This document shows, in pieces, positions 1-41,233 of a stretch of DNA of 41,233 bases. The stretch comes from Nitrososphaerales archaeon (lineage in GTDB: Archaea > Thermoproteota > Nitrososphaeria > Nitrososphaerales > Gagatemarchaeaceae). Under the pieces are notes generated by a model. It saw nothing but the letters and a program-made list of their open reading frames with translations, did no database searches and was not told the origin of the DNA. The stretch lies in the NCBI GenBank assembly GCA_032906765.1, contig JAJTZB010000011.1, positions 1-41,233 on the forward strand, in the 5' to 3' direction. Position numbers and translations under genes: made by a program. Numbering within the stretch: position 1 is the first letter of the stretch; every line of letters starts with the position of its first letter.

Positions 1-122
1 TCGTCTCTGAAGGGAGGCTCAAGCCCCGCATCTTCCGCGAGCTTCCGCTGAAGTCAGCGAGGCAGGCCCACGAGATTCTCGAATCGAGAAAGGTAGAGGG
101 CAAGATACTGCTGATTCCCTAG
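1..122 (+). CDS. C-terminal end of an MDR-family zinc-type alcohol dehydrogenase / quinone oxidoreductase (partial)
   Basis: The window opens inside this gene; the readable frame starts at base 3 and ends with TAG at 120-122. The last 39 residues have the pattern of the MDR family C-terminus: a charged stretch, then an AHEILESRK-like helix, then GKILLIP. In that family this helix and final strand close the catalytic domain. The family normally has 310-350 residues, so nearly all of this gene lies outside the window. The substrate cannot be inferred. I am fairly sure of the family and unsure of the activity. Confidence 0.72.
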   Translation, partial: VSEGRLKPRIFRELPLKSARQAHEILESRKVEGKILLIP

Positions 123-428
123 CGAGTCGCGCCTCGACGCAGGGGGGGAAGGACTGGCAGTCGGTGATTTGCACCCATATTGCCGGGTGGTAGCCCCGGC
201 GACCGCCGTGGCACGTTGAATCCCAATCCTGGGCAAGATTTGGCTGATTCTGACCAGCACCGCTGCGCCAGTAACCTCAGGATCTAGATGGGTTCGAATC
301 CAGGCGGATTTGATTCCATGGCGTGCCATGGTTCAATATCCTGTTTTCGACCGAGTGCAAGGTCAGGCCCCATCGGACTTGGACTCTTGACCTAGAACTG
401 CTCGGAGTTTGCCGGTAAATTAGTGCTC

Positions 429-447
429 AAATCCGACCCGCGGCATC
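429..447 (+). repeat. 19-bp tRNA 3'-end scar, copy 1 (att-like)
   Basis: These 19 bases are identical to 36721-36739. They read as the 3' side of a tRNA: end of the T loop, T-stem strand CCGAC, acceptor strand CCGCGGC, discriminator A, then TC. No matching 5' half of a tRNA is present. Archaeal tyrosine recombinases commonly duplicate the 3' end of a tRNA gene, so this is probably an attachment-site remnant. Confidence 0.6.
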
Positions 448-502
448 GCACAAATAGGCCAGGTGCAGCAGCAAACTGAGCGCAGATTGAAGGCTAGTAG
501 TT

Positions 503-522
503 CTTGGAAGAATGCTTCCAAG
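503..522. repeat. Perfect 8-bp hairpin
   Basis: CTTGGAAG and CTTCCAAG form a perfect inverted repeat around a 4-base loop. No T-run follows it and no gene is adjacent. It could be an operator or the remnant of an RNA structure. Confidence 0.5.
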
Positions 523-624
523 GCCAATCAGTAATCGATTTCCAAGAGCGGAAATCGTATTGCAGGTCTATATGCTACCAAGACGTGGGAATCCGCGGTC
601 GGCTGGAGAGGGACATTCTTGGGT

Positions 625-682
625 AGAGAAGGGAAGAAGAAAAAGAAAGAGAAAGTTAGAGAGAGAAAAGAAGAGAGGAAGG
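625..682 (+). repeat. Polypurine tract
   Basis: 31 consecutive purines (625-655), then TT, then 25 more purines (658-682). Strand asymmetry this strong can form triplex (H-DNA) structures. It also creates a spurious Lys/Arg-rich reading frame. Confidence 0.6.
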
Positions 683-847
683 CGCGGAGAGGGTCAGGGT
701 CCAGTTAGCCTGAGGATCCGCCGATGGAACGACCGACTTGGCGAGCTTGCTGGTTGGGGTCCAATCGGTCTATCTTGGTTCGGCATCAGGCCAAGTAGAT
801 GGCGCGTCTGGCATCGCCAATCAAGCTGGAAGGGTTCTGATAATAAG

Positions 848-853
848 AAAAAA
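848..853 (-). terminator. Oligo-T terminator of the Lrp-like gene
   Basis: Read on the minus strand this is a run of six T about 10 bases past the stop codon of the gene at 860-1369. T-runs of this kind end archaeal transcription. Confidence 0.5.
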
Positions 854-859
854 CGGAGC

Positions 860-1369
860 CTACGCCCAGATGGGCCGGTAGGCTAACATCGTCTCGCTTG
901 ACCTCACACCTTGCACTTCGGCAATCTTCGAAACGTGGGAGAGAAGCTCGTCTTGGTTCTTCCCGTACACAGTCGCTAGGATGTCGAATTCGCCCGGTAT
1001 GACGAATGCATTGCGGATTTGTGGGTGCTGTTCTAGGGATTGGAGGACCTTCTGCGCGTTCTCGTTGACTTGCAACAGAACTAGTGCAAGAGAGTCAGTT
1101 GCCTGAACGTTCTTGCCGTTTGCAAAGCCTTCGAAAGGCGTGTAGGTTCTTGTCGATGTGACCCCGGTAATGGATCGGACTTTGTTGACCAGATCGTAGA
1201 CCTGCTTTTGGTCTGCGGCCTTCAGCTCGATCGCTAGATTGGCCCTGCCGGTGACTGGCGAGAAGTAGGTGATTCCTTGTGTGCGCCTCAGTTGCTCGGT
1301 TACTTGGCTGAGCATCTTCGGCTGAACAGATGCGATGATGGTTGTTGGATTCATGTTTGCGGTTATCAT
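860..1369 (-). CDS. Lrp/AsnC-type protein with two ligand-binding (RAM) domains and no HTH
   Basis: The 169-residue protein consists of two tandem alpha-beta RAM/ACT-like repeats, at about residues 6-80 and 93-165. In Lrp/AsnC regulators this domain binds amino acids and drives oligomerisation. No DNA-binding helix-turn-helix precedes either repeat, so this is a stand-alone double-RAM protein that may act as an effector sensor or partner of a full regulator. The ATG at 1369 was chosen because a TATA-like box and a perfect palindrome lie just upstream, giving a leader of only a few bases. It is divergent from the ACT-like gene at 1467. Family assignment is good; the ligand is unknown. Confidence 0.82.
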   Translation of the reverse strand: MITANMNPTTIIASVQPKMLSQVTEQLRRTQGITYFSPVTGRANLAIELKAADQKQVYDLVNKVRSITGVTSTRTYTPFEGFANGKNVQATDSLALVLLQVNENAQKVLQSLEQHPQIRNAFVIPGEFDILATVYGKNQDELLSHVSKIAEVQGVRSSETMLAYRPIWA

Positions 1370-1381
1370 TTTATTTCAACT

Positions 1382-1397
1382 TGTCATACCTATGACA
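1382..1397. promoter_or_regulatory. Palindromic operator in a divergent promoter
   Basis: TGTCATA and TATGACA form a perfect inverted repeat around a 2-base centre. It lies between the TATA box and the start of the Lrp-like gene, where a bound repressor would block transcription. Feedback control by an Lrp-family regulator is plausible but unproven. Confidence 0.55.
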
Positions 1398-1406
1398 CTA
1401 TATAAG
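1398..1406. promoter_or_regulatory. Near-symmetrical TATA box shared by divergent genes
   Basis: CTATATAAG reads as a TATA-like box on both strands. It is about 30 bp from the minus-strand start at 1369 and about 60 bp from the plus-strand start at 1467. Confidence 0.5.
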
Positions 1407-1466
1407 GGTATCTGTATTCGATGTTATTCTTATTACATCCGGAAGGGGAGCTGGTGGGCGCGTGGA

Positions 1467-2150
1467 ATGGCAGCCTCACAGTATCGCAGGAATGGGGTGC
1501 CGGTAAGCGAGGCCGTGTCGACCATCATCTCGCGGAACTATGTGGTGCTCGAGTCGCTGAAGCTCAAGATAGTTAACTATCATGGACTCGCAGCCAAGAT
1601 TTCGTCCGAAGTGGAAGAACTGGCTGGGAAGAAAGCGAACGTGGACACAATCGTGGTAGCAATCAAGAGATTCTCCGATGGTTTGGGTGAAGGGCAAATC
1701 GGTGAGGTGTCTGCCAGCTTGAAGGGCTCCAAACTCAATCTCGCGGGAGGTATGGTTGAAATGACGGTCGGGGGGAAGGCTGCACAGACTCATCAGATTC
1801 TGCAAGATGTCTTGAGATTGGAGTCCAAGTTCAGTGGCACGCCTTACGTCTTCCAGCTGCTCAACTCGGTCAAGGTAGTAGCAGAAGAGGAAGATGCGAA
1901 ACTTCTGGAGGAGGCGCTTTGGGGACGTTACGAGACATCGCTCAGAAGGGATGTCGCCACGATCACGATTCGCCTTTCGCCTTCCGTGGAGAAAGTTCCT
2001 GGAATTGCGTCGTTCATCACTGAGCTACTTTACAGGAACGGTGTGAGCATACTCGATGCGTTCTTGAGCTATGAAGACATCGTGTTGGTTGTACAGGAGA
2101 AGTCTGGACCCAAGGCCTATCAGGTCCTTAGTGAAGAGATTTCAGAATAG
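1467..2150 (+). CDS. ACT-domain-like protein of unknown function
   Basis: The protein has 227 residues when started at ATG 1467. Starts further upstream would lie in the divergent promoter. Its N-terminal part (about 1-70) is helical and includes the phrase SRNYVVLESLKL. The C-terminal part (about 155-220) has the beta-alpha-beta pattern of an ACT domain, with GIASFITELLYRNGVSI followed by a strand IVLVVQ. ACT domains bind small ligands such as amino acids. The divergent RAM-domain gene supports a role in amino-acid sensing. No catalytic domain is visible, and I do not recognise a named family. Confidence 0.72.
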   Translation: MAASQYRRNGVPVSEAVSTIISRNYVVLESLKLKIVNYHGLAAKISSEVEELAGKKANVDTIVVAIKRFSDGLGEGQIGEVSASLKGSKLNLAGGMVEMTVGGKAAQTHQILQDVLRLESKFSGTPYVFQLLNSVKVVAEEEDAKLLEEALWGRYETSLRRDVATITIRLSPSVEKVPGIASFITELLYRNGVSILDAFLSYEDIVLVVQEKSGPKAYQVLSEEISE

Positions 2151-2159
2151 ATTTCCATC

Positions 2160-3017
2160 TCAGATTCCGAGGGCCTCTCTGAGACCCTTGTACCTGTTCC
2201 TGATCGTGACCTCGGTCACCCCGGCAGCTTCTGCGACGTCTTTCTGCGTCTTCTCTTCGCCTTCCAATGCACAGGCGACGTAGAGAGCCGAAGCCGCCAG
2301 CCCCATCGGGTCCTTGCCGGCTGAGATCCCCATCGCCTTGGCCCTGAGTAGAATCTCGCGCGCCCTTCTTTGCGTTGTCTCAGACATTTGCGCCCTAGAT
2401 GCGATTCCGGATACGCACCTCGTCGCCTCGGCCACCGGCATTTTGAAATCCATCTCCCTGTGCAGGAGCCTATACGACCTTGCGAGGTCCTTGACCTTGA
2501 CATTGCTCACAGCGGCTACGTCCTTCAGGGTCCTTGGGATCTCGCCATCCCTGCAAGCGGCATAGAGCGACGCCGCCATGATAGACGTGATAGACCTCCC
2601 CCTTACCAAGCTCCTCTCGAGGGCCTTCCTGTAGAAGTAAGCCGCCTTTTCCGTGACGGCCTCTGATACCGCAAGTTTGTCCGCGAATCTCCGCAGCTCG
2701 CTGAATGCCTGTCGGAGGTTCCTGTCAGCAGACTCGTGGACCTGGCTCCTCCGGTCCCATGTCCTCAGCCTCTCGACAGTGGACTTCATGGACCCGGATA
2801 GTGACCTGCCGGACGCGTCTTTGTTGAGGCCCCCTATCACCGTGGCCAACCCCATGTCGTGGACGGCAATCGATGTGGGGGTTCCCGTCCTGCTTCGGTC
2901 GCCCTTTTCGTCGCTCGAGAAAGACCTCCATTCTGGACCCATATCCACAATCTTCTCCTTCACCACCAGTCCGCAATCGCTGCAGTAGAGTTCCGACCCC
3001 GAACCATCAATCACCAT
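2160..3017 (-). CDS. tfb: Transcription initiation factor TFB (copy 1)
   Basis: TFB bridges TBP-bound promoter DNA and RNA polymerase. The 285 residues from the first ATG hold half of the zinc ribbon (YCSDCG, about 11-16), the B-finger GPEWRSF, and two cyclin-like repeats (about 95-185 and 190-280) ending in a helix-turn-helix with VTEVTIRNRYKGL. The other zinc CxxC (CPRC) is encoded in frame just upstream, at 3030-3041, and the frame stays open to a stop at 3105-3107. No ATG, GTG or TTG occurs in that extension, so the true start may be non-standard, for example CTG at 3066-3068. The product closely resembles copy 2 at 32039-33001. The family is certain and the start is not. Confidence 0.93.
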   Translation of the reverse strand: MVIDGSGSELYCSDCGLVVKEKIVDMGPEWRSFSSDEKGDRSRTGTPTSIAVHDMGLATVIGGLNKDASGRSLSGSMKSTVERLRTWDRRSQVHESADRNLRQAFSELRRFADKLAVSEAVTEKAAYFYRKALERSLVRGRSITSIMAASLYAACRDGEIPRTLKDVAAVSNVKVKDLARSYRLLHREMDFKMPVAEATRCVSGIASRAQMSETTQRRAREILLRAKAMGISAGKDPMGLAASALYVACALEGEEKTQKDVAEAAGVTEVTIRNRYKGLREALGI

Positions 3018-3114
3018 TCGGCTCTTCCCGCATCTGGGGCATTTGGCCGAACTCCTCTCTAACTTCAGGAGCCGCGAAAAGTTTGTGCTGTTGGATATTT
3101 GTAATCACGAATCA

Positions 3115-3132
3115 GAAATAACCAGTTATTTC
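3115..3132. promoter_or_regulatory. Perfect palindrome at the predicted TFB1 transcription start
   Basis: GAAATAAC and GTTATTTC form an 8-bp inverted repeat around CA. It lies just downstream of the TFB1 TATA box and should cover the transcription start, a typical repressor site in archaea. Confidence 0.5.
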
Positions 3133-3153
3133 AAATAGTAAATTGCTGCCCCA

Positions 3154-3164
3154 GTATATAAAGG
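3154..3164 (-). promoter_or_regulatory. TATA box of the TFB1 gene
   Basis: On the minus strand it reads CCTTTATATAC. The start of transcription is predicted near 3133, about 65-115 bases before the candidate start codons. Confidence 0.5.
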
Positions 3165-3187
3165 AACGACCCCCTTTTCGGGTCCGG

Positions 3188-4279
3188 CTAGTCCCTGCGA
3201 CTGGCTGTTATCGTGGAGTCCCTCTCGCGCGTCAGTTCGAATATTCTGTTTCTCAGCTGGCGCATGCCGTCGCCGCGCGTCGCTGAGGTTCTCAGCGTGG
3301 AGAATCCCTCAAAGAGACCGTCCGATGCGACCTCGCTGCTCCGATCAGCCACAAGATCCATCTTGTTTAGTATCAGAAGCGTCTTCTTCGGGTCAACTCC
3401 GAGTTCTCCTAGGACTTCCTTGCAACTCCCGAACTTTATCCTGATGCTATCGAGACTTTCGCTAGCGTCGATGACCAGGAGCACGAGGTCAGCGTACGTG
3501 AGCTCCTCCAAAGTCGACTTGAACGACTCGACGAGGTACGTAGGAAGCCTCGAGATGAACCCAACAGTGTCGGATAACATCACCCTTCTCTTCGAACCTG
3601 GAGTTGTTATTGCGCGGGTCGTCGTGGCGAGCGTTGTGAAGAGTTTCGGGGACTCCTCTTTGGTTTCGGATGCCAACCTGTTGAAAAGAGTGGTCTTCCC
3701 ACTGCTGGTGTAGCCTGCAAACGACACTAGCGAGTCGCCCAGTTTCAACCGCTCCTTCCTTTGGACCGTCCTGCTCGACCCGGCGCTGGCTAGCTTGCTC
3801 TTGATCGTCTCCATCCTGCGCTTGAGGGCTCTGAACTTGACATCCACGGCAGACTCACCCAGTCCGGAGAATCCCGCCCGCTCGCCCCTCACGGAGTAGC
3901 GCACAGCGTCTCTTGCGCGAGGCATTTCGTAGCGCAGCTCAGCGAGCTGGACCTGAAGCTTGGCCTCCGTTGTGACGGCGCGCAGGGCGAAGATGTTGAG
4001 GATCAGCCTTTCGCGGTCGATCACCTCGACGTGTGTCACTTTGGCGAGGTTGTTTGCCTGGGACGAGGTGAGACTCTCGTCTATGATTAAGGTGTCAGAG
4101 TCGTTGCCACTGACCAGCTCGAGGAGCTCCTCTGCCTTCCCGACCCCGACCCCATAGGCTGACTTGATTACTTGCTTCTGCGTGACCACCGCTGCAACGG
4201 AATAGCCAGCGGCCTTCGCCAGTTCCTCGATCTCTCTCTTCGCGAACTCATCGGCGTAGGTGACTATTGTCGCCTTCAT
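3188..4279 (-). CDS. hflX: Ribosome-associated GTPase HflX
   Basis: HflX is a GTPase that binds the large ribosomal subunit and can rescue or split stalled ribosomes. The 363-residue protein has the HflX N-terminal domain (about 1-180, with GVGVGKAEEL near 43-52) followed by a TRAFAC G domain. G1 is GYTSSGKTT (189-197), G3 is DTVGF (237-241) and G4 is NKMD (305-308). Length and order fit archaeal HflX. The ATG at 4279 gives the family's usual N-terminal strand. The gene reads toward TFB1 on the same strand, with TFB1's own promoter between them. Confidence 0.92.
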   Translation of the reverse strand: MKATIVTYADEFAKREIEELAKAAGYSVAAVVTQKQVIKSAYGVGVGKAEELLELVSGNDSDTLIIDESLTSSQANNLAKVTHVEVIDRERLILNIFALRAVTTEAKLQVQLAELRYEMPRARDAVRYSVRGERAGFSGLGESAVDVKFRALKRRMETIKSKLASAGSSRTVQRKERLKLGDSLVSFAGYTSSGKTTLFNRLASETKEESPKLFTTLATTTRAITTPGSKRRVMLSDTVGFISRLPTYLVESFKSTLEELTYADLVLLVIDASESLDSIRIKFGSCKEVLGELGVDPKKTLLILNKMDLVADRSSEVASDGLFEGFSTLRTSATRGDGMRQLRNRIFELTRERDSTITASRRD

Positions 4280-4493
4280 GAATTAGTCAACCTTCTTCTG
4301 GAATCTGAGGCAATACGGAAGCTTGGAAACGCGTTCTCCGAGCGCCTTTCGCGCCTACCCGAAACCCAAGCCGTGCGAATTGATTGTCTTGACATAGTTC
4401 GGGCTGTATCTGATTCACGGTAGTTTCCGTTTCTTGGCCCTAATAAGGGCGCGTCCAAACCATATTAATGGGGCTTCGCAAGTTTTCACCACA

Positions 4494-4901
4494 TTGGATT
4501 CAAACAAAGGCTCACGTGACGCGAAGCTCACGGAGATCATCGTCTCGTTCAACGAGTCGTGGATGAAGTACTGGGAAGCCTATGTCAGACTGCAGGATCA
4601 GCTCTATGAGAGCATGCGGGCGGCAAGGGAGGTCTCTTGGCTTGCCGCAACGGACGATAAGAAGCTCAGCGAGATCAATCAGGTGCAACGCGAGCTCTTT
4701 GCCGGAATGCCGCGCAGGTTGGACTATGTCCCGCTCGGGCAGATAATGCGAGACCTGGAAAGTGCGCCCAGCAAGATTGCAGAGCTCGACGCGGCCCTCA
4801 CCTCGGAGGAAGAGGACTGTAAGAGGTTGGAGGAAGCGATAGCCATTCTGAAGGAGAAGGTCGAGGTGATGAAAGAGGCGATGCGCTCCCTTGGCCGCTG
4901 A
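4494..4901 (+). CDS. Small coiled-coil protein of unknown function
   Basis: A highly charged, helix-rich protein of 135 residues, with heptad-like coiled-coil segments at the C-terminus (about 90-130, rich in Glu and Lys). The TTG at 4494 is preferred because a TATA-like box (CCATATTAAT, 4460-4469) sits about 26 bp upstream, predicting a leaderless start; earlier in-frame starts precede that box. ATG 4563 is an alternative. The protein contains no Cys. I recognise no family. It is divergent from hflX. Confidence 0.6.
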   Translation: MDSNKGSRDAKLTEIIVSFNESWMKYWEAYVRLQDQLYESMRAAREVSWLAATDDKKLSEINQVQRELFAGMPRRLDYVPLGQIMRDLESAPSKIAELDAALTSEEEDCKRLEEAIAILKEKVEVMKEAMRSLGR

Positions 4902-5256
4902 GCGTTTGCATGACGGCAGGTGAGCTGACTGGCTCGTGAGAAGAGCGGCCAGGGCCTGCCAAATTGGTAGTAGACCACGCCGATTGCGATTACCACTCAG
5001 TAGGCGGCTTCGGGTTCGGTTTTCCAAAGGAGTCGTTCCGACGCCTTGCTAGATTTGGGGAGGTGGTATTACATGTCGGGTAATAATCGGAGCTGTTACG
5101 TGTAGATGCTCATTGAGCGGGAGGGTGAGAAAGTGGAATGAGAATGTCGCTAGGGATTTCCGAATCGTGGTTCCTGCTTGTCCGCGGTGGCTTGGTTCCT
5201 AGAGGTGGAGCTTTTCACCGATGATGAAGGTTAGGGGCGGAGTCCATGGGCACTCA
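4902..5256. other. Intergenic stretch without a recognisable gene
   Basis: It lies between two convergent genes. I see no ORF with coding character, no tRNA and no strong repeat. Confidence 0.5.
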
Positions 5257-6546
5257 TTACAAGCCACTATCCTCGAAATCCCAAAACCTCCCGGCGTGCG
5301 CCTTTGCCCCGAACCCGTTGAGGCACCCTCTAGCTTCCAGCCTCCTAACCAATTGTGCGGAGAATACTGGTGCTCCCGTCGCCCCGGGAGAATTGAAGTT
5401 GAGGACGTGCATGAAAGCTTCCCCCTCGACAATGAGCGCTTCCGGAACGAACCCCTCATCCCCCACCAGCGAGCTTCTCACACCCGCCAGGCCGCGCCGG
5501 ATGAGCATCACCTTGTCCATCGTAGGTATCAGCGCCCTCACCCTGCTGCACATCGCGGCCTTGGAGAGCGAGCTCCTCCATTCATCCGAGACCATGGAGA
5601 GGAATGCCCTATCGCTGAACAACCTCAACTTGGGCACTATTGGTCTCTCGACGACCATCCCGAGGAGTTCGCGGAGCCCCCCTATGCCCCTGTACGTGTC
5701 GGGCCCTGCCACGAGGACCGCATTAGGCCCAACCTCCCTCCTCCCATCAGCACGGATTATGAAGTGCGGGTCGAGAAAGTTGAACTCGGCGTGCCTAGCC
5801 ACAGAGTAGATGTTCCTGTTCACCCTCGGCGCCCGTGCCTCGTCCACAACCCAGTACTCCCCCCTGAAATGCAGATTGGCGTACTGTCGGGCCAGTCCCA
5901 TCGAGTGCGCCAAGTCCAGCGACCCCCCACCGGCTGCATTGATCATCAGCGAGCAATCCAGCCTCCGCCCGTCGCTGAACCGCAGGGTCGGCCCTCGCCG
6001 CCCCCCCTCCACCCCATCGACCTCAGCCCAGGGGAGGAACCTGACACCGTTGGCCTCCGCCAGGCGCCAGACAGCGGTCGTGAGCGCTGCGAAGTCGGTC
6101 GAGGCGTCAGTCTTGGAAAAGAAAGCGCCGCGGCAGCTTACCTCTGGCTCGATCTTCCTGACTCCGCCGGCATCGAGCAGCTCGTACTCCTCTTCTCCCA
6201 TACCGTTATCCGCGGCCCACCCCGCGTAGCGTTCCAGGGTCCTGACCTGTTCTTCCTCCGTGGCCACCATTAGGGTGCCCACTTCCTTCCATGGCAGGCC
6301 GAACTCCGAAGCCAGCTTCATCCACATCCGATACGACCTCCCAGCTGAGATTGCGAACATCCTCTTCCGTTGAGGGTCCAGGTAGTATGGCCTGTGTGCC
6401 ACTCCCGTGTTCCTGAGAGTGGTGTGCAACGCGGGCCCGCTGTCCTTATCCACGATGACTATGGAGCAGTCGTAGAGCCCGCTGAGCCAGTAAGCGGTCG
6501 TCACTCCGAGCACCCCGCCCCCTACGACAGCAATGTCACATTCCAA
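5257..6546 (-). CDS. lhgO: FAD-dependent oxidoreductase, L-2-hydroxyglutarate oxidase-like
   Basis: A 429-residue member of the DAO-type FAD oxidoreductases. The N-terminus holds the dinucleotide-binding VVGGGVLGV turn (7-15), and an Asp follows the second strand. The C-terminal FNSPGATGAP signature and the RRGLAGVRSSL phrase resemble LhgO, which oxidises L-2-hydroxyglutarate to 2-oxoglutarate. It has no signal peptide and is probably cytoplasmic or peripheral to the membrane. The gene is a single minus-strand unit with a weak TATA-like sequence near 6586. Family is well supported; the exact substrate could be another 2-hydroxy acid. Confidence 0.85.
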   Translation of the reverse strand: MECDIAVVGGGVLGVTTAYWLSGLYDCSIVIVDKDSGPALHTTLRNTGVAHRPYYLDPQRKRMFAISAGRSYRMWMKLASEFGLPWKEVGTLMVATEEEQVRTLERYAGWAADNGMGEEEYELLDAGGVRKIEPEVSCRGAFFSKTDASTDFAALTTAVWRLAEANGVRFLPWAEVDGVEGGRRGPTLRFSDGRRLDCSLMINAAGGGSLDLAHSMGLARQYANLHFRGEYWVVDEARAPRVNRNIYSVARHAEFNFLDPHFIIRADGRREVGPNAVLVAGPDTYRGIGGLRELLGMVVERPIVPKLRLFSDRAFLSMVSDEWRSSLSKAAMCSRVRALIPTMDKVMLIRRGLAGVRSSLVGDEGFVPEALIVEGEAFMHVLNFNSPGATGAPVFSAQLVRRLEARGCLNGFGAKAHAGRFWDFEDSGL

Positions 6547-6755
6547 GCAGGCCAGCCCTTCCCCCGCTTGTTCTGAGACACACCTTATTCAAGGTCATCA
6601 AGTCATACCGGTTTTGAAAGCCTGCCGACTGAACTTAGGCTAGTTGGTCGCTCTAGACCCTATTCCACGCGTCTGCTCGGCATCGCGTATACCTCCGTCA
6701 CAGAACGATGCCACGATAAGCGTAAGCTGTGCAGACGTTGTCACTCGGACAATCA

Positions 6756-6899
6756 CTAGGTCAGCTGTCTCTGCAAAAAGTGTGGTGGCACACTATATGG
6801 AATGTGTGACTTGGCCATGGCCCAGGTCACAAAGGTCACCCATCCTCCTCCGACTAGGAAGACGAGAGCCAGTCGCAGAAGAAGGGTGCTTGGGGTCAA
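6756..6899 (-). CDS. Possible small single-span membrane protein
   Basis: A 47-residue frame starting with TTG, 18 bases downstream of the moeB stop codon and on the same strand. Residues about 5-26 form one hydrophobic helix (LVFLVGGGWVTFVTWAM region), followed by a short polar tail. It could be co-transcribed with moeB. There is no homology I recognise and the length is near chance level, so support is weak. Confidence 0.25.
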   Translation of the reverse strand: MTPSTLLLRLALVFLVGGGWVTFVTWAMAKSHIPYSVPPHFLQRQLT

Positions 6900-6917
6900 A
6901 AGGAGGTCGTTCTGGCC

Positions 6918-8087
6918 TCAGTATCTGAGCATCTTCGGGTCGACCTGCTCCGCCCACGCCTTGATTCCCCCGTACAGGTTCCTCGTCTTTGCGTAGCCCG
7001 CCTTCTTCAGAAACTGGACGGCGTACGAGCTCCTGATCCCGGTATGACAGTACACCACGATCGTCTCGTTCTTGTCTAGTTCCTTCGTCCTGAGCGGGAG
7101 CTGCCCCAGTGGGACGAGCTTGGCGCCTTCGATGTGGCACAGCTGATATTCGTAGGGTTCCCTCACGTCCAGCAGCAGCGGCTTCTCACCCCTGTCGATT
7201 GAGCTCTTGAGACCAATCGGGGTAATCTCACCGTTATCCTCCACAGCCTTCCTCTTCACTCCACAGAACTCCTCGTAATCAATCAGCTTCGTAATCCTTG
7301 GCTTGGTTCCGCAGACAAGGCACTCGGGATTCTTCTTGATCTTCAACTCGTTGAATGATGTATCCATGCTGTCGAACAAGAGCAGCCTCCCGGATAGCGA
7401 GGCTCCCTTCCCGAGCAGTATGTTGATTGCTTGGTTTGCCTGGACGGCGCCTACGATGCCCGTGAGCACGCCCAGCACCCCTGCTTCTGCGCACGACTGG
7501 ACCGACTCCGGTGGAGGGGGCTCGGGGTAGAGGCACCTGTAGCAGGGCCCAGCCTCGGTCGAGAAGACGGAGACCTGCCCGTCGAACCTGAAGACACTGG
7601 CGTACACGTCTGGCTTCCCCAACAGGACGCAGGCGTCGTTGATCAAGTACCTGCTCGGGAAGTTGTCGGTGGCGTCAATCACAACGTCATAGGGGCCGAG
7701 AATCTTCAGCGCGTTCGAGGAATCGAGCCTCTCCCGATGGACTTGGACGTCGACGTTCGGGTTGATTGAGAGTAGACGAGACCGCAGTAGCTCCGCCTTG
7801 GGCCGACCCACGTCGGCCTCGGAGAAGAGGAACTGCCTGTGGAGGTTGGACAGTTCGACGACGTCGTTGTCGACAATGCCTATCCTTCCCACACCCGCCG
7901 CTGAGAGGTAGACGGTAGCCGGGATTCCCAGTCCGCCTGCACCGACAACAACTACTGACGAAGCCTTGAGCTTGCGCTGACCGTCCATTCCCACCTCGGG
8001 CATGACTATGTGCCTGCTGTACCTCGCCTTCTCGTCGTCGGAGAGTTCCGGCAAGGTCATCGGCAAAGGCGTGTCGTGGTTCGGCAT
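6918..8087 (-). CDS. moeB: E1-like adenylyltransferase fused to a rhodanese domain (MoeB/MoeZ/ThiF family)
   Basis: These enzymes adenylate the C-terminal glycine of ubiquitin-like sulfur carriers (MoaD, ThiS, SAMP) and prepare them for thiocarboxylation. The protein has 389 residues. The E1-like domain has GAGGLG (about 50-55), DNDVVELSNLHRQ and DATDNF, and zinc-binding Cys pairs in CYRC and CLVC. The C-terminal rhodanese domain (about 285-385) has the active-site loop YCHTGIRS. ATG 8087 is chosen over the adjacent upstream GTG. It is divergent from the ABC exporter genes. It likely serves molybdopterin or thiamine synthesis, or tRNA thiolation. Confidence 0.93.
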   Translation of the reverse strand: MPNHDTPLPMTLPELSDDEKARYSRHIVMPEVGMDGQRKLKASSVVVVGAGGLGIPATVYLSAAGVGRIGIVDNDVVELSNLHRQFLFSEADVGRPKAELLRSRLLSINPNVDVQVHRERLDSSNALKILGPYDVVIDATDNFPSRYLINDACVLLGKPDVYASVFRFDGQVSVFSTEAGPCYRCLYPEPPPPESVQSCAEAGVLGVLTGIVGAVQANQAINILLGKGASLSGRLLLFDSMDTSFNELKIKKNPECLVCGTKPRITKLIDYEEFCGVKRKAVEDNGEITPIGLKSSIDRGEKPLLLDVREPYEYQLCHIEGAKLVPLGQLPLRTKELDKNETIVVYCHTGIRSSYAVQFLKKAGYAKTRNLYGGIKAWAEQVDPKMLRY

Positions 8088-8189
8088 CACGTGTCCAATC
8101 CGTGGAAGAGTCGGCGAGCCGTTTCCTGCTTAAGAACGGTTCGGTCGTAAGGTTCATGTAGCGACGAGAAGGGCGAGTTCTGAACACTG

Positions 8190-9035
8190 ATGCTGAAGCT
8201 GGACGGGCTCAGTTCTGGATACAACGGCGCCGAGGTACTGCACTCAATCTCGCTCGAGATTTCAAAGCCTGCAATCTACGTCGTGCTAGGACCGAACGGC
8301 GCGGGAAAAACGACGCTCTTCAGGACGGTGGCCGGCGTGCTGAGGCCCATCTCCGGGAAGGTGAGTCTTGACGGTCAGGACCTCTACGCGGCAAACCAAG
8401 TGCGTAGGGAGATCGGATACCTCTCCCACCTCACAGCAATGCCAGAGGAGATGACGGTTGCAAAGGCGTTGGCCTTCTACGGCGCAATCGAGGAAGGCGA
8501 CACTGACAAGGCACTAGAGCGTCTCGACCTCAGAGACCTCGCAAGCAAGAAGGTGAGCGACCTCAGCCAGGGCCAGAAGAAGAGGGTCTCGATAGCCAAG
8601 CTCTTCCTCAGGGAGAGGAAGCTGTACCTGATGGACGAGCCGACGTCGAACCTGGACCCTGTGGTCGCGAAGGAGGTGAGGGACATCCTCCTGAACCTGA
8701 GCAAGGACAGGTTCGTGCTCTACTCGTCTCACAACCTGTACGAGGCCCAAGAAATCGGCGACTTCATCGTCTTGATCAAGGATGGGAAGCTAGGGTTCTA
8801 TGGTAGGAAGGAAGAGCTGAGGACGGGAGGCTACCGGGTCGGCTTGAGGGCCTCGGGCGACCTCGCGGTGCTGTTCCCCGAAGGCAAGCGAGAGAAGGAA
8901 TACTTCGTTCTGGATGTAGCCGGACCGCAGGAGGTAGGAGCGATAGTGAAGAGGGTAGTCGATGCGGGCATGACGGTATACGAAGTGAAGGAGCTCGGGA
9001 ATCCTTTGGAAGACCTGTTCGGGGGAGGTAGATAG
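8190..9035 (+). CDS. ABC transporter ATP-binding protein (ABC-2 exporter type)
   Basis: This is the ATPase subunit of an export-type ABC transporter. The 281-residue protein has Walker A GPNGAGKTT (34-42), the signature LSQGQKKR, Walker B LYLMDEP, and the H-loop in SSHNLYEAQ. A C-terminal extension of about 80 residues follows the nucleotide-binding domain. It stops at TAG 9033-9035; the permease follows 43 bases later in the same reading frame. The pair forms an operon. The substrate is unknown. Confidence 0.92.
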   Translation: MLKLDGLSSGYNGAEVLHSISLEISKPAIYVVLGPNGAGKTTLFRTVAGVLRPISGKVSLDGQDLYAANQVRREIGYLSHLTAMPEEMTVAKALAFYGAIEEGDTDKALERLDLRDLASKKVSDLSQGQKKRVSIAKLFLRERKLYLMDEPTSNLDPVVAKEVRDILLNLSKDRFVLYSSHNLYEAQEIGDFIVLIKDGKLGFYGRKEELRTGGYRVGLRASGDLAVLFPEGKREKEYFVLDVAGPQEVGAIVKRVVDAGMTVYEVKELGNPLEDLFGGGR

Positions 9036-9077
9036 GAGACGGACATCTCTAGGCAGGTCTTCGTCAGGAGCGCAAGG

Positions 9078-9731
9078 ATGGGTGTGGTCTACGTCGCCAT
9101 CAGCATCGGGATGGCGATATTCATCACCGTCTCCTTCGGCGTGGGGGCGAGGGCAGGGAGCGTCATCTCCAACAGTGGCCAGGCGTTCGACCTAGGCTCC
9201 GTCTTCGGGCTGATGCTCGTGCCCTTCTTCGCCATCTTCGGGCTGATTATCACCACGCCGACCTACCTGCTCTTCGTCAACGACAAGAACGCGGGAGTGC
9301 TGGAGTACTTGCTCGCCACAGGCATGAGTCAGCGCGACGTCTTCAAGGGATACCTCAAGGCGGCATTGATGCTCTCTCTGCTGCCCATGGTGCCTGCTGT
9401 GCTCATCAGCGTCGTCCTCTCGGCATTTGGGCCGCCGTACGCATTGGGAGTTGGAGCGCTCGCGGTCGTGATGGGTTTGGCGGACGTGGCCTTGGTGACA
9501 TTCCTGATGACAGGGTTCAGCGCGATGCAGAGGAAGCCCACCGGGATGAATTCTCCAGTCGGGATAACCATAGGGGTGTTCCTAGTCCTCCCCGAGTTCC
9601 TGCTTCTGTTCCTCCTGCAGGGTGCGATAATCTGGCTCGACCTGGGGATAGCGGCGGCGCTGATGGTCACGACCGCCGTGCTATTGTCGTCCGTTGACCG
9701 ATTGATAATGCGTGAGAAGCTGTTGCCGTAG
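9078..9731 (+). CDS. ABC-2 type permease subunit
   Basis: A 217-residue integral membrane protein with about six hydrophobic helices, partner of the ATPase encoded just upstream. From ATG 9078 the first membrane helix begins almost at residue 1, which is unusual; permeases of this type normally carry a short cytosolic lead. The 14 in-frame codons between the upstream TAG and this ATG encode such a lead (ending RQVFVRSAR), but contain no ATG, GTG or TTG. Either an unusual start is used or some readthrough joins the two proteins. TAG ends the gene at 9731. Confidence 0.85.
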   Translation: MGVVYVAISIGMAIFITVSFGVGARAGSVISNSGQAFDLGSVFGLMLVPFFAIFGLIITTPTYLLFVNDKNAGVLEYLLATGMSQRDVFKGYLKAALMLSLLPMVPAVLISVVLSAFGPPYALGVGALAVVMGLADVALVTFLMTGFSAMQRKPTGMNSPVGITIGVFLVLPEFLLLFLLQGAIIWLDLGIAAALMVTTAVLLSSVDRLIMREKLLP

Positions 9732-9843
9732 GCGGCAGGATCTAAGGGCTTTCGGCTGAGTCTCAATCGAGTAGAGAGCCCCTAAAGAGTCTCCCGTAAC
9801 TTCGATCATTAAGTGACCGATTGAGCGGCGCGTCCCACGGAAG

Positions 9844-9853
9844 ATCTTAAACA
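9844..9853 (+). promoter_or_regulatory. TATA box of the peroxiredoxin gene
   Basis: ATCTTAAACA is centred about 27 bp upstream of ATG 9876, predicting a leaderless transcript. Confidence 0.45.
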
Positions 9854-9875
9854 TAGAGAATCGCGACGGCACGTC

Positions 9876-10352
9876 ATGCCACATGCGCCAAAAGTCGGTG
9901 AACGGGCTCCGGAATTCACACTCTACGATGCGGACAAGAAGGAACGGAAGCTCTCAGAGCTGCTCACCAAGGGCCGTAAGACAATCCTAGCATTCTTCCC
10001 AGGCGCGTTCACAGGCACGTGCACCACAGAGATGTGCACCTTCAGGGACATGTTCGACGAGCTGCAGAAACTGAACGCGGCGGTGGTCGGCGTTTCCGTC
10101 AACGACCCATTCTCGAACAAGGCGTTCGCGGAGAAGAACGGGTTGCAGTTTCCTCTGCTGTGCGATTTCAAGAGAGAGGTCACGCAGAGTTACGGCGTGC
10201 TCTGGAACGACCTGAGCGGAGTGAAGGGCTACAACGTTGCAAACAGGGCCATATTCGTCTTGAACGACAAGGGCAACATCGTTTACAGTTGGGTGGCTCC
10301 AAACCCAGGGACGCTCCCGTACTTCGACGAGATTAAAGGGGTCCTCAAGTAG
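9876..10352 (+). CDS. Peroxiredoxin (AhpC/TSA, Bcp/AhpE-like)
   Basis: Thiol peroxidase that reduces hydrogen peroxide and organic peroxides. The 158-residue thioredoxin-fold protein has the peroxidatic motif PGAFTGTC with Cys49, and a second Cys five residues later (Cys54), suggesting an atypical 2-Cys mechanism. Asn-Arg-Ala (NRAIFVL) follows at the position of the conserved Arg. The length is normal for the family. It is a single gene behind a TATA box, and cytoplasmic, since no signal peptide is present. Confidence 0.92.
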   Translation: MPHAPKVGERAPEFTLYDADKKERKLSELLTKGRKTILAFFPGAFTGTCTTEMCTFRDMFDELQKLNAAVVGVSVNDPFSNKAFAEKNGLQFPLLCDFKREVTQSYGVLWNDLSGVKGYNVANRAIFVLNDKGNIVYSWVAPNPGTLPYFDEIKGVLK

Positions 10353-10393
10353 GAAACTGCGGCGCTTGGCCTACGCAGAGCCAATCTACGACG

Positions 10394-11281
10394 CTATGTT
10401 TCCTGTACCACCGGGTTCCGCAGCTTGCCGATGCCTTCGATCTGGCATTCGACAACGTCTCCGTCCTTCAGAAAGGGCGCACCACTGTAGGCAGCCACCC
10501 CGGCTGGCGTGCCGGTCGAGATGACGTCTCCTGGCGAGAGAGTGATGCCAGAGGACAGGTACTCAACGAGGCGATCAACCCCGAAGATCATGTCGCCTGT
10601 GGTGGAATCTTGCCTTACGGCCCCGTTCACCGACAGCGAGATTCTGATGTTCTGAGGATTCGCGATTTCATCCCGCGTCACCAGCCAGGGGCCGAGCGGA
10701 AACGCGGAGTCGAGGGCCTTCCCCATGACCCAGTTCTGACCCTGAGCGTTCAGTTTCGACGGCCAGCCCTCGGGGAACTGCCTGTCCCTGAAGCTGACGT
10801 CGTTCGCGATTGCGTAACCAGCGATGTAGTCCATGGCGTCCTCCCGCCTGATGTACTTCCCTCGCTTTCCTATGATGACCGCGAGTTCAACCTCCCAGTC
10901 GGCCTTGCTCGAGACTCTCGGGATGAGTATCGGGTCACCGTTCCCAATGATGCAGTTCCTGAACTTGGTGAAGAAGTATGGCTCCTTGGGAGGGGACGAC
11001 CCTTTCTCCTTGCCGTGCCCTCCGTAGTTGACTGCCGCACATAGAATCTTCTCTGGTAAGAGAATCGGGCTGAGTAGCCTGCTACTTTCGATGCTGCTGC
11101 CTCCCTTTGGGGGGAGGAATCCGACAGCGCGACGCAGTTCTTCCAGGTGTCCCGAAGCAAGCAACTCGTCGACGCTCCTCACAGAGGAGAAACCTGGCAA
11201 CTCAGACAAGCCGCGAATCCTGTGTTCGATGACAACGCCAGCCCGAACCCCGTTCCCGTCGTCGAAGTTGACCAGTTTCAT
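10394..11281 (-). CDS. Fumarylacetoacetate hydrolase family protein
   Basis: FAH-family enzymes cleave or decarboxylate 2-oxo or 2,4-diketo acids with a divalent metal. The 295-residue protein has an N-terminal cap region and the catalytic fold from about residue 75. Metal-ligand motifs are DWEVELAVIIG (two Glu) and NDVSFRD (Asp), with SPGDVISTGTPAGV near the C-terminus. ATG 11281 (MKLVNFDDG) is preferred to an earlier in-frame start because it begins the usual first strand and is preceded by GGTGG. It follows birA on the same strand. The substrate may be acylpyruvate or a homoprotocatechuate-pathway acid. Confidence 0.88.
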   Translation of the reverse strand: MKLVNFDDGNGVRAGVVIEHRIRGLSELPGFSSVRSVDELLASGHLEELRRAVGFLPPKGGSSIESSRLLSPILLPEKILCAAVNYGGHGKEKGSSPPKEPYFFTKFRNCIIGNGDPILIPRVSSKADWEVELAVIIGKRGKYIRREDAMDYIAGYAIANDVSFRDRQFPEGWPSKLNAQGQNWVMGKALDSAFPLGPWLVTRDEIANPQNIRISLSVNGAVRQDSTTGDMIFGVDRLVEYLSSGITLSPGDVISTGTPAGVAAYSGAPFLKDGDVVECQIEGIGKLRNPVVQET

Positions 11282-11337
11282 GATTCCACCGCCGGGTCGT
11301 ATCGCTGTGGAACTAAACCTTGCTTCCAGCCGAACAT

Positions 11338-12102
11338 CTAGAGCTCCTCTCTCAACCACTCCAGGTCTTCGGCGTGCAGCACGACCTTCTTCCCTTGATT
11401 CAAGACCACCAGGCCGCCAGTGCTCTCCAGCTCCAGCGCTGTGCAGGAGAGTTCGGCCCCAGACTTCGCCTTCGCTACGACTTGCTTCCCCAAGGTGCCT
11501 ACAAAGCGCTCCGCGTCCTTCAGGATGTCCGCACCATCAAGCCACCTAGTGTAGACTAGCCGGAACTCATCGAGAATCCGCTCCCTGACGTTGGTCACTT
11601 CGACGGGTCTTCCGAGCTCTTCAAGAAGTGAGGTTGCCGTCCCTTGTGTTCCCTCCAGCGACGAAGTCCTGGAGTTGCAGTTCAGGCCGATTCCCAGGAC
11701 GACATAAGAGAGCGTCTTCCCCGAATAGCTCGCTTCCGCCAAGACTCCCGAGACCTTTCTGCCTCTGATGAGCACGTCATTCGGCCACCTGACGGACGAC
11801 TTCAGGCCGGTGGCAGACTCGATTCCGAGCACGACCGAAAATGCTCCAACGAGCGACAGCAGCTGAGGCTGAGCTGAGTTTGATGGCCTCAGAACGAGGG
11901 ACATGTAAAGGCCGCCCACCGGAGAGTCCCACCTCCGCCCCGACCTTCCTCTTCCTGCAGTCTGCGCTTTGGCCACGACGACCACACCTTCGGGGGCACC
12001 TCCTTCGGCCAATCGGGAGGCTGCATCCTGGGTCGAGCTCACCTCGTCCATCAACTCGAGGTGCCAGATCGCGGGCCTCAAAGAATCCATGCCTCTAGCC
12101 AT
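11338..12102 (-). CDS. birA: Biotin--[acetyl-CoA-carboxylase] ligase
   Basis: BirA makes biotinyl-AMP and attaches biotin to a lysine of biotin carrier proteins. The 254-residue protein has the biotinyl-AMP loop GRGRSGRRW (50-58), GGLYMS, and RWPNDV (105-110). The C-terminal SH3-like domain (about 205-254) is present. There is no N-terminal DNA-binding domain, so it is a pure ligase and not a repressor. The start overlaps the small ORF at 12078-12218, suggesting translational coupling in a minus-strand operon. Confidence 0.93.
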   Translation of the reverse strand: MARGMDSLRPAIWHLELMDEVSSTQDAASRLAEGGAPEGVVVVAKAQTAGRGRSGRRWDSPVGGLYMSLVLRPSNSAQPQLLSLVGAFSVVLGIESATGLKSSVRWPNDVLIRGRKVSGVLAEASYSGKTLSYVVLGIGLNCNSRTSSLEGTQGTATSLLEELGRPVEVTNVRERILDEFRLVYTRWLDGADILKDAERFVGTLGKQVVAKAKSGAELSCTALELESTGGLVVLNQGKKVVLHAEDLEWLREEL

Positions 12103-12218
12103 ACGTCCCTCTTCCTGAAACCGAACTTCGCAGTGCGGTAGGGCACGTCCCCTCGCAGCACCGCCTCCTCTTCTTCCCTGTACAGCGCGTCGACGACCAA
12201 GATGTCGAATCTCGTCAA
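12078..12218 (-). CDS. Small conserved-looking protein upstream of birA
   Basis: A 46-residue frame starting with TTG at 12216-12218 and overlapping the birA start by 25 bases in another frame. It begins LTRFDILVVDAL, then an acidic EEEEA stretch, then a basic FGFRKRDVW segment, with host-like codon use. It fits tightly between the membrane protein at 12241 and birA, which favours a real operon gene. I recognise no family. Confidence 0.45.
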   Translation of the reverse strand: MTRFDILVVDALYREEEEAVLRGDVPYRTAKFGFRKRDVWLEAWIL

Positions 12219-12240
12219 GTCACTCCCCAGAAGACTGCCC

Positions 12241-12438
12241 CTAGGTGAGGAAGGCGGTGATCCCCAGCAGGACGAAGATTGTTAGGTGGCCCAGAAATGC
12301 CCAGCGGAGCAGTCGGATTCCCCCAAAATCGAGCTCCCCGCGCCCGTAGCTCCGAGATGCCCCCGAGTATAGGAAGCCGAAGATTAGCATGAACGCTCCC
12401 GCGAAGGCGAGTACGGCTAGAAGAGCGTTGAGATTCAA
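12241..12438 (-). CDS. Small two-span membrane protein
   Basis: A 65-residue protein with two hydrophobic helices (about 4-26 and 44-63) joined by a short loop with SRSYGRGELDFG. It lies within a minus-strand gene run, 22 bases before the small ORF that leads into birA. No family is recognised. The hydrophobic pattern and operon position support coding. Confidence 0.6.
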   Translation of the reverse strand: MNLNALLAVLAFAGAFMLIFGFLYSGASRSYGRGELDFGGIRLLRWAFLGHLTIFVLLGITAFLT

Positions 12439-12511
12439 TCAGCCCCTTCGCCTCCGCGCCTGCGGTCCCCCACCCGTGCCTGCACTGGACGCATCCGCAT
12501 TGGCAACCTCA

Positions 12512-13147
12512 TCAGTATATCGCCAAGTGCGCCATGATGAGGATTATGATTACCTGGAAGAAGGCCTGGCTGCCTGCAAGACGGATGTTCCTCATGTTCA
12601 GTCTCGCTATCTTGTCTACGTCAGGCTTGGCCTTCGCCAGCTCCAAGAAGATCCTGACCCCGTTCGGCATGAACACTCCGAACCCCTGGGCTGTCAGTAT
12701 CAGAACCACAACGCCCGCGGTGATTATCCACGGCGAGCTAAGGTCGAACTTGCCCATCGACTGGGCCAAATAGATACCGGAAGTTATCGCCACTGCGGCA
12801 AGCGAAGGGATGATGAAGAATGTCGTGGGGGTGAGCCTCTTGGCGACTTCGACTCTGGCCGGCACCTCGAGCGACCGCAGGACCCTAGTCATCACCAGAC
12901 CCATGTATATGTCGAACCCAGTCCAAGTTCCACCACAAATCACGTGGACGTAGTCGAGGGCATAGAGGCTCTTGACTGCGAGCGCGCCCACTAAGACTAT
13001 GGGAGGGACGATTCCGATTGTGAAGCTCCAGAGGAGGAGTTTGGTGGTGTAGGGCGGCAGCTTCGAAGGCCCCTGTTGAGCAACCCCGCCAGCCTGCGCC
13101 ACAACCTCATCGGGCTCTGTTGATTGAAAAGCCTTTCCTGCGCACAA
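12512..13147 (-). CDS. Integral membrane protein of unknown function (DUF2269/CopD-like appearance)
   Basis: A 211-residue protein starting with TTG 13147. After a polar N-terminus (1-33) it has about five membrane helices, near 35-57, 65-85, 108-130, 140-162 and 188-210. The phrase HVICGGTWTGFDIYMG resembles the first conserved helix of DUF2269/CopD-type proteins, where a His lies near a Gly-rich turn; that link is tentative. It is the first gene of the minus-strand run that leads to birA. Confidence 0.7.
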   Translation of the reverse strand: MCAGKAFQSTEPDEVVAQAGGVAQQGPSKLPPYTTKLLLWSFTIGIVPPIVLVGALAVKSLYALDYVHVICGGTWTGFDIYMGLVMTRVLRSLEVPARVEVAKRLTPTTFFIIPSLAAVAITSGIYLAQSMGKFDLSSPWIITAGVVVLILTAQGFGVFMPNGVRIFLELAKAKPDVDKIARLNMRNIRLAGSQAFFQVIIILIMAHLAIY

Positions 13148-13287
13148 GGTAGAGTGGGCTTGCGTCAGGCAGGTGATTGCACCAATTGTGTTTCTCTCAG
13201 CCCAACTCGACTTTCAGGGAACCCCGACGGACTTCCGTGATGGTACGACCAGCGGCCTGCTTAAATGCTATCTGATGGTAGTTTAGT

Positions 13288-13491
13288 ATGAATATTCAAG
13301 TCGAGATACCGGACGACGCCTTCACGTTCTATTCTATCTACCTGAAGGCCAGGGGCCTGTCGTGGGGCGAGTACATCGGTCTGTTGCTTCGAGACGACTT
13401 GAACGCAATCTTCGAGTCGCTGGAACCGAGTGACATCCAGGTCATGTTCAGCCTGCCCTCCTCTCTGAAGTTCAGGCTCGAGACTGACTGA
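13288..13491 (+). CDS. Small protein, possibly ribbon-helix-helix-like
   Basis: A 67-residue protein starting IQVEIPDDAF, a strand that could form a ribbon, followed by two predicted helices. A TATA-like CTTAAAT (13260-13266) sits about 26 bp upstream of ATG 13288, predicting a leaderless transcript. Its end overlaps the convergent RHH gene at 13472. The function is unknown; a small regulator or antitoxin is possible. Confidence 0.55.
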   Translation: MNIQVEIPDDAFTFYSIYLKARGLSWGEYIGLLLRDDLNAIFESLEPSDIQVMFSLPSSLKFRLETD

Positions 13492-13627
13492 GCTTCTCCT
13501 CCATCAGTAGCTTGACTGCCTTCTCAAATGCGTGAGACCTGTTCCTGTAGTTGTCTTCGCGGACCTGCGCATCAATCCAGTCGAGAACTTTTTTGTCGAC
13601 GGCTATCGAGACCTTCTCCTTGGCCAA
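13472..13627 (-). CDS. Ribbon-helix-helix (CopG/Arc-type) protein
   Basis: A 51-residue frame from TTG 13627. It reads KEKVSIAVDKKVLDWID, then NRSHAFEKAVKLLMEEK, the classic ribbon-helix-helix layout of a beta strand with alternating residues followed by two helices. Such proteins are transcriptional repressors or antitoxins. No toxin gene is adjacent. The gene converges on, and slightly overlaps, the small gene at 13288-13491. A TATA-like sequence lies near 13690. Confidence 0.6.
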   Translation of the reverse strand: MAKEKVSIAVDKKVLDWIDAQVREDNYRNRSHAFEKAVKLLMEEKLSQSRA

Positions 13628-13720
13628 CAGCCCGTCTACCCCTTTGTAGGTTATTCTCCCTTATTGCGACTGAGTGTGACGAGGTAGTAATATACTGGTG
13701 CGAGCATCCCTAGAGAGAGA

Positions 13721-13975
13721 ATGCCGAGGCCGCGAGCAAAGAGCCCTCCACAGAGCCCTCATATCCACGGGACGACGCATTCGTCGAAGCGAGGCGTCGA
13801 AGCCGAGTCCGCCAGTAGAGTGAGCAAACCCAGGCTTTGCCTCTTCTGCGCCTTGTCGCATCCAGGACAGGACGGCTACACGCTAATCATGAAGCCAGGA
13901 GAACAATGCGAATGCAGGAAGGATGGGTGTCGGCATGGTTCCGAGAACGAAATTAGAAGCATGCCCCAGCCTTGA
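13721..13975 (+). CDS. Possible small Cys-rich protein
   Basis: An 84-residue frame behind a well-placed TATA-like box (AGTAATATACT, 13686-13696). The N-terminal half is Pro/Ser-rich and basic. The C-terminal half holds Cys residues as CLFC and CECRKDGC, which might bind a metal. The composition of the first half is not convincingly coding, so this remains tentative. Confidence 0.3.
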   Translation: MPRPRAKSPPQSPHIHGTTHSSKRGVEAESASRVSKPRLCLFCALSHPGQDGYTLIMKPGEQCECRKDGCRHGSENEIRSMPQP

Positions 13976-14123
13976 TTCAGCCTCTCCCCAAACTGACGCA
14001 CAGACTTCCGTGATGCTCCGATGATGAATGTCCGGGCGGTTATGCCCGTTGTCCTCGCCGCAAGGGCACGTTTGCCAGCAAGAGGGTCCGCCAGGTGTTC
14101 TCGTGCGAAATATGTCTTCTCAA

Positions 14124-14133
14124 TTCTTATATC
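14124..14133 (+). promoter_or_regulatory. TATA box of tRNA-His
   Basis: TTCTTATATC is centred about 31 bp upstream of the tRNA 5' end. Confidence 0.5.
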
Positions 14134-14159
14134 GATACGCGAATCGAGTCGCCGAGCGT

Positions 14160-14248
14160 GGCCCAGATAGTGTAGCTTGGTTAGCATAGGAGGCTGTGGA
14201 GTTCTTCGCGGAGACCTCCCGACGAGGGTTCAAATCCCTCTCTGGGCC
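14160..14248 (+). tRNA. tRNA-His (GTG) with a 14-nt intron
   Basis: The acceptor stem GCCCAGA/TCTGGGC pairs perfectly, and an extra 5' G at 14160 faces C73 at 14248, the G-1:C73 identity pair of tRNA-His. The anticodon stem is GGAGG/CCTCC with anticodon GTG at 14196-14198. Fourteen extra bases, about 14200-14213, lie after position 37, the canonical archaeal intron site. The T arm is GAGGG/CCCTC with loop TTCAAAT. The 3' end is the attachment site of the element that follows. Confidence 0.92.
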
Positions 14249-14250
14249 CT
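14237..14250 (+). repeat. attL-like core in tRNA-His 3' end
   Basis: CCTCTCTGGGCCCT, covering the T-stem 3' strand, acceptor strand and discriminator, is repeated exactly at 18851-18864. The integrase gene begins 53 bases downstream. Confidence 0.65.
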
Positions 14251-14274
14251 CTTATGTAGGCTCAAACCGTGGCG

Positions 14275-14282
14275 TTTTATAA
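14275..14282 (+). promoter_or_regulatory. TATA box of the integrase gene
   Basis: TTTTATAA is centred about 25 bp before ATG 14303, predicting a leaderless integrase transcript. Confidence 0.5.
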
Positions 14283-14302
14283 CCTAAAGCGCCTTTATTG
14301 AC

Positions 14303-15559
14303 ATGAGACCTCATTCCGAGGAAGGCCAGAGGTCCGTCGAGGCGTTGATGGCATCGATGAAGCTGGCCGACGCCACGAAGGCGGGCCATCTGATGAGGGT
14401 GAGCCAATATGCGGGGCACCTCAAGACGACTCCAGACGAAGTCGTGAGGGAAGCCAAGGCCCATCCAAGGAAGTTCGAGGAGACGTTCAGGGAGTTCGTC
14501 CAAGCTGTAGGCAAGAACGCCAGCCCTGCGACGACCTCGTCATACCGCCATTCCCTCAAGCGCTTCCTGGAAGTCAACCGCGTGACGAGCATAAACTGGG
14601 ACTACATCGGCGAGTTCGTCCCAAGCGCAAGGAGGGCCGGGCAGGACAGGGCGCCGACGCTGGAAGAGATCCGCAAGATTGTCGACGTCGCTGACCTGCG
14701 CATGAGGTGCCTGGCCCTCTTCCTGTGCTCCTCCGGGGCCAGGATCGGCTCGGTCCCCTACCTCAGATGGCGGGACGTCGAGGAAGTCGAATCGGATGGG
14801 GAGAAGCTCGCCAAGGTGACCATATACAGGGGAGAGCCCGAGGAGTACCTCACATTCATCACGCCCGAATGCTATCGGTACCTGCTCCAGTACAGGGAGT
14901 TGAGGGAGAAGATCGGTGAGAAGGTCGTCGGGATGTCTTTCGTGTTCACCACACAACCCAACGCGCGCAAGTTCGACCAGAGCAAGGTGGGAGTCGCGTC
15001 GGTGAAGACGTTGAAGAATCAGCTCGGTGAACTTCTACGACACCTGGGCATGCGGACTGTCATCAGCGAGAGGGGAGGCTACAAGAATTACGAGTTCAAA
15101 CAGGCGCACGGGTTCAGGAAGTTCTTCAAGACGAGGATGGAGATGTCGGGGGTCAAGCCCATCATAACCGAGATGCTGATGGGGCACGCGATCGGCGTCT
15201 CGGGGAGCTACATGAAACCCACGGAAAAGGAGCTCCTCGAGGAGTACTCGAAGGCGGTCGACAACCTGACAATCATCGGCAGGGCGGGCGGGAGAGTGGA
15301 CATCAAGAACGCGTTCAGGGAACAGCTGCTAATCGTCGCTGGGTTCAACGAGGAAGAGATTGGGAAGATGGACTTGGACAAGGTCTCCGACGAAGAATTC
15401 CAACAGGTGATTCGCCGGAGGCTGCTCGGCACGATGACGAACAACGGCAACCATCAGAAGGTCATACCGCTGGGCGAGGTCGATAGCTACATCTCGAAGG
15501 GATGGGAGTTCGTCGCCGCTCTGCCGAATGACAGGGCCATACTGAAGCTTCCCCGCTGA
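14303..15559 (+). CDS. Tyrosine recombinase / integrase
   Basis: A site-specific recombinase of the XerC/phage-integrase fold. The 418-residue protein has an N-terminal core-binding (SAM-like) region (about 15-110) and a catalytic domain (about 118-325). The catalytic set is visible: Arg147 in SSGARIGS, His269-x-x-Arg272 in HGFRKFF, His295 in MGHAIG, and the Tyr303 nucleophile in GSYM. A C-terminal tail of about 90 residues follows. The gene lies directly downstream of tRNA-His in the same direction, as expected when the tRNA is the attachment site. It appears intact. Confidence 0.93.
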   Translation: MRPHSEEGQRSVEALMASMKLADATKAGHLMRVSQYAGHLKTTPDEVVREAKAHPRKFEETFREFVQAVGKNASPATTSSYRHSLKRFLEVNRVTSINWDYIGEFVPSARRAGQDRAPTLEEIRKIVDVADLRMRCLALFLCSSGARIGSVPYLRWRDVEEVESDGEKLAKVTIYRGEPEEYLTFITPECYRYLLQYRELREKIGEKVVGMSFVFTTQPNARKFDQSKVGVASVKTLKNQLGELLRHLGMRTVISERGGYKNYEFKQAHGFRKFFKTRMEMSGVKPIITEMLMGHAIGVSGSYMKPTEKELLEEYSKAVDNLTIIGRAGGRVDIKNAFREQLLIVAGFNEEEIGKMDLDKVSDEEFQQVIRRRLLGTMTNNGNHQKVIPLGEVDSYISKGWEFVAALPNDRAILKLPR

Positions 15560-15595
15560 AGGGACCGTCTCACCGCGCGCGAGGGTATGCGTATG

Positions 15596-15667
15596 CTATA
15601 CTATAATTTGGTTTATAAGGTAATTGAGTTACTATACTATAATAAGACTTATAAATAAACAGACTTG
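15596..15667 (+). promoter_or_regulatory. Tandem 36-bp promoter/operator repeat of the AbiE-like pair
   Basis: CTATACTATAAT occurs at 15596-15607 and again at 15632-15643. Each copy is followed, after five bases, by TTATAA (15613-15618 and 15649-15654). The second TATA is about 35 bp before ATG 15687. Tandem identical sites upstream of an AbiEi-type gene fit the autorepression known for that family. Confidence 0.6.
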
Positions 15668-15686
15668 GGATAGTGTGGCGGGGTCC

Positions 15687-16400
15687 ATGCAAATCGAGAG
15701 AGACGGCAACGGACATACGGACACTTCTGATAGGCTGATCAGAGGAGTAAAGACCGACAGGGTCTATAGGATACTGCTCTGCGACGTCGAGGGAACCCTT
15801 ACGGGGTACAGGCTGGCCAAGCTTGCCCAGACAGAGCAGACACACGTAAGCCTCATCATCCGCGACCTCGAGAAGTCCAGCCTGGTCAGAGGTACCCGGG
15901 TGACCGACCACAAAGGACTCCTGGCCAGGTGGAGCCGCCTACACGTCAAGTACCAGTCGCAGAGCTACATGCTCCCTGACGTCTTGAGGGTCTTGAAGAA
16001 CACAGGCTTAGAGTACGGCCTGACTACGTACAGGGCGGAATCCATGGTCAACCGCTATCTCTTCCCATCCAAGACGGAGCTTTACATCCGCGGTGCCGAC
16101 TTCGAAGCGTGGCACGCGCTGCTGGTAAAGGAGGGCGCCCTCGTGGGCGGAGGGAATGTGAGGCTGAGGTGGTACGACGACCAGGTGCTCTACAACTCGT
16201 TCTCGATCGACGGCTACCGCATGGTCTCGGTACCGCAGTTGATAGTTGACTTGCTCAGGGAGGTCGGGTCGGCCGTCGAAGCGGCGAATATGATGATGCA
16301 GAAGTACGCAGAGCTCCTGACTCTCAACCGGCTCCATTCCGTTAGTCCCTTTCCCGTCGGTACGTACAAGACCAAGGTAGGTCGCCGTGTATCCAGATAG
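15687..16400 (+). CDS. AbiEi-like winged-helix regulator/antitoxin
   Basis: AbiEi proteins are antitoxins of type IV toxin-antitoxin systems and repress their own operon through an N-terminal winged helix. This 237-residue protein has a helix-turn-helix with LTGYRLAKLAQTEQTHVSLIIRDLE (split here as about residues 35-60) and a mixed alpha-beta C-terminal domain. ATG 15687 is chosen because an earlier in-frame start at 15624 would lie within the promoter repeat. Its end overlaps the next gene by 14 bases, a sign of coupling. The assignment rests on domain order and the partner gene. Confidence 0.7.
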   Translation: MQIERDGNGHTDTSDRLIRGVKTDRVYRILLCDVEGTLTGYRLAKLAQTEQTHVSLIIRDLEKSSLVRGTRVTDHKGLLARWSRLHVKYQSQSYMLPDVLRVLKNTGLEYGLTTYRAESMVNRYLFPSKTELYIRGADFEAWHALLVKEGALVGGGNVRLRWYDDQVLYNSFSIDGYRMVSVPQLIVDLLREVGSAVEAANMMMQKYAELLTLNRLHSVSPFPVGTYKTKVGRRVSR

Positions 16401-17172
16401 AGAGACAGAGTTCTCGCGGCGTTACCTGAAGAACATGCTGAGCGTCCTTCCCGATCCATACTGTCTGATGGGCGGCTGGTCGGTCTACCTTACGCTGAAG
16501 GAGAGGTTCAGAGAGACGACGGGTCGCGAGTACCCGGGTTCGAGGGACATCGACCTAGGGTTCCACCTTGACCCGAAGTGGAAACCGAGGGAGTTCGAGG
16601 GCTCGGCATTCGGTAAGGCCATCAAGAAGATACGGACGATGGGCTTTGAGCCGGAGTCCTTCAGGTTCGTGAAGCGTTACCACCTCTGGGAGGAGCGAGA
16701 GCTGACTCCTGAGGAGGAGAGAAGCTTGCCCCAGTATGACATCTTCAATCTGTACTTAGATGTCCTCGTCGACACGAAAGACCCGAAGAGGTTCAAGGTG
16801 GCAAGGTTCAAGGTGCTGGAAGAGCCGCTTCTGGCAAAGGTCTTCTCCGGGACCGGTTACGTCAAGACCGACCTGGACGGAGTCAGCGTGACGATGCCTG
16901 CGCCGCAGCTCCTGATGGAAATGAAGGTCAAGTCGTTCCCTGGCAGGACACAAGACGACAAGAGGACAAAGGACCTCATAGATTTGTGCGCCCTGGTGCT
17001 TTATTCCGGCGTTAGACCTCCTTTGATTTCCGCAACAGCGGCTGGGAAGAGGCGCTTGGAGAGGTTTGAGCGGGCGGTAGACGACACCAAGGAAGAAGAA
17101 TGGAACGGCGTCGCAGCAGCGCTCGACGTTTCTGCATCCGTGGCCAAAAGGACGGCCTCCTCAGTCAAATAG
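16387..17172 (+). CDS. AbiEii-like nucleotidyltransferase toxin
   Basis: AbiEii toxins are DNA polymerase-beta-fold nucleotidyltransferases. The 261-residue protein starts with GTG 16387. It has the fold's signature: Gly29-Gly30 in MGGWS, the acidic pair Asp54-x-Asp56 in SRDIDLGF, and a third acidic site in LYLDVLVD (Asp125/Asp129). A later helix carries QDDKRTKDLIDLCAL, like the Lys/Asp-containing helix of AbiEii. It overlaps the upstream regulator gene. It probably modifies RNA or another acceptor to arrest growth; the target is unknown. The catalytic residues look intact. Confidence 0.75.
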   Translation: MYPDRETEFSRRYLKNMLSVLPDPYCLMGGWSVYLTLKERFRETTGREYPGSRDIDLGFHLDPKWKPREFEGSAFGKAIKKIRTMGFEPESFRFVKRYHLWEERELTPEEERSLPQYDIFNLYLDVLVDTKDPKRFKVARFKVLEEPLLAKVFSGTGYVKTDLDGVSVTMPAPQLLMEMKVKSFPGRTQDDKRTKDLIDLCALVLYSGVRPPLISATAAGKRRLERFERAVDDTKEEEWNGVAAALDVSASVAKRTASSVK

Positions 17173-17685
17173 ATGCGGGTCGACGCAACCTCTTGGATGT
17201 GAATCCAACGAATGGAGAAACGCAGAACGATGTTCCTGTCTTGTTGCGGCGTGTTGGAGCGCGACTGCGACGTTACCGTCCTTCGGCCAGGTAATACTTT
17301 CAATTCTCCCTCCCTTACGAACGAGATAGTAATAGTAAGCGTTGGCGTTGTGGTTGGAATTCTTAGGAGAATTCTTGGTTGATGGATGTTTGCATCTTGG
17401 CTCGATGAGTTGAGTAAGTTGGGTGCGTGACAGAAATTTACCGCGCTCCTTGCTTGGATGTAAGTAGAATTAGTAATAATTGATCGAGCTCGTTGTTAAG
17501 CCTCCGCCTGACAATCTCCGCCAAGAGTGCTCGCCTCGAATTAGTGCCAGGCTTGCTCCATTGCGGGGCAGCTTGGTCTTTCGCCCTGCGCTCGCCAAGC
17601 ACCACGTGGATCTGTCTCGGAAGAAGCTAGAGCAGGTGTACGACCAAGCAGGGTTGAGAATCCTCTAGTGTGACGCCCAGAAACG
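17173..17685. other. Gene-poor stretch inside the tRNA-His element
   Basis: No protein gene is convincing; a 62-codon frame at 17480-17668 starts with TTG and lacks coding character. An inverted, AT-rich GAATTCTTAGGAGAATTC motif lies near 17360. The stretch may once have held element genes. Confidence 0.45.
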
Positions 17686-18471
17686 ATGATAAGTGCCACG
17701 TGTGTCACTGGAAGCCCAAGCTTGGAGTTGGGCGTACGAGGTTGGGCAAGGAGGAATCCCAGACTACTCGTCACGATAGCAGTTGTCCTTTGGCTGACCC
17801 TGACATCTTTCACTGGATTCATTCTGTACAGTGGGGTGCAGCTTCCGATGCCAACACTGCGGCTAGTCGTCTCCCCACCAGGTTACCCCATCGTGGGGGA
17901 GAGTTGGAACGTCCGGATTTGGCAGAGGGTATACCCAGGACAAGCTTGGGTCCCAGCCTCAAACTCAACGCTCTTGATGATATCAACTGCGGGCAATTTC
18001 GCCTTCGGTCCGACTAATGGCAGCGTGGTTGTCCCTTATTCCTCCGATTTAGGCGGAGTCAATTTCCTGGCCCAAAAGTCAGGATTCACCACCGCATCGT
18101 GGCAACCCCAGACTACATTCATCCAGAACGATTTTGCGTACTTAGTGATGGGATTCTACATCTTCGGAGGCGGGTTGTCATTCTACGAGATCTCGTTTGA
18201 ATTCGTCAAGCGGGGCCGCAGAAATCAGGTCTTGCGGGTGATCTCAATAGCGGCTGCGCTTTCAATCGGAACCGGGTATGTCTTGGCAGTAGTATGGCTT
18301 CAGAGATGGAGTTTCGGAACGGCGTGGGGATTTGGCAACGACATCCTCGACGGGATTAGATTCGATCCCGACCTCTTACTACTGACCGCGTTTAATGTTG
18401 TGATCTCTTCAGTTGTCCTGAAACTACAGAGGGCTGTGAACTCAGCGAAGCATGTGATCGGCTCTCCGTAG
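17686..18471 (+). CDS. Membrane protein with an extracytoplasmic domain, unknown function
   Basis: A 261-residue protein with one N-terminal membrane helix (about 27-50), an external region of about 90 residues rich in Pro, Gly, Ser and aromatic residues (55-145), and three further helices (about 148-168, 182-205 and 228-248). The external part resembles a beta-rich Ig-like domain in composition, which is only an impression. It lies inside the tRNA-His element and could be cargo or a surface function. No family is recognised. The true start may be a few codons later. Confidence 0.6.
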   Translation: MISATCVTGSPSLELGVRGWARRNPRLLVTIAVVLWLTLTSFTGFILYSGVQLPMPTLRLVVSPPGYPIVGESWNVRIWQRVYPGQAWVPASNSTLLMISTAGNFAFGPTNGSVVVPYSSDLGGVNFLAQKSGFTTASWQPQTTFIQNDFAYLVMGFYIFGGGLSFYEISFEFVKRGRRNQVLRVISIAAALSIGTGYVLAVVWLQRWSFGTAWGFGNDILDGIRFDPDLLLLTAFNVVISSVVLKLQRAVNSAKHVIGSP

Positions 18472-18937
18472 CTCATCCATGTCGCGAAGCCGCTCGTACC
18501 TCCTGGCGCCCCATGCAATGGATTCGAAGATTGCCCAGATTGCCTACAAGAATGCTTGCAAGTCTTTGGTCGGTTGTGACCAGCAAAGTTGGGTAGAGAA
18601 GGAAAAGGTGTCCTTCGGAAGTTGAGGGAAGTCGCGGGATTCTAGTGGGTTGGCACTTCACTCCGCGTGAATCTGGACTCGAAAAACTAGCCTCAAACCA
18701 GAGATAGAACGTTCGGTGGCAGCCACGAATGTGATGACTTCGTTTGACCACCTTCGTTATCCTTTAGACCAGCCTGCGACGATGATTTCGAGTTGGGTTC
18801 GTAAGGCGCCTTTCGAATGGTGTTTGAACCAACATAGGTGGACTCACATTCCTCTCTGGGCCCTTCATACCATCATCACGCTCGCGCGCTCTTCGTTCGA
18901 AAGCTTTTACTAAGATTCACAGAACTATGCTGGCAGG
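18472..18937. other. Intergenic stretch containing the right end of the element
   Basis: No protein gene is supported. The attR-like 14-mer lies at 18851-18864, about 75 bases before the cyclase-family gene. Confidence 0.5.
18851..18864 (+). repeat. attR-like copy of the tRNA-His 3' end
   Basis: CCTCTCTGGGCCCT is identical to 14237-14250 in tRNA-His and has the same orientation. The rest of the tRNA is absent here, as expected for the fragment displaced by integration. Confidence 0.62.
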
Positions 18938-19609
18938 TTGGTAGACAAGCTTCCATTCAGGAAGATTGTCGACCTGTCTGTCCCGTTCAAGAGTCTGGGG
19001 ACGCACGTCTTCCCGGGCTATCCCATGCCTCTGAGGGCTACGATGACGACCATACGGGACAACGGGTACTACTCAAGTGTGTGGACGTTTGTTGAGCATT
19101 CTGGGACCCACGTTGACGCGCCAGGGCATTTCCTTCAGGGCGCCCCGACGATTGACAAGGTCCCGCTCAGCACGTATGTTGGCAGGGGAGTGGTGCTGAA
19201 ATTTACTGGTCGGCGTCCCAACTATTCAATCACCAAGAAAGATATCGAAACAGGACTGCGGAAGAAGGAGCTCAAGGGGAAAGTCGGTAGCGGTTGGGTC
19301 CTACTGTTCTACACCGGGTACAGCGCGAAGGCAGGCACGCGAAGGTGGCTCGAGCACCCCGAGCTCAGTGACGAAGCGTGCAGGCTCATAACCAGACTGA
19401 AGGTCAATGCTATTGGTTTCGACGCGCCCAGCCCTGACCATGCCCCGTTTCCCGCCCACAAGATCCTGCTTCCGAAAGGGATCGCCCTGTTCGAGGGCCT
19501 GACTAACCTGAACAAGGTCATGGACAAGGACTTCGTCTTTGTCGGCGCTCCGCTTCCGCTTGTTGACGGGTCGGCCAGCCCCGTGCGGGCCTTTGCTCTG
19601 ATGATGTGA
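18938..19609 (+). CDS. Cyclase-family metal-dependent hydrolase (kynurenine formamidase-like)
   Basis: The family hydrolyses amide or ester bonds, as in N-formylkynurenine or isatin, using a metal held by an HxGTHxDxPxH motif. The 223-residue protein carries HSGTHVDAPGHF (about 55-66) and a second conserved region GFDAPSPDH. It starts with TTG 18938, which has GGCAGG just before it. It is the first gene after the integrated element and stands next to a block of nitrogen-compound catabolism genes. The exact substrate cannot be read from sequence. Confidence 0.87.
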   Translation: MVDKLPFRKIVDLSVPFKSLGTHVFPGYPMPLRATMTTIRDNGYYSSVWTFVEHSGTHVDAPGHFLQGAPTIDKVPLSTYVGRGVVLKFTGRRPNYSITKKDIETGLRKKELKGKVGSGWVLLFYTGYSAKAGTRRWLEHPELSDEACRLITRLKVNAIGFDAPSPDHAPFPAHKILLPKGIALFEGLTNLNKVMDKDFVFVGAPLPLVDGSASPVRAFALMM

Positions 19610-19613
19610 GACT

Positions 19614-20957
19614 CTAGAAGAGGTCCAGGAAGTGGGAGACCTCCCACTGCGTAACTTGGTCGGCGGCCTGAGACACCTCGAACGACCTTTGCGTGACATA
19701 CTCCTCGAACAGCGTGCCGCCCAGAGTCCGTCGAATCAGGTCGTCCTTCTCCAACTCGGAGAGGGCCTCGCCGAGGGATCTCGGGAGAAGCTTCAGGTGG
19801 CGGGAGACGCGCTCACTGTCGTTCATCTGAGAGGCGTCGAACATCAGGGGCTCGCCCGGGTCGAGTTTCCGCTCCATCCCCTCGATTCCAGCGGCAACGA
19901 CGCAGGCGAGCAGCAGGTAGACGTTACACGCGTTGTCAGTCAGGCGGAGTTCTATGCGCGTCGAGTCGCCCCGCTCGTCAGGAATCCTGACTGCCGCCCC
20001 CCGGTTTCCGGGCCCGTAGGTCACGGCGTCGGCGTTCCACCTCCCCGGCAGGAGCCGCTTGTATGAGTTCACCGTGGGCGCGCCTATGGCACAGAGAGCT
20101 CGCGTGTGCTTCAGAACGCCTCCGATGAAATGGTAACAGGACTGGCTGAGACCCAGCTTTCGCCGGTCACGAGAATCGGAGAACAGGTTCCTCCCCTTCG
20201 GGTCGGTTAGGTTGAGGTGCAGGTGCAAGCCGCTGCCCCACCAGTCCGCGCCTATCTTGGGCATGAACGAAGCTGTCAGACCGCGACTCATCGAAACTGC
20301 CTTGACCGCGTCCTTGAAGTAGACGTATGCGTCGCCTGCCCTGAGACAGGGCTCAGGGGCAAGGTCAACCTCAAGCTGCCCGTGCCCGCCTTCGACGTGC
20401 GCCTTGACTACCTTGATTTCCATCGAACTCAACGCCTTCACGATGTCTGTGAGGAGCTCCCTGTGCTGTTCGTATCCCGCTTGGGACTGTATCGAACTTG
20501 TGTCAGCTGGGACAACTCTGTCCCCGTCGTGACGGACGAGGTGGAATTCGCTCTCGAGCCCGGTCATCACCCTGTATCCCCTTGATCCAGTTTCCTCGAG
20601 GACTCTCCGGAGCACGCTCCTCGCGCACAGAGGAGAGGTGGAGCCGTCGGCCTCGTGGACCTCTCCGATGAAGCGAGCGGTACCTGGAGAGTAGGCGGGG
20701 AAGACGAGTGTGGTCTGGTCAGGGATGACGGAGACGTCGCCCTGAGAGATGTCGAGTTTCGAGCCAGGCGTGAGAGGTGTGACTGCGTTCATATCCAGGT
20801 TAGCCCGCGCCGTCTTGAAACCGTTCCGCAGAATCGACTCGACGTCCGAGACTACGAGAGGTTTCGACCGGGTCACGCCGCACAGGTCTACGTACGAGAT
20901 GCTTACCATTGAGGAGTTGTGCTGAGAGAGCCGCTTCGCAACCGCGCTCTGTTTCAA
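19614..20957 (-). CDS. Glutamine synthetase-like enzyme (FluG/gamma-glutamyl amide ligase type)
   Basis: A 447-residue member of the GS family. Metal and substrate motifs are present: GLESEFHLV, EGGHGQLEVD, GSGLHLHLNL, the Asn/Gly-rich GNRGAAVRI loop, and RIELRLTDNACN. The Asp-50-like loop of true GS and its adenylylation site are not evident. TTG 20957 is used because a symmetrical TTTAAA box lies about 27 bp upstream. The divergent neighbour is a FluG-like amidohydrolase, and the two correspond to the two halves of fungal FluG. It more likely makes gamma-glutamyl amides than assimilates ammonia. Confidence 0.88.
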   Translation of the reverse strand: MKQSAVAKRLSQHNSSMVSISYVDLCGVTRSKPLVVSDVESILRNGFKTARANLDMNAVTPLTPGSKLDISQGDVSVIPDQTTLVFPAYSPGTARFIGEVHEADGSTSPLCARSVLRRVLEETGSRGYRVMTGLESEFHLVRHDGDRVVPADTSSIQSQAGYEQHRELLTDIVKALSSMEIKVVKAHVEGGHGQLEVDLAPEPCLRAGDAYVYFKDAVKAVSMSRGLTASFMPKIGADWWGSGLHLHLNLTDPKGRNLFSDSRDRRKLGLSQSCYHFIGGVLKHTRALCAIGAPTVNSYKRLLPGRWNADAVTYGPGNRGAAVRIPDERGDSTRIELRLTDNACNVYLLLACVVAAGIEGMERKLDPGEPLMFDASQMNDSERVSRHLKLLPRSLGEALSELEKDDLIRRTLGGTLFEEYVTQRSFEVSQAADQVTQWEVSHFLDLF

Positions 20958-20980
20958 CGCACGACTCGGGAGTGGCGTTG

Positions 20981-20990
20981 CTTTAAAAGG
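20981..20990. promoter_or_regulatory. Symmetrical TATA box shared by the GS-like and amidohydrolase genes
   Basis: CTTTAAAAGG contains TTTAAA, which is the same on both strands. It is about 27 bp from TTG 20957 on the minus strand and about 50 bp from ATG 21035 on the plus strand, so one core element may serve both genes. Confidence 0.5.
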
Positions 20991-21034
20991 TCAGACTTCG
21001 GCTTCTGCAGGTCTCGAGAAGAGGCAAGCATCAG

Positions 21035-22183
21035 ATGAGGATCGAACTCGACGACCAACCAATCACGGACATTCACTGTTTCTCGTTTGCGCCGCAGCGA
21101 AGGCACACGCGCTCATCGCTGACGAAGCTCTTCATGGCGGGCGGGCCTACTGTGATGAGCATCAATCCAGAACTCCGCACAGAAGACCTTGCGGCTTCGG
21201 TGGCGTACAGAAGGATGATTCACCACCTGTCCCTGCTTTTCAAGATGTCGGGCGGGGAAAATGAAGTACTTAGGAAGAGGAACGAGCTCGCGAAGAGGTA
21301 CGATTCTTACCTTCGATTACTGTTCGGGGACGCCGGGATTGAGAGGATGGCGCTCGACAGCGGACTCGAGCCCGTTTCCTTCGCAGAGTTCAGGAGGCAT
21401 GCGCCAGCAAAGCTGTACAGAATATTCAGAATCGAACCGCTGATTAAAGACTTGATCGCCAAGTCAGGTGGCTTCGACGAACTCTTTACCTCATTTGATG
21501 AGACAATCCAGTCTGCCGTTAGGAAGCACGGCTTCGTTGGATTCAAGTCTGTGATAGCTTACCGGACCGGGCTCGATGTAGGCACGCCGACCGAGCAGGA
21601 AGCCAGGACTTCCTTTAGGCTGCGGAAAGAGAATAGGGAGAAGGAGTGGTTCGGCCCCAGAGTGAAGCCGCTGCGTGACTTCCTACTGAACCACGTTGCC
21701 GAGCGCTCATCGAAACTTCGAGCGTTCCTCCAGATTCACACTGGACTCGGCGATACTGACGTTGTGGCGGAGAGGTGTAATCCGTTGCTACTGTCCAAGT
21801 TCCTGAAGCAGGAGAAGGTGTTGAAGACTCCCGTGATCTTGATTCACGGCGGCTTCCCGTACACTGACGAAGCCGCTTGGTTGAGCAGCGTCTTCCCGAA
21901 CGTCTACTTCGAGCTCTCAACTCCGTTCCCGCCCACCTACCTCCCGGCCCTGTCGAAGGAGAGGTTCAGGCGCGTCCTTGAAGTGGTGCCCACAACAAGG
22001 ATTGTTTACGGGTCGGACTCTATCGAGACTCCCGAGTTCCACTGGCTATCGGCAAAGCTCTCGAAGCTCGCCCTCGGAGAGACCCTTGGAGACCTCGTGG
22101 ACGATGGAGTACTGGATGAGCAGGGAGCCCACGGGGCCGCCGCTCGAATCCTCGACCGCAACGGCGCGGGACTCCTCCGGTAG
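21035..22183 (+). CDS. Amidohydrolase-family protein (FluG N-domain-like)
   Basis: A 382-residue TIM-barrel amidohydrolase. It shows GFKSVIAYR, QIHTGLGD, HGGFPYTDEAAWLS, FPNVYFELS and YGSD, the series typical of the FluG N-terminal half. The first metal motif reads DIHCF, so only one His of the usual HxH is present, a deviation that may change metal binding. In fungi this domain is fused to a GS-like domain; here that partner is the divergent gene. It ends eight bases before the convergent gamma-glutamyltransferase gene. Confidence 0.85.
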   Translation: MRIELDDQPITDIHCFSFAPQRRHTRSSLTKLFMAGGPTVMSINPELRTEDLAASVAYRRMIHHLSLLFKMSGGENEVLRKRNELAKRYDSYLRLLFGDAGIERMALDSGLEPVSFAEFRRHAPAKLYRIFRIEPLIKDLIAKSGGFDELFTSFDETIQSAVRKHGFVGFKSVIAYRTGLDVGTPTEQEARTSFRLRKENREKEWFGPRVKPLRDFLLNHVAERSSKLRAFLQIHTGLGDTDVVAERCNPLLLSKFLKQEKVLKTPVILIHGGFPYTDEAAWLSSVFPNVYFELSTPFPPTYLPALSKERFRRVLEVVPTTRIVYGSDSIETPEFHWLSAKLSKLALGETLGDLVDDGVLDEQGAHGAAARILDRNGAGLLR

Positions 22184-22190
22184 CAAGGCG

Positions 22191-23753
22191 CTAGGCGGAG
22201 ACAGCCGCCCCGAACCTTCTGGGGTCGGCCCCGCCCGTTGCCATCCTCTTGTCCTGATCAATCAGGACGGCTTGGACACCGCCAAAGTAGAGTTCCAGAT
22301 TGCCCATTACCTGTACGTCGCCCACCAGCCCTCGCAACTCACTGACAGTGGTCTCGTCAAATCCTCCTTCCACCATCAAACCCCCAGCAGTGGGATGAAT
22401 CCGCGGAGCAGCCAACGCCCTTCCCAGGGCCATCCCCCCGTCCAAGACGTTTGTCGTCACCTGAAAGATGGAACTGATGATTCGCTCAGAGCCGGCCCCG
22501 CCGATGACGAGGAAAGGGGACCCGTCCTTGAAGACGATTGTAGGGGACATGCTGCTGACCGGCCTCTTCCCCGCCGCCACGGAGTTGGGCCTTCCAGGAA
22601 CCGTGTCGAAGTCGTGCATCTCGTCGTTCAGGAGGACTCCCAGGCCCGGCACGGTGACGCCCGAGCCGAAGTAGCACTCGATTGTCTCCGTCGCAGAGAC
22701 GACGTTGCCTGCGGAGTCGATAACGCAGAAGTGCGAAGTGGAGCCAGGGCCGTCCGAGGAACGATTGCCTCCGGTGGGGTTTGTTCCAGACCAGATCTCC
22801 TCCGCCTTCTTCTGCACGTAGGATTTAGACAGGATCTGGCTGGTGGCGGCGTCGACGAATTCTGGGTCACCAAAGCTCGGCTTCTCGTCGAGCATCGACC
22901 TCAGGATATCTATGACCGCCCGGAACATCCCTGCCTTCGTGCTGGCACGAGCTCGATTGCCGAGCTCGGCGAGGATTTCGAGACCATAGATCAACAGCGT
23001 TCCGCCAGCGCTGGGCGGCGGCATCGAGACGATCCTGAACCCTCGAGCCTCCCCTTCCACCGGTCTGCGAACTTTGGGAGCGTACCTACCGAAGTCGTCC
23101 TCAGATAAGATTCCTCCGAGGCTCCCTACGAAGGTCGAGATTTCCTTGGATGTTGTCCCGCCGTAGAATCCCTCTGGCCCGTCTTTTGCCAACTTCGACA
23201 GAGTCTTCGATAGAAGCGGGAGCTTACTGAAGCGGGCCGATCGGCCGTCGACACCGAAGACGCGGGCGGACTCGGTGAAACGCTTCAGCTTGTCCAGCGC
23301 CCCTGTTCTGTTCTCCTTCAGAATCCTTTGCGAGAGGCTGGAAACCGAGACGCCCGACTTTGCTGCGACGATTGCGGGTCGGGCGACATCTCTGAACTTC
23401 ATAGTGCCGAACTGCTCCAGAAGGAGGGCGTGCCCAGATAGCGTTCCTGGCGTGGCGACGGCCAGAGGTCCCACGCTGTTTGCGTCTGCCGCGATACGCT
23501 GGAACATGTCGGCCGAGGACTTCGCTGGCGCCGTCTCCCTGTAGTCAAGGGCGGTTGTCTCTCCCGAGGCCAGATGAATCAGGGCGAAGCCACCCCCACC
23601 TATTCCAGAGAACGCTGGCTCGACCACCCCCAGCATCAGAGATGTTGCGACCGCGGCGTCTACAGCGTTACCCCCCATTCTCAGAATAGAGGCGCCTGCC
23701 TCGGATGCAAGCGGATGGGCTGAGGTGACCACGGCGTTGTGGAGCCTATCCAA
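22191..23753 (-). CDS. ggt: Gamma-glutamyltransferase
   Basis: An N-terminal nucleophile hydrolase that cleaves gamma-glutamyl bonds and transfers or hydrolyses the glutamyl group. The 520-residue precursor has GGNAVDAAVAT near the N-terminus, and the self-cleavage/nucleophile site at Thr339 in GSTSHFCVID. SMSPTIVF and GGAGSERI follow in the small subunit. No signal peptide is visible, so unlike many bacterial GGTs it is probably cytoplasmic. It starts with TTG 23753. It fits with the nearby GS-like enzyme and the permease. Confidence 0.93.
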   Translation of the reverse strand: MDRLHNAVVTSAHPLASEAGASILRMGGNAVDAAVATSLMLGVVEPAFSGIGGGGFALIHLASGETTALDYRETAPAKSSADMFQRIAADANSVGPLAVATPGTLSGHALLLEQFGTMKFRDVARPAIVAAKSGVSVSSLSQRILKENRTGALDKLKRFTESARVFGVDGRSARFSKLPLLSKTLSKLAKDGPEGFYGGTTSKEISTFVGSLGGILSEDDFGRYAPKVRRPVEGEARGFRIVSMPPPSAGGTLLIYGLEILAELGNRARASTKAGMFRAVIDILRSMLDEKPSFGDPEFVDAATSQILSKSYVQKKAEEIWSGTNPTGGNRSSDGPGSTSHFCVIDSAGNVVSATETIECYFGSGVTVPGLGVLLNDEMHDFDTVPGRPNSVAAGKRPVSSMSPTIVFKDGSPFLVIGGAGSERIISSIFQVTTNVLDGGMALGRALAAPRIHPTAGGLMVEGGFDETTVSELRGLVGDVQVMGNLELYFGGVQAVLIDQDKRMATGGADPRRFGAAVSA

Positions 23754-23830
23754 TCAAGACCGCCCAGCTTTGCACAATCCAGCGTCGAAACCTGTCAATT
23801 TTGGCTGTTCATAACCCAACACGTTAGGTT

Positions 23831-23840
23831 CATATATTTA
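23831..23840 (+). promoter_or_regulatory. TATA box of the APC permease gene
   Basis: CATATATTTA is centred about 27 bp upstream of TTG 23863, predicting a leaderless transcript. Confidence 0.5.
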
Positions 23841-23862
23841 CTTCGCGCGGAGCGTTGGCTGT

Positions 23863-25479
23863 TTGCAGACGAAGCAATTCGTCAGAGACGCGACCGGTCT
23901 CGTTCGGGAGTTCGGCGCCGTCGACACCTTGCTCTTCGCATCTGCGATGGTCTTCGCCCTGGTATTCACGATTCAGCAGTTCGCTTGGTTCTACGGCAGT
24001 ACGCTCGGGGCGAGCCTGCCGCTCACTCTCGTAGTGGCGGCCATTCCGTTCGTGTTCCTGATGCTGGCCTACTGGGCCATCGGCGTAGTGATGCCGAGGA
24101 CTGGAAACGACTACCTCTGGGTTGGCCGCATCTTCCGTCCCTCCATCGGTTTCGCTTGGGCGGCTCTCTACATGTTCGTCGTGTTCTTCGTGGCCTATGT
24201 GGGAGAGGTCTCGCCTTTCGCGACCGCCTTCTCCTCGGCGTTCACCGCACTTGGTCTCACAAGCAACTCTGCCTCGCTGATAGACCTTGGGACCTTCCTG
24301 GGGTCTTCCTGGGGAACTTTCATGCTCGCGGCTCTCTTCACGCTGCTCTTCGGCGTATTCGCAATCTTTGGGAACAAGCTAATCAAGGGATTCATGTACA
24401 CGACGTGGATTGTCGCCATAATCGGGATGATCCTGATGTGGTACATACTCGGATCGACGAGCAACGCCACGTTTGCGAGCAACTGGAACCAGATGATCGG
24501 GAGCCTCAATTCGAGCTACGCGTATTCGGCGCTGCAGAGCACGGCGATAAACAAGGCTGGGTTCCCCGGTAACGCCGTCGGGTTCGCCGCCATAGTCACG
24601 GCCCTTCCGTTCGCCTTCCTGTTCCTCTTCGGCGGAAACTACGCCAACGCTTTCGCTGGAGAGATAAAGAACGTGAAGCGGTCGATTCCTGTGGCGCTAT
24701 TCCTCTCGCTAATCTTCGGCGTAATCTACTGGTCGATTACCTCCACGCTCACTCTGAACGCGATAAACCATGATTGGATCACACCTGTAGGCTACGCCTG
24801 GCTGACCAATGGTGCCGGCTCCGCGGCATATCCACTGCCTTACGCACCCACTCAGACGCTCTTCCTCGCAGTCGCAGCGTACCCGAACAACCTGCTCATC
24901 TCCGTCATGTTCTTCACCTACCTCGTCGGGTCTCTCGGCGCCCTCTTCGCGTACTTCTGGATTCCGAGCAAGTACTTCTTCGCTTGGGCCTTCGACAGGG
25001 TGATCCCTAGCAAGTTCGCGAACGTCAGCTCGAGGTTCAACACGCCGTATGTTTCGATATTGGCCATAGTTGTGCTCGGAGTGGTCCTCTCCTACCTCTA
25101 CCTGATACTGGGCTACTTCACGTACTTCACGCTGGGGACTGTACTCTGGGGAGTCTCGTACATCATGCCTGCCTTGGCGTTGATGGCGTTCCCCTACGTC
25201 AAGAAGGACCTCTTCGCCACCGCGCCGGGCTGGGTCGGTAAGAAGGTTGCAGGAATCCCCCTCGTCACATTGGTGGGGCTGCTCACAGCAATCGGATTCG
25301 GTTACGTCGGCTTCGTCGCGTACACGAATCCTTTGATCACCGCACCCAACGTCAACAGTGTCCTGCTGGCACTGGCCGTGCTCGTCGTCGCCTTCGTCGT
25401 GTACTTTGCTAGCAGGTTTTACCACAAGGGCAAGGGGATGGATATCTCCATGGCCCTGAAGGAAATACCGCCAGAGTAG
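23863..25479 (+). CDS. APC-superfamily amino acid/amine permease
   Basis: A secondary transporter in the cytoplasmic membrane. The 538-residue protein has about 12 hydrophobic helices. The first is interrupted by a short polar stretch, and the region LMLAYWAIGVVMPRTGNDY holds the conserved Gly-Asn-Asp of APC helix 2. GNYANAFAGEIKNVKRSIP matches the APC loop before helix 7. Unusually long external loops occur near residues 195-230 and 305-345. The neighbouring genes suggest uptake of an amino acid, polyamine or ureide. Confidence 0.9.
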   Translation: MQTKQFVRDATGLVREFGAVDTLLFASAMVFALVFTIQQFAWFYGSTLGASLPLTLVVAAIPFVFLMLAYWAIGVVMPRTGNDYLWVGRIFRPSIGFAWAALYMFVVFFVAYVGEVSPFATAFSSAFTALGLTSNSASLIDLGTFLGSSWGTFMLAALFTLLFGVFAIFGNKLIKGFMYTTWIVAIIGMILMWYILGSTSNATFASNWNQMIGSLNSSYAYSALQSTAINKAGFPGNAVGFAAIVTALPFAFLFLFGGNYANAFAGEIKNVKRSIPVALFLSLIFGVIYWSITSTLTLNAINHDWITPVGYAWLTNGAGSAAYPLPYAPTQTLFLAVAAYPNNLLISVMFFTYLVGSLGALFAYFWIPSKYFFAWAFDRVIPSKFANVSSRFNTPYVSILAIVVLGVVLSYLYLILGYFTYFTLGTVLWGVSYIMPALALMAFPYVKKDLFATAPGWVGKKVAGIPLVTLVGLLTAIGFGYVGFVAYTNPLITAPNVNSVLLALAVLVVAFVVYFASRFYHKGKGMDISMALKEIPPE

Positions 25480-25537
25480 CCGCGCGTTCCTCTCTCCGAG
25501 AAAGTCTTATCATCTGAGAGTGCGCAACTGCGCGAAG

Positions 25538-26440
25538 ATGCAGGAAGCTGGGAGGGACTTCGTTGGGTATGGCAAGGAAACTCCAAAGTTCCGCTGGCCA
25601 GGTAACCGCAGGCTGGCGCTATCCGTGGTCATCAACTACGAGGAGGGCTCGGAGCACTCCCACGCGACCGATGGCATAGTGGAGGGTGTGGGTGAGTTCC
25701 TGCCAGTCGACATGCCAGTGAGGGACGTGGGGAATGAAAGCAGCTACGAATATGGGCCAAGGGTGGCGATATGGAGGATACTGGAGACGCTTAAGAGGTA
25801 CAGGGCAAAAGCAACGTTCTTCGCGACTGCGACCGCCCTGGAAGTGAACAAGGCTGCGGCGAGAGCAATCGTCGACCAGGGGCACGAGGTGTGCGACCAC
25901 GGCCTCAGATGGACGGAACACTACAGGTTCACCTACAGCCAAGAGAAGGACATGATTAGCAAGTCAGTGGAGGTCATAGAACAAGTCACGGGAAAGAAGC
26001 CGGTGGGGTTCTACGCCAGGGAACCGAGCGTCAACACGGTCGGGATTGTCGAGGAGCTGGGGAACTTCATCTATGAGTCGGACTCTTACAGCGACGACCT
26101 CCCCTACAGACGCGGAGGCAAGGGGATACTGATGCTCCCGTATACGCCGGACGCGAACGACTTCCACTTCCAGGCCCCTATGCACAGGTTCGCCAACTCC
26201 TCTGACTTCTTCACATACCTGAAAGACTCGTTCGACGTGATGCATGAAGAGGCGCAGAAGGCCTCCAAGATGATGTCTGTCGGGCTCCACTGCCGCGTCA
26301 TAGGTAGGCCTGGCAGGATTGTTGCCCTGAGGAACTTCCTTTCATACGCCACAAGGTTCGACGACGTCTGGGTGGCAACGAGAGAGCAGATGGCGAGGCA
26401 CTGGATTGAGCACGTAGAGCCGACGCTGAAGTCCGGCTAG
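25538..26440 (+). CDS. puuE: PuuE-type allantoinase / polysaccharide deacetylase-fold hydrolase
   Basis: PuuE allantoinase converts allantoin to allantoate. The 300-residue protein follows the PuuE pattern closely: DFVGYGKETP, NYEEGSEHS, YEYGPRVAIWR, TFFATATALE, ASVNT-like EPSVNTVGI, SDSYSDDLPY, and KMMSVGLHCRVIGRPGR. ATG 25538 is preferred because a TATA-like CTTATCATC lies about 26 bp upstream; a GTG at 25520 is less likely. It sits just downstream of the permease in the same direction. Family is strong; the substrate may be allantoin or a related cyclic amide. Confidence 0.85.
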   Translation: MQEAGRDFVGYGKETPKFRWPGNRRLALSVVINYEEGSEHSHATDGIVEGVGEFLPVDMPVRDVGNESSYEYGPRVAIWRILETLKRYRAKATFFATATALEVNKAAARAIVDQGHEVCDHGLRWTEHYRFTYSQEKDMISKSVEVIEQVTGKKPVGFYAREPSVNTVGIVEELGNFIYESDSYSDDLPYRRGGKGILMLPYTPDANDFHFQAPMHRFANSSDFFTYLKDSFDVMHEEAQKASKMMSVGLHCRVIGRPGRIVALRNFLSYATRFDDVWVATREQMARHWIEHVEPTLKSG

Positions 26441-26880
26441 GGGTTCTGCACGATGAGCTTCTTGATGTCTGCGGGCACGTTCGGCTCGTAGAACACGCCG
26501 ACCACCCATTTGAAGAGGTCGCGCTCCGTCACTATCCCCATCAGCCTGCCCCCCTGCACCACGGGCAGCCGTCTAATCTTCTTGCGGAGCATTATGGTGA
26601 ACGCGTTCCAAATCTCAGTCTCGGGGGAGACGGTGACCAGTGGTTTCGAGGCGAACGTCTTGGAGGGAGAGCTGAGGTCCTTGGCTGACTTGCCTGTCAG
26701 TTGCCTCATGATGTCCCTCTCGGTGATAATCCCGACTGGTGCGCCGCCTTCTAAGACGACTACGGAGCCGATGTCGTGCTTTACCATCTTAGCCACGGCA
26801 ACGCTGACTGGTTCGCTTCCGGACACCGTTCGCACCGTCCTTGACATTATCTTGCCGACCACGTCCCTGGATTCGGACAA
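26437..26880 (-). CDS. CBS-domain pair protein
   Basis: CBS pairs bind adenosyl nucleotides and act as energy or redox sensors. From TTG 26880 the protein has 147 residues with two CBS motifs: CBS1 about 8-65 (MSRTVRTVSG, PVGIITERDIM) and CBS2 about 75-130 (PLVTVSPETE, MGIVTERDLF). A longer frame reaching 27192 runs through the promoter and over the divergent gene. The TATA-like GTCTTATACT (26911-26920, minus strand) sets the TTG start. There is no attached effector domain. It overlaps the end of puuE by four bases, tail to tail. Confidence 0.88.
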   Translation of the reverse strand: MSESRDVVGKIMSRTVRTVSGSEPVSVAVAKMVKHDIGSVVVLEGGAPVGIITERDIMRQLTGKSAKDLSSPSKTFASKPLVTVSPETEIWNAFTIMLRKKIRRLPVVQGGRLMGIVTERDLFKWVVGVFYEPNVPADIKKLIVQNP

Positions 26881-26910
26881 GCGACTCCCAGCACCGCTCT
26901 TCCGTCGGCG

Positions 26911-26920
26911 AGTATAAGAC
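26911..26920 (-). promoter_or_regulatory. TATA box of the CBS gene
   Basis: On the minus strand it reads GTCTTATACT, giving a predicted transcription start near 26889, nine bases before TTG 26880. Confidence 0.45.
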
Positions 26921-27001
26921 GTTAGTCCCGAATGCGTGGCTGCGGCGCTTGAACGGAAACCATAAGCTCTAAAGAAGCGGTGAGCGGCGAGCGCACGCAG
27001 G

Positions 27002-27769
27002 ATGAGCATACTCGCTGAACCCCTCGAGGAGGCTAAGAGGATCTTCGAGACTTCGGCGCAGAGGGGCGTGGTACTGCGGCTCCTCGGAGGCATCGCTGTG
27101 CGCATTAGGTGCCCGTCCACGCAGCACGCCGCCCTCAAGAGGAGGTACCTAGACCTCGACTTCATCGGACTTTCGAAGCAGTCGGGAGACATACGGGAGT
27201 TCTTCGAGGAGATTGGCTACGAACCGCGAGTAAGGTTCAACGCGATGATGGGCTCAAGGAGGCTGATATTCAACGACCTTGTGAACGAAAGGAGGGTCGA
27301 CATCTTCCTTGATGTGTTCGAGATGTGCCACAAGTTCGACTTCAGGGAAAGAGTGCGCCTCGACCCGTACACCCTGCCACTGGCCGACCTGCTCGCGACC
27401 AAGCTCCAGATCGTGCAGATAAACGACAAGGACTTCAGGGATGTAGTGTCGCTGCTCATGGACCACGAGGTGGGCAAAGGCGACGGCGACATGATCAACG
27501 GTCCGTACATTGCCGGCCTCTGCTCCAACGACTGGGGAGTCTACAAGACTTTCACGATGAACCTCTCCAAGGTTCTCAATGCGGTCGAAGGCTACGGTCT
27601 GAGCTCACCAGAGGTCGCGGTTGTGAAGTCCAAGGTGGAGGGACTCGTCAGGATGATCGAGGGCGTGCCGAAGACGCTGAGCTGGAAGCTCAGGGCCAGG
27701 GTCGGGGAGAGGGTCCCTTGGTATGAGTTACCTGAGGGAGACAAGCTGGTCGTTACCGACTCGGGTTGA
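27002..27769 (+). CDS. Nucleotidyltransferase-fold protein
   Basis: A 255-residue protein of the polymerase-beta nucleotidyltransferase fold, related in layout to AbiEii-type proteins. Gly29-Gly30 (LLGGIAV), Asp51-x-Asp53 (YLDLDFIG), and a third acidic strand VDIFLDVF (Asp100/Asp104) are visible. A later helix contains DKDFRDVVSLLMD, like the conserved Lys/Asp helix. No antitoxin-like gene is adjacent, and the divergent neighbour is the CBS protein. It may be a housekeeping archaeal family instead of a toxin. The acceptor is unknown. Confidence 0.75.
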   Translation: MSILAEPLEEAKRIFETSAQRGVVLRLLGGIAVRIRCPSTQHAALKRRYLDLDFIGLSKQSGDIREFFEEIGYEPRVRFNAMMGSRRLIFNDLVNERRVDIFLDVFEMCHKFDFRERVRLDPYTLPLADLLATKLQIVQINDKDFRDVVSLLMDHEVGKGDGDMINGPYIAGLCSNDWGVYKTFTMNLSKVLNAVEGYGLSSPEVAVVKSKVEGLVRMIEGVPKTLSWKLRARVGERVPWYELPEGDKLVVTDSG

Positions 27770-27770
27770 A

Positions 27771-28724
27771 TCAGCCAGAGGTCAGGAGGTAAGACTTGAT
27801 TCTATCGTCTTCCAAATCAGCGAGGAAACCGCGCAGTATTCCTTCCCCGTACTCGCTGCCGGGGTTCGCGCACATAGTCCGCCCTATCTTGGTTATCCCT
27901 CTGGACTCGTGAATGTGGCCGTGGATGCCGAGCATTGGCTGGTACTTCTCAATCGCCGCCCTGCACGCTGAGCTGCCTGCCGAGATCATCTGCACCTGAC
28001 CAGACTTGACGACGATCTTGAGCGATTCGTCTATCCGGGGCGCCTGATCTATCAGCGTGCTTATTGGAGGGACGTGGATGTTGAAAAGGGCCGACCCGAT
28101 GTTCTGGAGGCCGTCGGCCATTCTCTCAATCTTCTTCTGAAGCTCCTCCTCGTCAACCTCGCGCGGACTGTGCCACGGCGTGTGGTTGGTGGTGCCGAGG
28201 GTTATCATCTCGTGATGGCCGTCTATGTCGACGACCTTCTCCTCGGGGTTAACCACGTAGGAGGAGGAGCTGAGGACCGGGTCGATTTCGAACACGTCGT
28301 CATTACCTGGAGAGATGAAACACTTCACGTTGGTCTTGCCGAGCCGCTCCTCGGCGAGGGCGACCCACTCCCCGACGCGGTCGACCATCAGCTGCTTGAA
28401 CAATGCGGTCACCTTCGCAGGGTTCGCTGAGAGCTCTTCGAACTCCTCCTGGGTGACGACCTTGCAGTAGGAGCCGGAGTCCGCCGCCCTGGTTATCAAG
28501 TCGTCTACCTCGTGCCTGTTCTTCAGCCGTATCTCGTCGCCTTGGTACGTGCAGTGGTAGGCCCCATCTTGCTGCTCGACTATTGGGATCATGACCTTCC
28601 CGGTTATGTCCCCGCCAAGAATCAAGATGTCTGCGTTGTAGAACTTGGCTGCGCTCAGGAATTTCCTGAAGCACCTGGTGGAGCCGTGGACGTCTGTGAT
28701 GAAGTAGATCCTGGACTTCGGCAC
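27771..28724 (-). CDS. Metallophosphoesterase
   Basis: Calcineurin-like phosphoesterase fold with two metals. The 317-residue protein has Asp11-Val-His13-Gly (TDVHGS), GGD (about 38-40), GND in SPGNDDVF, NIHVPP, and GHIHES near 272-277, the full five-motif series. It is longer than minimal members, with an insert of about 80 residues after GGD. It is likely a cytoplasmic phosphodiesterase or phosphatase; the substrate is unknown. It is convergent with the nucleotidyltransferase-fold gene, only one base apart. Confidence 0.9.
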   Translation of the reverse strand: MPKSRIYFITDVHGSTRCFRKFLSAAKFYNADILILGGDITGKVMIPIVEQQDGAYHCTYQGDEIRLKNRHEVDDLITRAADSGSYCKVVTQEEFEELSANPAKVTALFKQLMVDRVGEWVALAEERLGKTNVKCFISPGNDDVFEIDPVLSSSSYVVNPEEKVVDIDGHHEMITLGTTNHTPWHSPREVDEEELQKKIERMADGLQNIGSALFNIHVPPISTLIDQAPRIDESLKIVVKSGQVQMISAGSSACRAAIEKYQPMLGIHGHIHESRGITKIGRTMCANPGSEYGEGILRGFLADLEDDRIKSYLLTSG

Positions 28725-28804
28725 GCCTCGCGCGTTTCGTCGGGTGTTAATTAACGTGAGCAGCGGCCGAGTCGCGCATTAGCATGATGATGAGGGACCG
28801 GAGC

Positions 28805-29248
28805 CTACCTGCTCTTGTAGCAGAAGTAGGGGTATCCGCCGTTGACTAGGTTGACTGCCCTCTCCACTATCTTGTCAGAGATCTCCTTCCACTTTTCGTC
28901 CCAGTCGATTCCCTCGACAGTCAACTCCTTCTCATCCCCGCCCGTCCTGGAAGGGGAGCTGGCCCAGATGGCTCTTCCATAGAAAGGCTTCACTATGCGG
29001 ACAGACCAGCGGTCGCAGCGCGTCTTCGACCCATCCCTCCTGAAGTACTGGCACTCGCTGCAGAAGCGTGAGAGCCAGATGATCTCCTTTGTCCGCTTGA
29101 CCGTCTTGCCTATCTGCTCCAGGAGTCTCTCCGACTCCTTTCTGATCATGTCGGCAAGTTCCTTCTGCCCCTCCTCGGAGTTGGTGTAGTACTCCGGGTC
29201 CGCGGCGACAGCCTGGTACCAGCTCTCGAACTCGTTCTCTTCGGCCAA
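28805..29248 (-). CDS. Hypothetical protein with a four-Cys, zinc-like pattern
   Basis: A 147-residue acidic protein with a helical N-terminus (about 20-55) and a CSEC pair followed by TRCDRW and a final YFCY, which together could hold a metal. I recognise no family. ATG 29248 follows a TATA-like TTTTTAGT about 30 bp upstream on the minus strand. It lies between the phosphoesterase and the nicotinate salvage genes. Confidence 0.7.
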   Translation of the reverse strand: MAEENEFESWYQAVAADPEYYTNSEEGQKELADMIRKESERLLEQIGKTVKRTKEIIWLSRFCSECQYFRRDGSKTRCDRWSVRIVKPFYGRAIWASSPSRTGGDEKELTVEGIDWDEKWKEISDKIVERAVNLVNGGYPYFCYKSR

Positions 29249-29385
29249 GTCCCGGGGCGAGGGACGTTCTCAGACTAAAAAGCGTGATGAGTATCTTCGG
29301 TTGTCCAGAATGAATAAATAGCGAAAACCCGCTGAAGCGTGGGTCTGGCGCGTAGCGTGCTACGACGGGCGACCTGGACTGGCCA

Positions 29386-29994
29386 TTACGGTCGGGATGA
29401 TGACACCATTGCTGCGCGCCGGCATCTCTTCACCACCTCCCCAGCGGTAGTCAGGGTTGCACCTTTCGCAGTCATCGACCTCAGGGCCGACGCCGAGTCT
29501 CCAGGCCGCAGGTTCACTCCCCTGACGCAGTCAGTCATCACTTCGACCTTGAACCCCCTCGCGAGCCCGTCCAGACACGTCTGCTTGACGCAGTAGTCGG
29601 TCGCCAGGCCTCCGATGATAAGGTCCGTCACGCCGAGCCGCCTGAGCTCCGCCTCGAGGTCCGTCCCTTGGAAGCCAGAGTATGCCTCCGAGTCTGGCGC
29701 CGTCGCCTTGCTGACCACAACCGACCCCTTAGGGACGACGAGGTCTGGATGGAACTCGGCTCCGGGCGTCCCTGCCACGCAGTGGGGTGCCCAAGTGCCA
29801 CCCTGTTCGATGAACGAACAGTGGTTCGCCGGATGCCAGTCTCTGGTGAGGAAGACTGGGAGTCCGGCGTCGTGGAAGGCGGAGATCACGCGGTTCAGGG
29901 ATTTGACGACGTCGTCGCCCCCCTTCACCCCGAGCGCACCACCCGGACAGAAGTCTCGTTGCACGTCCACGACGACGAGCGCAGCCATTCCCAA
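29386..29994 (-). CDS. pncA: Nicotinamidase
   Basis: Converts nicotinamide to nicotinate in NAD salvage. The 202-residue protein has the catalytic triad Asp10 (VVVDVQRDF), Lys near 96 and Cys135 (ATDYCVKQT). The metal ligands are Asp52, His54 and His58 in DWHPANH. The start MGMAAL has two adjacent ATG choices. It is the last gene of a minus-strand cluster with pncB directly upstream, six bases apart. Confidence 0.93.
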   Translation of the reverse strand: MGMAALVVVDVQRDFCPGGALGVKGGDDVVKSLNRVISAFHDAGLPVFLTRDWHPANHCSFIEQGGTWAPHCVAGTPGAEFHPDLVVPKGSVVVSKATAPDSEAYSGFQGTDLEAELRRLGVTDLIIGGLATDYCVKQTCLDGLARGFKVEVMTDCVRGVNLRPGDSASALRSMTAKGATLTTAGEVVKRCRRAAMVSSSRP

Positions 29995-29999
29995 ACCGG

Positions 30000-31220
30000 C
30001 TACCTCCAGGTCAGCGACGGCTGTGAAGACTCCAGACCTCGGAGAGAGCCTGCGAGGCGGGACCGTATGCCCTCTATCCCCTCGTACCTCCGCACAATCT
30101 TCCCGTCCTCGAGCAGCGGCTTCAGCAGGGCCGACGAGCCCCTCGGCTTGGGTGAGCCTTCGAGTGCGACTGAGTCTTTGAACCCGTTCGACCTGTAGAC
30201 CGCCTTCCTTCCTCCCAGCCCTCCCCTCTTCGCCCTGAACTCCCTCCGACCTCGACCAACGACCTCGACAATCTTTGCGCTGAGGTCTATCACCGGAGGA
30301 TAAGCGACGGCCGTCCCCACTCCGAAACCATCAACGAGGTCCCTGAGTTGCCTCACAGAGTCTTCGTCGAGCCTGCCCGAGGCGATTAGCTTCACCTTCT
30401 TTCCTCCCCTGATGTCTAGCTCCCACCTCACCTCTTCTATGATTTTCCGGAAGTCGCCCCGACGGGAGGCGGGGGTGTCGAGTCTCACTCCCCAGAGCCT
30501 TGACCCGAGCACCTCGAACGCCTTGATGGACTCCGCTTTCTCGTCCCAGAACGTATCGACAAGCGCGACCCGAGGGACGCTCCTCGCGATTGTCCTGTCG
30601 AAGAGCCGCCAGGCGCGCTCTTGGTCTCCCAGGATCTGGATGAGGGCGTGCGGCATGGTTCCAGAGGGGGTGATTTTCAGCAGCTTCGCCCCGAGGACGT
30701 TGGATACTCCGTCGAACCCGGCCAGATAGCAGGCGCGCTCGACGAGAGCGACGAGGGCGGGGTGGACTCTTCTCGTGCCGAAACTAAGAAGTAACTTGTT
30801 TCCCGCCGCCATCCTGAACCTGGCCGCCCGCGTGGAGACACTTGTCGACGAGGCGAGGAGGCCGAGCAGTGGAGTCTCGTACTCAGTGAAGTCAGAGTAC
30901 CTCCCTTCGATGACCATCAGGGGTTCGTAGAGAGCAGTCGATGTGTCGGCAAGGAAGACAGACCCCTCGTCGAACGCCCAGACGTTGACGGGCAGCCCCT
31001 CGAGTAGCTTCGCAGCCTCGTAGACGCCGCTCACGACTCCCCAGTTCTGCTGGTATGGGACGTCCCTGGCGTAGACCTCCATGACAACCCTGGAGTCGAT
31101 GCGATTCCTGCCCAGGACCTCCTTCGTGTGGAGGAAGTACTCGTCCGTCGTCTCGCCGCTCTTGATTTCTTTCTCCTGGGCCAGCCAGAAGAGTCTGTCG
31201 TCGAGGTCGATGTGGCGCAT
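30000..31220 (-). CDS. pncB: Nicotinate phosphoribosyltransferase
   Basis: Makes nicotinate mononucleotide from nicotinate and PRPP, the step after PncA. The 406-residue protein has the archaeal NaPRTase layout: an N-terminal region with TTDEYFLHT, FGTRRVHPA, the SGTMPHAL turn, VDTFWDEK and IIASGR-like KLIASGRLDED, followed by a gated GFGVGTAV phosphate site. It is co-oriented with pncA and a Nudix-like gene, forming a salvage operon. Confidence 0.92.
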   Translation of the reverse strand: MRHIDLDDRLFWLAQEKEIKSGETTDEYFLHTKEVLGRNRIDSRVVMEVYARDVPYQQNWGVVSGVYEAAKLLEGLPVNVWAFDEGSVFLADTSTALYEPLMVIEGRYSDFTEYETPLLGLLASSTSVSTRAARFRMAAGNKLLLSFGTRRVHPALVALVERACYLAGFDGVSNVLGAKLLKITPSGTMPHALIQILGDQERAWRLFDRTIARSVPRVALVDTFWDEKAESIKAFEVLGSRLWGVRLDTPASRRGDFRKIIEEVRWELDIRGGKKVKLIASGRLDEDSVRQLRDLVDGFGVGTAVAYPPVIDLSAKIVEVVGRGRREFRAKRGGLGGRKAVYRSNGFKDSVALEGSPKPRGSSALLKPLLEDGKIVRRYEGIEGIRSRLAGSLRGLESSQPSLTWR

Positions 31221-31278
31221 TTTCTTGATTTCGTCCGTCAGTTCCCGCTCAAAAAGGGTTCCGTCTCCACGAGAGGCG

Positions 31279-31797
31279 CTAGCCCCTCCACTTCCCTAGG
31301 TGGGCGAGGATGTCTTCGTGCGACCGGGCGAAATCCTCCCTGCGCAGATTCGTGGTGTCCACGAACCTCAGCTCTTTCCACGCGGCGTGGGACCTCACCT
31401 CCGCTCTTTCACCCGAAAACAGGAACTCCAAGTCCCAGTGGTTCTTTGGCCCGTAAACCTCGGAGAAGACCCATGGCCCCTCGAGTTTCTGGTCTGTGAT
31501 GCCCAGCTGCTCGTCGAGAATTCTCTCTGCCGCGTTCTGCGGAGACTCGCCGTACAGCAGCTGTGACGCCGGGAGAATCCAGCCGCTTCTGTTGCGTTCA
31601 GCTCTTTCCCTGTCGAGGCCGCCAATCCGCTCCCACGGCCCGTCGACGTTCAGCTTTCCGAGGAGGATCTCGTTCGGCCTGCTGGTCTTGGTGAGAATTA
31701 CGAAGGAGGAGAGGCAGAATCCCCCGTCGGGTATCTCGTCGATTCTCGGTGGGGTGGTAGTCTTCGAAAATCTTGTGAACAGTCTTTCTGACAACAT
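31279..31797 (-). CDS. Nudix-like protein with a degenerate Nudix box
   Basis: A 172-residue protein with the Nudix fold pattern. The expected box, GE followed by a helix with REUxEExGU, reads GESPQNAAERILDEQLGI: the first Glu of REUxEE is Ile and one of the last pair is Gln. Metal binding should therefore be weakened, and it may be a non-hydrolytic Nudix protein. Its place ahead of pncB and pncA suggests a role linked to NAD(H) or ADP-ribose, as a sensor or an enzyme. ATG 31797. Confidence 0.7.
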   Translation of the reverse strand: MLSERLFTRFSKTTTPPRIDEIPDGGFCLSSFVILTKTSRPNEILLGKLNVDGPWERIGGLDRERAERNRSGWILPASQLLYGESPQNAAERILDEQLGITDQKLEGPWVFSEVYGPKNHWDLEFLFSGERAEVRSHAAWKELRFVDTTNLRREDFARSHEDILAHLGKWRG

Positions 31798-31848
31798 GGT
31801 TACGAAGGACGGTTTGTCGTAATTAAGTATTGGAAGGCGGAAAATCCC

Positions 31849-31858
31849 GTTAAATACA
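31849..31858 (+). promoter_or_regulatory. TATA box of tRNA-Ala
   Basis: GTTAAATACA is centred about 27 bp upstream of the tRNA 5' end. Confidence 0.5.
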
Positions 31859-31879
31859 CCTAGAAGAGAGAAATGCGTA

Positions 31880-31971
31880 GGGCCGGTAGTTCAGCGGTAC
31901 GAACGCCCGCCTCGCACGCGGGAGAACCCGTTCGGGTCCCAAGGTCGGGGGTTCAATTCCCCCCCGGTCCA
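31880..31971 (+). tRNA. tRNA-Ala (CGC) with an extended variable region, probable intron
   Basis: The acceptor stem GGGCCGG/CCGGTCC contains the G3:U70 pair, the identity element of tRNA-Ala, with A73. The anticodon loop CTCGCAC gives CGC. The T arm is GGGGG/CCCCC. The variable region (31923-31946) has 24 bases where five are expected (AGGTC). The extra 19 bases include an ACCC/GGGT hairpin. This fits a non-canonical intron between positions 44 and 48, as known in Thaumarchaeota. Removing 19 bases gives a normal 73-base tRNA. Confidence 0.9.
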
Positions 31972-32038
31972 TCTTTGCCTAAATCACGCGTAAGCGGAGA
32001 CAGTCCTACAGGAGCACCTGAGAAAGGCTGACGTAGTA

Positions 32039-33001
32039 CTAGCGCGCTACGATCTTCGGCGGAGCCTCTTCGAGACCCAGCTCTGCTCCGAGGTCTGCCC
32101 TCAGTCCCTTGTACCTGTTCCTGACCGTGACCTCGGTTACGCCGGCCGCGTCTGCGATTTCCTTCTGGGTCTTCACGTCGCCTTCGAGCACGCCCGCAAG
32201 GTAGAGTGAGCTCGCTGCAAGGCCCATCGGCGCCTTGCCCGCGGAGATCTCCCTCTGCTCGGTCATCCTGACAATCTCTATCGCCTTTCTGATTGTCTTC
32301 TCTGACATCCCGACCCTTGAGGCAATCCTGGTGACGTTCTTCGCCGCGTCTGCGACAGGCATGCTCAGGTTCATCTCATGGAGCAGTATCCTGTAGTCCC
32401 TGGCGATGTCCTTCTTGTTCAGGTTGCTCACAGCCGCTATATCCTTGATCGTCCGGGGCGTCTCCGTGTCCCTGAATGCGGCGTAGAGCGAGGCTGCGGC
32501 GATGCCGTTTATCGAGCGTCCTCTCAGCAACCCGTGTTCAAGCGCCTTCCTGTAGATGTACGCGGCCTTCTCCTTGACGGCCTGGGACACGACAAGCTTG
32601 TCGCCGATCTTCTCGAGCTCGGTCATGGCCAGCCCGAGGTTCCGCTCCATGGAGCCCATCGCGGGGGAGCGGTTGTCCCACTTGCGGAGCCTGTCGATGG
32701 TGGTCCGCATAGGAGACGCTAACGCCCTGCCCGAGGCGTCTCTGTTAGACCTGCCCACGACCGTGGAGAGCCCCATGTCCCGTCGCGTTATCGACGTCGG
32801 GGCGCCGGTCCTGGCCTTGTTCTCTGCGTCGTCGGCGAAGGACCTCCACTCCGGGCCGAGGTCAATCGACTTTGCGCTGACGACGAAACCGCAGTTGCTG
32901 CAAGAGAGCTCGCCGCTGGTAGAATCCTCAACCAACGTCCTCTTGCCGCAGTTGGGACACCTATCAGATACCTGAAGCACGGATGACCTTTGTTTACTCA
33001 A
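32039..33001 (-). CDS. tfb: Transcription initiation factor TFB (copy 2)
   Basis: The second TFIIB-like factor in the window. The 320-residue protein has a complete zinc ribbon (Cys15, Cys18, Cys34, Cys37), the B-finger GPEWRSF (48-54), two cyclin-like repeats (about 115-205 and 210-305), and the closing helix-turn-helix VTEVTVRNRYKGL. It has an ordinary ATG start, unlike copy 1. Multiple TFBs in archaea support alternative promoter selection. A palindrome cluster just upstream may regulate it. Confidence 0.96.
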   Translation of the reverse strand: MSKQRSSVLQVSDRCPNCGKRTLVEDSTSGELSCSNCGFVVSAKSIDLGPEWRSFADDAENKARTGAPTSITRRDMGLSTVVGRSNRDASGRALASPMRTTIDRLRKWDNRSPAMGSMERNLGLAMTELEKIGDKLVVSQAVKEKAAYIYRKALEHGLLRGRSINGIAAASLYAAFRDTETPRTIKDIAAVSNLNKKDIARDYRILLHEMNLSMPVADAAKNVTRIASRVGMSEKTIRKAIEIVRMTEQREISAGKAPMGLAASSLYLAGVLEGDVKTQKEIADAAGVTEVTVRNRYKGLRADLGAELGLEEAPPKIVAR

Positions 33002-33037
33002 TTCCTAGACTCACGTCATAACATACGTAATATTGTG

Positions 33038-33045
33038 CTTATAAG
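33038..33045 (-). promoter_or_regulatory. TATA box of TFB2
   Basis: CTTATAAG is self-complementary. Transcription should start near 33016, about 15 bases before ATG 33001. Confidence 0.5.
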
Positions 33046-33047
33046 TG

Positions 33048-33076
33048 TAGTAGTTTTTTGCTACTAAGTTAGTAGC
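33048..33076. promoter_or_regulatory. TAGTAG/CTACTA palindrome cluster upstream of TFB2
   Basis: TAGTAG (33048-33053), six T, then the perfect palindrome GCTACTAA-G-TTAGTAGC (33060-33076). The half-site occurs three times within 29 bp, directly upstream of the TATA box and downstream of nob1. It could be an operator or activator site, or partly a terminator for nob1. Confidence 0.5.
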
Positions 33077-33104
33077 GCCGTCTTTACCTGCCTCCTTGCG
33101 CCGA

Positions 33105-33599
33105 TTACGTGTTGATAGCTTTCCTGACCAGCTTGGTGCCGCAAACCGGGCACTCGGTGAGCTTCGGGTTCGTGTACTGCTTGCCGCACCCTTTACAGAA
33201 AAGCCTCCAGGTGATGTTCTTCCATTCCCCTCCCTTCAGCGTGGTCTCCGACAATGGGATGGACAGGACCTCGGCCACGTTCCTCACTGCGAAATCATCC
33301 GAGACGAGGTGGACGTTGCCGTCGGTCCTCGAGAGGTCCAGCGCGAGGGCCAGCAGGGACACGTCGGTATCCGAGAGGGCGCCGAAGTCTCCAGTCTTTG
33401 ATGAGATTGACCTGACGCGGCTGACCGACTCTGCCGACGGCTCGGTCACCTGCACCCTGGTATGAATCAGGGAAGAGCCGACGTTGTGGTGCTTGACTTC
33501 CTGCAGGACGAGATACGTGGTGTAGTAGCGGCCGCTGCCCTGGTACGGGATGCCCGCGTAGAAGGCAGTTGAATCGAGGATGTACGCAGGCTCAGACAA
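33105..33599 (-). CDS. nob1: Nob1-like ribosome-maturation endonuclease (PIN domain plus zinc ribbon)
   Basis: Nob1 cleaves the 3' end of small-subunit rRNA during ribosome maturation. The 164-residue protein starts with a PIN domain, with Asp9 in YILDSTAFY, a Glu in VLQEVKHHN, and Asp pairs in LSDTDVSLLALA and VSDDFAVRN. A C-terminal zinc ribbon (CKGCG and CPVCGT) completes the archaeal Nob1 layout. It lies upstream of TFB2 on the same strand. Confidence 0.9.
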   Translation of the reverse strand: MSEPAYILDSTAFYAGIPYQGSGRYYTTYLVLQEVKHHNVGSSLIHTRVQVTEPSAESVSRVRSISSKTGDFGALSDTDVSLLALALDLSRTDGNVHLVSDDFAVRNVAEVLSIPLSETTLKGGEWKNITWRLFCKGCGKQYTNPKLTECPVCGTKLVRKAINT

Positions 33600-33758
33600 G
33601 TTTGTCTTTCCTCAAAGAACAGGGTGGCCCCTCAATCCATGAACCTGGCGGCAGTTTGCCCATCTGCGTGCATCATTTCTTTCGTGGTATTACGGTCGTC
33701 AGACTCAACCTTATTTAGTTGTCTATAACCAAGCGGAGAATGCACTTTTCTTGGCAGA

Positions 33759-34742
33759 CTACGGAATGAGAGTAGTGCGCACCATCGAATTCGTTGCTGT
33801 CTTGACGAAATCTAGGTCGGCCTTCGCCCCATATACGAGTGGTTCGAACTCCGCGACGTTGCCCGAAGTTAAGACCTGATTCATCGATGAAGTGTATTTC
33901 CTATATGCTTCAAGCACGCTCATCTCTCGGCCTTCGTAAAATAGCATCTGCTCATCGGCAGAACGTCCGATCTCCTCCAGCTGTCTTACCATGTCCACGC
34001 TCGGATAATAATACCTGACGTGCTGTCGTCCAAGCTTGCTAACGAAATCCTCTCGTTTAACCTCGAACTTCAAGCACCGCTCGAGAAACCTCTCTCTGTC
34101 AGCGAGCTTGAATTGATCTGAGAGATCGAGCAGAAGACCCAGCCCTTTACTCCGAGAGCTGACGTGGATCAGGCCCTCAATATTGAGTAATCCAACCTGC
34201 GAGTTAATGTTGGCGCATATGGCAAGTCGTCTTTGGTGCAGATAGTTGATTGCGGCATTGGCAGGTGAATATCCTCTTGCCCTGGCCCTCGGAATCGAAA
34301 CAAGCTCGCGAACGAACCTTTCCCTAACTCTGCTCTTGAAGTCCAGATTCGCAATTCTTAGAATTCTCTTGTAGGCTGCCCAATAATGATAATTGGTTCG
34401 CGCTTCGAACGCTAGCAACTGGTCAAGCGTAGAGCGCCCGAGTTGCTTCAACCTGAGATATTCAATCAGTTGTGCTCTGGTCTCTGGATATGAGGTGTGG
34501 GGCCCCGGCAGATCAAGAATTCTCCTCGTCGCGATGATTACGCTCAGCATTAACGACTCCGCCATGGCTTTGGTGAGTTGGCCACCAGCTTTGATCATCT
34601 CTGGCATTCCGGTCTTCAGTCCACCTCGCCGTTCCGTCATCGTCTGTATCCTCCTCTGAGTAGTGGAGACACCCTTTCCTCCCAGCAATCGCACTTGGTG
34701 GGCCGAGAGACCGTAAGGCAGGCGCTGGGGCGCTTCCATCAT
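33759..34742 (-). CDS. cas1: Stand-alone Cas1-family integrase with reduced N-terminus
   Basis: Cas1-family proteins insert DNA in CRISPR adaptation and, as casposases, mobilise casposons. The 327-residue protein carries the Cas1 alpha-domain pattern: Glu113 in LLAFEARTNYHYW (Cas1 GIEG..Y site), SPANAAINYLH (Cas1 DPxNAxLNY), His193 in EGLIH (Cas1 GFxH), and Asp206/Asp209 in LLLDLSDQF. The spacing from His to Asp matches known Cas1. The usual N-terminal beta-sandwich has no room: only about 50 residues precede the helical domain, and they look like a basic helix-turn-helix. ATG 34742 follows a TATA box, giving a leaderless start. No cas2, other cas gene, CRISPR array or polymerase is nearby. 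Confidence 0.78.
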   Translation of the reverse strand: MMEAPQRLPYGLSAHQVRLLGGKGVSTTQRRIQTMTERRGGLKTGMPEMIKAGGQLTKAMAESLMLSVIIATRRILDLPGPHTSYPETRAQLIEYLRLKQLGRSTLDQLLAFEARTNYHYWAAYKRILRIANLDFKSRVRERFVRELVSIPRARARGYSPANAAINYLHQRRLAICANINSQVGLLNIEGLIHVSSRSKGLGLLLDLSDQFKLADRERFLERCLKFEVKREDFVSKLGRQHVRYYYPSVDMVRQLEEIGRSADEQMLFYEGREMSVLEAYRKYTSSMNQVLTSGNVAEFEPLVYGAKADLDFVKTATNSMVRTTLIP

Positions 34743-34766
34743 TTGGCATACATAAACGGGAGGCAA

Positions 34767-34775
34767 GTTATAGTT
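34767..34775 (-). promoter_or_regulatory. TATA box of the Cas1-family gene
   Basis: On the minus strand it reads AACTATAAC, with a predicted start at about 34745. It lies just before the 3' end of the Sm-like gene, so the two genes may have separate transcripts. Confidence 0.5.
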
Positions 34776-34778
34776 TCG

Positions 34779-35108
34779 TCAAGAATTCATTGTGGCGAAA
34801 AATTCCTTTCGACCCATTTTCTTTCTCTTCCATTCGTATAATAGCCTGGGTTCTCCAGCCTCTCGAACCGCCATTCTCCTTATCTCTTGGTAGTGCAGAT
34901 CAACCATATCGGTTTCGAATCCCAAAGCCCTAACAGGAATCCACTTCTTGCGCTTGGGCTTGAATCGCACCGCATCCCACAGGACTATGACCCCCAGCTC
35001 ATAGTCGTCAATCCTTCCGCAAAACTTCTTTCCACGTTTAGTTTCGATAAAAACTGTCTTGCTTACGTAGTCATTAATTCGGGCAGGCCACTTCGTCTTA
35101 CCTTGCAC
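34779..35108 (-). CDS. Small protein with Sm/LSm-like pattern
   Basis: A 109-residue protein started at GTG 35108, about 27 bp after a TATA box. Residues about 12-70 follow the Sm fold series: VFIETKRGKKFCGRIDDYELGVIVLWDAV, read as strands around a conserved Gly and Asp, followed by a basic segment and a strand FETDMVDLHY. LSm proteins bind RNA. The C-terminal 30 residues are very basic. It is directly upstream of the Cas1-family gene, so a nucleic-acid-binding accessory role is possible. The fold call is tentative. Confidence 0.55.
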   Translation of the reverse strand: MQGKTKWPARINDYVSKTVFIETKRGKKFCGRIDDYELGVIVLWDAVRFKPKRKKWIPVRALGFETDMVDLHYQEIRRMAVREAGEPRLLYEWKRKKMGRKEFFATMNS

Positions 35109-35130
35109 GTTGACGCAGAACCAAGTCCTT

Positions 35131-35139
35131 GCTATAAGG
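35131..35139 (-). promoter_or_regulatory. TATA box of the Sm-like gene
   Basis: GCTATAAGG (plus-strand reading) is centred about 27 bp before GTG 35108. Confidence 0.45.
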
Positions 35140-35239
35140 AAGACATGGACCGCGATAGTTTCACAAGGGCGTCTCCCTCTTCGCCAACCGCCGCAAGCAG
35201 GCACCACTGGTTAAATCTCGGTTCCCGATCCGAATCGCT

Positions 35240-35632
35240 GTGCCCGAGAGGCCCCTGATCCGCAACCTTTCCATCGAGATGGTCGAGATTCCTCGAATGG
35301 AATTCACCAGCGTCTGGGTTGACGACGAGCACGTCCTGATCGAGCTCTGGGCGAAGGACGACGGGCAGCGCGAACTCCTCGGGAGGGTCGCGAAAAACAG
35401 GAAGGAAGGCGAACAGTTGCTGGTGGAGCTGGACGGCAGGGCGCTGCTCAGGAGGATTCGGACGATCAGTCTCAGGCCGGGCTTCCAGGAGAGGGACAAG
35501 CTGGTCTTGACGATCATTCTCGGGCCAGTCTTGTCAGAGCCGCAATGTAATGAGACTCGTCTGATTCAATCTCGTTTCCTCCTCCGCCGGGCTCCTTTCC
35601 GTTCCCGCTTTCCTCTTTTCTTACCTGCATGA
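35240..35632 (+). CDS. Unknown protein, host-like body with a possibly foreign C-terminus
   Basis: A 130-residue frame beginning with GTG 35240, behind a TATA-like GGTTAAATC (35209-35217). Residues 1-100 use GC-rich codons like the surrounding chromosome and show regular strands (VWVDDEHVLIELW, LVLTIILGPV). After about residue 100 the bases change to an AT-richer, low-complexity Arg/Phe stretch that overlaps the convergent gene. The C-terminus may have been replaced by inserted DNA. No family is recognised. Confidence 0.5.
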   Translation: MPERPLIRNLSIEMVEIPRMEFTSVWVDDEHVLIELWAKDDGQRELLGRVAKNRKEGEQLLVELDGRALLRRIRTISLRPGFQERDKLVLTIILGPVLSEPQCNETRLIQSRFLLRRAPFRSRFPLFLPA

Positions 35633-36054
35633 TACGTGCGATCTGGGAGCTTCTCAAAACTCTCTAGGAGTTCCTTCTCATACTCCTGGGCTTCCTTTTC
35701 CTCCTCTTCGGTCATTGGGTGCTTCCATGGCATTTCTGACAACTTCCGTTGCTGTTCCACTAGTCTTCTCGCCTTCAGGGTATCAGTGAAAGACAGCTCG
35801 AAGTCATGAGAATTGTCGAACGAGCAGTAGTACTTCACGATTATCTTCCCTGGAACTATCCTTCCATTGCTCATCTTGAGGAATGCAGGTGAATCGCAGT
35901 ATGGACAACTCGGACTTGGCGCGCCTTCGCTTGGCGAACTCTTGAAATCCTTGACGAGCCAATCCCCGTCTTCAATCCTCATGTCTGTGACGTATGGTTG
36001 ACCTCGGTGTATTTGTAAGTAGCTCCTTTGGGTTCTGTTAGGTTGTCGGGCCAT
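35566..36054 (-). CDS. Unknown zinc-ribbon-like protein
   Basis: A 162-residue protein started at ATG 36054. It has a CPYC pair and a later YYCSF near a His (SFDNSHDF), suggesting a partial zinc ribbon in the middle (about 45-85). A long acidic helix follows, and the end is a cluster of Lys/Arg (KKRGKRERKGARRRRKR) that may bind nucleic acid. Earlier in-frame starts reach 36141. No family is recognised. It is in the same patch as the Cas1-family gene. Confidence 0.55.
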   Translation of the reverse strand: MARQPNRTQRSYLQIHRGQPYVTDMRIEDGDWLVKDFKSSPSEGAPSPSCPYCDSPAFLKMSNGRIVPGKIIVKYYCSFDNSHDFELSFTDTLKARRLVEQQRKLSEMPWKHPMTEEEEKEAQEYEKELLESFEKLPDRTYHAGKKRGKRERKGARRRRKRD

Positions 36055-36352
36055 GATGGAGAAACATCGGACATGGATTCCCCGAAGAGTAACAGTGCCC
36101 GGTGGCATGTGCCAGAAATTCCCAAACGAGTACCAGGCCAAACTAGCACCGAAAACGGGGGTTAATGTGCCAGAAGAGGGGGGATCACGTTCGCCACGTG
36201 TTGGCCGCAGTCCTCCTTTCGTGTGAGCAAGCGAAACCGCCTTTTCTGTTGTCCCGTATCTATGACGAGTTCATGAACTGGCGAATAGGCGTTCGACAGT
36301 TTCGCAATAGGCAGCTGCCTGGGTGCAAGTTTCGACAAATCTCACTAACACA

Positions 36353-36387
36353 AAGGTAGCGAGGGGTCGAATCCCTCCGGGCCCGCA
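36353..36387 (+). pseudogene. 3' fragment of a tRNA gene
   Basis: A perfect T arm (GAGGG, loop GTCGAAT, CCCTC) is followed by acceptor strand CGGGCCC and discriminator G. The matching 5' strand GGGCCCG is absent upstream, so only the 3' half remains. Such fragments mark integration or excision sites. Confidence 0.7.
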
Positions 36388-36679
36388 CTTGGTCTCTCCT
36401 TGCCGATGATTTACCAGTAAATCGAGGCTGAAATTCCACCCAACATGCTAGGTCGGAGTCCTGCCCCCGCGTTATGACTTGGCATCTAGCCAGAGAATGG
36501 GCTCGGACTGTCATCAACTTCTTCAACTTCGTCTGACTTAACACGAGTGTTACACAGGTCGCAAAATATCGAGTCGCCATTGATTGTAATGAGTTGTGAC
36601 TTGCAGACCTTATGTACCAGCAACGCTAATCCTCTTTGCTTACTTGTCTGAAGAATTCCAAGCGATAAACTTTGATACG

Positions 36680-36713
36680 CGTCAACCCGGTTCTGTTACG
36701 TTACCGGTTGACG
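36680..36713. repeat. Imperfect inverted repeat
   Basis: CGTCAACCCGGT and ACCGGTTGACG pair with one extra base, around an 11-base centre. It ends eight bases before the tRNA scar at 36721, so it may be part of a recombination site. Confidence 0.5.
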
Positions 36714-36720
36714 ACGAATG

Positions 36721-36739
36721 AAATCCGACCCGCGGCATC
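36721..36739 (+). repeat. 19-bp tRNA 3'-end scar, copy 2 (att-like)
   Basis: Identical and in the same orientation as 429-447, with different flanks on both sides. It contains the T-stem 3' strand, acceptor strand and discriminator of a tRNA, without the 5' half. Confidence 0.6.
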
Positions 36740-36755
36740 CTTTTTGTCCTGCGAG

Positions 36756-37532
36756 TCATTTCAGGAGGTCGGAGTAGATTTCCGGGCGTCTGGCGCGCAG
36801 CCTTTCCTCCCTATGACGCCTGATTGTTGCTAGGTCAAGGTTGGCCACTAGGATTTGGGATCGAGGACCGGAGCTGGCGAGTACCTTTGGATACACTATC
36901 CTGTCCTTCTCTCCGACCGTGAATCCAACGATCAGGCTCCCTCCCTGAAACTTAGGAGCTTGTAGGACGTTGGGGCTGACAACCGGGACTCTGTTCTCGA
37001 GTGCCCTCACCTTGACATACAGTTTCCAGGGCTTCAAGCCGGCGGAGGATATCCTGGCCGGGGCGAAGAGTACTTCGGTTCCATTTAGGGCAAGAATCCT
37101 GGAGACCTCAGGGTAAACCAAGTCATGACAGATGGTGATTCCTACCTTCACTCCACTCGCGTCGAAGGTGAAAAGCGCGTTCCCCGGGATTGCCCTCCTC
37201 TTCTCTCTGCCGAAAAGGTGAGTCTTCTGCTGTCTTCCGACCTCTCCTTTCGGCCCAAGCAAGACGCTCTCTACCATGGTTGCGCTCTCTCTCCTCGTGA
37301 ATTCCCCGCCAGAGATGATGTACGCCCCTGTATCTGTCGCTATCTGAGCGAGCGCCTCGACCACCTTCTCGATGTTGTTGATGGCATCGGGAACCCAGTG
37401 CTCAGGCAAACAGATGACCTCTGCCTTGTCGGCGGCTTGTCGCGTCATCCGTAATGCCCGTCTCACAACTTCTGACTTCGACCCGCTGCAGTCGAGCTGG
37501 ACCGCAGCTACTCGCAAACGGCCGCCTTTCAC
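36756..37532 (-). CDS. Carbon-nitrogen hydrolase (nitrilase superfamily)
   Basis: Nitrilase-superfamily amidases hydrolyse C-N bonds through a Glu-Lys-Cys triad. The 258-residue protein has Glu44 (CLPEHW), Lys103 (QQKTHLFG) and Cys135 (ITICHDLVYPE). The length fits the omega-amidase/NIT branch. Its start overlaps the coaBC stop by four bases (ATGA), so the two are translationally coupled. The substrate is unknown. Confidence 0.9.
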   Translation of the reverse strand: MKGGRLRVAAVQLDCSGSKSEVVRRALRMTRQAADKAEVICLPEHWVPDAINNIEKVVEALAQIATDTGAYIISGGEFTRRESATMVESVLLGPKGEVGRQQKTHLFGREKRRAIPGNALFTFDASGVKVGITICHDLVYPEVSRILALNGTEVLFAPARISSAGLKPWKLYVKVRALENRVPVVSPNVLQAPKFQGGSLIVGFTVGEKDRIVYPKVLASSGPRSQILVANLDLATIRRHREERLRARRPEIYSDLLK

Positions 37533-38773
37533 TCGCTGCGGAGCTCCCTAACTGCCAGGCTGAGAATGCCGTCTGCAATCCTCCTCTTCGGAGCTCTGGA
37601 GAGGTGCGTTGTCTCGCCCCCTGACGAGACCACGGTCACTTCGTTCTCATCCGCTCCAAAGCCAATCCCCTCCCTGCCGACGTCGTTCACCACGACCATG
37701 TCAGCGCCCGATTCTCTGAGTCTCTGCCTTGCCCTACCAAGCAGCTCGGCCCTGGGAAGGTTATGCTCCGCCTTGAATATCACCAAGAAGGTCGAAGGAC
37801 TCACTCTCTTCGCTTGGTCGATTATCTTGGGTGTCCTGGCCAGTTCCAGCGTGAGCGTTTGGCTCTTCGAAGATTCTATCTTGGTGTTGAGGATTTTGAC
37901 CGGCCTGTAGTCTGATACGGCGGCCGCGGCCAGCATCAAGTGGTACTTTGAATGCGACAGTTGCGAGATGACCTGCTTGTACATTTGTTCGGCTGTATTC
38001 ACTGCGAGCACCTTCACCCCAATCGGAGGTTCGGCAGAGCCAGGACCGTAGACAAGCGTGACACTCGCCCCTCTCCTCTCCGCCGCAGACGCCAGGGCGA
38101 CCGCCATCTTCCCCGAACTCCTGTTCGTCAGGACTCTGACCGGGTCGATCTGCTCGGCAGTCGGCCCACCGGTTATCAGAACCTTCATGCTGCGCATATC
38201 TTTGTTCGAAACAGTTAGTATCAATGAGGAAAGTATTTCCTCGACACTTGCGAGTTTCGCCTTCCCTTCATCGATTGTCGGAGGGATGATGACTACGCCC
38301 ACCCTCTCGAGCTTCTTGAGGTTCTCCTGTATGATGGGGTGACGCATCATTGTGTCGTGCATCGCTGGCGCAATCAGGATTGGAATCCCGGCCCCAAGGG
38401 CAGAGGAGACGTACGACGTGACCGGGGAGTCGTCGATTCCTGCGGCGATCTTCCCTATCGTGTTCGCAGTCGCGGGCGCAATCAGGATAGCGTCAGCCTT
38501 CCCAGCGCCGGTAGTGTGCACGACATGCTCTATCTTGCCAGTGAGTTCAGTTACTACGGGGTTTCCCGTTGCCCACTCCATCAAGTCTGGATGAATTATC
38601 TTCTGGGCGGCCGCGGTCATGACCGCGTGTACGTCTGCGCCATGCCTCATCAGACTCCGGGCTATGTCTGGCGCGAGGTAGGCCGACACGCTCCCCGTGA
38701 TTCCCAGGATGATTTTCTTCCCCCTGAGCTCCTCCCCTTCAGTTCCGATTATTTCCTTGGAAGGGTGTTCCAT
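37529..38773 (-). CDS. coaBC: CoaBC: phosphopantothenoylcysteine decarboxylase / phosphopantothenate-cysteine ligase
   Basis: A bifunctional enzyme of coenzyme A synthesis. The 414-residue protein has an N-terminal flavoprotein domain (GITGSVSAY, VVHTTGAGKADAILIAPATANT split as about residues 100-125, PAMHDTMM) and a C-terminal ligase domain from about 195 (ITGGPTAEQIDPVR, NRSSGKM, AAVSDYRP). ATG 38773 is preferred because a TATA-like ATAAATC lies about 30 bp upstream; earlier ATGs precede it. It is followed, with overlap, by the nitrilase gene. Confidence 0.94.
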   Translation of the reverse strand: MEHPSKEIIGTEGEELRGKKIILGITGSVSAYLAPDIARSLMRHGADVHAVMTAAAQKIIHPDLMEWATGNPVVTELTGKIEHVVHTTGAGKADAILIAPATANTIGKIAAGIDDSPVTSYVSSALGAGIPILIAPAMHDTMMRHPIIQENLKKLERVGVVIIPPTIDEGKAKLASVEEILSSLILTVSNKDMRSMKVLITGGPTAEQIDPVRVLTNRSSGKMAVALASAAERRGASVTLVYGPGSAEPPIGVKVLAVNTAEQMYKQVISQLSHSKYHLMLAAAAVSDYRPVKILNTKIESSKSQTLTLELARTPKIIDQAKRVSPSTFLVIFKAEHNLPRAELLGRARQRLRESGADMVVVNDVGREGIGFGADENEVTVVSSGGETTHLSRAPKRRIADGILSLAVRELRSE

Positions 38774-39171
38774 GAACCGCCTCGTACCGGCTTGTGTTCG
38801 ATTTATCATTATGGACTGGGGATGCGGCAGCCGCCGCCGGTTCACCGTTTGTCAAGGGTATTCGCCCTCACGGATGATATGCTTCGGGTGTCCGTTTGTC
38901 CCTGACGGGTTAATCTCGGATCCTGAAGACTGTGTTTTCGACCATGCTTCGGGTACGCCGGTGCTCTTTCGGTCGCAGCAGAACTCATCGCTCAGCCTTG
39001 AAGCTCGAATCCAACGCGTGGCGCGCCTGACACTACGATAAGCCAGATCTCTTGGTTTTCGAGAGTCAAGTGGGGCGATTATCAGTCTAGCTGTAATCTT
39101 CCCCCGACGGATCTGCTATCTTCGCCGTGATATTTCATGCAGTGGAGTTCGTTGGGGCAATCCTCTCGGCC
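38774..39171. other. Intergenic stretch without a recognisable gene
   Basis: Apart from the coaBC promoter near 38800-38815, I see no gene, tRNA or strong repeat. Short frames here have no coding character. Confidence 0.45.
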
Positions 39172-39618
39172 CTACTTGGCAATCAGGCCTGGGTCGAGTG
39201 CGCATTGAGCTCTTAGGCTCCTTTCTTGGACGAAAGCAACTGACACGAGCAGAGTCAGGGAAGCCAGCTTGATGGGGATTTGGTACGTATAGAACATCAC
39301 TCCTAAGACGGCGAGGAACCCTCCGGCCCCACCCGCGAAGACCAGCAGGGGCACGAGATAGTAACAAGGGCAAGCTCCAGCAATCAAGGCGGCTGTCATT
39401 CCCGCGAGGCCGGTCTTGGTGTATTTGGACCCCGCGGCGGGAAAGTGTGCAAGTTGGAACAGGGAGGCCAAAATGACAATGCCCGAGAATGCCGAAATCA
39501 CCAAATCAAGAACCGCGTAGGGAACTCTGTCCAGGGATAAAAAGAGAGTCAGATAGGGCACGAAAAACAGAAACTCGTCTGAGTACAGGAAGAGAAGGGG
39601 GGAGATGTTGATGAGCAA
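39172..39618 (-). CDS. Four-span membrane protein with a CPC motif
   Basis: A 148-residue protein with about four membrane helices (near 5-28, 35-58, 72-102 and 108-128). The third helix begins AGACPCYY, placing two Cys within the membrane-proximal turn. Divergent to it, 38 bases away, is a thioredoxin-like protein with CxxC, so the pair could move electrons across the membrane or handle metal or sulfur. It starts with TTG 39618, though later starts are possible. No family is recognised. Confidence 0.65.
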   Translation of the reverse strand: MLINISPLLFLYSDEFLFFVPYLTLFLSLDRVPYAVLDLVISAFSGIVILASLFQLAHFPAAGSKYTKTGLAGMTAALIAGACPCYYLVPLLVFAGGAGGFLAVLGVMFYTYQIPIKLASLTLLVSVAFVQERSLRAQCALDPGLIAK

Positions 39619-39656
39619 GAAACCTTAAGCTAAAGTCTGCAATTGGGAATCTTGGA

Positions 39657-39935
39657 ATGCCGCACAGAATCCAGATATTTTCTGGTGGTTGCAGGCTCTG
39701 CGAGCAGGCGGCGGAGATTATCGAGGTGGGCAAATGCAAGGATTGCGTTATGGAGACGCTGGATGTCAGGGACTCGAAGAACGGAAAACTCATGCGGCAC
39801 TACGCTATCAGCTCCGTACCTAGCATCGTCATCGATGGAAGGATAAAGGTGGCGGGGGTTCCAGACTTCCCATGGTTCTGCGGGGATGAATTCTACAAGA
39901 TACTCGAGGGAAAATACCCGTTGAAGAGACGATAG
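39657..39935 (+). CDS. Thioredoxin/glutaredoxin-like protein
   Basis: A 92-residue thioredoxin-fold protein. The first strand ends in FSGGCRLC with Cys12 and Cys15 as the redox pair. The cis-Pro turn is SSVPSIVIDG. A second Cys pair, Cys27 and Cys30 (CKDC), is unusual for this small fold and could bind a metal or form a second disulfide. The membrane protein with a CPC motif is divergently encoded next to it. It is cytoplasmic, since no signal peptide is present. Confidence 0.82.
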   Translation: MPHRIQIFSGGCRLCEQAAEIIEVGKCKDCVMETLDVRDSKNGKLMRHYAISSVPSIVIDGRIKVAGVPDFPWFCGDEFYKILEGKYPLKRR

Positions 39936-40243
39936 ATTAGCGACGTGATGAATCTGGTTCTGTGGCCCTCAAGCTTGAGATTTCTGCCGGATACGATTCT
40001 TCGATGGACCGTAAAGGGCTCCGGTGGAGCGGGATCCCAGTCTGGGAAACAAATACCAAAGACCACGGCGATTCGTTTGTACGCGTAACACCATCTGCAG
40101 ACATGTTGTCTAGGGGTGGAAAGAAAGGGGTTACAGCTCCGATCGGTGTGAAGTACCACCGGACTCGGACTATGGCAATAACGGTTGGGAAAAAGGAGAC
40201 CGTGGTATTTTTAACCTCGACTGTGGCTATGATAAGTTACAAT

Positions 40244-40275
40244 GGAACCCGAGAAGTCCGCGAAGATCGGGTTCC
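40244..40275. repeat. Perfect 9-bp hairpin
   Basis: GGAACCCGA and TCGGGTTCC pair perfectly around a 14-base loop, about 30 bp after a TATA-like box. No T-run follows. Confidence 0.5.
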
Positions 40276-40295
40276 GAACGCCCCGGAGTGTGGGC

Positions 40296-40309
40296 CCCGT
40301 CGGGCCCGC
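40296..40309 (+). repeat. 14-bp direct repeat, left copy
   Basis: CCCGTCGGGCCCGC recurs exactly at 41138-41151. The two copies flank the toxin-antitoxin genes. Here the repeat is part of a GGGCCC-CGTC-GGGCCC hairpin. Confidence 0.5.
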
Positions 40310-40376
40310 AGAATCAATTCCAAGTTGACTTCATCAGATTTGAATTTCCCCGAGATAGCGAAGGGCCGGCGATTAG

Positions 40377-40409
40377 CCTTATATCCTCATATTAACATGG
40401 TATTAATAT
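40377..40409 (+). promoter_or_regulatory. Promoter and palindromic operator of the toxin-antitoxin genes
   Basis: The TATA box CCTTATATCC (40377-40386) is about 26 bp before ATG 40408, predicting a leaderless transcript. ATATTAA (40389-40395) and TTAATAT (40403-40409) form an inverted repeat covering the start site, as expected for antitoxin autorepression. Confidence 0.6.
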
Positions 40410-40650
40410 GGTCAAGGCGATCGTCGAGATAGACAAGCAAGCAAACAAAGTAATCAACGTCGTCAAGGCTCAGTACGGTTTGAAGGACAAGTCACAGGCA
40501 ATTAACGAGATGGCAAAACAGTATAGGGAGCTGGTGCTTGAATCTGGAGTCAGACCAGAGTACCTTAGGAAGTTGAAGAGGATCCGGGAGGAACCGATAA
40601 TCAGAGTTGGAAGCATCAGCGACTTCAAGAAAAGATACGGTCAGAAATGA
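40408..40650 (+). CDS. Antitoxin of a RelE-type system (DUF2683-like)
   Basis: An 80-residue protein starting VKAIVEIDKQANKVINVVKAQ, the strand-helix layout of a ribbon-helix-helix DNA-binding domain. A charged C-terminal half ending FKKRYGQK would wrap the toxin. Its stop codon is directly followed by the ATG of the toxin. The palindrome over its start supports autoregulation. It resembles archaeal DUF2683 antitoxins. Confidence 0.78.
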   Translation: MVKAIVEIDKQANKVINVVKAQYGLKDKSQAINEMAKQYRELVLESGVRPEYLRKLKRIREEPIIRVGSISDFKKRYGQK

Positions 40651-40917
40651 ATGTATGAACTGGAAACCAGGGAGCACGTTGATAGAGCCTTCAGGAAGCT
40701 GGCTAGAAAGAATCCAAATCAGATGGAAGTCATAACCAAGAAGATTCAAGAGGTTCTGGAAGATCCGCGCAGGTTCAAGCCAATGCATTTCCCACTGGCG
40801 GGTATGCGGAGGGTTCACTTCGGCAACTTCGTCCTCCTATTTTCGATTGACGAGCAGAGAAGGACCGTTATCCTCGAAGACTATGAGCATCACGACAAGA
40901 TTTACAGGAAGAAGTGA
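40651..40917 (+). CDS. RelE/ParE-superfamily toxin
   Basis: RelE toxins cut mRNA at the ribosome. The 88-residue protein has the family layout: two N-terminal helices (VDRAFRKLARKNP, ITKKIQEVLEDP), then strands with MRRVHFGNFVLLFSID and TVILEDYEHHDKIY, ending KIYRKK. Basic and aromatic residues near the C-terminus match catalytic positions in related toxins. It abuts the antitoxin stop codon with no gap. It appears complete. Confidence 0.82.
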   Translation: MYELETREHVDRAFRKLARKNPNQMEVITKKIQEVLEDPRRFKPMHFPLAGMRRVHFGNFVLLFSIDEQRRTVILEDYEHHDKIYRKK

Positions 40918-40976
40918 GTGAATTGAAGGAGTTCCGAAATTCAGAGCAGTCGCAGTCGAGTTCAAACCTTCCTTAA

Positions 40977-41102
40977 TACGAACCCGTCAAACAGAACCAT
41001 TTCCAGCTACGTCTTAGTCTATGAACAGACCTCTCCGTTTTGATTAACAAACATCGCGTCAGAGGACTCTGGTCCGAATCCTTCGCGGTACGAACCCGTC
41101 AA
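40977..41102 (+). repeat. Pair of 14-bp direct repeats
   Basis: TACGAACCCGTCAA occurs at 40977-40990 and 41089-41102, 112 bp apart. Similar CCATTTC sequence follows each copy, so the full unit is about 30 bp and imperfect. Confidence 0.55.
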
Positions 41103-41137
41103 CCGTACCCATTTCTAGGCGTGAATTTACGTCGTGT

Positions 41138-41151
41138 CCCGTCGGGCCCGC
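41138..41151 (+). repeat. 14-bp direct repeat, right copy
   Basis: CCCGTCGGGCCCGC is identical to 40296-40309. Together they flank the toxin-antitoxin cassette, 842 bp apart. Confidence 0.5.
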
Positions 41152-41172
41152 CCTCCAGGGCGTGGGGTCAAC

Positions 41173-41233
41173 ATGCTACAACGAGCGGGAGTTCTGGACG
41201 AAGAAGGCATACCATTAGTCTGGCATTGGATTT
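41173..41233 (+). CDS. Possible 5' end of a gene (truncated by the window)
   Basis: An open frame from ATG 41173 to the end encodes 20 residues beginning MLQRAGVLDEEGIPLVW. It is too short to identify and there is no clear promoter. Confidence 0.2.
   Translation, partial: MLQRAGVLDEEGIPLVWHWI

Follow-up and report, generated by a model that had tools for sequence, protein, structure and literature searches.

The locus lies in a stretch of 41,233 nucleotides (the window), a contig of a 1.77-Mb MAG from a Nitrososphaeria-type archaeon. On its plus strand, ARAGORN and Rfam place a tRNA-His(GTG) gene with a 14-nt intron and an intact 3′ end at 14161..14249; the genome has no second match for it. 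Directly downstream, at 14303..15559, the same strand encodes a 418-aa tyrosine recombinase (integrase; PF00589, E 5e-5; XerA_Arch, E 2e-7). Its reading frame is open and the catalytic residues R147, H269-x-x-R272, H295 and Y303 are all kept, so the intact tRNA-proximal integrase of the original prediction is indeed there. The integrase is one of four ORFs of a putative integrated element, the others encoding an AbiEi-like antitoxin, an AbiEii-like toxin and a membrane protein.

A repeat search found an attL-like sequence (TCAAATCCCTCTCTGGGCCCT) at 14230..14250, overlapping the tRNA end, and an attR-like sequence (TCACATTCCTCTCTGGGCCCT) at 18844..18864, both on the plus strand. Aligned without gaps, the two share 19 of 21 bp, with two mismatches. 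The exact 14-bp copy of the tRNA 3′ end previously reported at 18851 is present (CCTCTCTGGGCCCT, with its first copy starting at 14237), but it is only part of this longer, imperfect repeat. From repeat start to repeat start the integrated unit measures 4,614 bp; the earlier figure of 4.7 kb had counted the tRNA. A 20-bp version of the repeat, with up to three mismatches allowed, has exactly two matches in the window and was matched in none of 100 dinucleotide shuffles, in keeping with the earlier argument that a chance match is unlikely.

Integrases of the same family also follow the tRNA genes for Ile, Arg, Lys, Leu and others; the accompanying repeats were found at 5.6, 8.7, 9.1 and 14.6 kb. 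An exact 3′-end repeat of at least 13 bp occurs downstream of 6 of the 11 tRNAs that have a family integrase directly downstream, compared with 0 of 11 control tRNAs without one, where the longest was 11 bp. The AbiE pairs of relatives are often far from any integrase or tRNA, as would be expected if an unrelated integrase remnant, a toxin-antitoxin pair and a fortuitous 14-mer had come together here by chance; given the shuffles and the tRNA counts, we consider such an assembly extremely improbable.

In four related genomes (G012, G025, G006 and G029), the flanking gene order is kept (AhpC-(BirA)-tRNA-His-28805-29386-30000-tRNA-Ala) and the element is absent at tRNA-His. The relatives compared are from other genera only, and the absence is not base-precise; a search for empty tRNA-His sites had been proposed with the original prediction, and it gave element-free relatives but no empty site from the same genus, so that the exact crossover junction is a predicted one.

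To the right of the element, family matches and colinearity delimit a host catabolic block (18895..28724) with genes for a cyclase, a glutamine-synthetase-like protein, an amidohydrolase, GGT, a permease, a deacetylase, an NTase-like ORF and a phosphoesterase. Only 0.4–2.9 kb separate tRNA-His from the 28805 gene in the relatives, making both blocks extra here, and the true insertion might thus be the whole 14.5-kb stretch from tRNA-His to 28.7 kb, with the repeat at 18851 internal or accidental. We rejected this larger island as very unlikely: the 9.8-kb right block is colinear at another place in G030, where no integrase accompanies it, and partly colinear in G029; its conserved promoter element, AAAGCTT, begins ~34–35 bp right of attR, the promoter being conserved up to that point; and no third copy of the tRNA end was found near 28.7 kb. 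Integration of the 4,614-bp element at tRNA-His by its own integrase, as originally proposed, is thus backed by several observations: how the genes are ordered in relatives, the repeat at both ends, the host promoter that begins just right of it, and the tRNA-integrase arrangement recurring in the family.

The central part of the element is an overlapping gene pair, as had been predicted: an antitoxin gene at 15675..16400 and a toxin gene at 16387..17172, both on the plus strand. The GTG start of the antitoxin at 15675 lines up with the start of a homologue in G031; the alternative is an ATG at 15687. The antitoxin-first order is kept in 18 of the 19 loci examined.

The 261-aa toxin is an AbiEii/MenT-like nucleotidyltransferase by fold and motifs. 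All four AbiEii motifs (I–IV: GG/GS, R-DhD, K-R and +DxxD), as defined for the S. agalactiae system (PMC3985639), are present as GG29-30, S52RDID56, K180xxS183xxxR187 and K195DxxD199, and they are invariant in six aligned homologues; the spacing from motif I to motif II is 23, against a published 15. The AF2 model (pLDDT 88) aligns by VIA to MenT1 (8an4; Z 12.4, 163 residues, 3.6 Å), MenT4 (6y56; Z 11.8, 192 residues, 3.6 Å) and MenT3 (Z about 11), as well as to 6y8q (Z 8.2). MenT relatives modify tRNA 3′ ends. The window protein has no match to Pfam AbiEii and a PADLOC match of E 0.054, and is apparently too diverged for Pfam; among the six aligned members, four match Pfam AbiEii (best E 1.7e-4), and the best PADLOC value is 2.2e-4. 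A sequence-only search of the PDB with the toxin alignment returned the nucleotidyltransferase-like 5uvd (E 0.68) and otherwise chance rows. The AbiE identity of the toxin is supported by the predicted fold and the motifs.

The antitoxin combines a wHTH with a C-terminal domain. The wHTH fold match is clear (Z 8–9), and the C-terminal domain has a modest NTase-like match (Z 7.7 on a model of pLDDT 74). The AbiEi family models of Pfam, PADLOC and NCBIfam gave no match, 6y8q is absent among the matches listed for the AbiEi-like model, and a sequence-only PDB search with the antitoxin alignment returned MarR-type regulators near E 0.1. The antitoxin is consequently assigned to AbiE by its architecture, its pairing with the toxin gene and the layout of its operators, in place of a family match. 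The AbiE-like label of the original prediction therefore holds for the toxin through its fold and motifs, while the antitoxin fits no named AbiEi family.

Upstream of the pair, repeat search and promoter comparison revealed two tandem operator-like repeats on the plus strand. Copy 1 (CTATACTATAAT-N4-GTTTATAA) spans 15596..15618 and copy 2, 36 bp downstream, spans 15632..15654; the latter lies within a near-palindrome (TTACTATACTATAATAA) that adjoins a TATA box (CTTATAAA). Of 17 promoters compared, 14 have such repeats at a spacing of 35–37 bp, more than in any of 2000 control draws. It is this direct-repeat spacing that constitutes the robust signal, a palindrome-only search being noisy in several loci. 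Allowing up to two mismatches, we found no further copies near attL or attR.

The remaining ORF (17686..18471, plus strand), which had been described as a membrane protein, encodes 261 aa with, judged by eye, about four transmembrane helices; it has no homologue in 100 related genomes and no family match. Stretches of ~0.5 and ~0.4 kb on either side of it (17173–17685 and 18472–18843) are noncoding and could reflect decay. With the orphan status of this ORF and the two mismatches between the repeats, they would fit a decayed, immobile remnant kept solely through its toxin-antitoxin pair. We regard this as unlikely, though less so than the larger island, because the integrase is open with complete catalytic residues, both repeats are nearly intact, and both toxin-antitoxin genes are open with invariant motifs. 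Family scans of the four ORFs gave no matches to signature genes of proviruses, casposons or conjugation. A viral origin was rejected, scans of viral contigs with the integrase and AbiEii having returned no relatives. No replication gene was recognised in the element, as had been stated earlier, but the wHTH protein may conceivably be a replication protein.

Taken together, these features lead us to view the locus as a cryptic integrated element retained by an autoregulated AbiE module, a reading to which we assign a probability of about 0.74. The integrase would have recombined the tRNA-His gene of the chromosome with an attP site that carried the final ~20 bp of this tRNA, so that the tRNA was preserved and an intact integrase gene came to lie just inside the left end. 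The cargo would be an autoregulated type IV-like (AbiE/MenAT) toxin-antitoxin operon whose wHTH antitoxin is predicted to bind the two operators 36 bp apart over the archaeal TATA/BRE region and so to act as its own repressor. Once the antitoxin disappears, the nucleotidyltransferase toxin would block growth. Since cells losing the element lose the antitoxin, retention of the element is most likely the main effect, and virus defence a possible second one. Observed here are the anatomy and gene order, the repeats, the fold and motifs and the operator spacing; excision, toxicity, repression and retention are predicted.

The pair could instead be mainly virus-defence cargo acting by abortive infection, the element being a small mobile defence island and retention secondary. 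AbiE causes abortive infection in bacteria (PMC3985639); sister elements of the integrase family seem to bear further defence-type genes, in G025 an ORF resembling an Mrr-type endonuclease and in G012, next to the closest integrase homologue, a HEPN/MNT-like pair, both named by sequence appearance. However, we found no proof of archaeal AbiE defence in the literature, the cellular target is described as unknown in a recent survey (PMC12988326), and the classic layout for addiction is just such a lone, self-regulated toxin-antitoxin pair within a small integrated element. Defence as the main role is plausible, yet the less probable option. The small cassette would allow a direct test of archaeal AbiE, retention versus defence.

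Retention by AbiE has precedents. AbiE stabilises a plasmid (PMC3985639), and the AbiE of the S. suis ICESsuHN105 helps to keep its ICE (PMC11062541). That system likewise resides on an integrated element, but a conjugative one, whereas the window element has no recognised conjugation gene and no extra operator near the att sites. The S. agalactiae AbiEi/AbiEii pair (PMC3985639) shares with the window the antitoxin-first order, the overlapping toxin gene, the wHTH antitoxin, the four-motif NTase toxin and duplicated sites over the promoter, operator-like in our case. In contrast, its sites are 23-3-23 inverted repeats rather than tandem direct repeats 36–37 bp apart, and the window antitoxin is missed by AbiEi family models and its promoter is archaeal. 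The toxin fold is shared with M. tuberculosis MenAT4 (Rv2827c/Rv2826c) and MenAT1/3 (Z 11–12). The operator layout of Rv2827c (PMC7319586), with 23-bp sites and a 13-bp gap (23-13-23), is that of the window, although its sites are inverted repeats in two pairs and ours a single pair of direct repeats. The promoter architecture, whose geometry thus matches Rv2827c, is conserved enough to serve as a marker. The AbiE/MenT-like toxin family that it accompanies in these archaea is overlooked, or only just detected, by present annotation models.

Among archaeal elements, the closest parallel is with the cryptic integrated elements (CIE) of Thaumarchaeota (Krupovic et al. 2019, PMC6563490), which carry their own tyrosine integrase, insert into tRNA genes including intron-bearing ones, have att repeats with a median of 17 bp, mostly shorter than 26 bp, and sizes from 2.6 kb, often lack a recognisable replication gene and contain wHTH genes; AbiE does not appear in the text of the paper. 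The window element shares the integrase, the tRNA site, the short att repeats, the wHTH gene and the lack of a recognisable replication gene. It differs in that nearly its whole cargo is one toxin-antitoxin operon, in a size close to the lower limit and in residing in a different Nitrososphaeria-type family. The element is compact and of a kind already known from archaea, but the control region in front of its toxin-antitoxin genes is unusually well conserved. It also offers a clear, near-minimal case (integrase, one toxin-antitoxin operon, one ORF of unknown function) of toxin-antitoxin genes riding tRNA-integrated elements in uncultured archaea. A bolder reading, which we hold to be something of a long shot, would see here a lineage of archaeal AbiE whose antitoxin is unclassified and whose operators have an architecture of their own, with two direct-repeat sites 36–37 bp apart over the TATA box. 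Integrases of a tRNA-targeting family would recurrently carry it as an addiction element that is close to minimal, and its antitoxin might, as in the S. suis ICE, have a further role in excision; such action would couple the integration state with toxin control. In a scan of named organisms, one relative appeared, Nitrososphaerales archaeon A_CRE_07.

The tRNA-His(GTG) gene (14161–14249, with a 14-nt intron) is the single match for this tRNA in the genome, an archaeal MAG of 1.77 Mb in 13 contigs (95.6% complete) in which the window is the entire contig C11. The 3' end of the gene (14230–14250) recurs at 18844–18864 as a 21-bp repeat with 19 identities. Fourteen of these are contiguous, confirming the exact 14-bp copy noted earlier. 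A 20-bp query allowing up to three mismatches had two matches in the window, these same sites; 100 shuffles gave none. The integrated unit, measured between the starts of the two repeats, spans 4,614 bp and contains an integrase gene (14303–15559), an overlapping two-gene AbiE-like operon (15675–17172) and a membrane protein ORF (17686–18471). As originally predicted, it carries no recognisable replication gene.

We compared the locus with genomes from other genera of the same family and from other families of the order. In four relatives from other genera (G012, G025, G006 and G029), the order AhpC, (BirA), tRNA-His, homologues of window genes 28805, 29386 and 30000, and tRNA-Ala(CGC) is largely kept, with tRNA-His inverted in G029. 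No integrase/AbiE-type element was found behind tRNA-His in these four. Besides the integrase/AbiE unit, the window locus has one more extra block, 9.8 kb of catabolic genes (18938–28724). This second block is wholly colinear in the relative G030 and partly so in G029, and no tRNA or integrase was found near it in either. All three genomes conserve a short AAAGCTT promoter-like element 5' of the first catabolic gene, and it starts ~34 bp beyond the right repeat. On this side, the integrated element therefore ends between 18864 and ~18898, in agreement with the repeat-based prediction. A third copy of the tRNA-His end was sought near 28.7 kb and not found.

The integrase retains R147, H269xxR272, H295 and Y303, and its family matches are weak (PF00589, E 5e-5; archaeal XerA model, E 2e-7). 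In the same genome, homologues lie directly 3' of tRNA-Ile and tRNA-Arg; relatives have them behind tRNA-Lys, Leu, Ile, Arg and other tRNAs. At four such loci, exact copies of the tRNA 3' end lie downstream: 19 bp at 5.6 kb, 16 bp at both 8.7 and 9.1 kb, and 20 bp at 14.6 kb. Among the fetched loci, 6/11 tRNAs next to such an integrase have a downstream copy of 13 bp or more, versus 0/11 other tRNAs. Integration at tRNA-His is supported by the repeat, the position of these integrases behind tRNAs, the gene order in relatives and the promoter right of the repeat.

Fold and motifs support the proposed AbiE identity of the toxin; the antitoxin is a putative AbiEi protein on the basis of its architecture. 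The toxin alone gave a PADLOC AbiEii match with E 0.054 and no AbiEii match in Pfam, a family matched by 4/6 aligned members of the toxin family (best E 1.7e-4). Its AlphaFold2 model (pLDDT 88) aligns with MenT1 (Z 12.4), MenT4 (11.8), JHP933 (11.2) and MenT3 (about 11). All four AbiEii motifs, as defined previously (PMC3985639), are invariant: G29G30, S52RDID56, K180xxS183xxxR187 and K195DxxD199. By motif comparison rather than residue-level structural alignment, S52 occupies the position relative to DxD of the regulatory phosphoserine/threonine of MenT3/MenT1 (S78/T39; PMC11375011). The antitoxin is predicted to fold as a wHTH, which scores Z 8–9 against CRP/MarR domains, plus a C-terminal domain that is weakly NTase-like (Z 7.7; pLDDT 74 for the model), and it matches none of the AbiEi family models. 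Antitoxin-then-toxin adjacency holds in 18/19 loci examined. The toxin is present in 20/400 genomes of the class; the sole named relative found is in Nitrososphaerales archaeon A_CRE_07.

The operator architecture is the least expected part of the find. Two 23-nt operator-like copies (15596–15618 and 15632–15654) are spaced at 36 bp, leaving 13 bp between them, and contain TATA-like sequences, the second sitting within the near-palindrome TTACTATACTATAATAA. In 14/17 related promoters, the best direct repeat falls at 35–37 bp (one of the 14 ties with another offset), and the repeated sequence varies by group (CTATACTATAAT, TATCGGT, TATATTACT, TAGGTTAA and others). Several second copies are perfect 16–18 bp palindromes, e.g., TTACCGATATATCGGTAA. 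The summed repeat score at 36–37 bp was 219. Control draws from the regions upstream of other ORFs at the same loci, 2000 in all, reached at most 171; they serve as a guide rather than a probability because some of the loci are related. Across both copies and the TATA box, the promoter of the window aligns with those of G031 and G058, which suggests that the antitoxin starts at GTG 15675; with this start, the transcript would be leaderless or nearly so. The Rv2827c promoter of M. tuberculosis has the same 23-13-23 geometry, and its antitoxin binds each site (PMC7319586); those sites are described as inverted, whereas the window copies are direct repeats.

Most likely, the antitoxin would occupy two sites that together cover the TATA/BRE region and in this way repress its own operon. 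The toxin, a predicted nucleotidyltransferase, would stop growth, and once the element was lost, nothing would counteract it. AbiE stabilises a plasmid (PMC3985639) and an ICE (PMC11062541); defence is the main rival explanation for the use of the pair. The unit fits with the cryptic integrated elements of Thaumarchaeota (PMC6563490): size range, the length of the att repeats, the target and the lack of a recognisable replication gene all agree. The AbiE-like pair that it carries represents a diverged branch in archaea.

Besides the window's integrase, its genome has two of the same family (C3, 38941 and 186160) right behind tRNA-Ile and tRNA-Arg, with no clear right att copy found in the 20–30 kb searched. 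In G025 (C3; locus L135, 7431–13802), a tRNA is the site of a compact element of 5.6 kb with an integrase of this family, a 19-bp repeat and an Mrr-type endonuclease-like ORF; an additional 14-bp copy of the repeat at 13802 may mark a second right end. In G012 (C1:134001–154000, reverse-complement coordinates 4031–9950), a tRNA with an intron precedes a 19-bp repeat, a HEPN/MNT-looking ORF pair, a second copy of the repeat 4.5 kb on and then the nearest homologue (56%) of the window's integrase; these are probably elements in tandem at a single tRNA. In G013 (C81, 78–1028), an ORF fuses the N-terminal part of a family integrase in frame with an AbiEi-like wHTH protein, and the AbiEii gene behind it contains an internal TAG; this arrangement looks like a deletion joining integrase and antitoxin, with another abiE directly after int. 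An AbiE pair in G307 (C31, 1636–3506), ~400 bp behind tRNA-Ile(TAT) with no integrase nearby, is possibly a remnant of an insertion like the window's.

Within the catabolic block, a solitary ORF (27002–27769) with an LLGGIAV...LDLDF nucleotidyltransferase-like signature and no Pfam match adjoins a metallophosphoesterase gene, as it does in G030 and G029. The genes at 18938–26440 (cyclase, glutamine-synthetase-like, amidohydrolase, gamma-glutamyltransferase, amino-acid permease and polysaccharide-deacetylase) are kept as a block at another place in G030 and may form a gamma-glutamylation pathway for amine or amide use.

Follow-up and report, generated by a model that had tools for sequence, protein, structure and literature searches.

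A Cas1-family gene without the N-terminal beta domain in a stretch of foreign composition in a Nitrososphaerales archaeon

Cas1 serves as the integrase in CRISPR memory, and transposases are regarded as its likely ancestors. Casposases act at tRNA 3′ ends, and a CGCA motif has been reported at the targets of the M. mazei casposon at a tRNA 3′ end (PMC6977970); a family 5, consisting of hot-spring casposases, has been proposed in PMC9755687. In Cas1-solo group 1 of Methanomicrobiales, cas1 lies outside CRISPR loci, and the group is described in PMC4046053 as being without the full catalytic set. The locus analyzed here lies in a window of 41,233 nucleotides, which is the whole of contig C11 of a 1.77-Mb draft genome (13 contigs; G000 in our numbering of genomes) of a Nitrososphaerales archaeon. 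We take this organism to belong to group 1.1c. No paper was found in the literature searched on Cas1 in group 1.1c Thaumarchaeota, on archaeal zinc-ribbon Cas1 fusions, or on Cas1 together with Sm-like/LSm proteins.

The short Cas1 protein and its described counterparts

The features of the locus are listed in Table 1. The frame 33759–34766 on the minus strand matched PF01867 with 30.6 bits, above the cut-off of 22.3, and TIGR00287 with 29.6 bits, under the cut-off of 71.7. The best sequence match of the protein was A. fulgidus Cas1 (E 0.0008). Translation probably starts at the ATG at 34742, which follows a TATA-like element at 34774–34765 by about 30 bp. Residues E121, H201, D214, and D217 are kept and were invariant with the long relatives described below in an alignment of the Cas1 domains of three of them. 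These residues align with the catalytic residues of A. fulgidus Cas1, and their E. coli equivalents are E141, H208, D218, and D221, as given by PMC4046053 together with the A. fulgidus alignment.

Table 1. Positions of the features discussed, numbered along the window except for the long Cas1 fusion, which is given by its locus
Feature	Position	Strand	Remarks
NOB1-like PIN/zinc-ribbon gene	33105..33599	-	native left flank; PIN_6 57 bits
TATA-like core of NOB1 promoter	33711..33720	-	native sequence extends at least this far
Short Cas1-family protein, ~327 aa	33759..34742	-	open frame to 34766; catalytic residues kept, N-terminal beta domain missing
Small Sm-like basic protein, ~109 aa	34779..35108	-	open frame to 35207; sub-threshold Sm/LSm matches
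GC-rich gene, 130 aa	35240..35632	+	native-like codon composition; no known family
Zinc-ribbon-like protein, Lys/Arg-rich tail	35566..36054	-	open frame to 36141; motif by eye
tRNA 3′-end fragment (tRNA-Ile or tRNA-Arg type)	36360..36386	+	possible attachment-site scar
Carbon-nitrogen hydrolase and coaBC-like genes	36756..38845	-	right flank, uncertain origin
Long Cas1 fusion, 830 aa	L003:8246-10735		GC3 0.776, native composition

The AlphaFold2 model of the short Cas1 (mean pLDDT 68.7, with residues 1–54 unreliable) matched A. fulgidus Cas1 (PDB 4N06) with a Z score of 19.5 and an rmsd of 3.4 over 239 residues, and the M. mazei casposase (PDB 6OPM) with a Z score of 18.2 and an rmsd of 3.7 over 241 residues. 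Model residues 47–313 corresponded to chain residues 90–344 of 4N06. Because the matched chain residues start at 90 in 4N06 and at 100 in 6OPM, the N-terminal beta domain is absent from the short Cas1. Both the family match and the fold match bore out the Cas1 assignment made in the initial annotation of this DNA.

CRISPR Cas1 of A. fulgidus is the closest counterpart in both sequence and fold; unlike it, the short Cas1 is missing the beta domain, has no adjoining cas2 (the adjoining genes are NOB1 and the Sm-like gene), and no CRISPR array was found in the window. The M. mazei casposase shares with it the Cas1 fold, the intact catalytic residues, and possibly the tRNA 3′ end as a target, but differs in having the beta domain. 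Unlike the casposon of M. mazei, the patch has no PolB (none among the scanned genes of 33.6–41.2 kb, nor any unassigned frame of such size), no recognized C-terminal HTH, and no clear terminal repeats. With Cas1-solo group 1 it shares the location outside CRISPR loci, but its catalytic set is complete. By gene content, the patch is neither a described casposon nor a CRISPR adaptation module nor Cas1-solo group 1. No Cas1 homologue was found in viral contigs, searched with two Cas1 alignments, or in plasmids or phages. The short Cas1 is best explained as a member of a small archaeal clade that would belong neither to CRISPR-Cas nor, by gene content, to the described casposons.

Composition, boundaries, and other genes of the patch

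The GC content of 33601–36700 was 0.512, the minimum among 382 sliding windows of 3.1 kb, overlapping ones included, in agreement with the AT-richness that had been noticed at the outset. The GC3 values were 0.584 for Cas1, 0.532 for the Sm-like gene, and 0.552 for the zinc-ribbon gene, and those of the neighboring core genes were 0.823 (NOB1), 0.806 (TFB), and 0.783 (phosphoribosyltransferase gene). The GC-rich gene previously pointed out at 35240 indeed showed a GC content of 0.587, a GC3 of 0.746, and an ordinary codon-position pattern; it had no match in the loci with which it was compared. The window also contains a second TFB-like gene at 2163–3104 (-), with about 58% identity to the TFB genes of relatives.

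NOB1 was present in 34 of 41 genomes, namely this genome and 40 relatives, and NOB1 and IF5A were divergent neighbors in 12 of 14 family genomes, with a gap of 98–362 bp. IF5A was not found in the window, in which the contig ends 7.6 kb past NOB1. The NOB1 promoter core has 17 of 18 bases in common with that of one relative (G002), and a pattern search located it in 6 of the 14 relatives. Since this core is retained to 33720 and the Cas1 stop is at 33759, the left junction lies between these two positions. In the two remaining family genomes, the NOB1-IF5A spacer holds unrelated inserts of 2.1 kb (G006, L086:8246-10323) and 4.2 kb (G022, L095:5956-10170), so this spacer looks insertion-prone. 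On the right, 36.76–41.2 kb is mildly atypical too (GC3 0.63–0.69), and the right limit of the patch is thus not fixed; the coaBC-like gene there showed up to 52% identity to some other families versus at most 47% to its own. Near the contig end, at 40408–40917 (+), DUF2683 and ParE-type genes likely form a toxin-antitoxin pair. The patch genes were never found together in the 40 relatives, a negative outcome for the conserved co-occurrence that the initial annotation had proposed as a check, and the patch was not found in a second copy. The results support an insertion with a foreign composition.

The small basic protein gave an LSM match of 12 bits (E 0.17), below the curated cut-off of 23.4, as well as matches to an archaeal snRNP model (E 0.17) and to a solved SmG chain (E 1.4). 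All of these sub-threshold matches fall consistently on residues 43–88, and the Sm identity first suggested for this protein is plausible only. Its start was set from a TATA-like element at 35138–35131 and is likewise putative. The Sm-like and Cas1 frames lie about 37 bp apart on the same strand. The zinc ribbon and basic tail described earlier are visible in the translation of the other small protein (CPYC ... CSFDNSH and a K/R-rich end), which had no Pfam or other family match. Neither of the two small proteins had a match in viral contigs or in the homologous loci L018–L021 and L155, and a profile comparison for either as a piece of the long Cas1 fusion yielded nothing. In the 41 genomes, the two genes matched only themselves. 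Because they are without detectable homologues in the 40 relatives despite the presence of a Cas1 relative in five of these, the earlier proposal that they are accessories assisting Cas1 is unsupported; nor does either resemble any part of the long fusion.

Positions 36362–36386 agreed with the 3′ end of tRNA-Ile(GAT) at 24 of 25 bases and with that of tRNA-Arg(GCG) at 23 of 25, and the best of 200 shuffles reached 19 of 25. This comparison used 27 tRNAs from 38 matches, one of 28 having been dropped as unusable. The fragment spans 25–27 nt; the intact tRNAs sit on other contigs, and none is beside it. Only one of the two tRNA 3′ fragments initially reported could be retained, since no second one in the patch reached 19/25. 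The tRNA-Ala at 31880 was rejected as the parent, because, of the 27 tRNAs, none but Ile(GAT) and two for Arg reached at least 19/25 at 36362. The next best match in the window outside tRNA genes lies at 18839–18863 (+) and shares 20 of 25 bases with the 3′ end of tRNA-His, a single base more than the best shuffle obtained for the patch. A CGCA motif is present at 36384–36387; it is weak evidence because CGCA is common at tRNA ends. With the right end of the patch not fixed, the best long-range inverted arms within 33.0–37.0 kb were 23 nt at 74%, which is unconvincing, as had been judged by eye. As regards a target-site duplication, a single tRNA 3′ fragment was seen, with no partner.

The long Cas1 fusion and other relatives

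The genome has two PF01867 genes, both divergent, and no ordinary Cas1. By eye, the long fusion consists of an N-terminal region of no known family, a possible winged helix, a four-Cys cluster, and a zinc ribbon, followed by Cas1; Pfam matches around the zinc ribbon were sub-threshold only, and its predicted structure was set aside (mean pLDDT 44.9). The long fusions of this genome, G001, and G015 are the nearest kin of the short Cas1 in the family, with 33–40% identity over the Cas1 domain, but differ from it in their native composition and in the extra N-terminal region, four-Cys cluster, and zinc ribbon ahead of Cas1. That the short Cas1 arose from the long form by mere truncation was rejected, because its N-terminus is its own and it shares a C-terminal stretch with a homologue in G592.

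Cas1 relatives were present in 6 of the 41 genomes (the other five being G001, G011, G013, G015, and G017). Among 400 genomes from the order, 7 had one, and all of these fall within one family. Complete long genes, of 830–897 aa, were found in this genome, G001, and G015, and have Cys motifs in common. The long gene is broken in G011 and G017, and in G013 it is cut by contig ends, with its N-terminal part missing. Among named loci, the nearest Cas1 relatives come from the Thaumarchaeota MAGs TA_8, AcS4-109, and palsa_1368, and from the MAG clean1925, which is filed as 'bacterium' and has a 572-aa form; clean1925 is probably genome G120, which has a frame of equal length.

In G001, G013, G015, and G017, the long Cas1 gene is flanked on one side by a divergent frame of no known function and an L10e gene, and on the other side, at a distance of 1.2 to 7 kb, by a methylase gene (on a second contig in G013). 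In G003 and G005, the methylase and L10e genes are adjacent without the long Cas1. No convincing repeats were found around the long Cas1 gene on contig C6. The divergent frame (L012:13677-14825, L013:10865-11707, L016:888-2159) contains, by eye, a GLIQGEG-type motif twice, which we take to be of the kind seen in the LAGLIDADG family; a homing endonuclease had no Pfam or PDB support and was rejected.

In the phylum search, 5 of 398 genomes matched: this genome, G592 (64 bits), and three weak matches. Two of the latter, G584 and G471, look like CRISPR Cas1, since Cas4- and Cas2-like frames adjoin by eye; the third was G583 (E 1.5e-4). The G592 protein, encoded at a contig end (L155:9419-10183, -) in another class of the phylum, is a distant short Cas1-like protein. 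The short Cas1 grouped with it at 86/87, a grouping that is weak because the G592 row has a very long branch. Around G592, no further short forms were found beyond G592 itself in 9 and in 40 genomes.

Origin of the patch

Foreign composition, the broken NOB1-IF5A pairing, the tRNA 3′ scar, and the intact catalytic residues and fold were all observed. Together with the lack of an ordinary Cas1 in the genome, the NOB1 promoter core kept to 33720, the CGCA at the tRNA fragment, and the native GC3 of the long Cas1, they count for the reading that about 33.72–36.39 kb represents what is left of an integrated element gained by horizontal transfer, whose Cas1 is presumed to have inserted it at a tRNA-like 3′ end. 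We hold this reading tentatively, at a probability of about 45%. The element would sit between NOB1 and its usual divergent neighbor IF5A. The short Cas1, which comprises the helical catalytic core but not the beta domain, would be or have been the strand transferase that inserted it, by a casposase-type reaction at the tRNA-like 3′ end. The Sm-like and zinc-ribbon proteins would be cargo or putative DNA-binding helpers, and the same Cas1 clade would also have a long resident fused form of native composition, here and in a few relatives. Counted against this reading are the lack of terminal inverted repeats, a second tRNA fragment, and a target duplication; the lack of an intact tRNA beside the fragment; the native-composition gene inside the patch; the open right boundary; and the lack of a second patch copy and of a close viral, plasmid, or phage homologue. 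The small mobile module envisaged in the initial annotation agrees with the foreign insertion, the tRNA scar, and the catalytic Cas1, but present mobility was not shown, because no terminal repeats, duplicated target site, or second patch copy was found.

The tRNA fragment could alternatively be the attachment site of an island inserted by another enzyme, such as a lost tyrosine recombinase, with Cas1 as cargo. As reported in PMC6563490, tRNA genes are the predominant sites of thaumarchaeal integrated elements (39 of the 68 elements with defined sites), and the att sites are mostly <26 bp, which is comparable to the length of the fragment here, and the absence of Cas1-type terminal repeats also fits. 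However, Cas1 is the sole integrase-type protein and no recombinase was present among the annotated frames scanned in 33.6–41.2 kb, and we regard insertion by another enzyme as unlikely. The native composition of the long form, its similar neighborhood in four genomes, and the Cys motifs common to the complete genes of three would instead suit a Cas1 clade domesticated by its hosts for genome maintenance, of which the short gene would be a locally moved or transferred member with unrelated neighbors. We consider this unlikely, given a clade seen in only 7 of the 400 genomes from the order, a long gene broken in two of them, and the foreign composition of the short form.

A further reading, in which the patch is either a contig mis-join or a mosaic that collected unrelated genes in an insertion-prone spacer, with no joint function of the cluster, appears quite unlikely: the left junction retains the NOB1 promoter core and the Sm-like and Cas1 frames are closely spaced on one strand, although the unrelated inserts in the same spacer of G006 and G022, the affinity of coaBC to other families, and the 13-contig draft state of the assembly speak for it. 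Returning to the remnant of an acquired element, an extended form of the proposal, in which Cas1 cores without the N-terminal domain on other scaffolds (Sm-like for the short mobile form, a fused Cys-rich/zinc-ribbon module for the long resident form) would insert at tRNA 3′ ends as a third kind of Cas1 integration, is in our view distinctly improbable.

A Cas1 core with its catalytic set intact, standing outside both CRISPR and casposons and present in one genome as a foreign short form beside a resident long fusion, would permit a direct test of the need for the Cas1 N-terminal domain and Cas2, as well as of the ways in which Cas1 passes between mobile elements and hosts.

Follow-up and report, generated by a model that had tools for sequence, protein, structure and literature searches.

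The window, a 41,233 nt stretch of DNA that makes up contig C11 of genome G000, from a soil archaeon, contains an open reading frame (ORF) for a reduced Cas1-family protein at positions 33759–34766 on the minus strand (335 aa from a TTG start at 34766, or 327 aa from an ATG at 34742). The locus raises the question of what a Cas1 catalytic half is doing in this genome when it is accompanied neither by its beta domain nor by the genes of a CRISPR system or a casposon. The host belongs to group I.1c Thaumarchaeota, and the relatives found among named assemblies fall in this group as well, Ca. Gagatemarchaeum being one of them.

Three lines of evidence identify the protein. First, Pfam PF01867 matches it at E=2.4e-7 with 30.6 bits, above the curated cut-off of 22.3; several PADLOC Cas1 models also match (best 8.8e-11), hhalign supports the assignment at E=9.6e-7, Archaeoglobus fulgidus Cas1 (PDB 4n06) is recovered by sequence at E=0.0098, and TIGR00287 matches at E=3.5e-7, which is below that model's own cut-off. 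Second, the AlphaFold2 model has a helical core mostly at pLDDT 70–93, and a Foldseek comparison of this predicted fold returns 4n06 (E=3.9e-6, probability 1.00), the casposase 6opm (E=1.2e-5, probability 1.00), and 7kfu. Third, in an alignment with 27 reference Cas1 proteins the four active-site residues fall in the catalytic columns, and they are invariant among all family relatives that cover these positions. E121 (E113 from the ATG; codon 34404–34406) corresponds to the catalytic glutamate in 27/27 references, H201 (H193 from the ATG; 34164–34166) to the histidine of GFxH in all of them, and D214 and D217 (D206/D209 from the ATG; 34116–34127) to the D-x-x-E/D pair, with all codons on the minus strand. 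The fourth position of this pair is D throughout the family, and the loop around H193 is modeled at pLDDT <50. The initial annotation had proposed both a Cas1-family integrase and these same catalytic residues, and had named profile and structure comparisons as checks; the profile, PADLOC, PDB, and Foldseek results bear out the Cas1 assignment, with Cas1 and casposase structures both returned.

The beta-sandwich dimerization domain is absent from the protein, as had also been noted. Homology begins at approximately residue 63, and the Cas1 helical half (residues 63–327; 33786–34580, minus strand) shares 36–42% identity with the corresponding part of the large fusion proteins described below. 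The ~54 residues that stand where the beta domain would be (34581–34742, minus strand) have low pLDDT and a coding score similar to that of the rest of the ORF. A basic helix-turn-helix (HTH) had been read into this segment, a reading that did not hold up: residues 1–52 of the 327 aa form fall at pLDDT 31–39 with no confident structure, and no HTH profile matched. On its sequence, the ORF is a divergent Cas1 with a complete active site and without the beta domain, and the protein has probably retained Cas1 chemistry.

The description of this gene as lacking CRISPR or casposon partners agrees with our searches. Cas2 (PF09827) was not found in G000 (1.77 Mb, 95.6% complete) and was detected in 7 of 14 controls; neither the window nor 60 kb of contig C6 shows a CRISPR array, in line with the initial reading of no repeat array; and no PolB or HNH profile matched among the window ORFs scanned. 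No terminal inverted repeats (TIRs) or target site duplications (TSDs) are found around the window cas1, and no convincing TIRs at the related G005 and G013 loci. Comparison with empty sites gave no exact element boundaries, as the flanks are too diverged and no close empty site was found. Carriage by viruses was rejected: no relatives of the Cas1 family, of the putative Zn-ribbon ORF upstream of the window gene, or of nuc, a gene that accompanies the full-length homologues, were found in viral contigs. The term 'stand-alone' is accurate within the window and fails for the genome as a whole. G000 has two Cas1-family genes only, the second being a full-length homologue on contig C6, 36% identical to the window protein and accompanied by partner genes.

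Homologues of the window Cas1 are present in 7 of the 46 genomes of the host family Gagatemarchaeaceae. A contig scan with the window protein alone as query gave no matches. In the sample of the order, homologues are found in the same seven genomes and none besides, and in the class sample in six of the seven. Among these samples the lineage is confined to the Gagatemarchaeaceae, and it is seemingly undescribed: no description of such a family was found in the literature searched, which covered few subscription papers.

Intact homologues are much larger fusion proteins, found as open frames of 830 aa (G000 contig C6), 850 aa (G013), and 897 aa (G005). From the N-terminus onward they comprise an alpha/beta region, then a winged-helix-like segment, a pair of Cys-rich modules (one CxxC-x8-C, the other a CxxC/CxxC ribbon), and finally the Cas1 catalytic half; the domain names other than Cas1 are read off the alignment. 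An extra beta-like stretch lies between the Cys modules and the Cas1 half in G005 and G008. Its identification as a beta domain was considered and rejected; strands are predicted and the resemblance is suggestive by eye, yet hhalign gives P=0.075–0.6, which is not significant. The N-terminal half of the fusions is present only in Cas1-bearing genomes, has no sequence relative in the PDB, and matches no reverse transcriptase (RT) or Cas4 profile. Foldseek matches other than Cas1 are unusable because the whole-protein model is too poor (pLDDT 53). A conserved host-family gene beside NAPRT in the window (28805–29248) has a CxxC...C spacing like that of a fusion Cys module; derivation of the module from this gene was rejected, as no significant similarity is found beyond the Cys spacing.

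Two further genes accompany the fusions. The first, nuc, is a ~140 aa gene that lies beside the fusion and is divergently transcribed. Among 300 genomes of the order it was found in 7, and six of these also have a Cas1-family gene. Within the host family this association gives a Fisher p=5e-6, uncorrected for shared ancestry, and the occurrences are phylogenetically clustered. Its D-F-x-L-P ... E-C-W pattern is PD-(D/E)XK-like by eye, and its matches to nuclease-family profiles are sub-threshold; it is a putative nuclease of this type. Contig C6 of G000 contains several full and broken nuc copies (22554–22894, 30136–30282, and 36814–37700; L128, L010), and two copies in tandem adjoin PCNA. The second, a double LAGLIDADG gene (phrog_5046, E=3.6e-27), is next in line in several fusion copies, and these linked LAGLIDADG genes have foreign GC3.

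The genomic positions of the homologues indicate how the family may have spread. Gene order in the host family runs NAPRT, TFB, Nob1, eIF5A, PP-loop, SRP54, Pus10, L21e, RpoF, DUF655, KsgA, TrmJ, LAFG, and L10e, with PCNA nearby; several of these names are sequence readings without a profile match, and LAFG is a label that denotes no family. The site between LAFG and L10e is occupied by the Cas1, nuc, and LAGLIDADG set in G005, G008, G009, and G013, and is empty in G001, G002, and G004. Copies in G029 and G002 lie between PP-loop and SRP54, the copy on G000 contig C6 is adjacent to PCNA, and the window copy is located upstream of Nob1 (33105–33599, minus strand; PIN domain and Zn ribbon, PF17146 2.6e-15), a host gene and conserved synteny anchor detected in 35 of the 46 family genomes. 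Every placeable copy therefore falls within one neighborhood of a 1.6–2.8 Mb genome, which argues for long residence with local movement or homing over free transposition. Ancestral residence, local copying, homing, and repeated loss fit these gene orders better than free transposition does. Two TFB (TFIIB) paralogues in the window (2160–3017 and 32039–33001) are 59% identical.

Loss is common: of eight loci with a homologue, those of G002 and G008 have decayed, that of G009 is split across contigs, and two, the window copy and that of G029, are truncated at the N-terminus; from these proportions the window copy may itself be on its way out. The fusion N-terminal half and the nuc and LAGLIDADG partners are all missing from it. 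The phylogeny supports the Cas1 family clade at 100/100 and places the window copy beside the fusions at 81/46; alternatives in which it falls inside the fusion clade are not rejected by the AU test (p=0.36 and 0.19).

The surroundings of the window copy also differ from those of the fusions. Immediately upstream is an ORF (34779–35117, minus strand) that is weakly Sm/LSM-like: matches in three libraries (LSM E=0.11, snRNP E=0.11, snRNP-G E=1) all fall on the Sm1 region. It ends 13–37 bp before the cas1 start and is probably co-transcribed with it. Next is the putative Zn-ribbon ORF (35566–36081, minus strand; a CxxC motif read from the sequence, GC3 0.55). Among the 46 family genomes, homologues of either ORF are found only in their own genome. 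The stretch 33759–36081 forms a low-GC island upstream of Nob1, at 51.5% GC compared with 59.4% to its left. GC3 is 0.58 in the window cas1 and 0.54–0.55 in the two upstream ORFs, as against 0.78 in the C6 fusion and 0.66–0.82 in host genes; the C6, G005, and G013 fusions are all host-like in GC3. The low GC3 and the family-unique upstream ORFs suggest that the window copy was imported separately and is not a duplicate of the C6 gene.

Elsewhere in the window, a tRNA-His gene (14161–14249) is followed 54 nt later by the start of a tyrosine integrase ORF (14303–15559; PF00589 E=5e-5, below the cut-off), and a 13 nt copy of the tRNA-His 3' end, CCTCTCTGGGCCC, is located at 18851–18863, as expected of attachment sites. 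The segment 14161–18863 is a probable small integrated element.

The explanation we favor, with moderate confidence, is that the window gene is an N-terminally reduced, probably still catalytic member of a new lineage of Cas1-solo proteins restricted to the host family, a third such group that belongs to neither CRISPR nor casposons. The strongest challenge to it is that the gene is a relic, a recently truncated and non-functional fusion copy left by a rearrangement between Nob1 and eIF5A. The fates of the G002, G008, G009, and G029 copies and the missing N-terminal half and partners would be expected of such a remnant; a synteny breakpoint coincides with the window cas1, and its low GC3 could mean relaxed selection. 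However, the two neighboring ORFs are also low in GC3, which favors import over decay, and of the six frames the annotated one scores best for coding. The catalytic core is moreover open and retains all catalytic residues, as well as 60 of the 89 sites invariant in the fusions. With ~19 nonsense changes expected along its branch without constraint, and none observed, selection over most of its history is suggested, an argument that is valid only if the truncation is old; the window copy may have been truncated recently. On balance, the relic explanation appears rather unlikely.

A second alternative, that the gene is a casposase left from a casposon that has degraded or diverged strongly, is improbable. 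The intact active site and the absence of Cas2 are in its favor, as are known fusions of casposases to HTH or Zn-binding domains (PMC4046053). In addition, the family groups weakly (74/70) with the casposon-type Cas1 proteins of the order, and the genes for two of these adjoin EF-2, a known target of family 1 casposons (PMC6563490); this weak affinity suggests a distant common origin with casposon-type Cas1. Nevertheless, the family sits on a long stem (2.85 substitutions per site), no PolB, HNH, TIR, or TSD is found in the window and no TIRs are evident at related loci, all placeable copies share one neighborhood, and the protein lacks the beta domain on which casposase dimers are based (PMC6977970). 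The phylogenetic comparison with Cas1-solo groups that the initial annotation proposed gives a weak casposon-type affinity and does not place the gene in any described group. An origin from a CRISPR system was rejected, as none of the CRISPR Cas1 clades sampled in the tree includes the family and Cas2 was not found. The two EF-2-adjacent genes (L101, L102) are of casposase type and come from two genomes of the same order; three other Cas1 open frames of 560–675 aa in genomes of the order (L078, L079, L080) are possibly RT-Cas1 or Cas4-Cas1 fusions. Least probable of all is that the host has domesticated the enzyme as a Cas1-like nuclease for repair or chromosome maintenance and passes it on vertically: copies from four genera share one housekeeping neighborhood, GC3 in the C6, G005, and G013 fusions resembles that of host genes, and vertical inheritance has a precedent in Cas1-solo group 1 (PMC4046053), but 39 of the 46 family genomes, complete ones included, gave no copy, decay is frequent, and the linked LAGLIDADG genes and the window copy show foreign GC3.

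If the window gene is indeed a reduced but competent Cas1, it would be expected to join DNA 3' ends to a target by metal-dependent strand transfer, to cut branched DNA in the reverse reaction, or both. In the full-length fusions, the winged helix and Cys modules would pick the DNA site, and nuc would trim or cut the DNA. Together these genes may form a DNA-integration module, selfish or recently domesticated, that resides near its ancestral locus, is kept there by homing-like or local copying, and decays time and again. The Cas1 and casposase dimers that have been studied form through the beta domains, and loss of the HTH inactivates a casposase (PMC6977970); the short form would thus have to rely on a further protein to assemble. 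Since both the targeting half and the beta-sheet dimerization half are missing, the window Cas1 would require another route of assembly, possibly via the Sm-like upstream protein or via the full-length homologue in trans. A more speculative proposal, which we regard as possible but doubtful, is that these genes represent a third kind of Cas1 system besides CRISPR and casposons: a homing or defense module resident in group I.1c archaea and formed by the winged-helix/Cys-module-Cas1 fusion, the small nuclease, and the LAGLIDADG protein, from which the beta-less Cas1 and its Sm-like partner have split off as a minimal working integrase. The initial annotation had suggested a minimal integrase of a new element type. 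Its reduced Cas1 and intact active site stand; the element is less apparent, as no TIR or TSD is found and the kin of the protein are large fusions.

The paper that defined the non-CRISPR Cas1 proteins recognizes two groups, one catalytically incomplete and the other casposon-borne (PMC4046053). Adding a third group, one whose active site is intact and whose architecture differs greatly, would provide an independent sample of what Cas1 is capable of, and bears on the recruitment of Cas1 by CRISPR systems. The beta-less window protein also makes the dispensability of the dimer-forming beta domain testable.

The family can be compared with several known systems. CRISPR systems include multidomain Cas1 proteins of 550–900 aa, such as Cas6-RT-Cas1 and Cas4-Cas1. 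The fusions resemble these in being large multidomain Cas1 proteins, a likeness echoed by the Foldseek match to 7kfu, and differ from them in that no Cas2 or array is found and the N-terminal half matches no RT or Cas4 profile. Free-standing LAGLIDADG homing loci offer a different parallel: the same intergenic site is patchily occupied across genera and several copies have a LAGLIDADG gene adjacent, although the core gene here is a Cas1 fusion and the window copy has no LAGLIDADG neighbor. Group 2 of the Cas1-solo proteins comprises casposases with PolB, often HNH, and TIRs, sometimes fused to HTH or Zn-binding domains (PMC4046053). With the casposases of Methanosarcina mazei, Aciduliprofundum boonei, and thaumarchaeal family 1, the family shares the Cas1 fold, a complete active site, the lack of Cas2, and fusion to DNA-binding domains, and the tree links it to them weakly (74/70); unlike them, it has no PolB, HNH, TIR, or TSD, its window copy lacks the beta domain, its other members have a large N-terminal fusion, and it is confined to one neighborhood and one archaeal family. 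Group 1 occurs in Methanomicrobiales only and has an incomplete active site (PMC4046053). The family resembles it in being lineage-restricted, apparently vertical, and outside CRISPR, whereas all four catalytic residues are present here, the host belongs to another phylum (thaumarchaeal), and the architecture is different. Neither the group 1 nor the group 2 definition fits this family.
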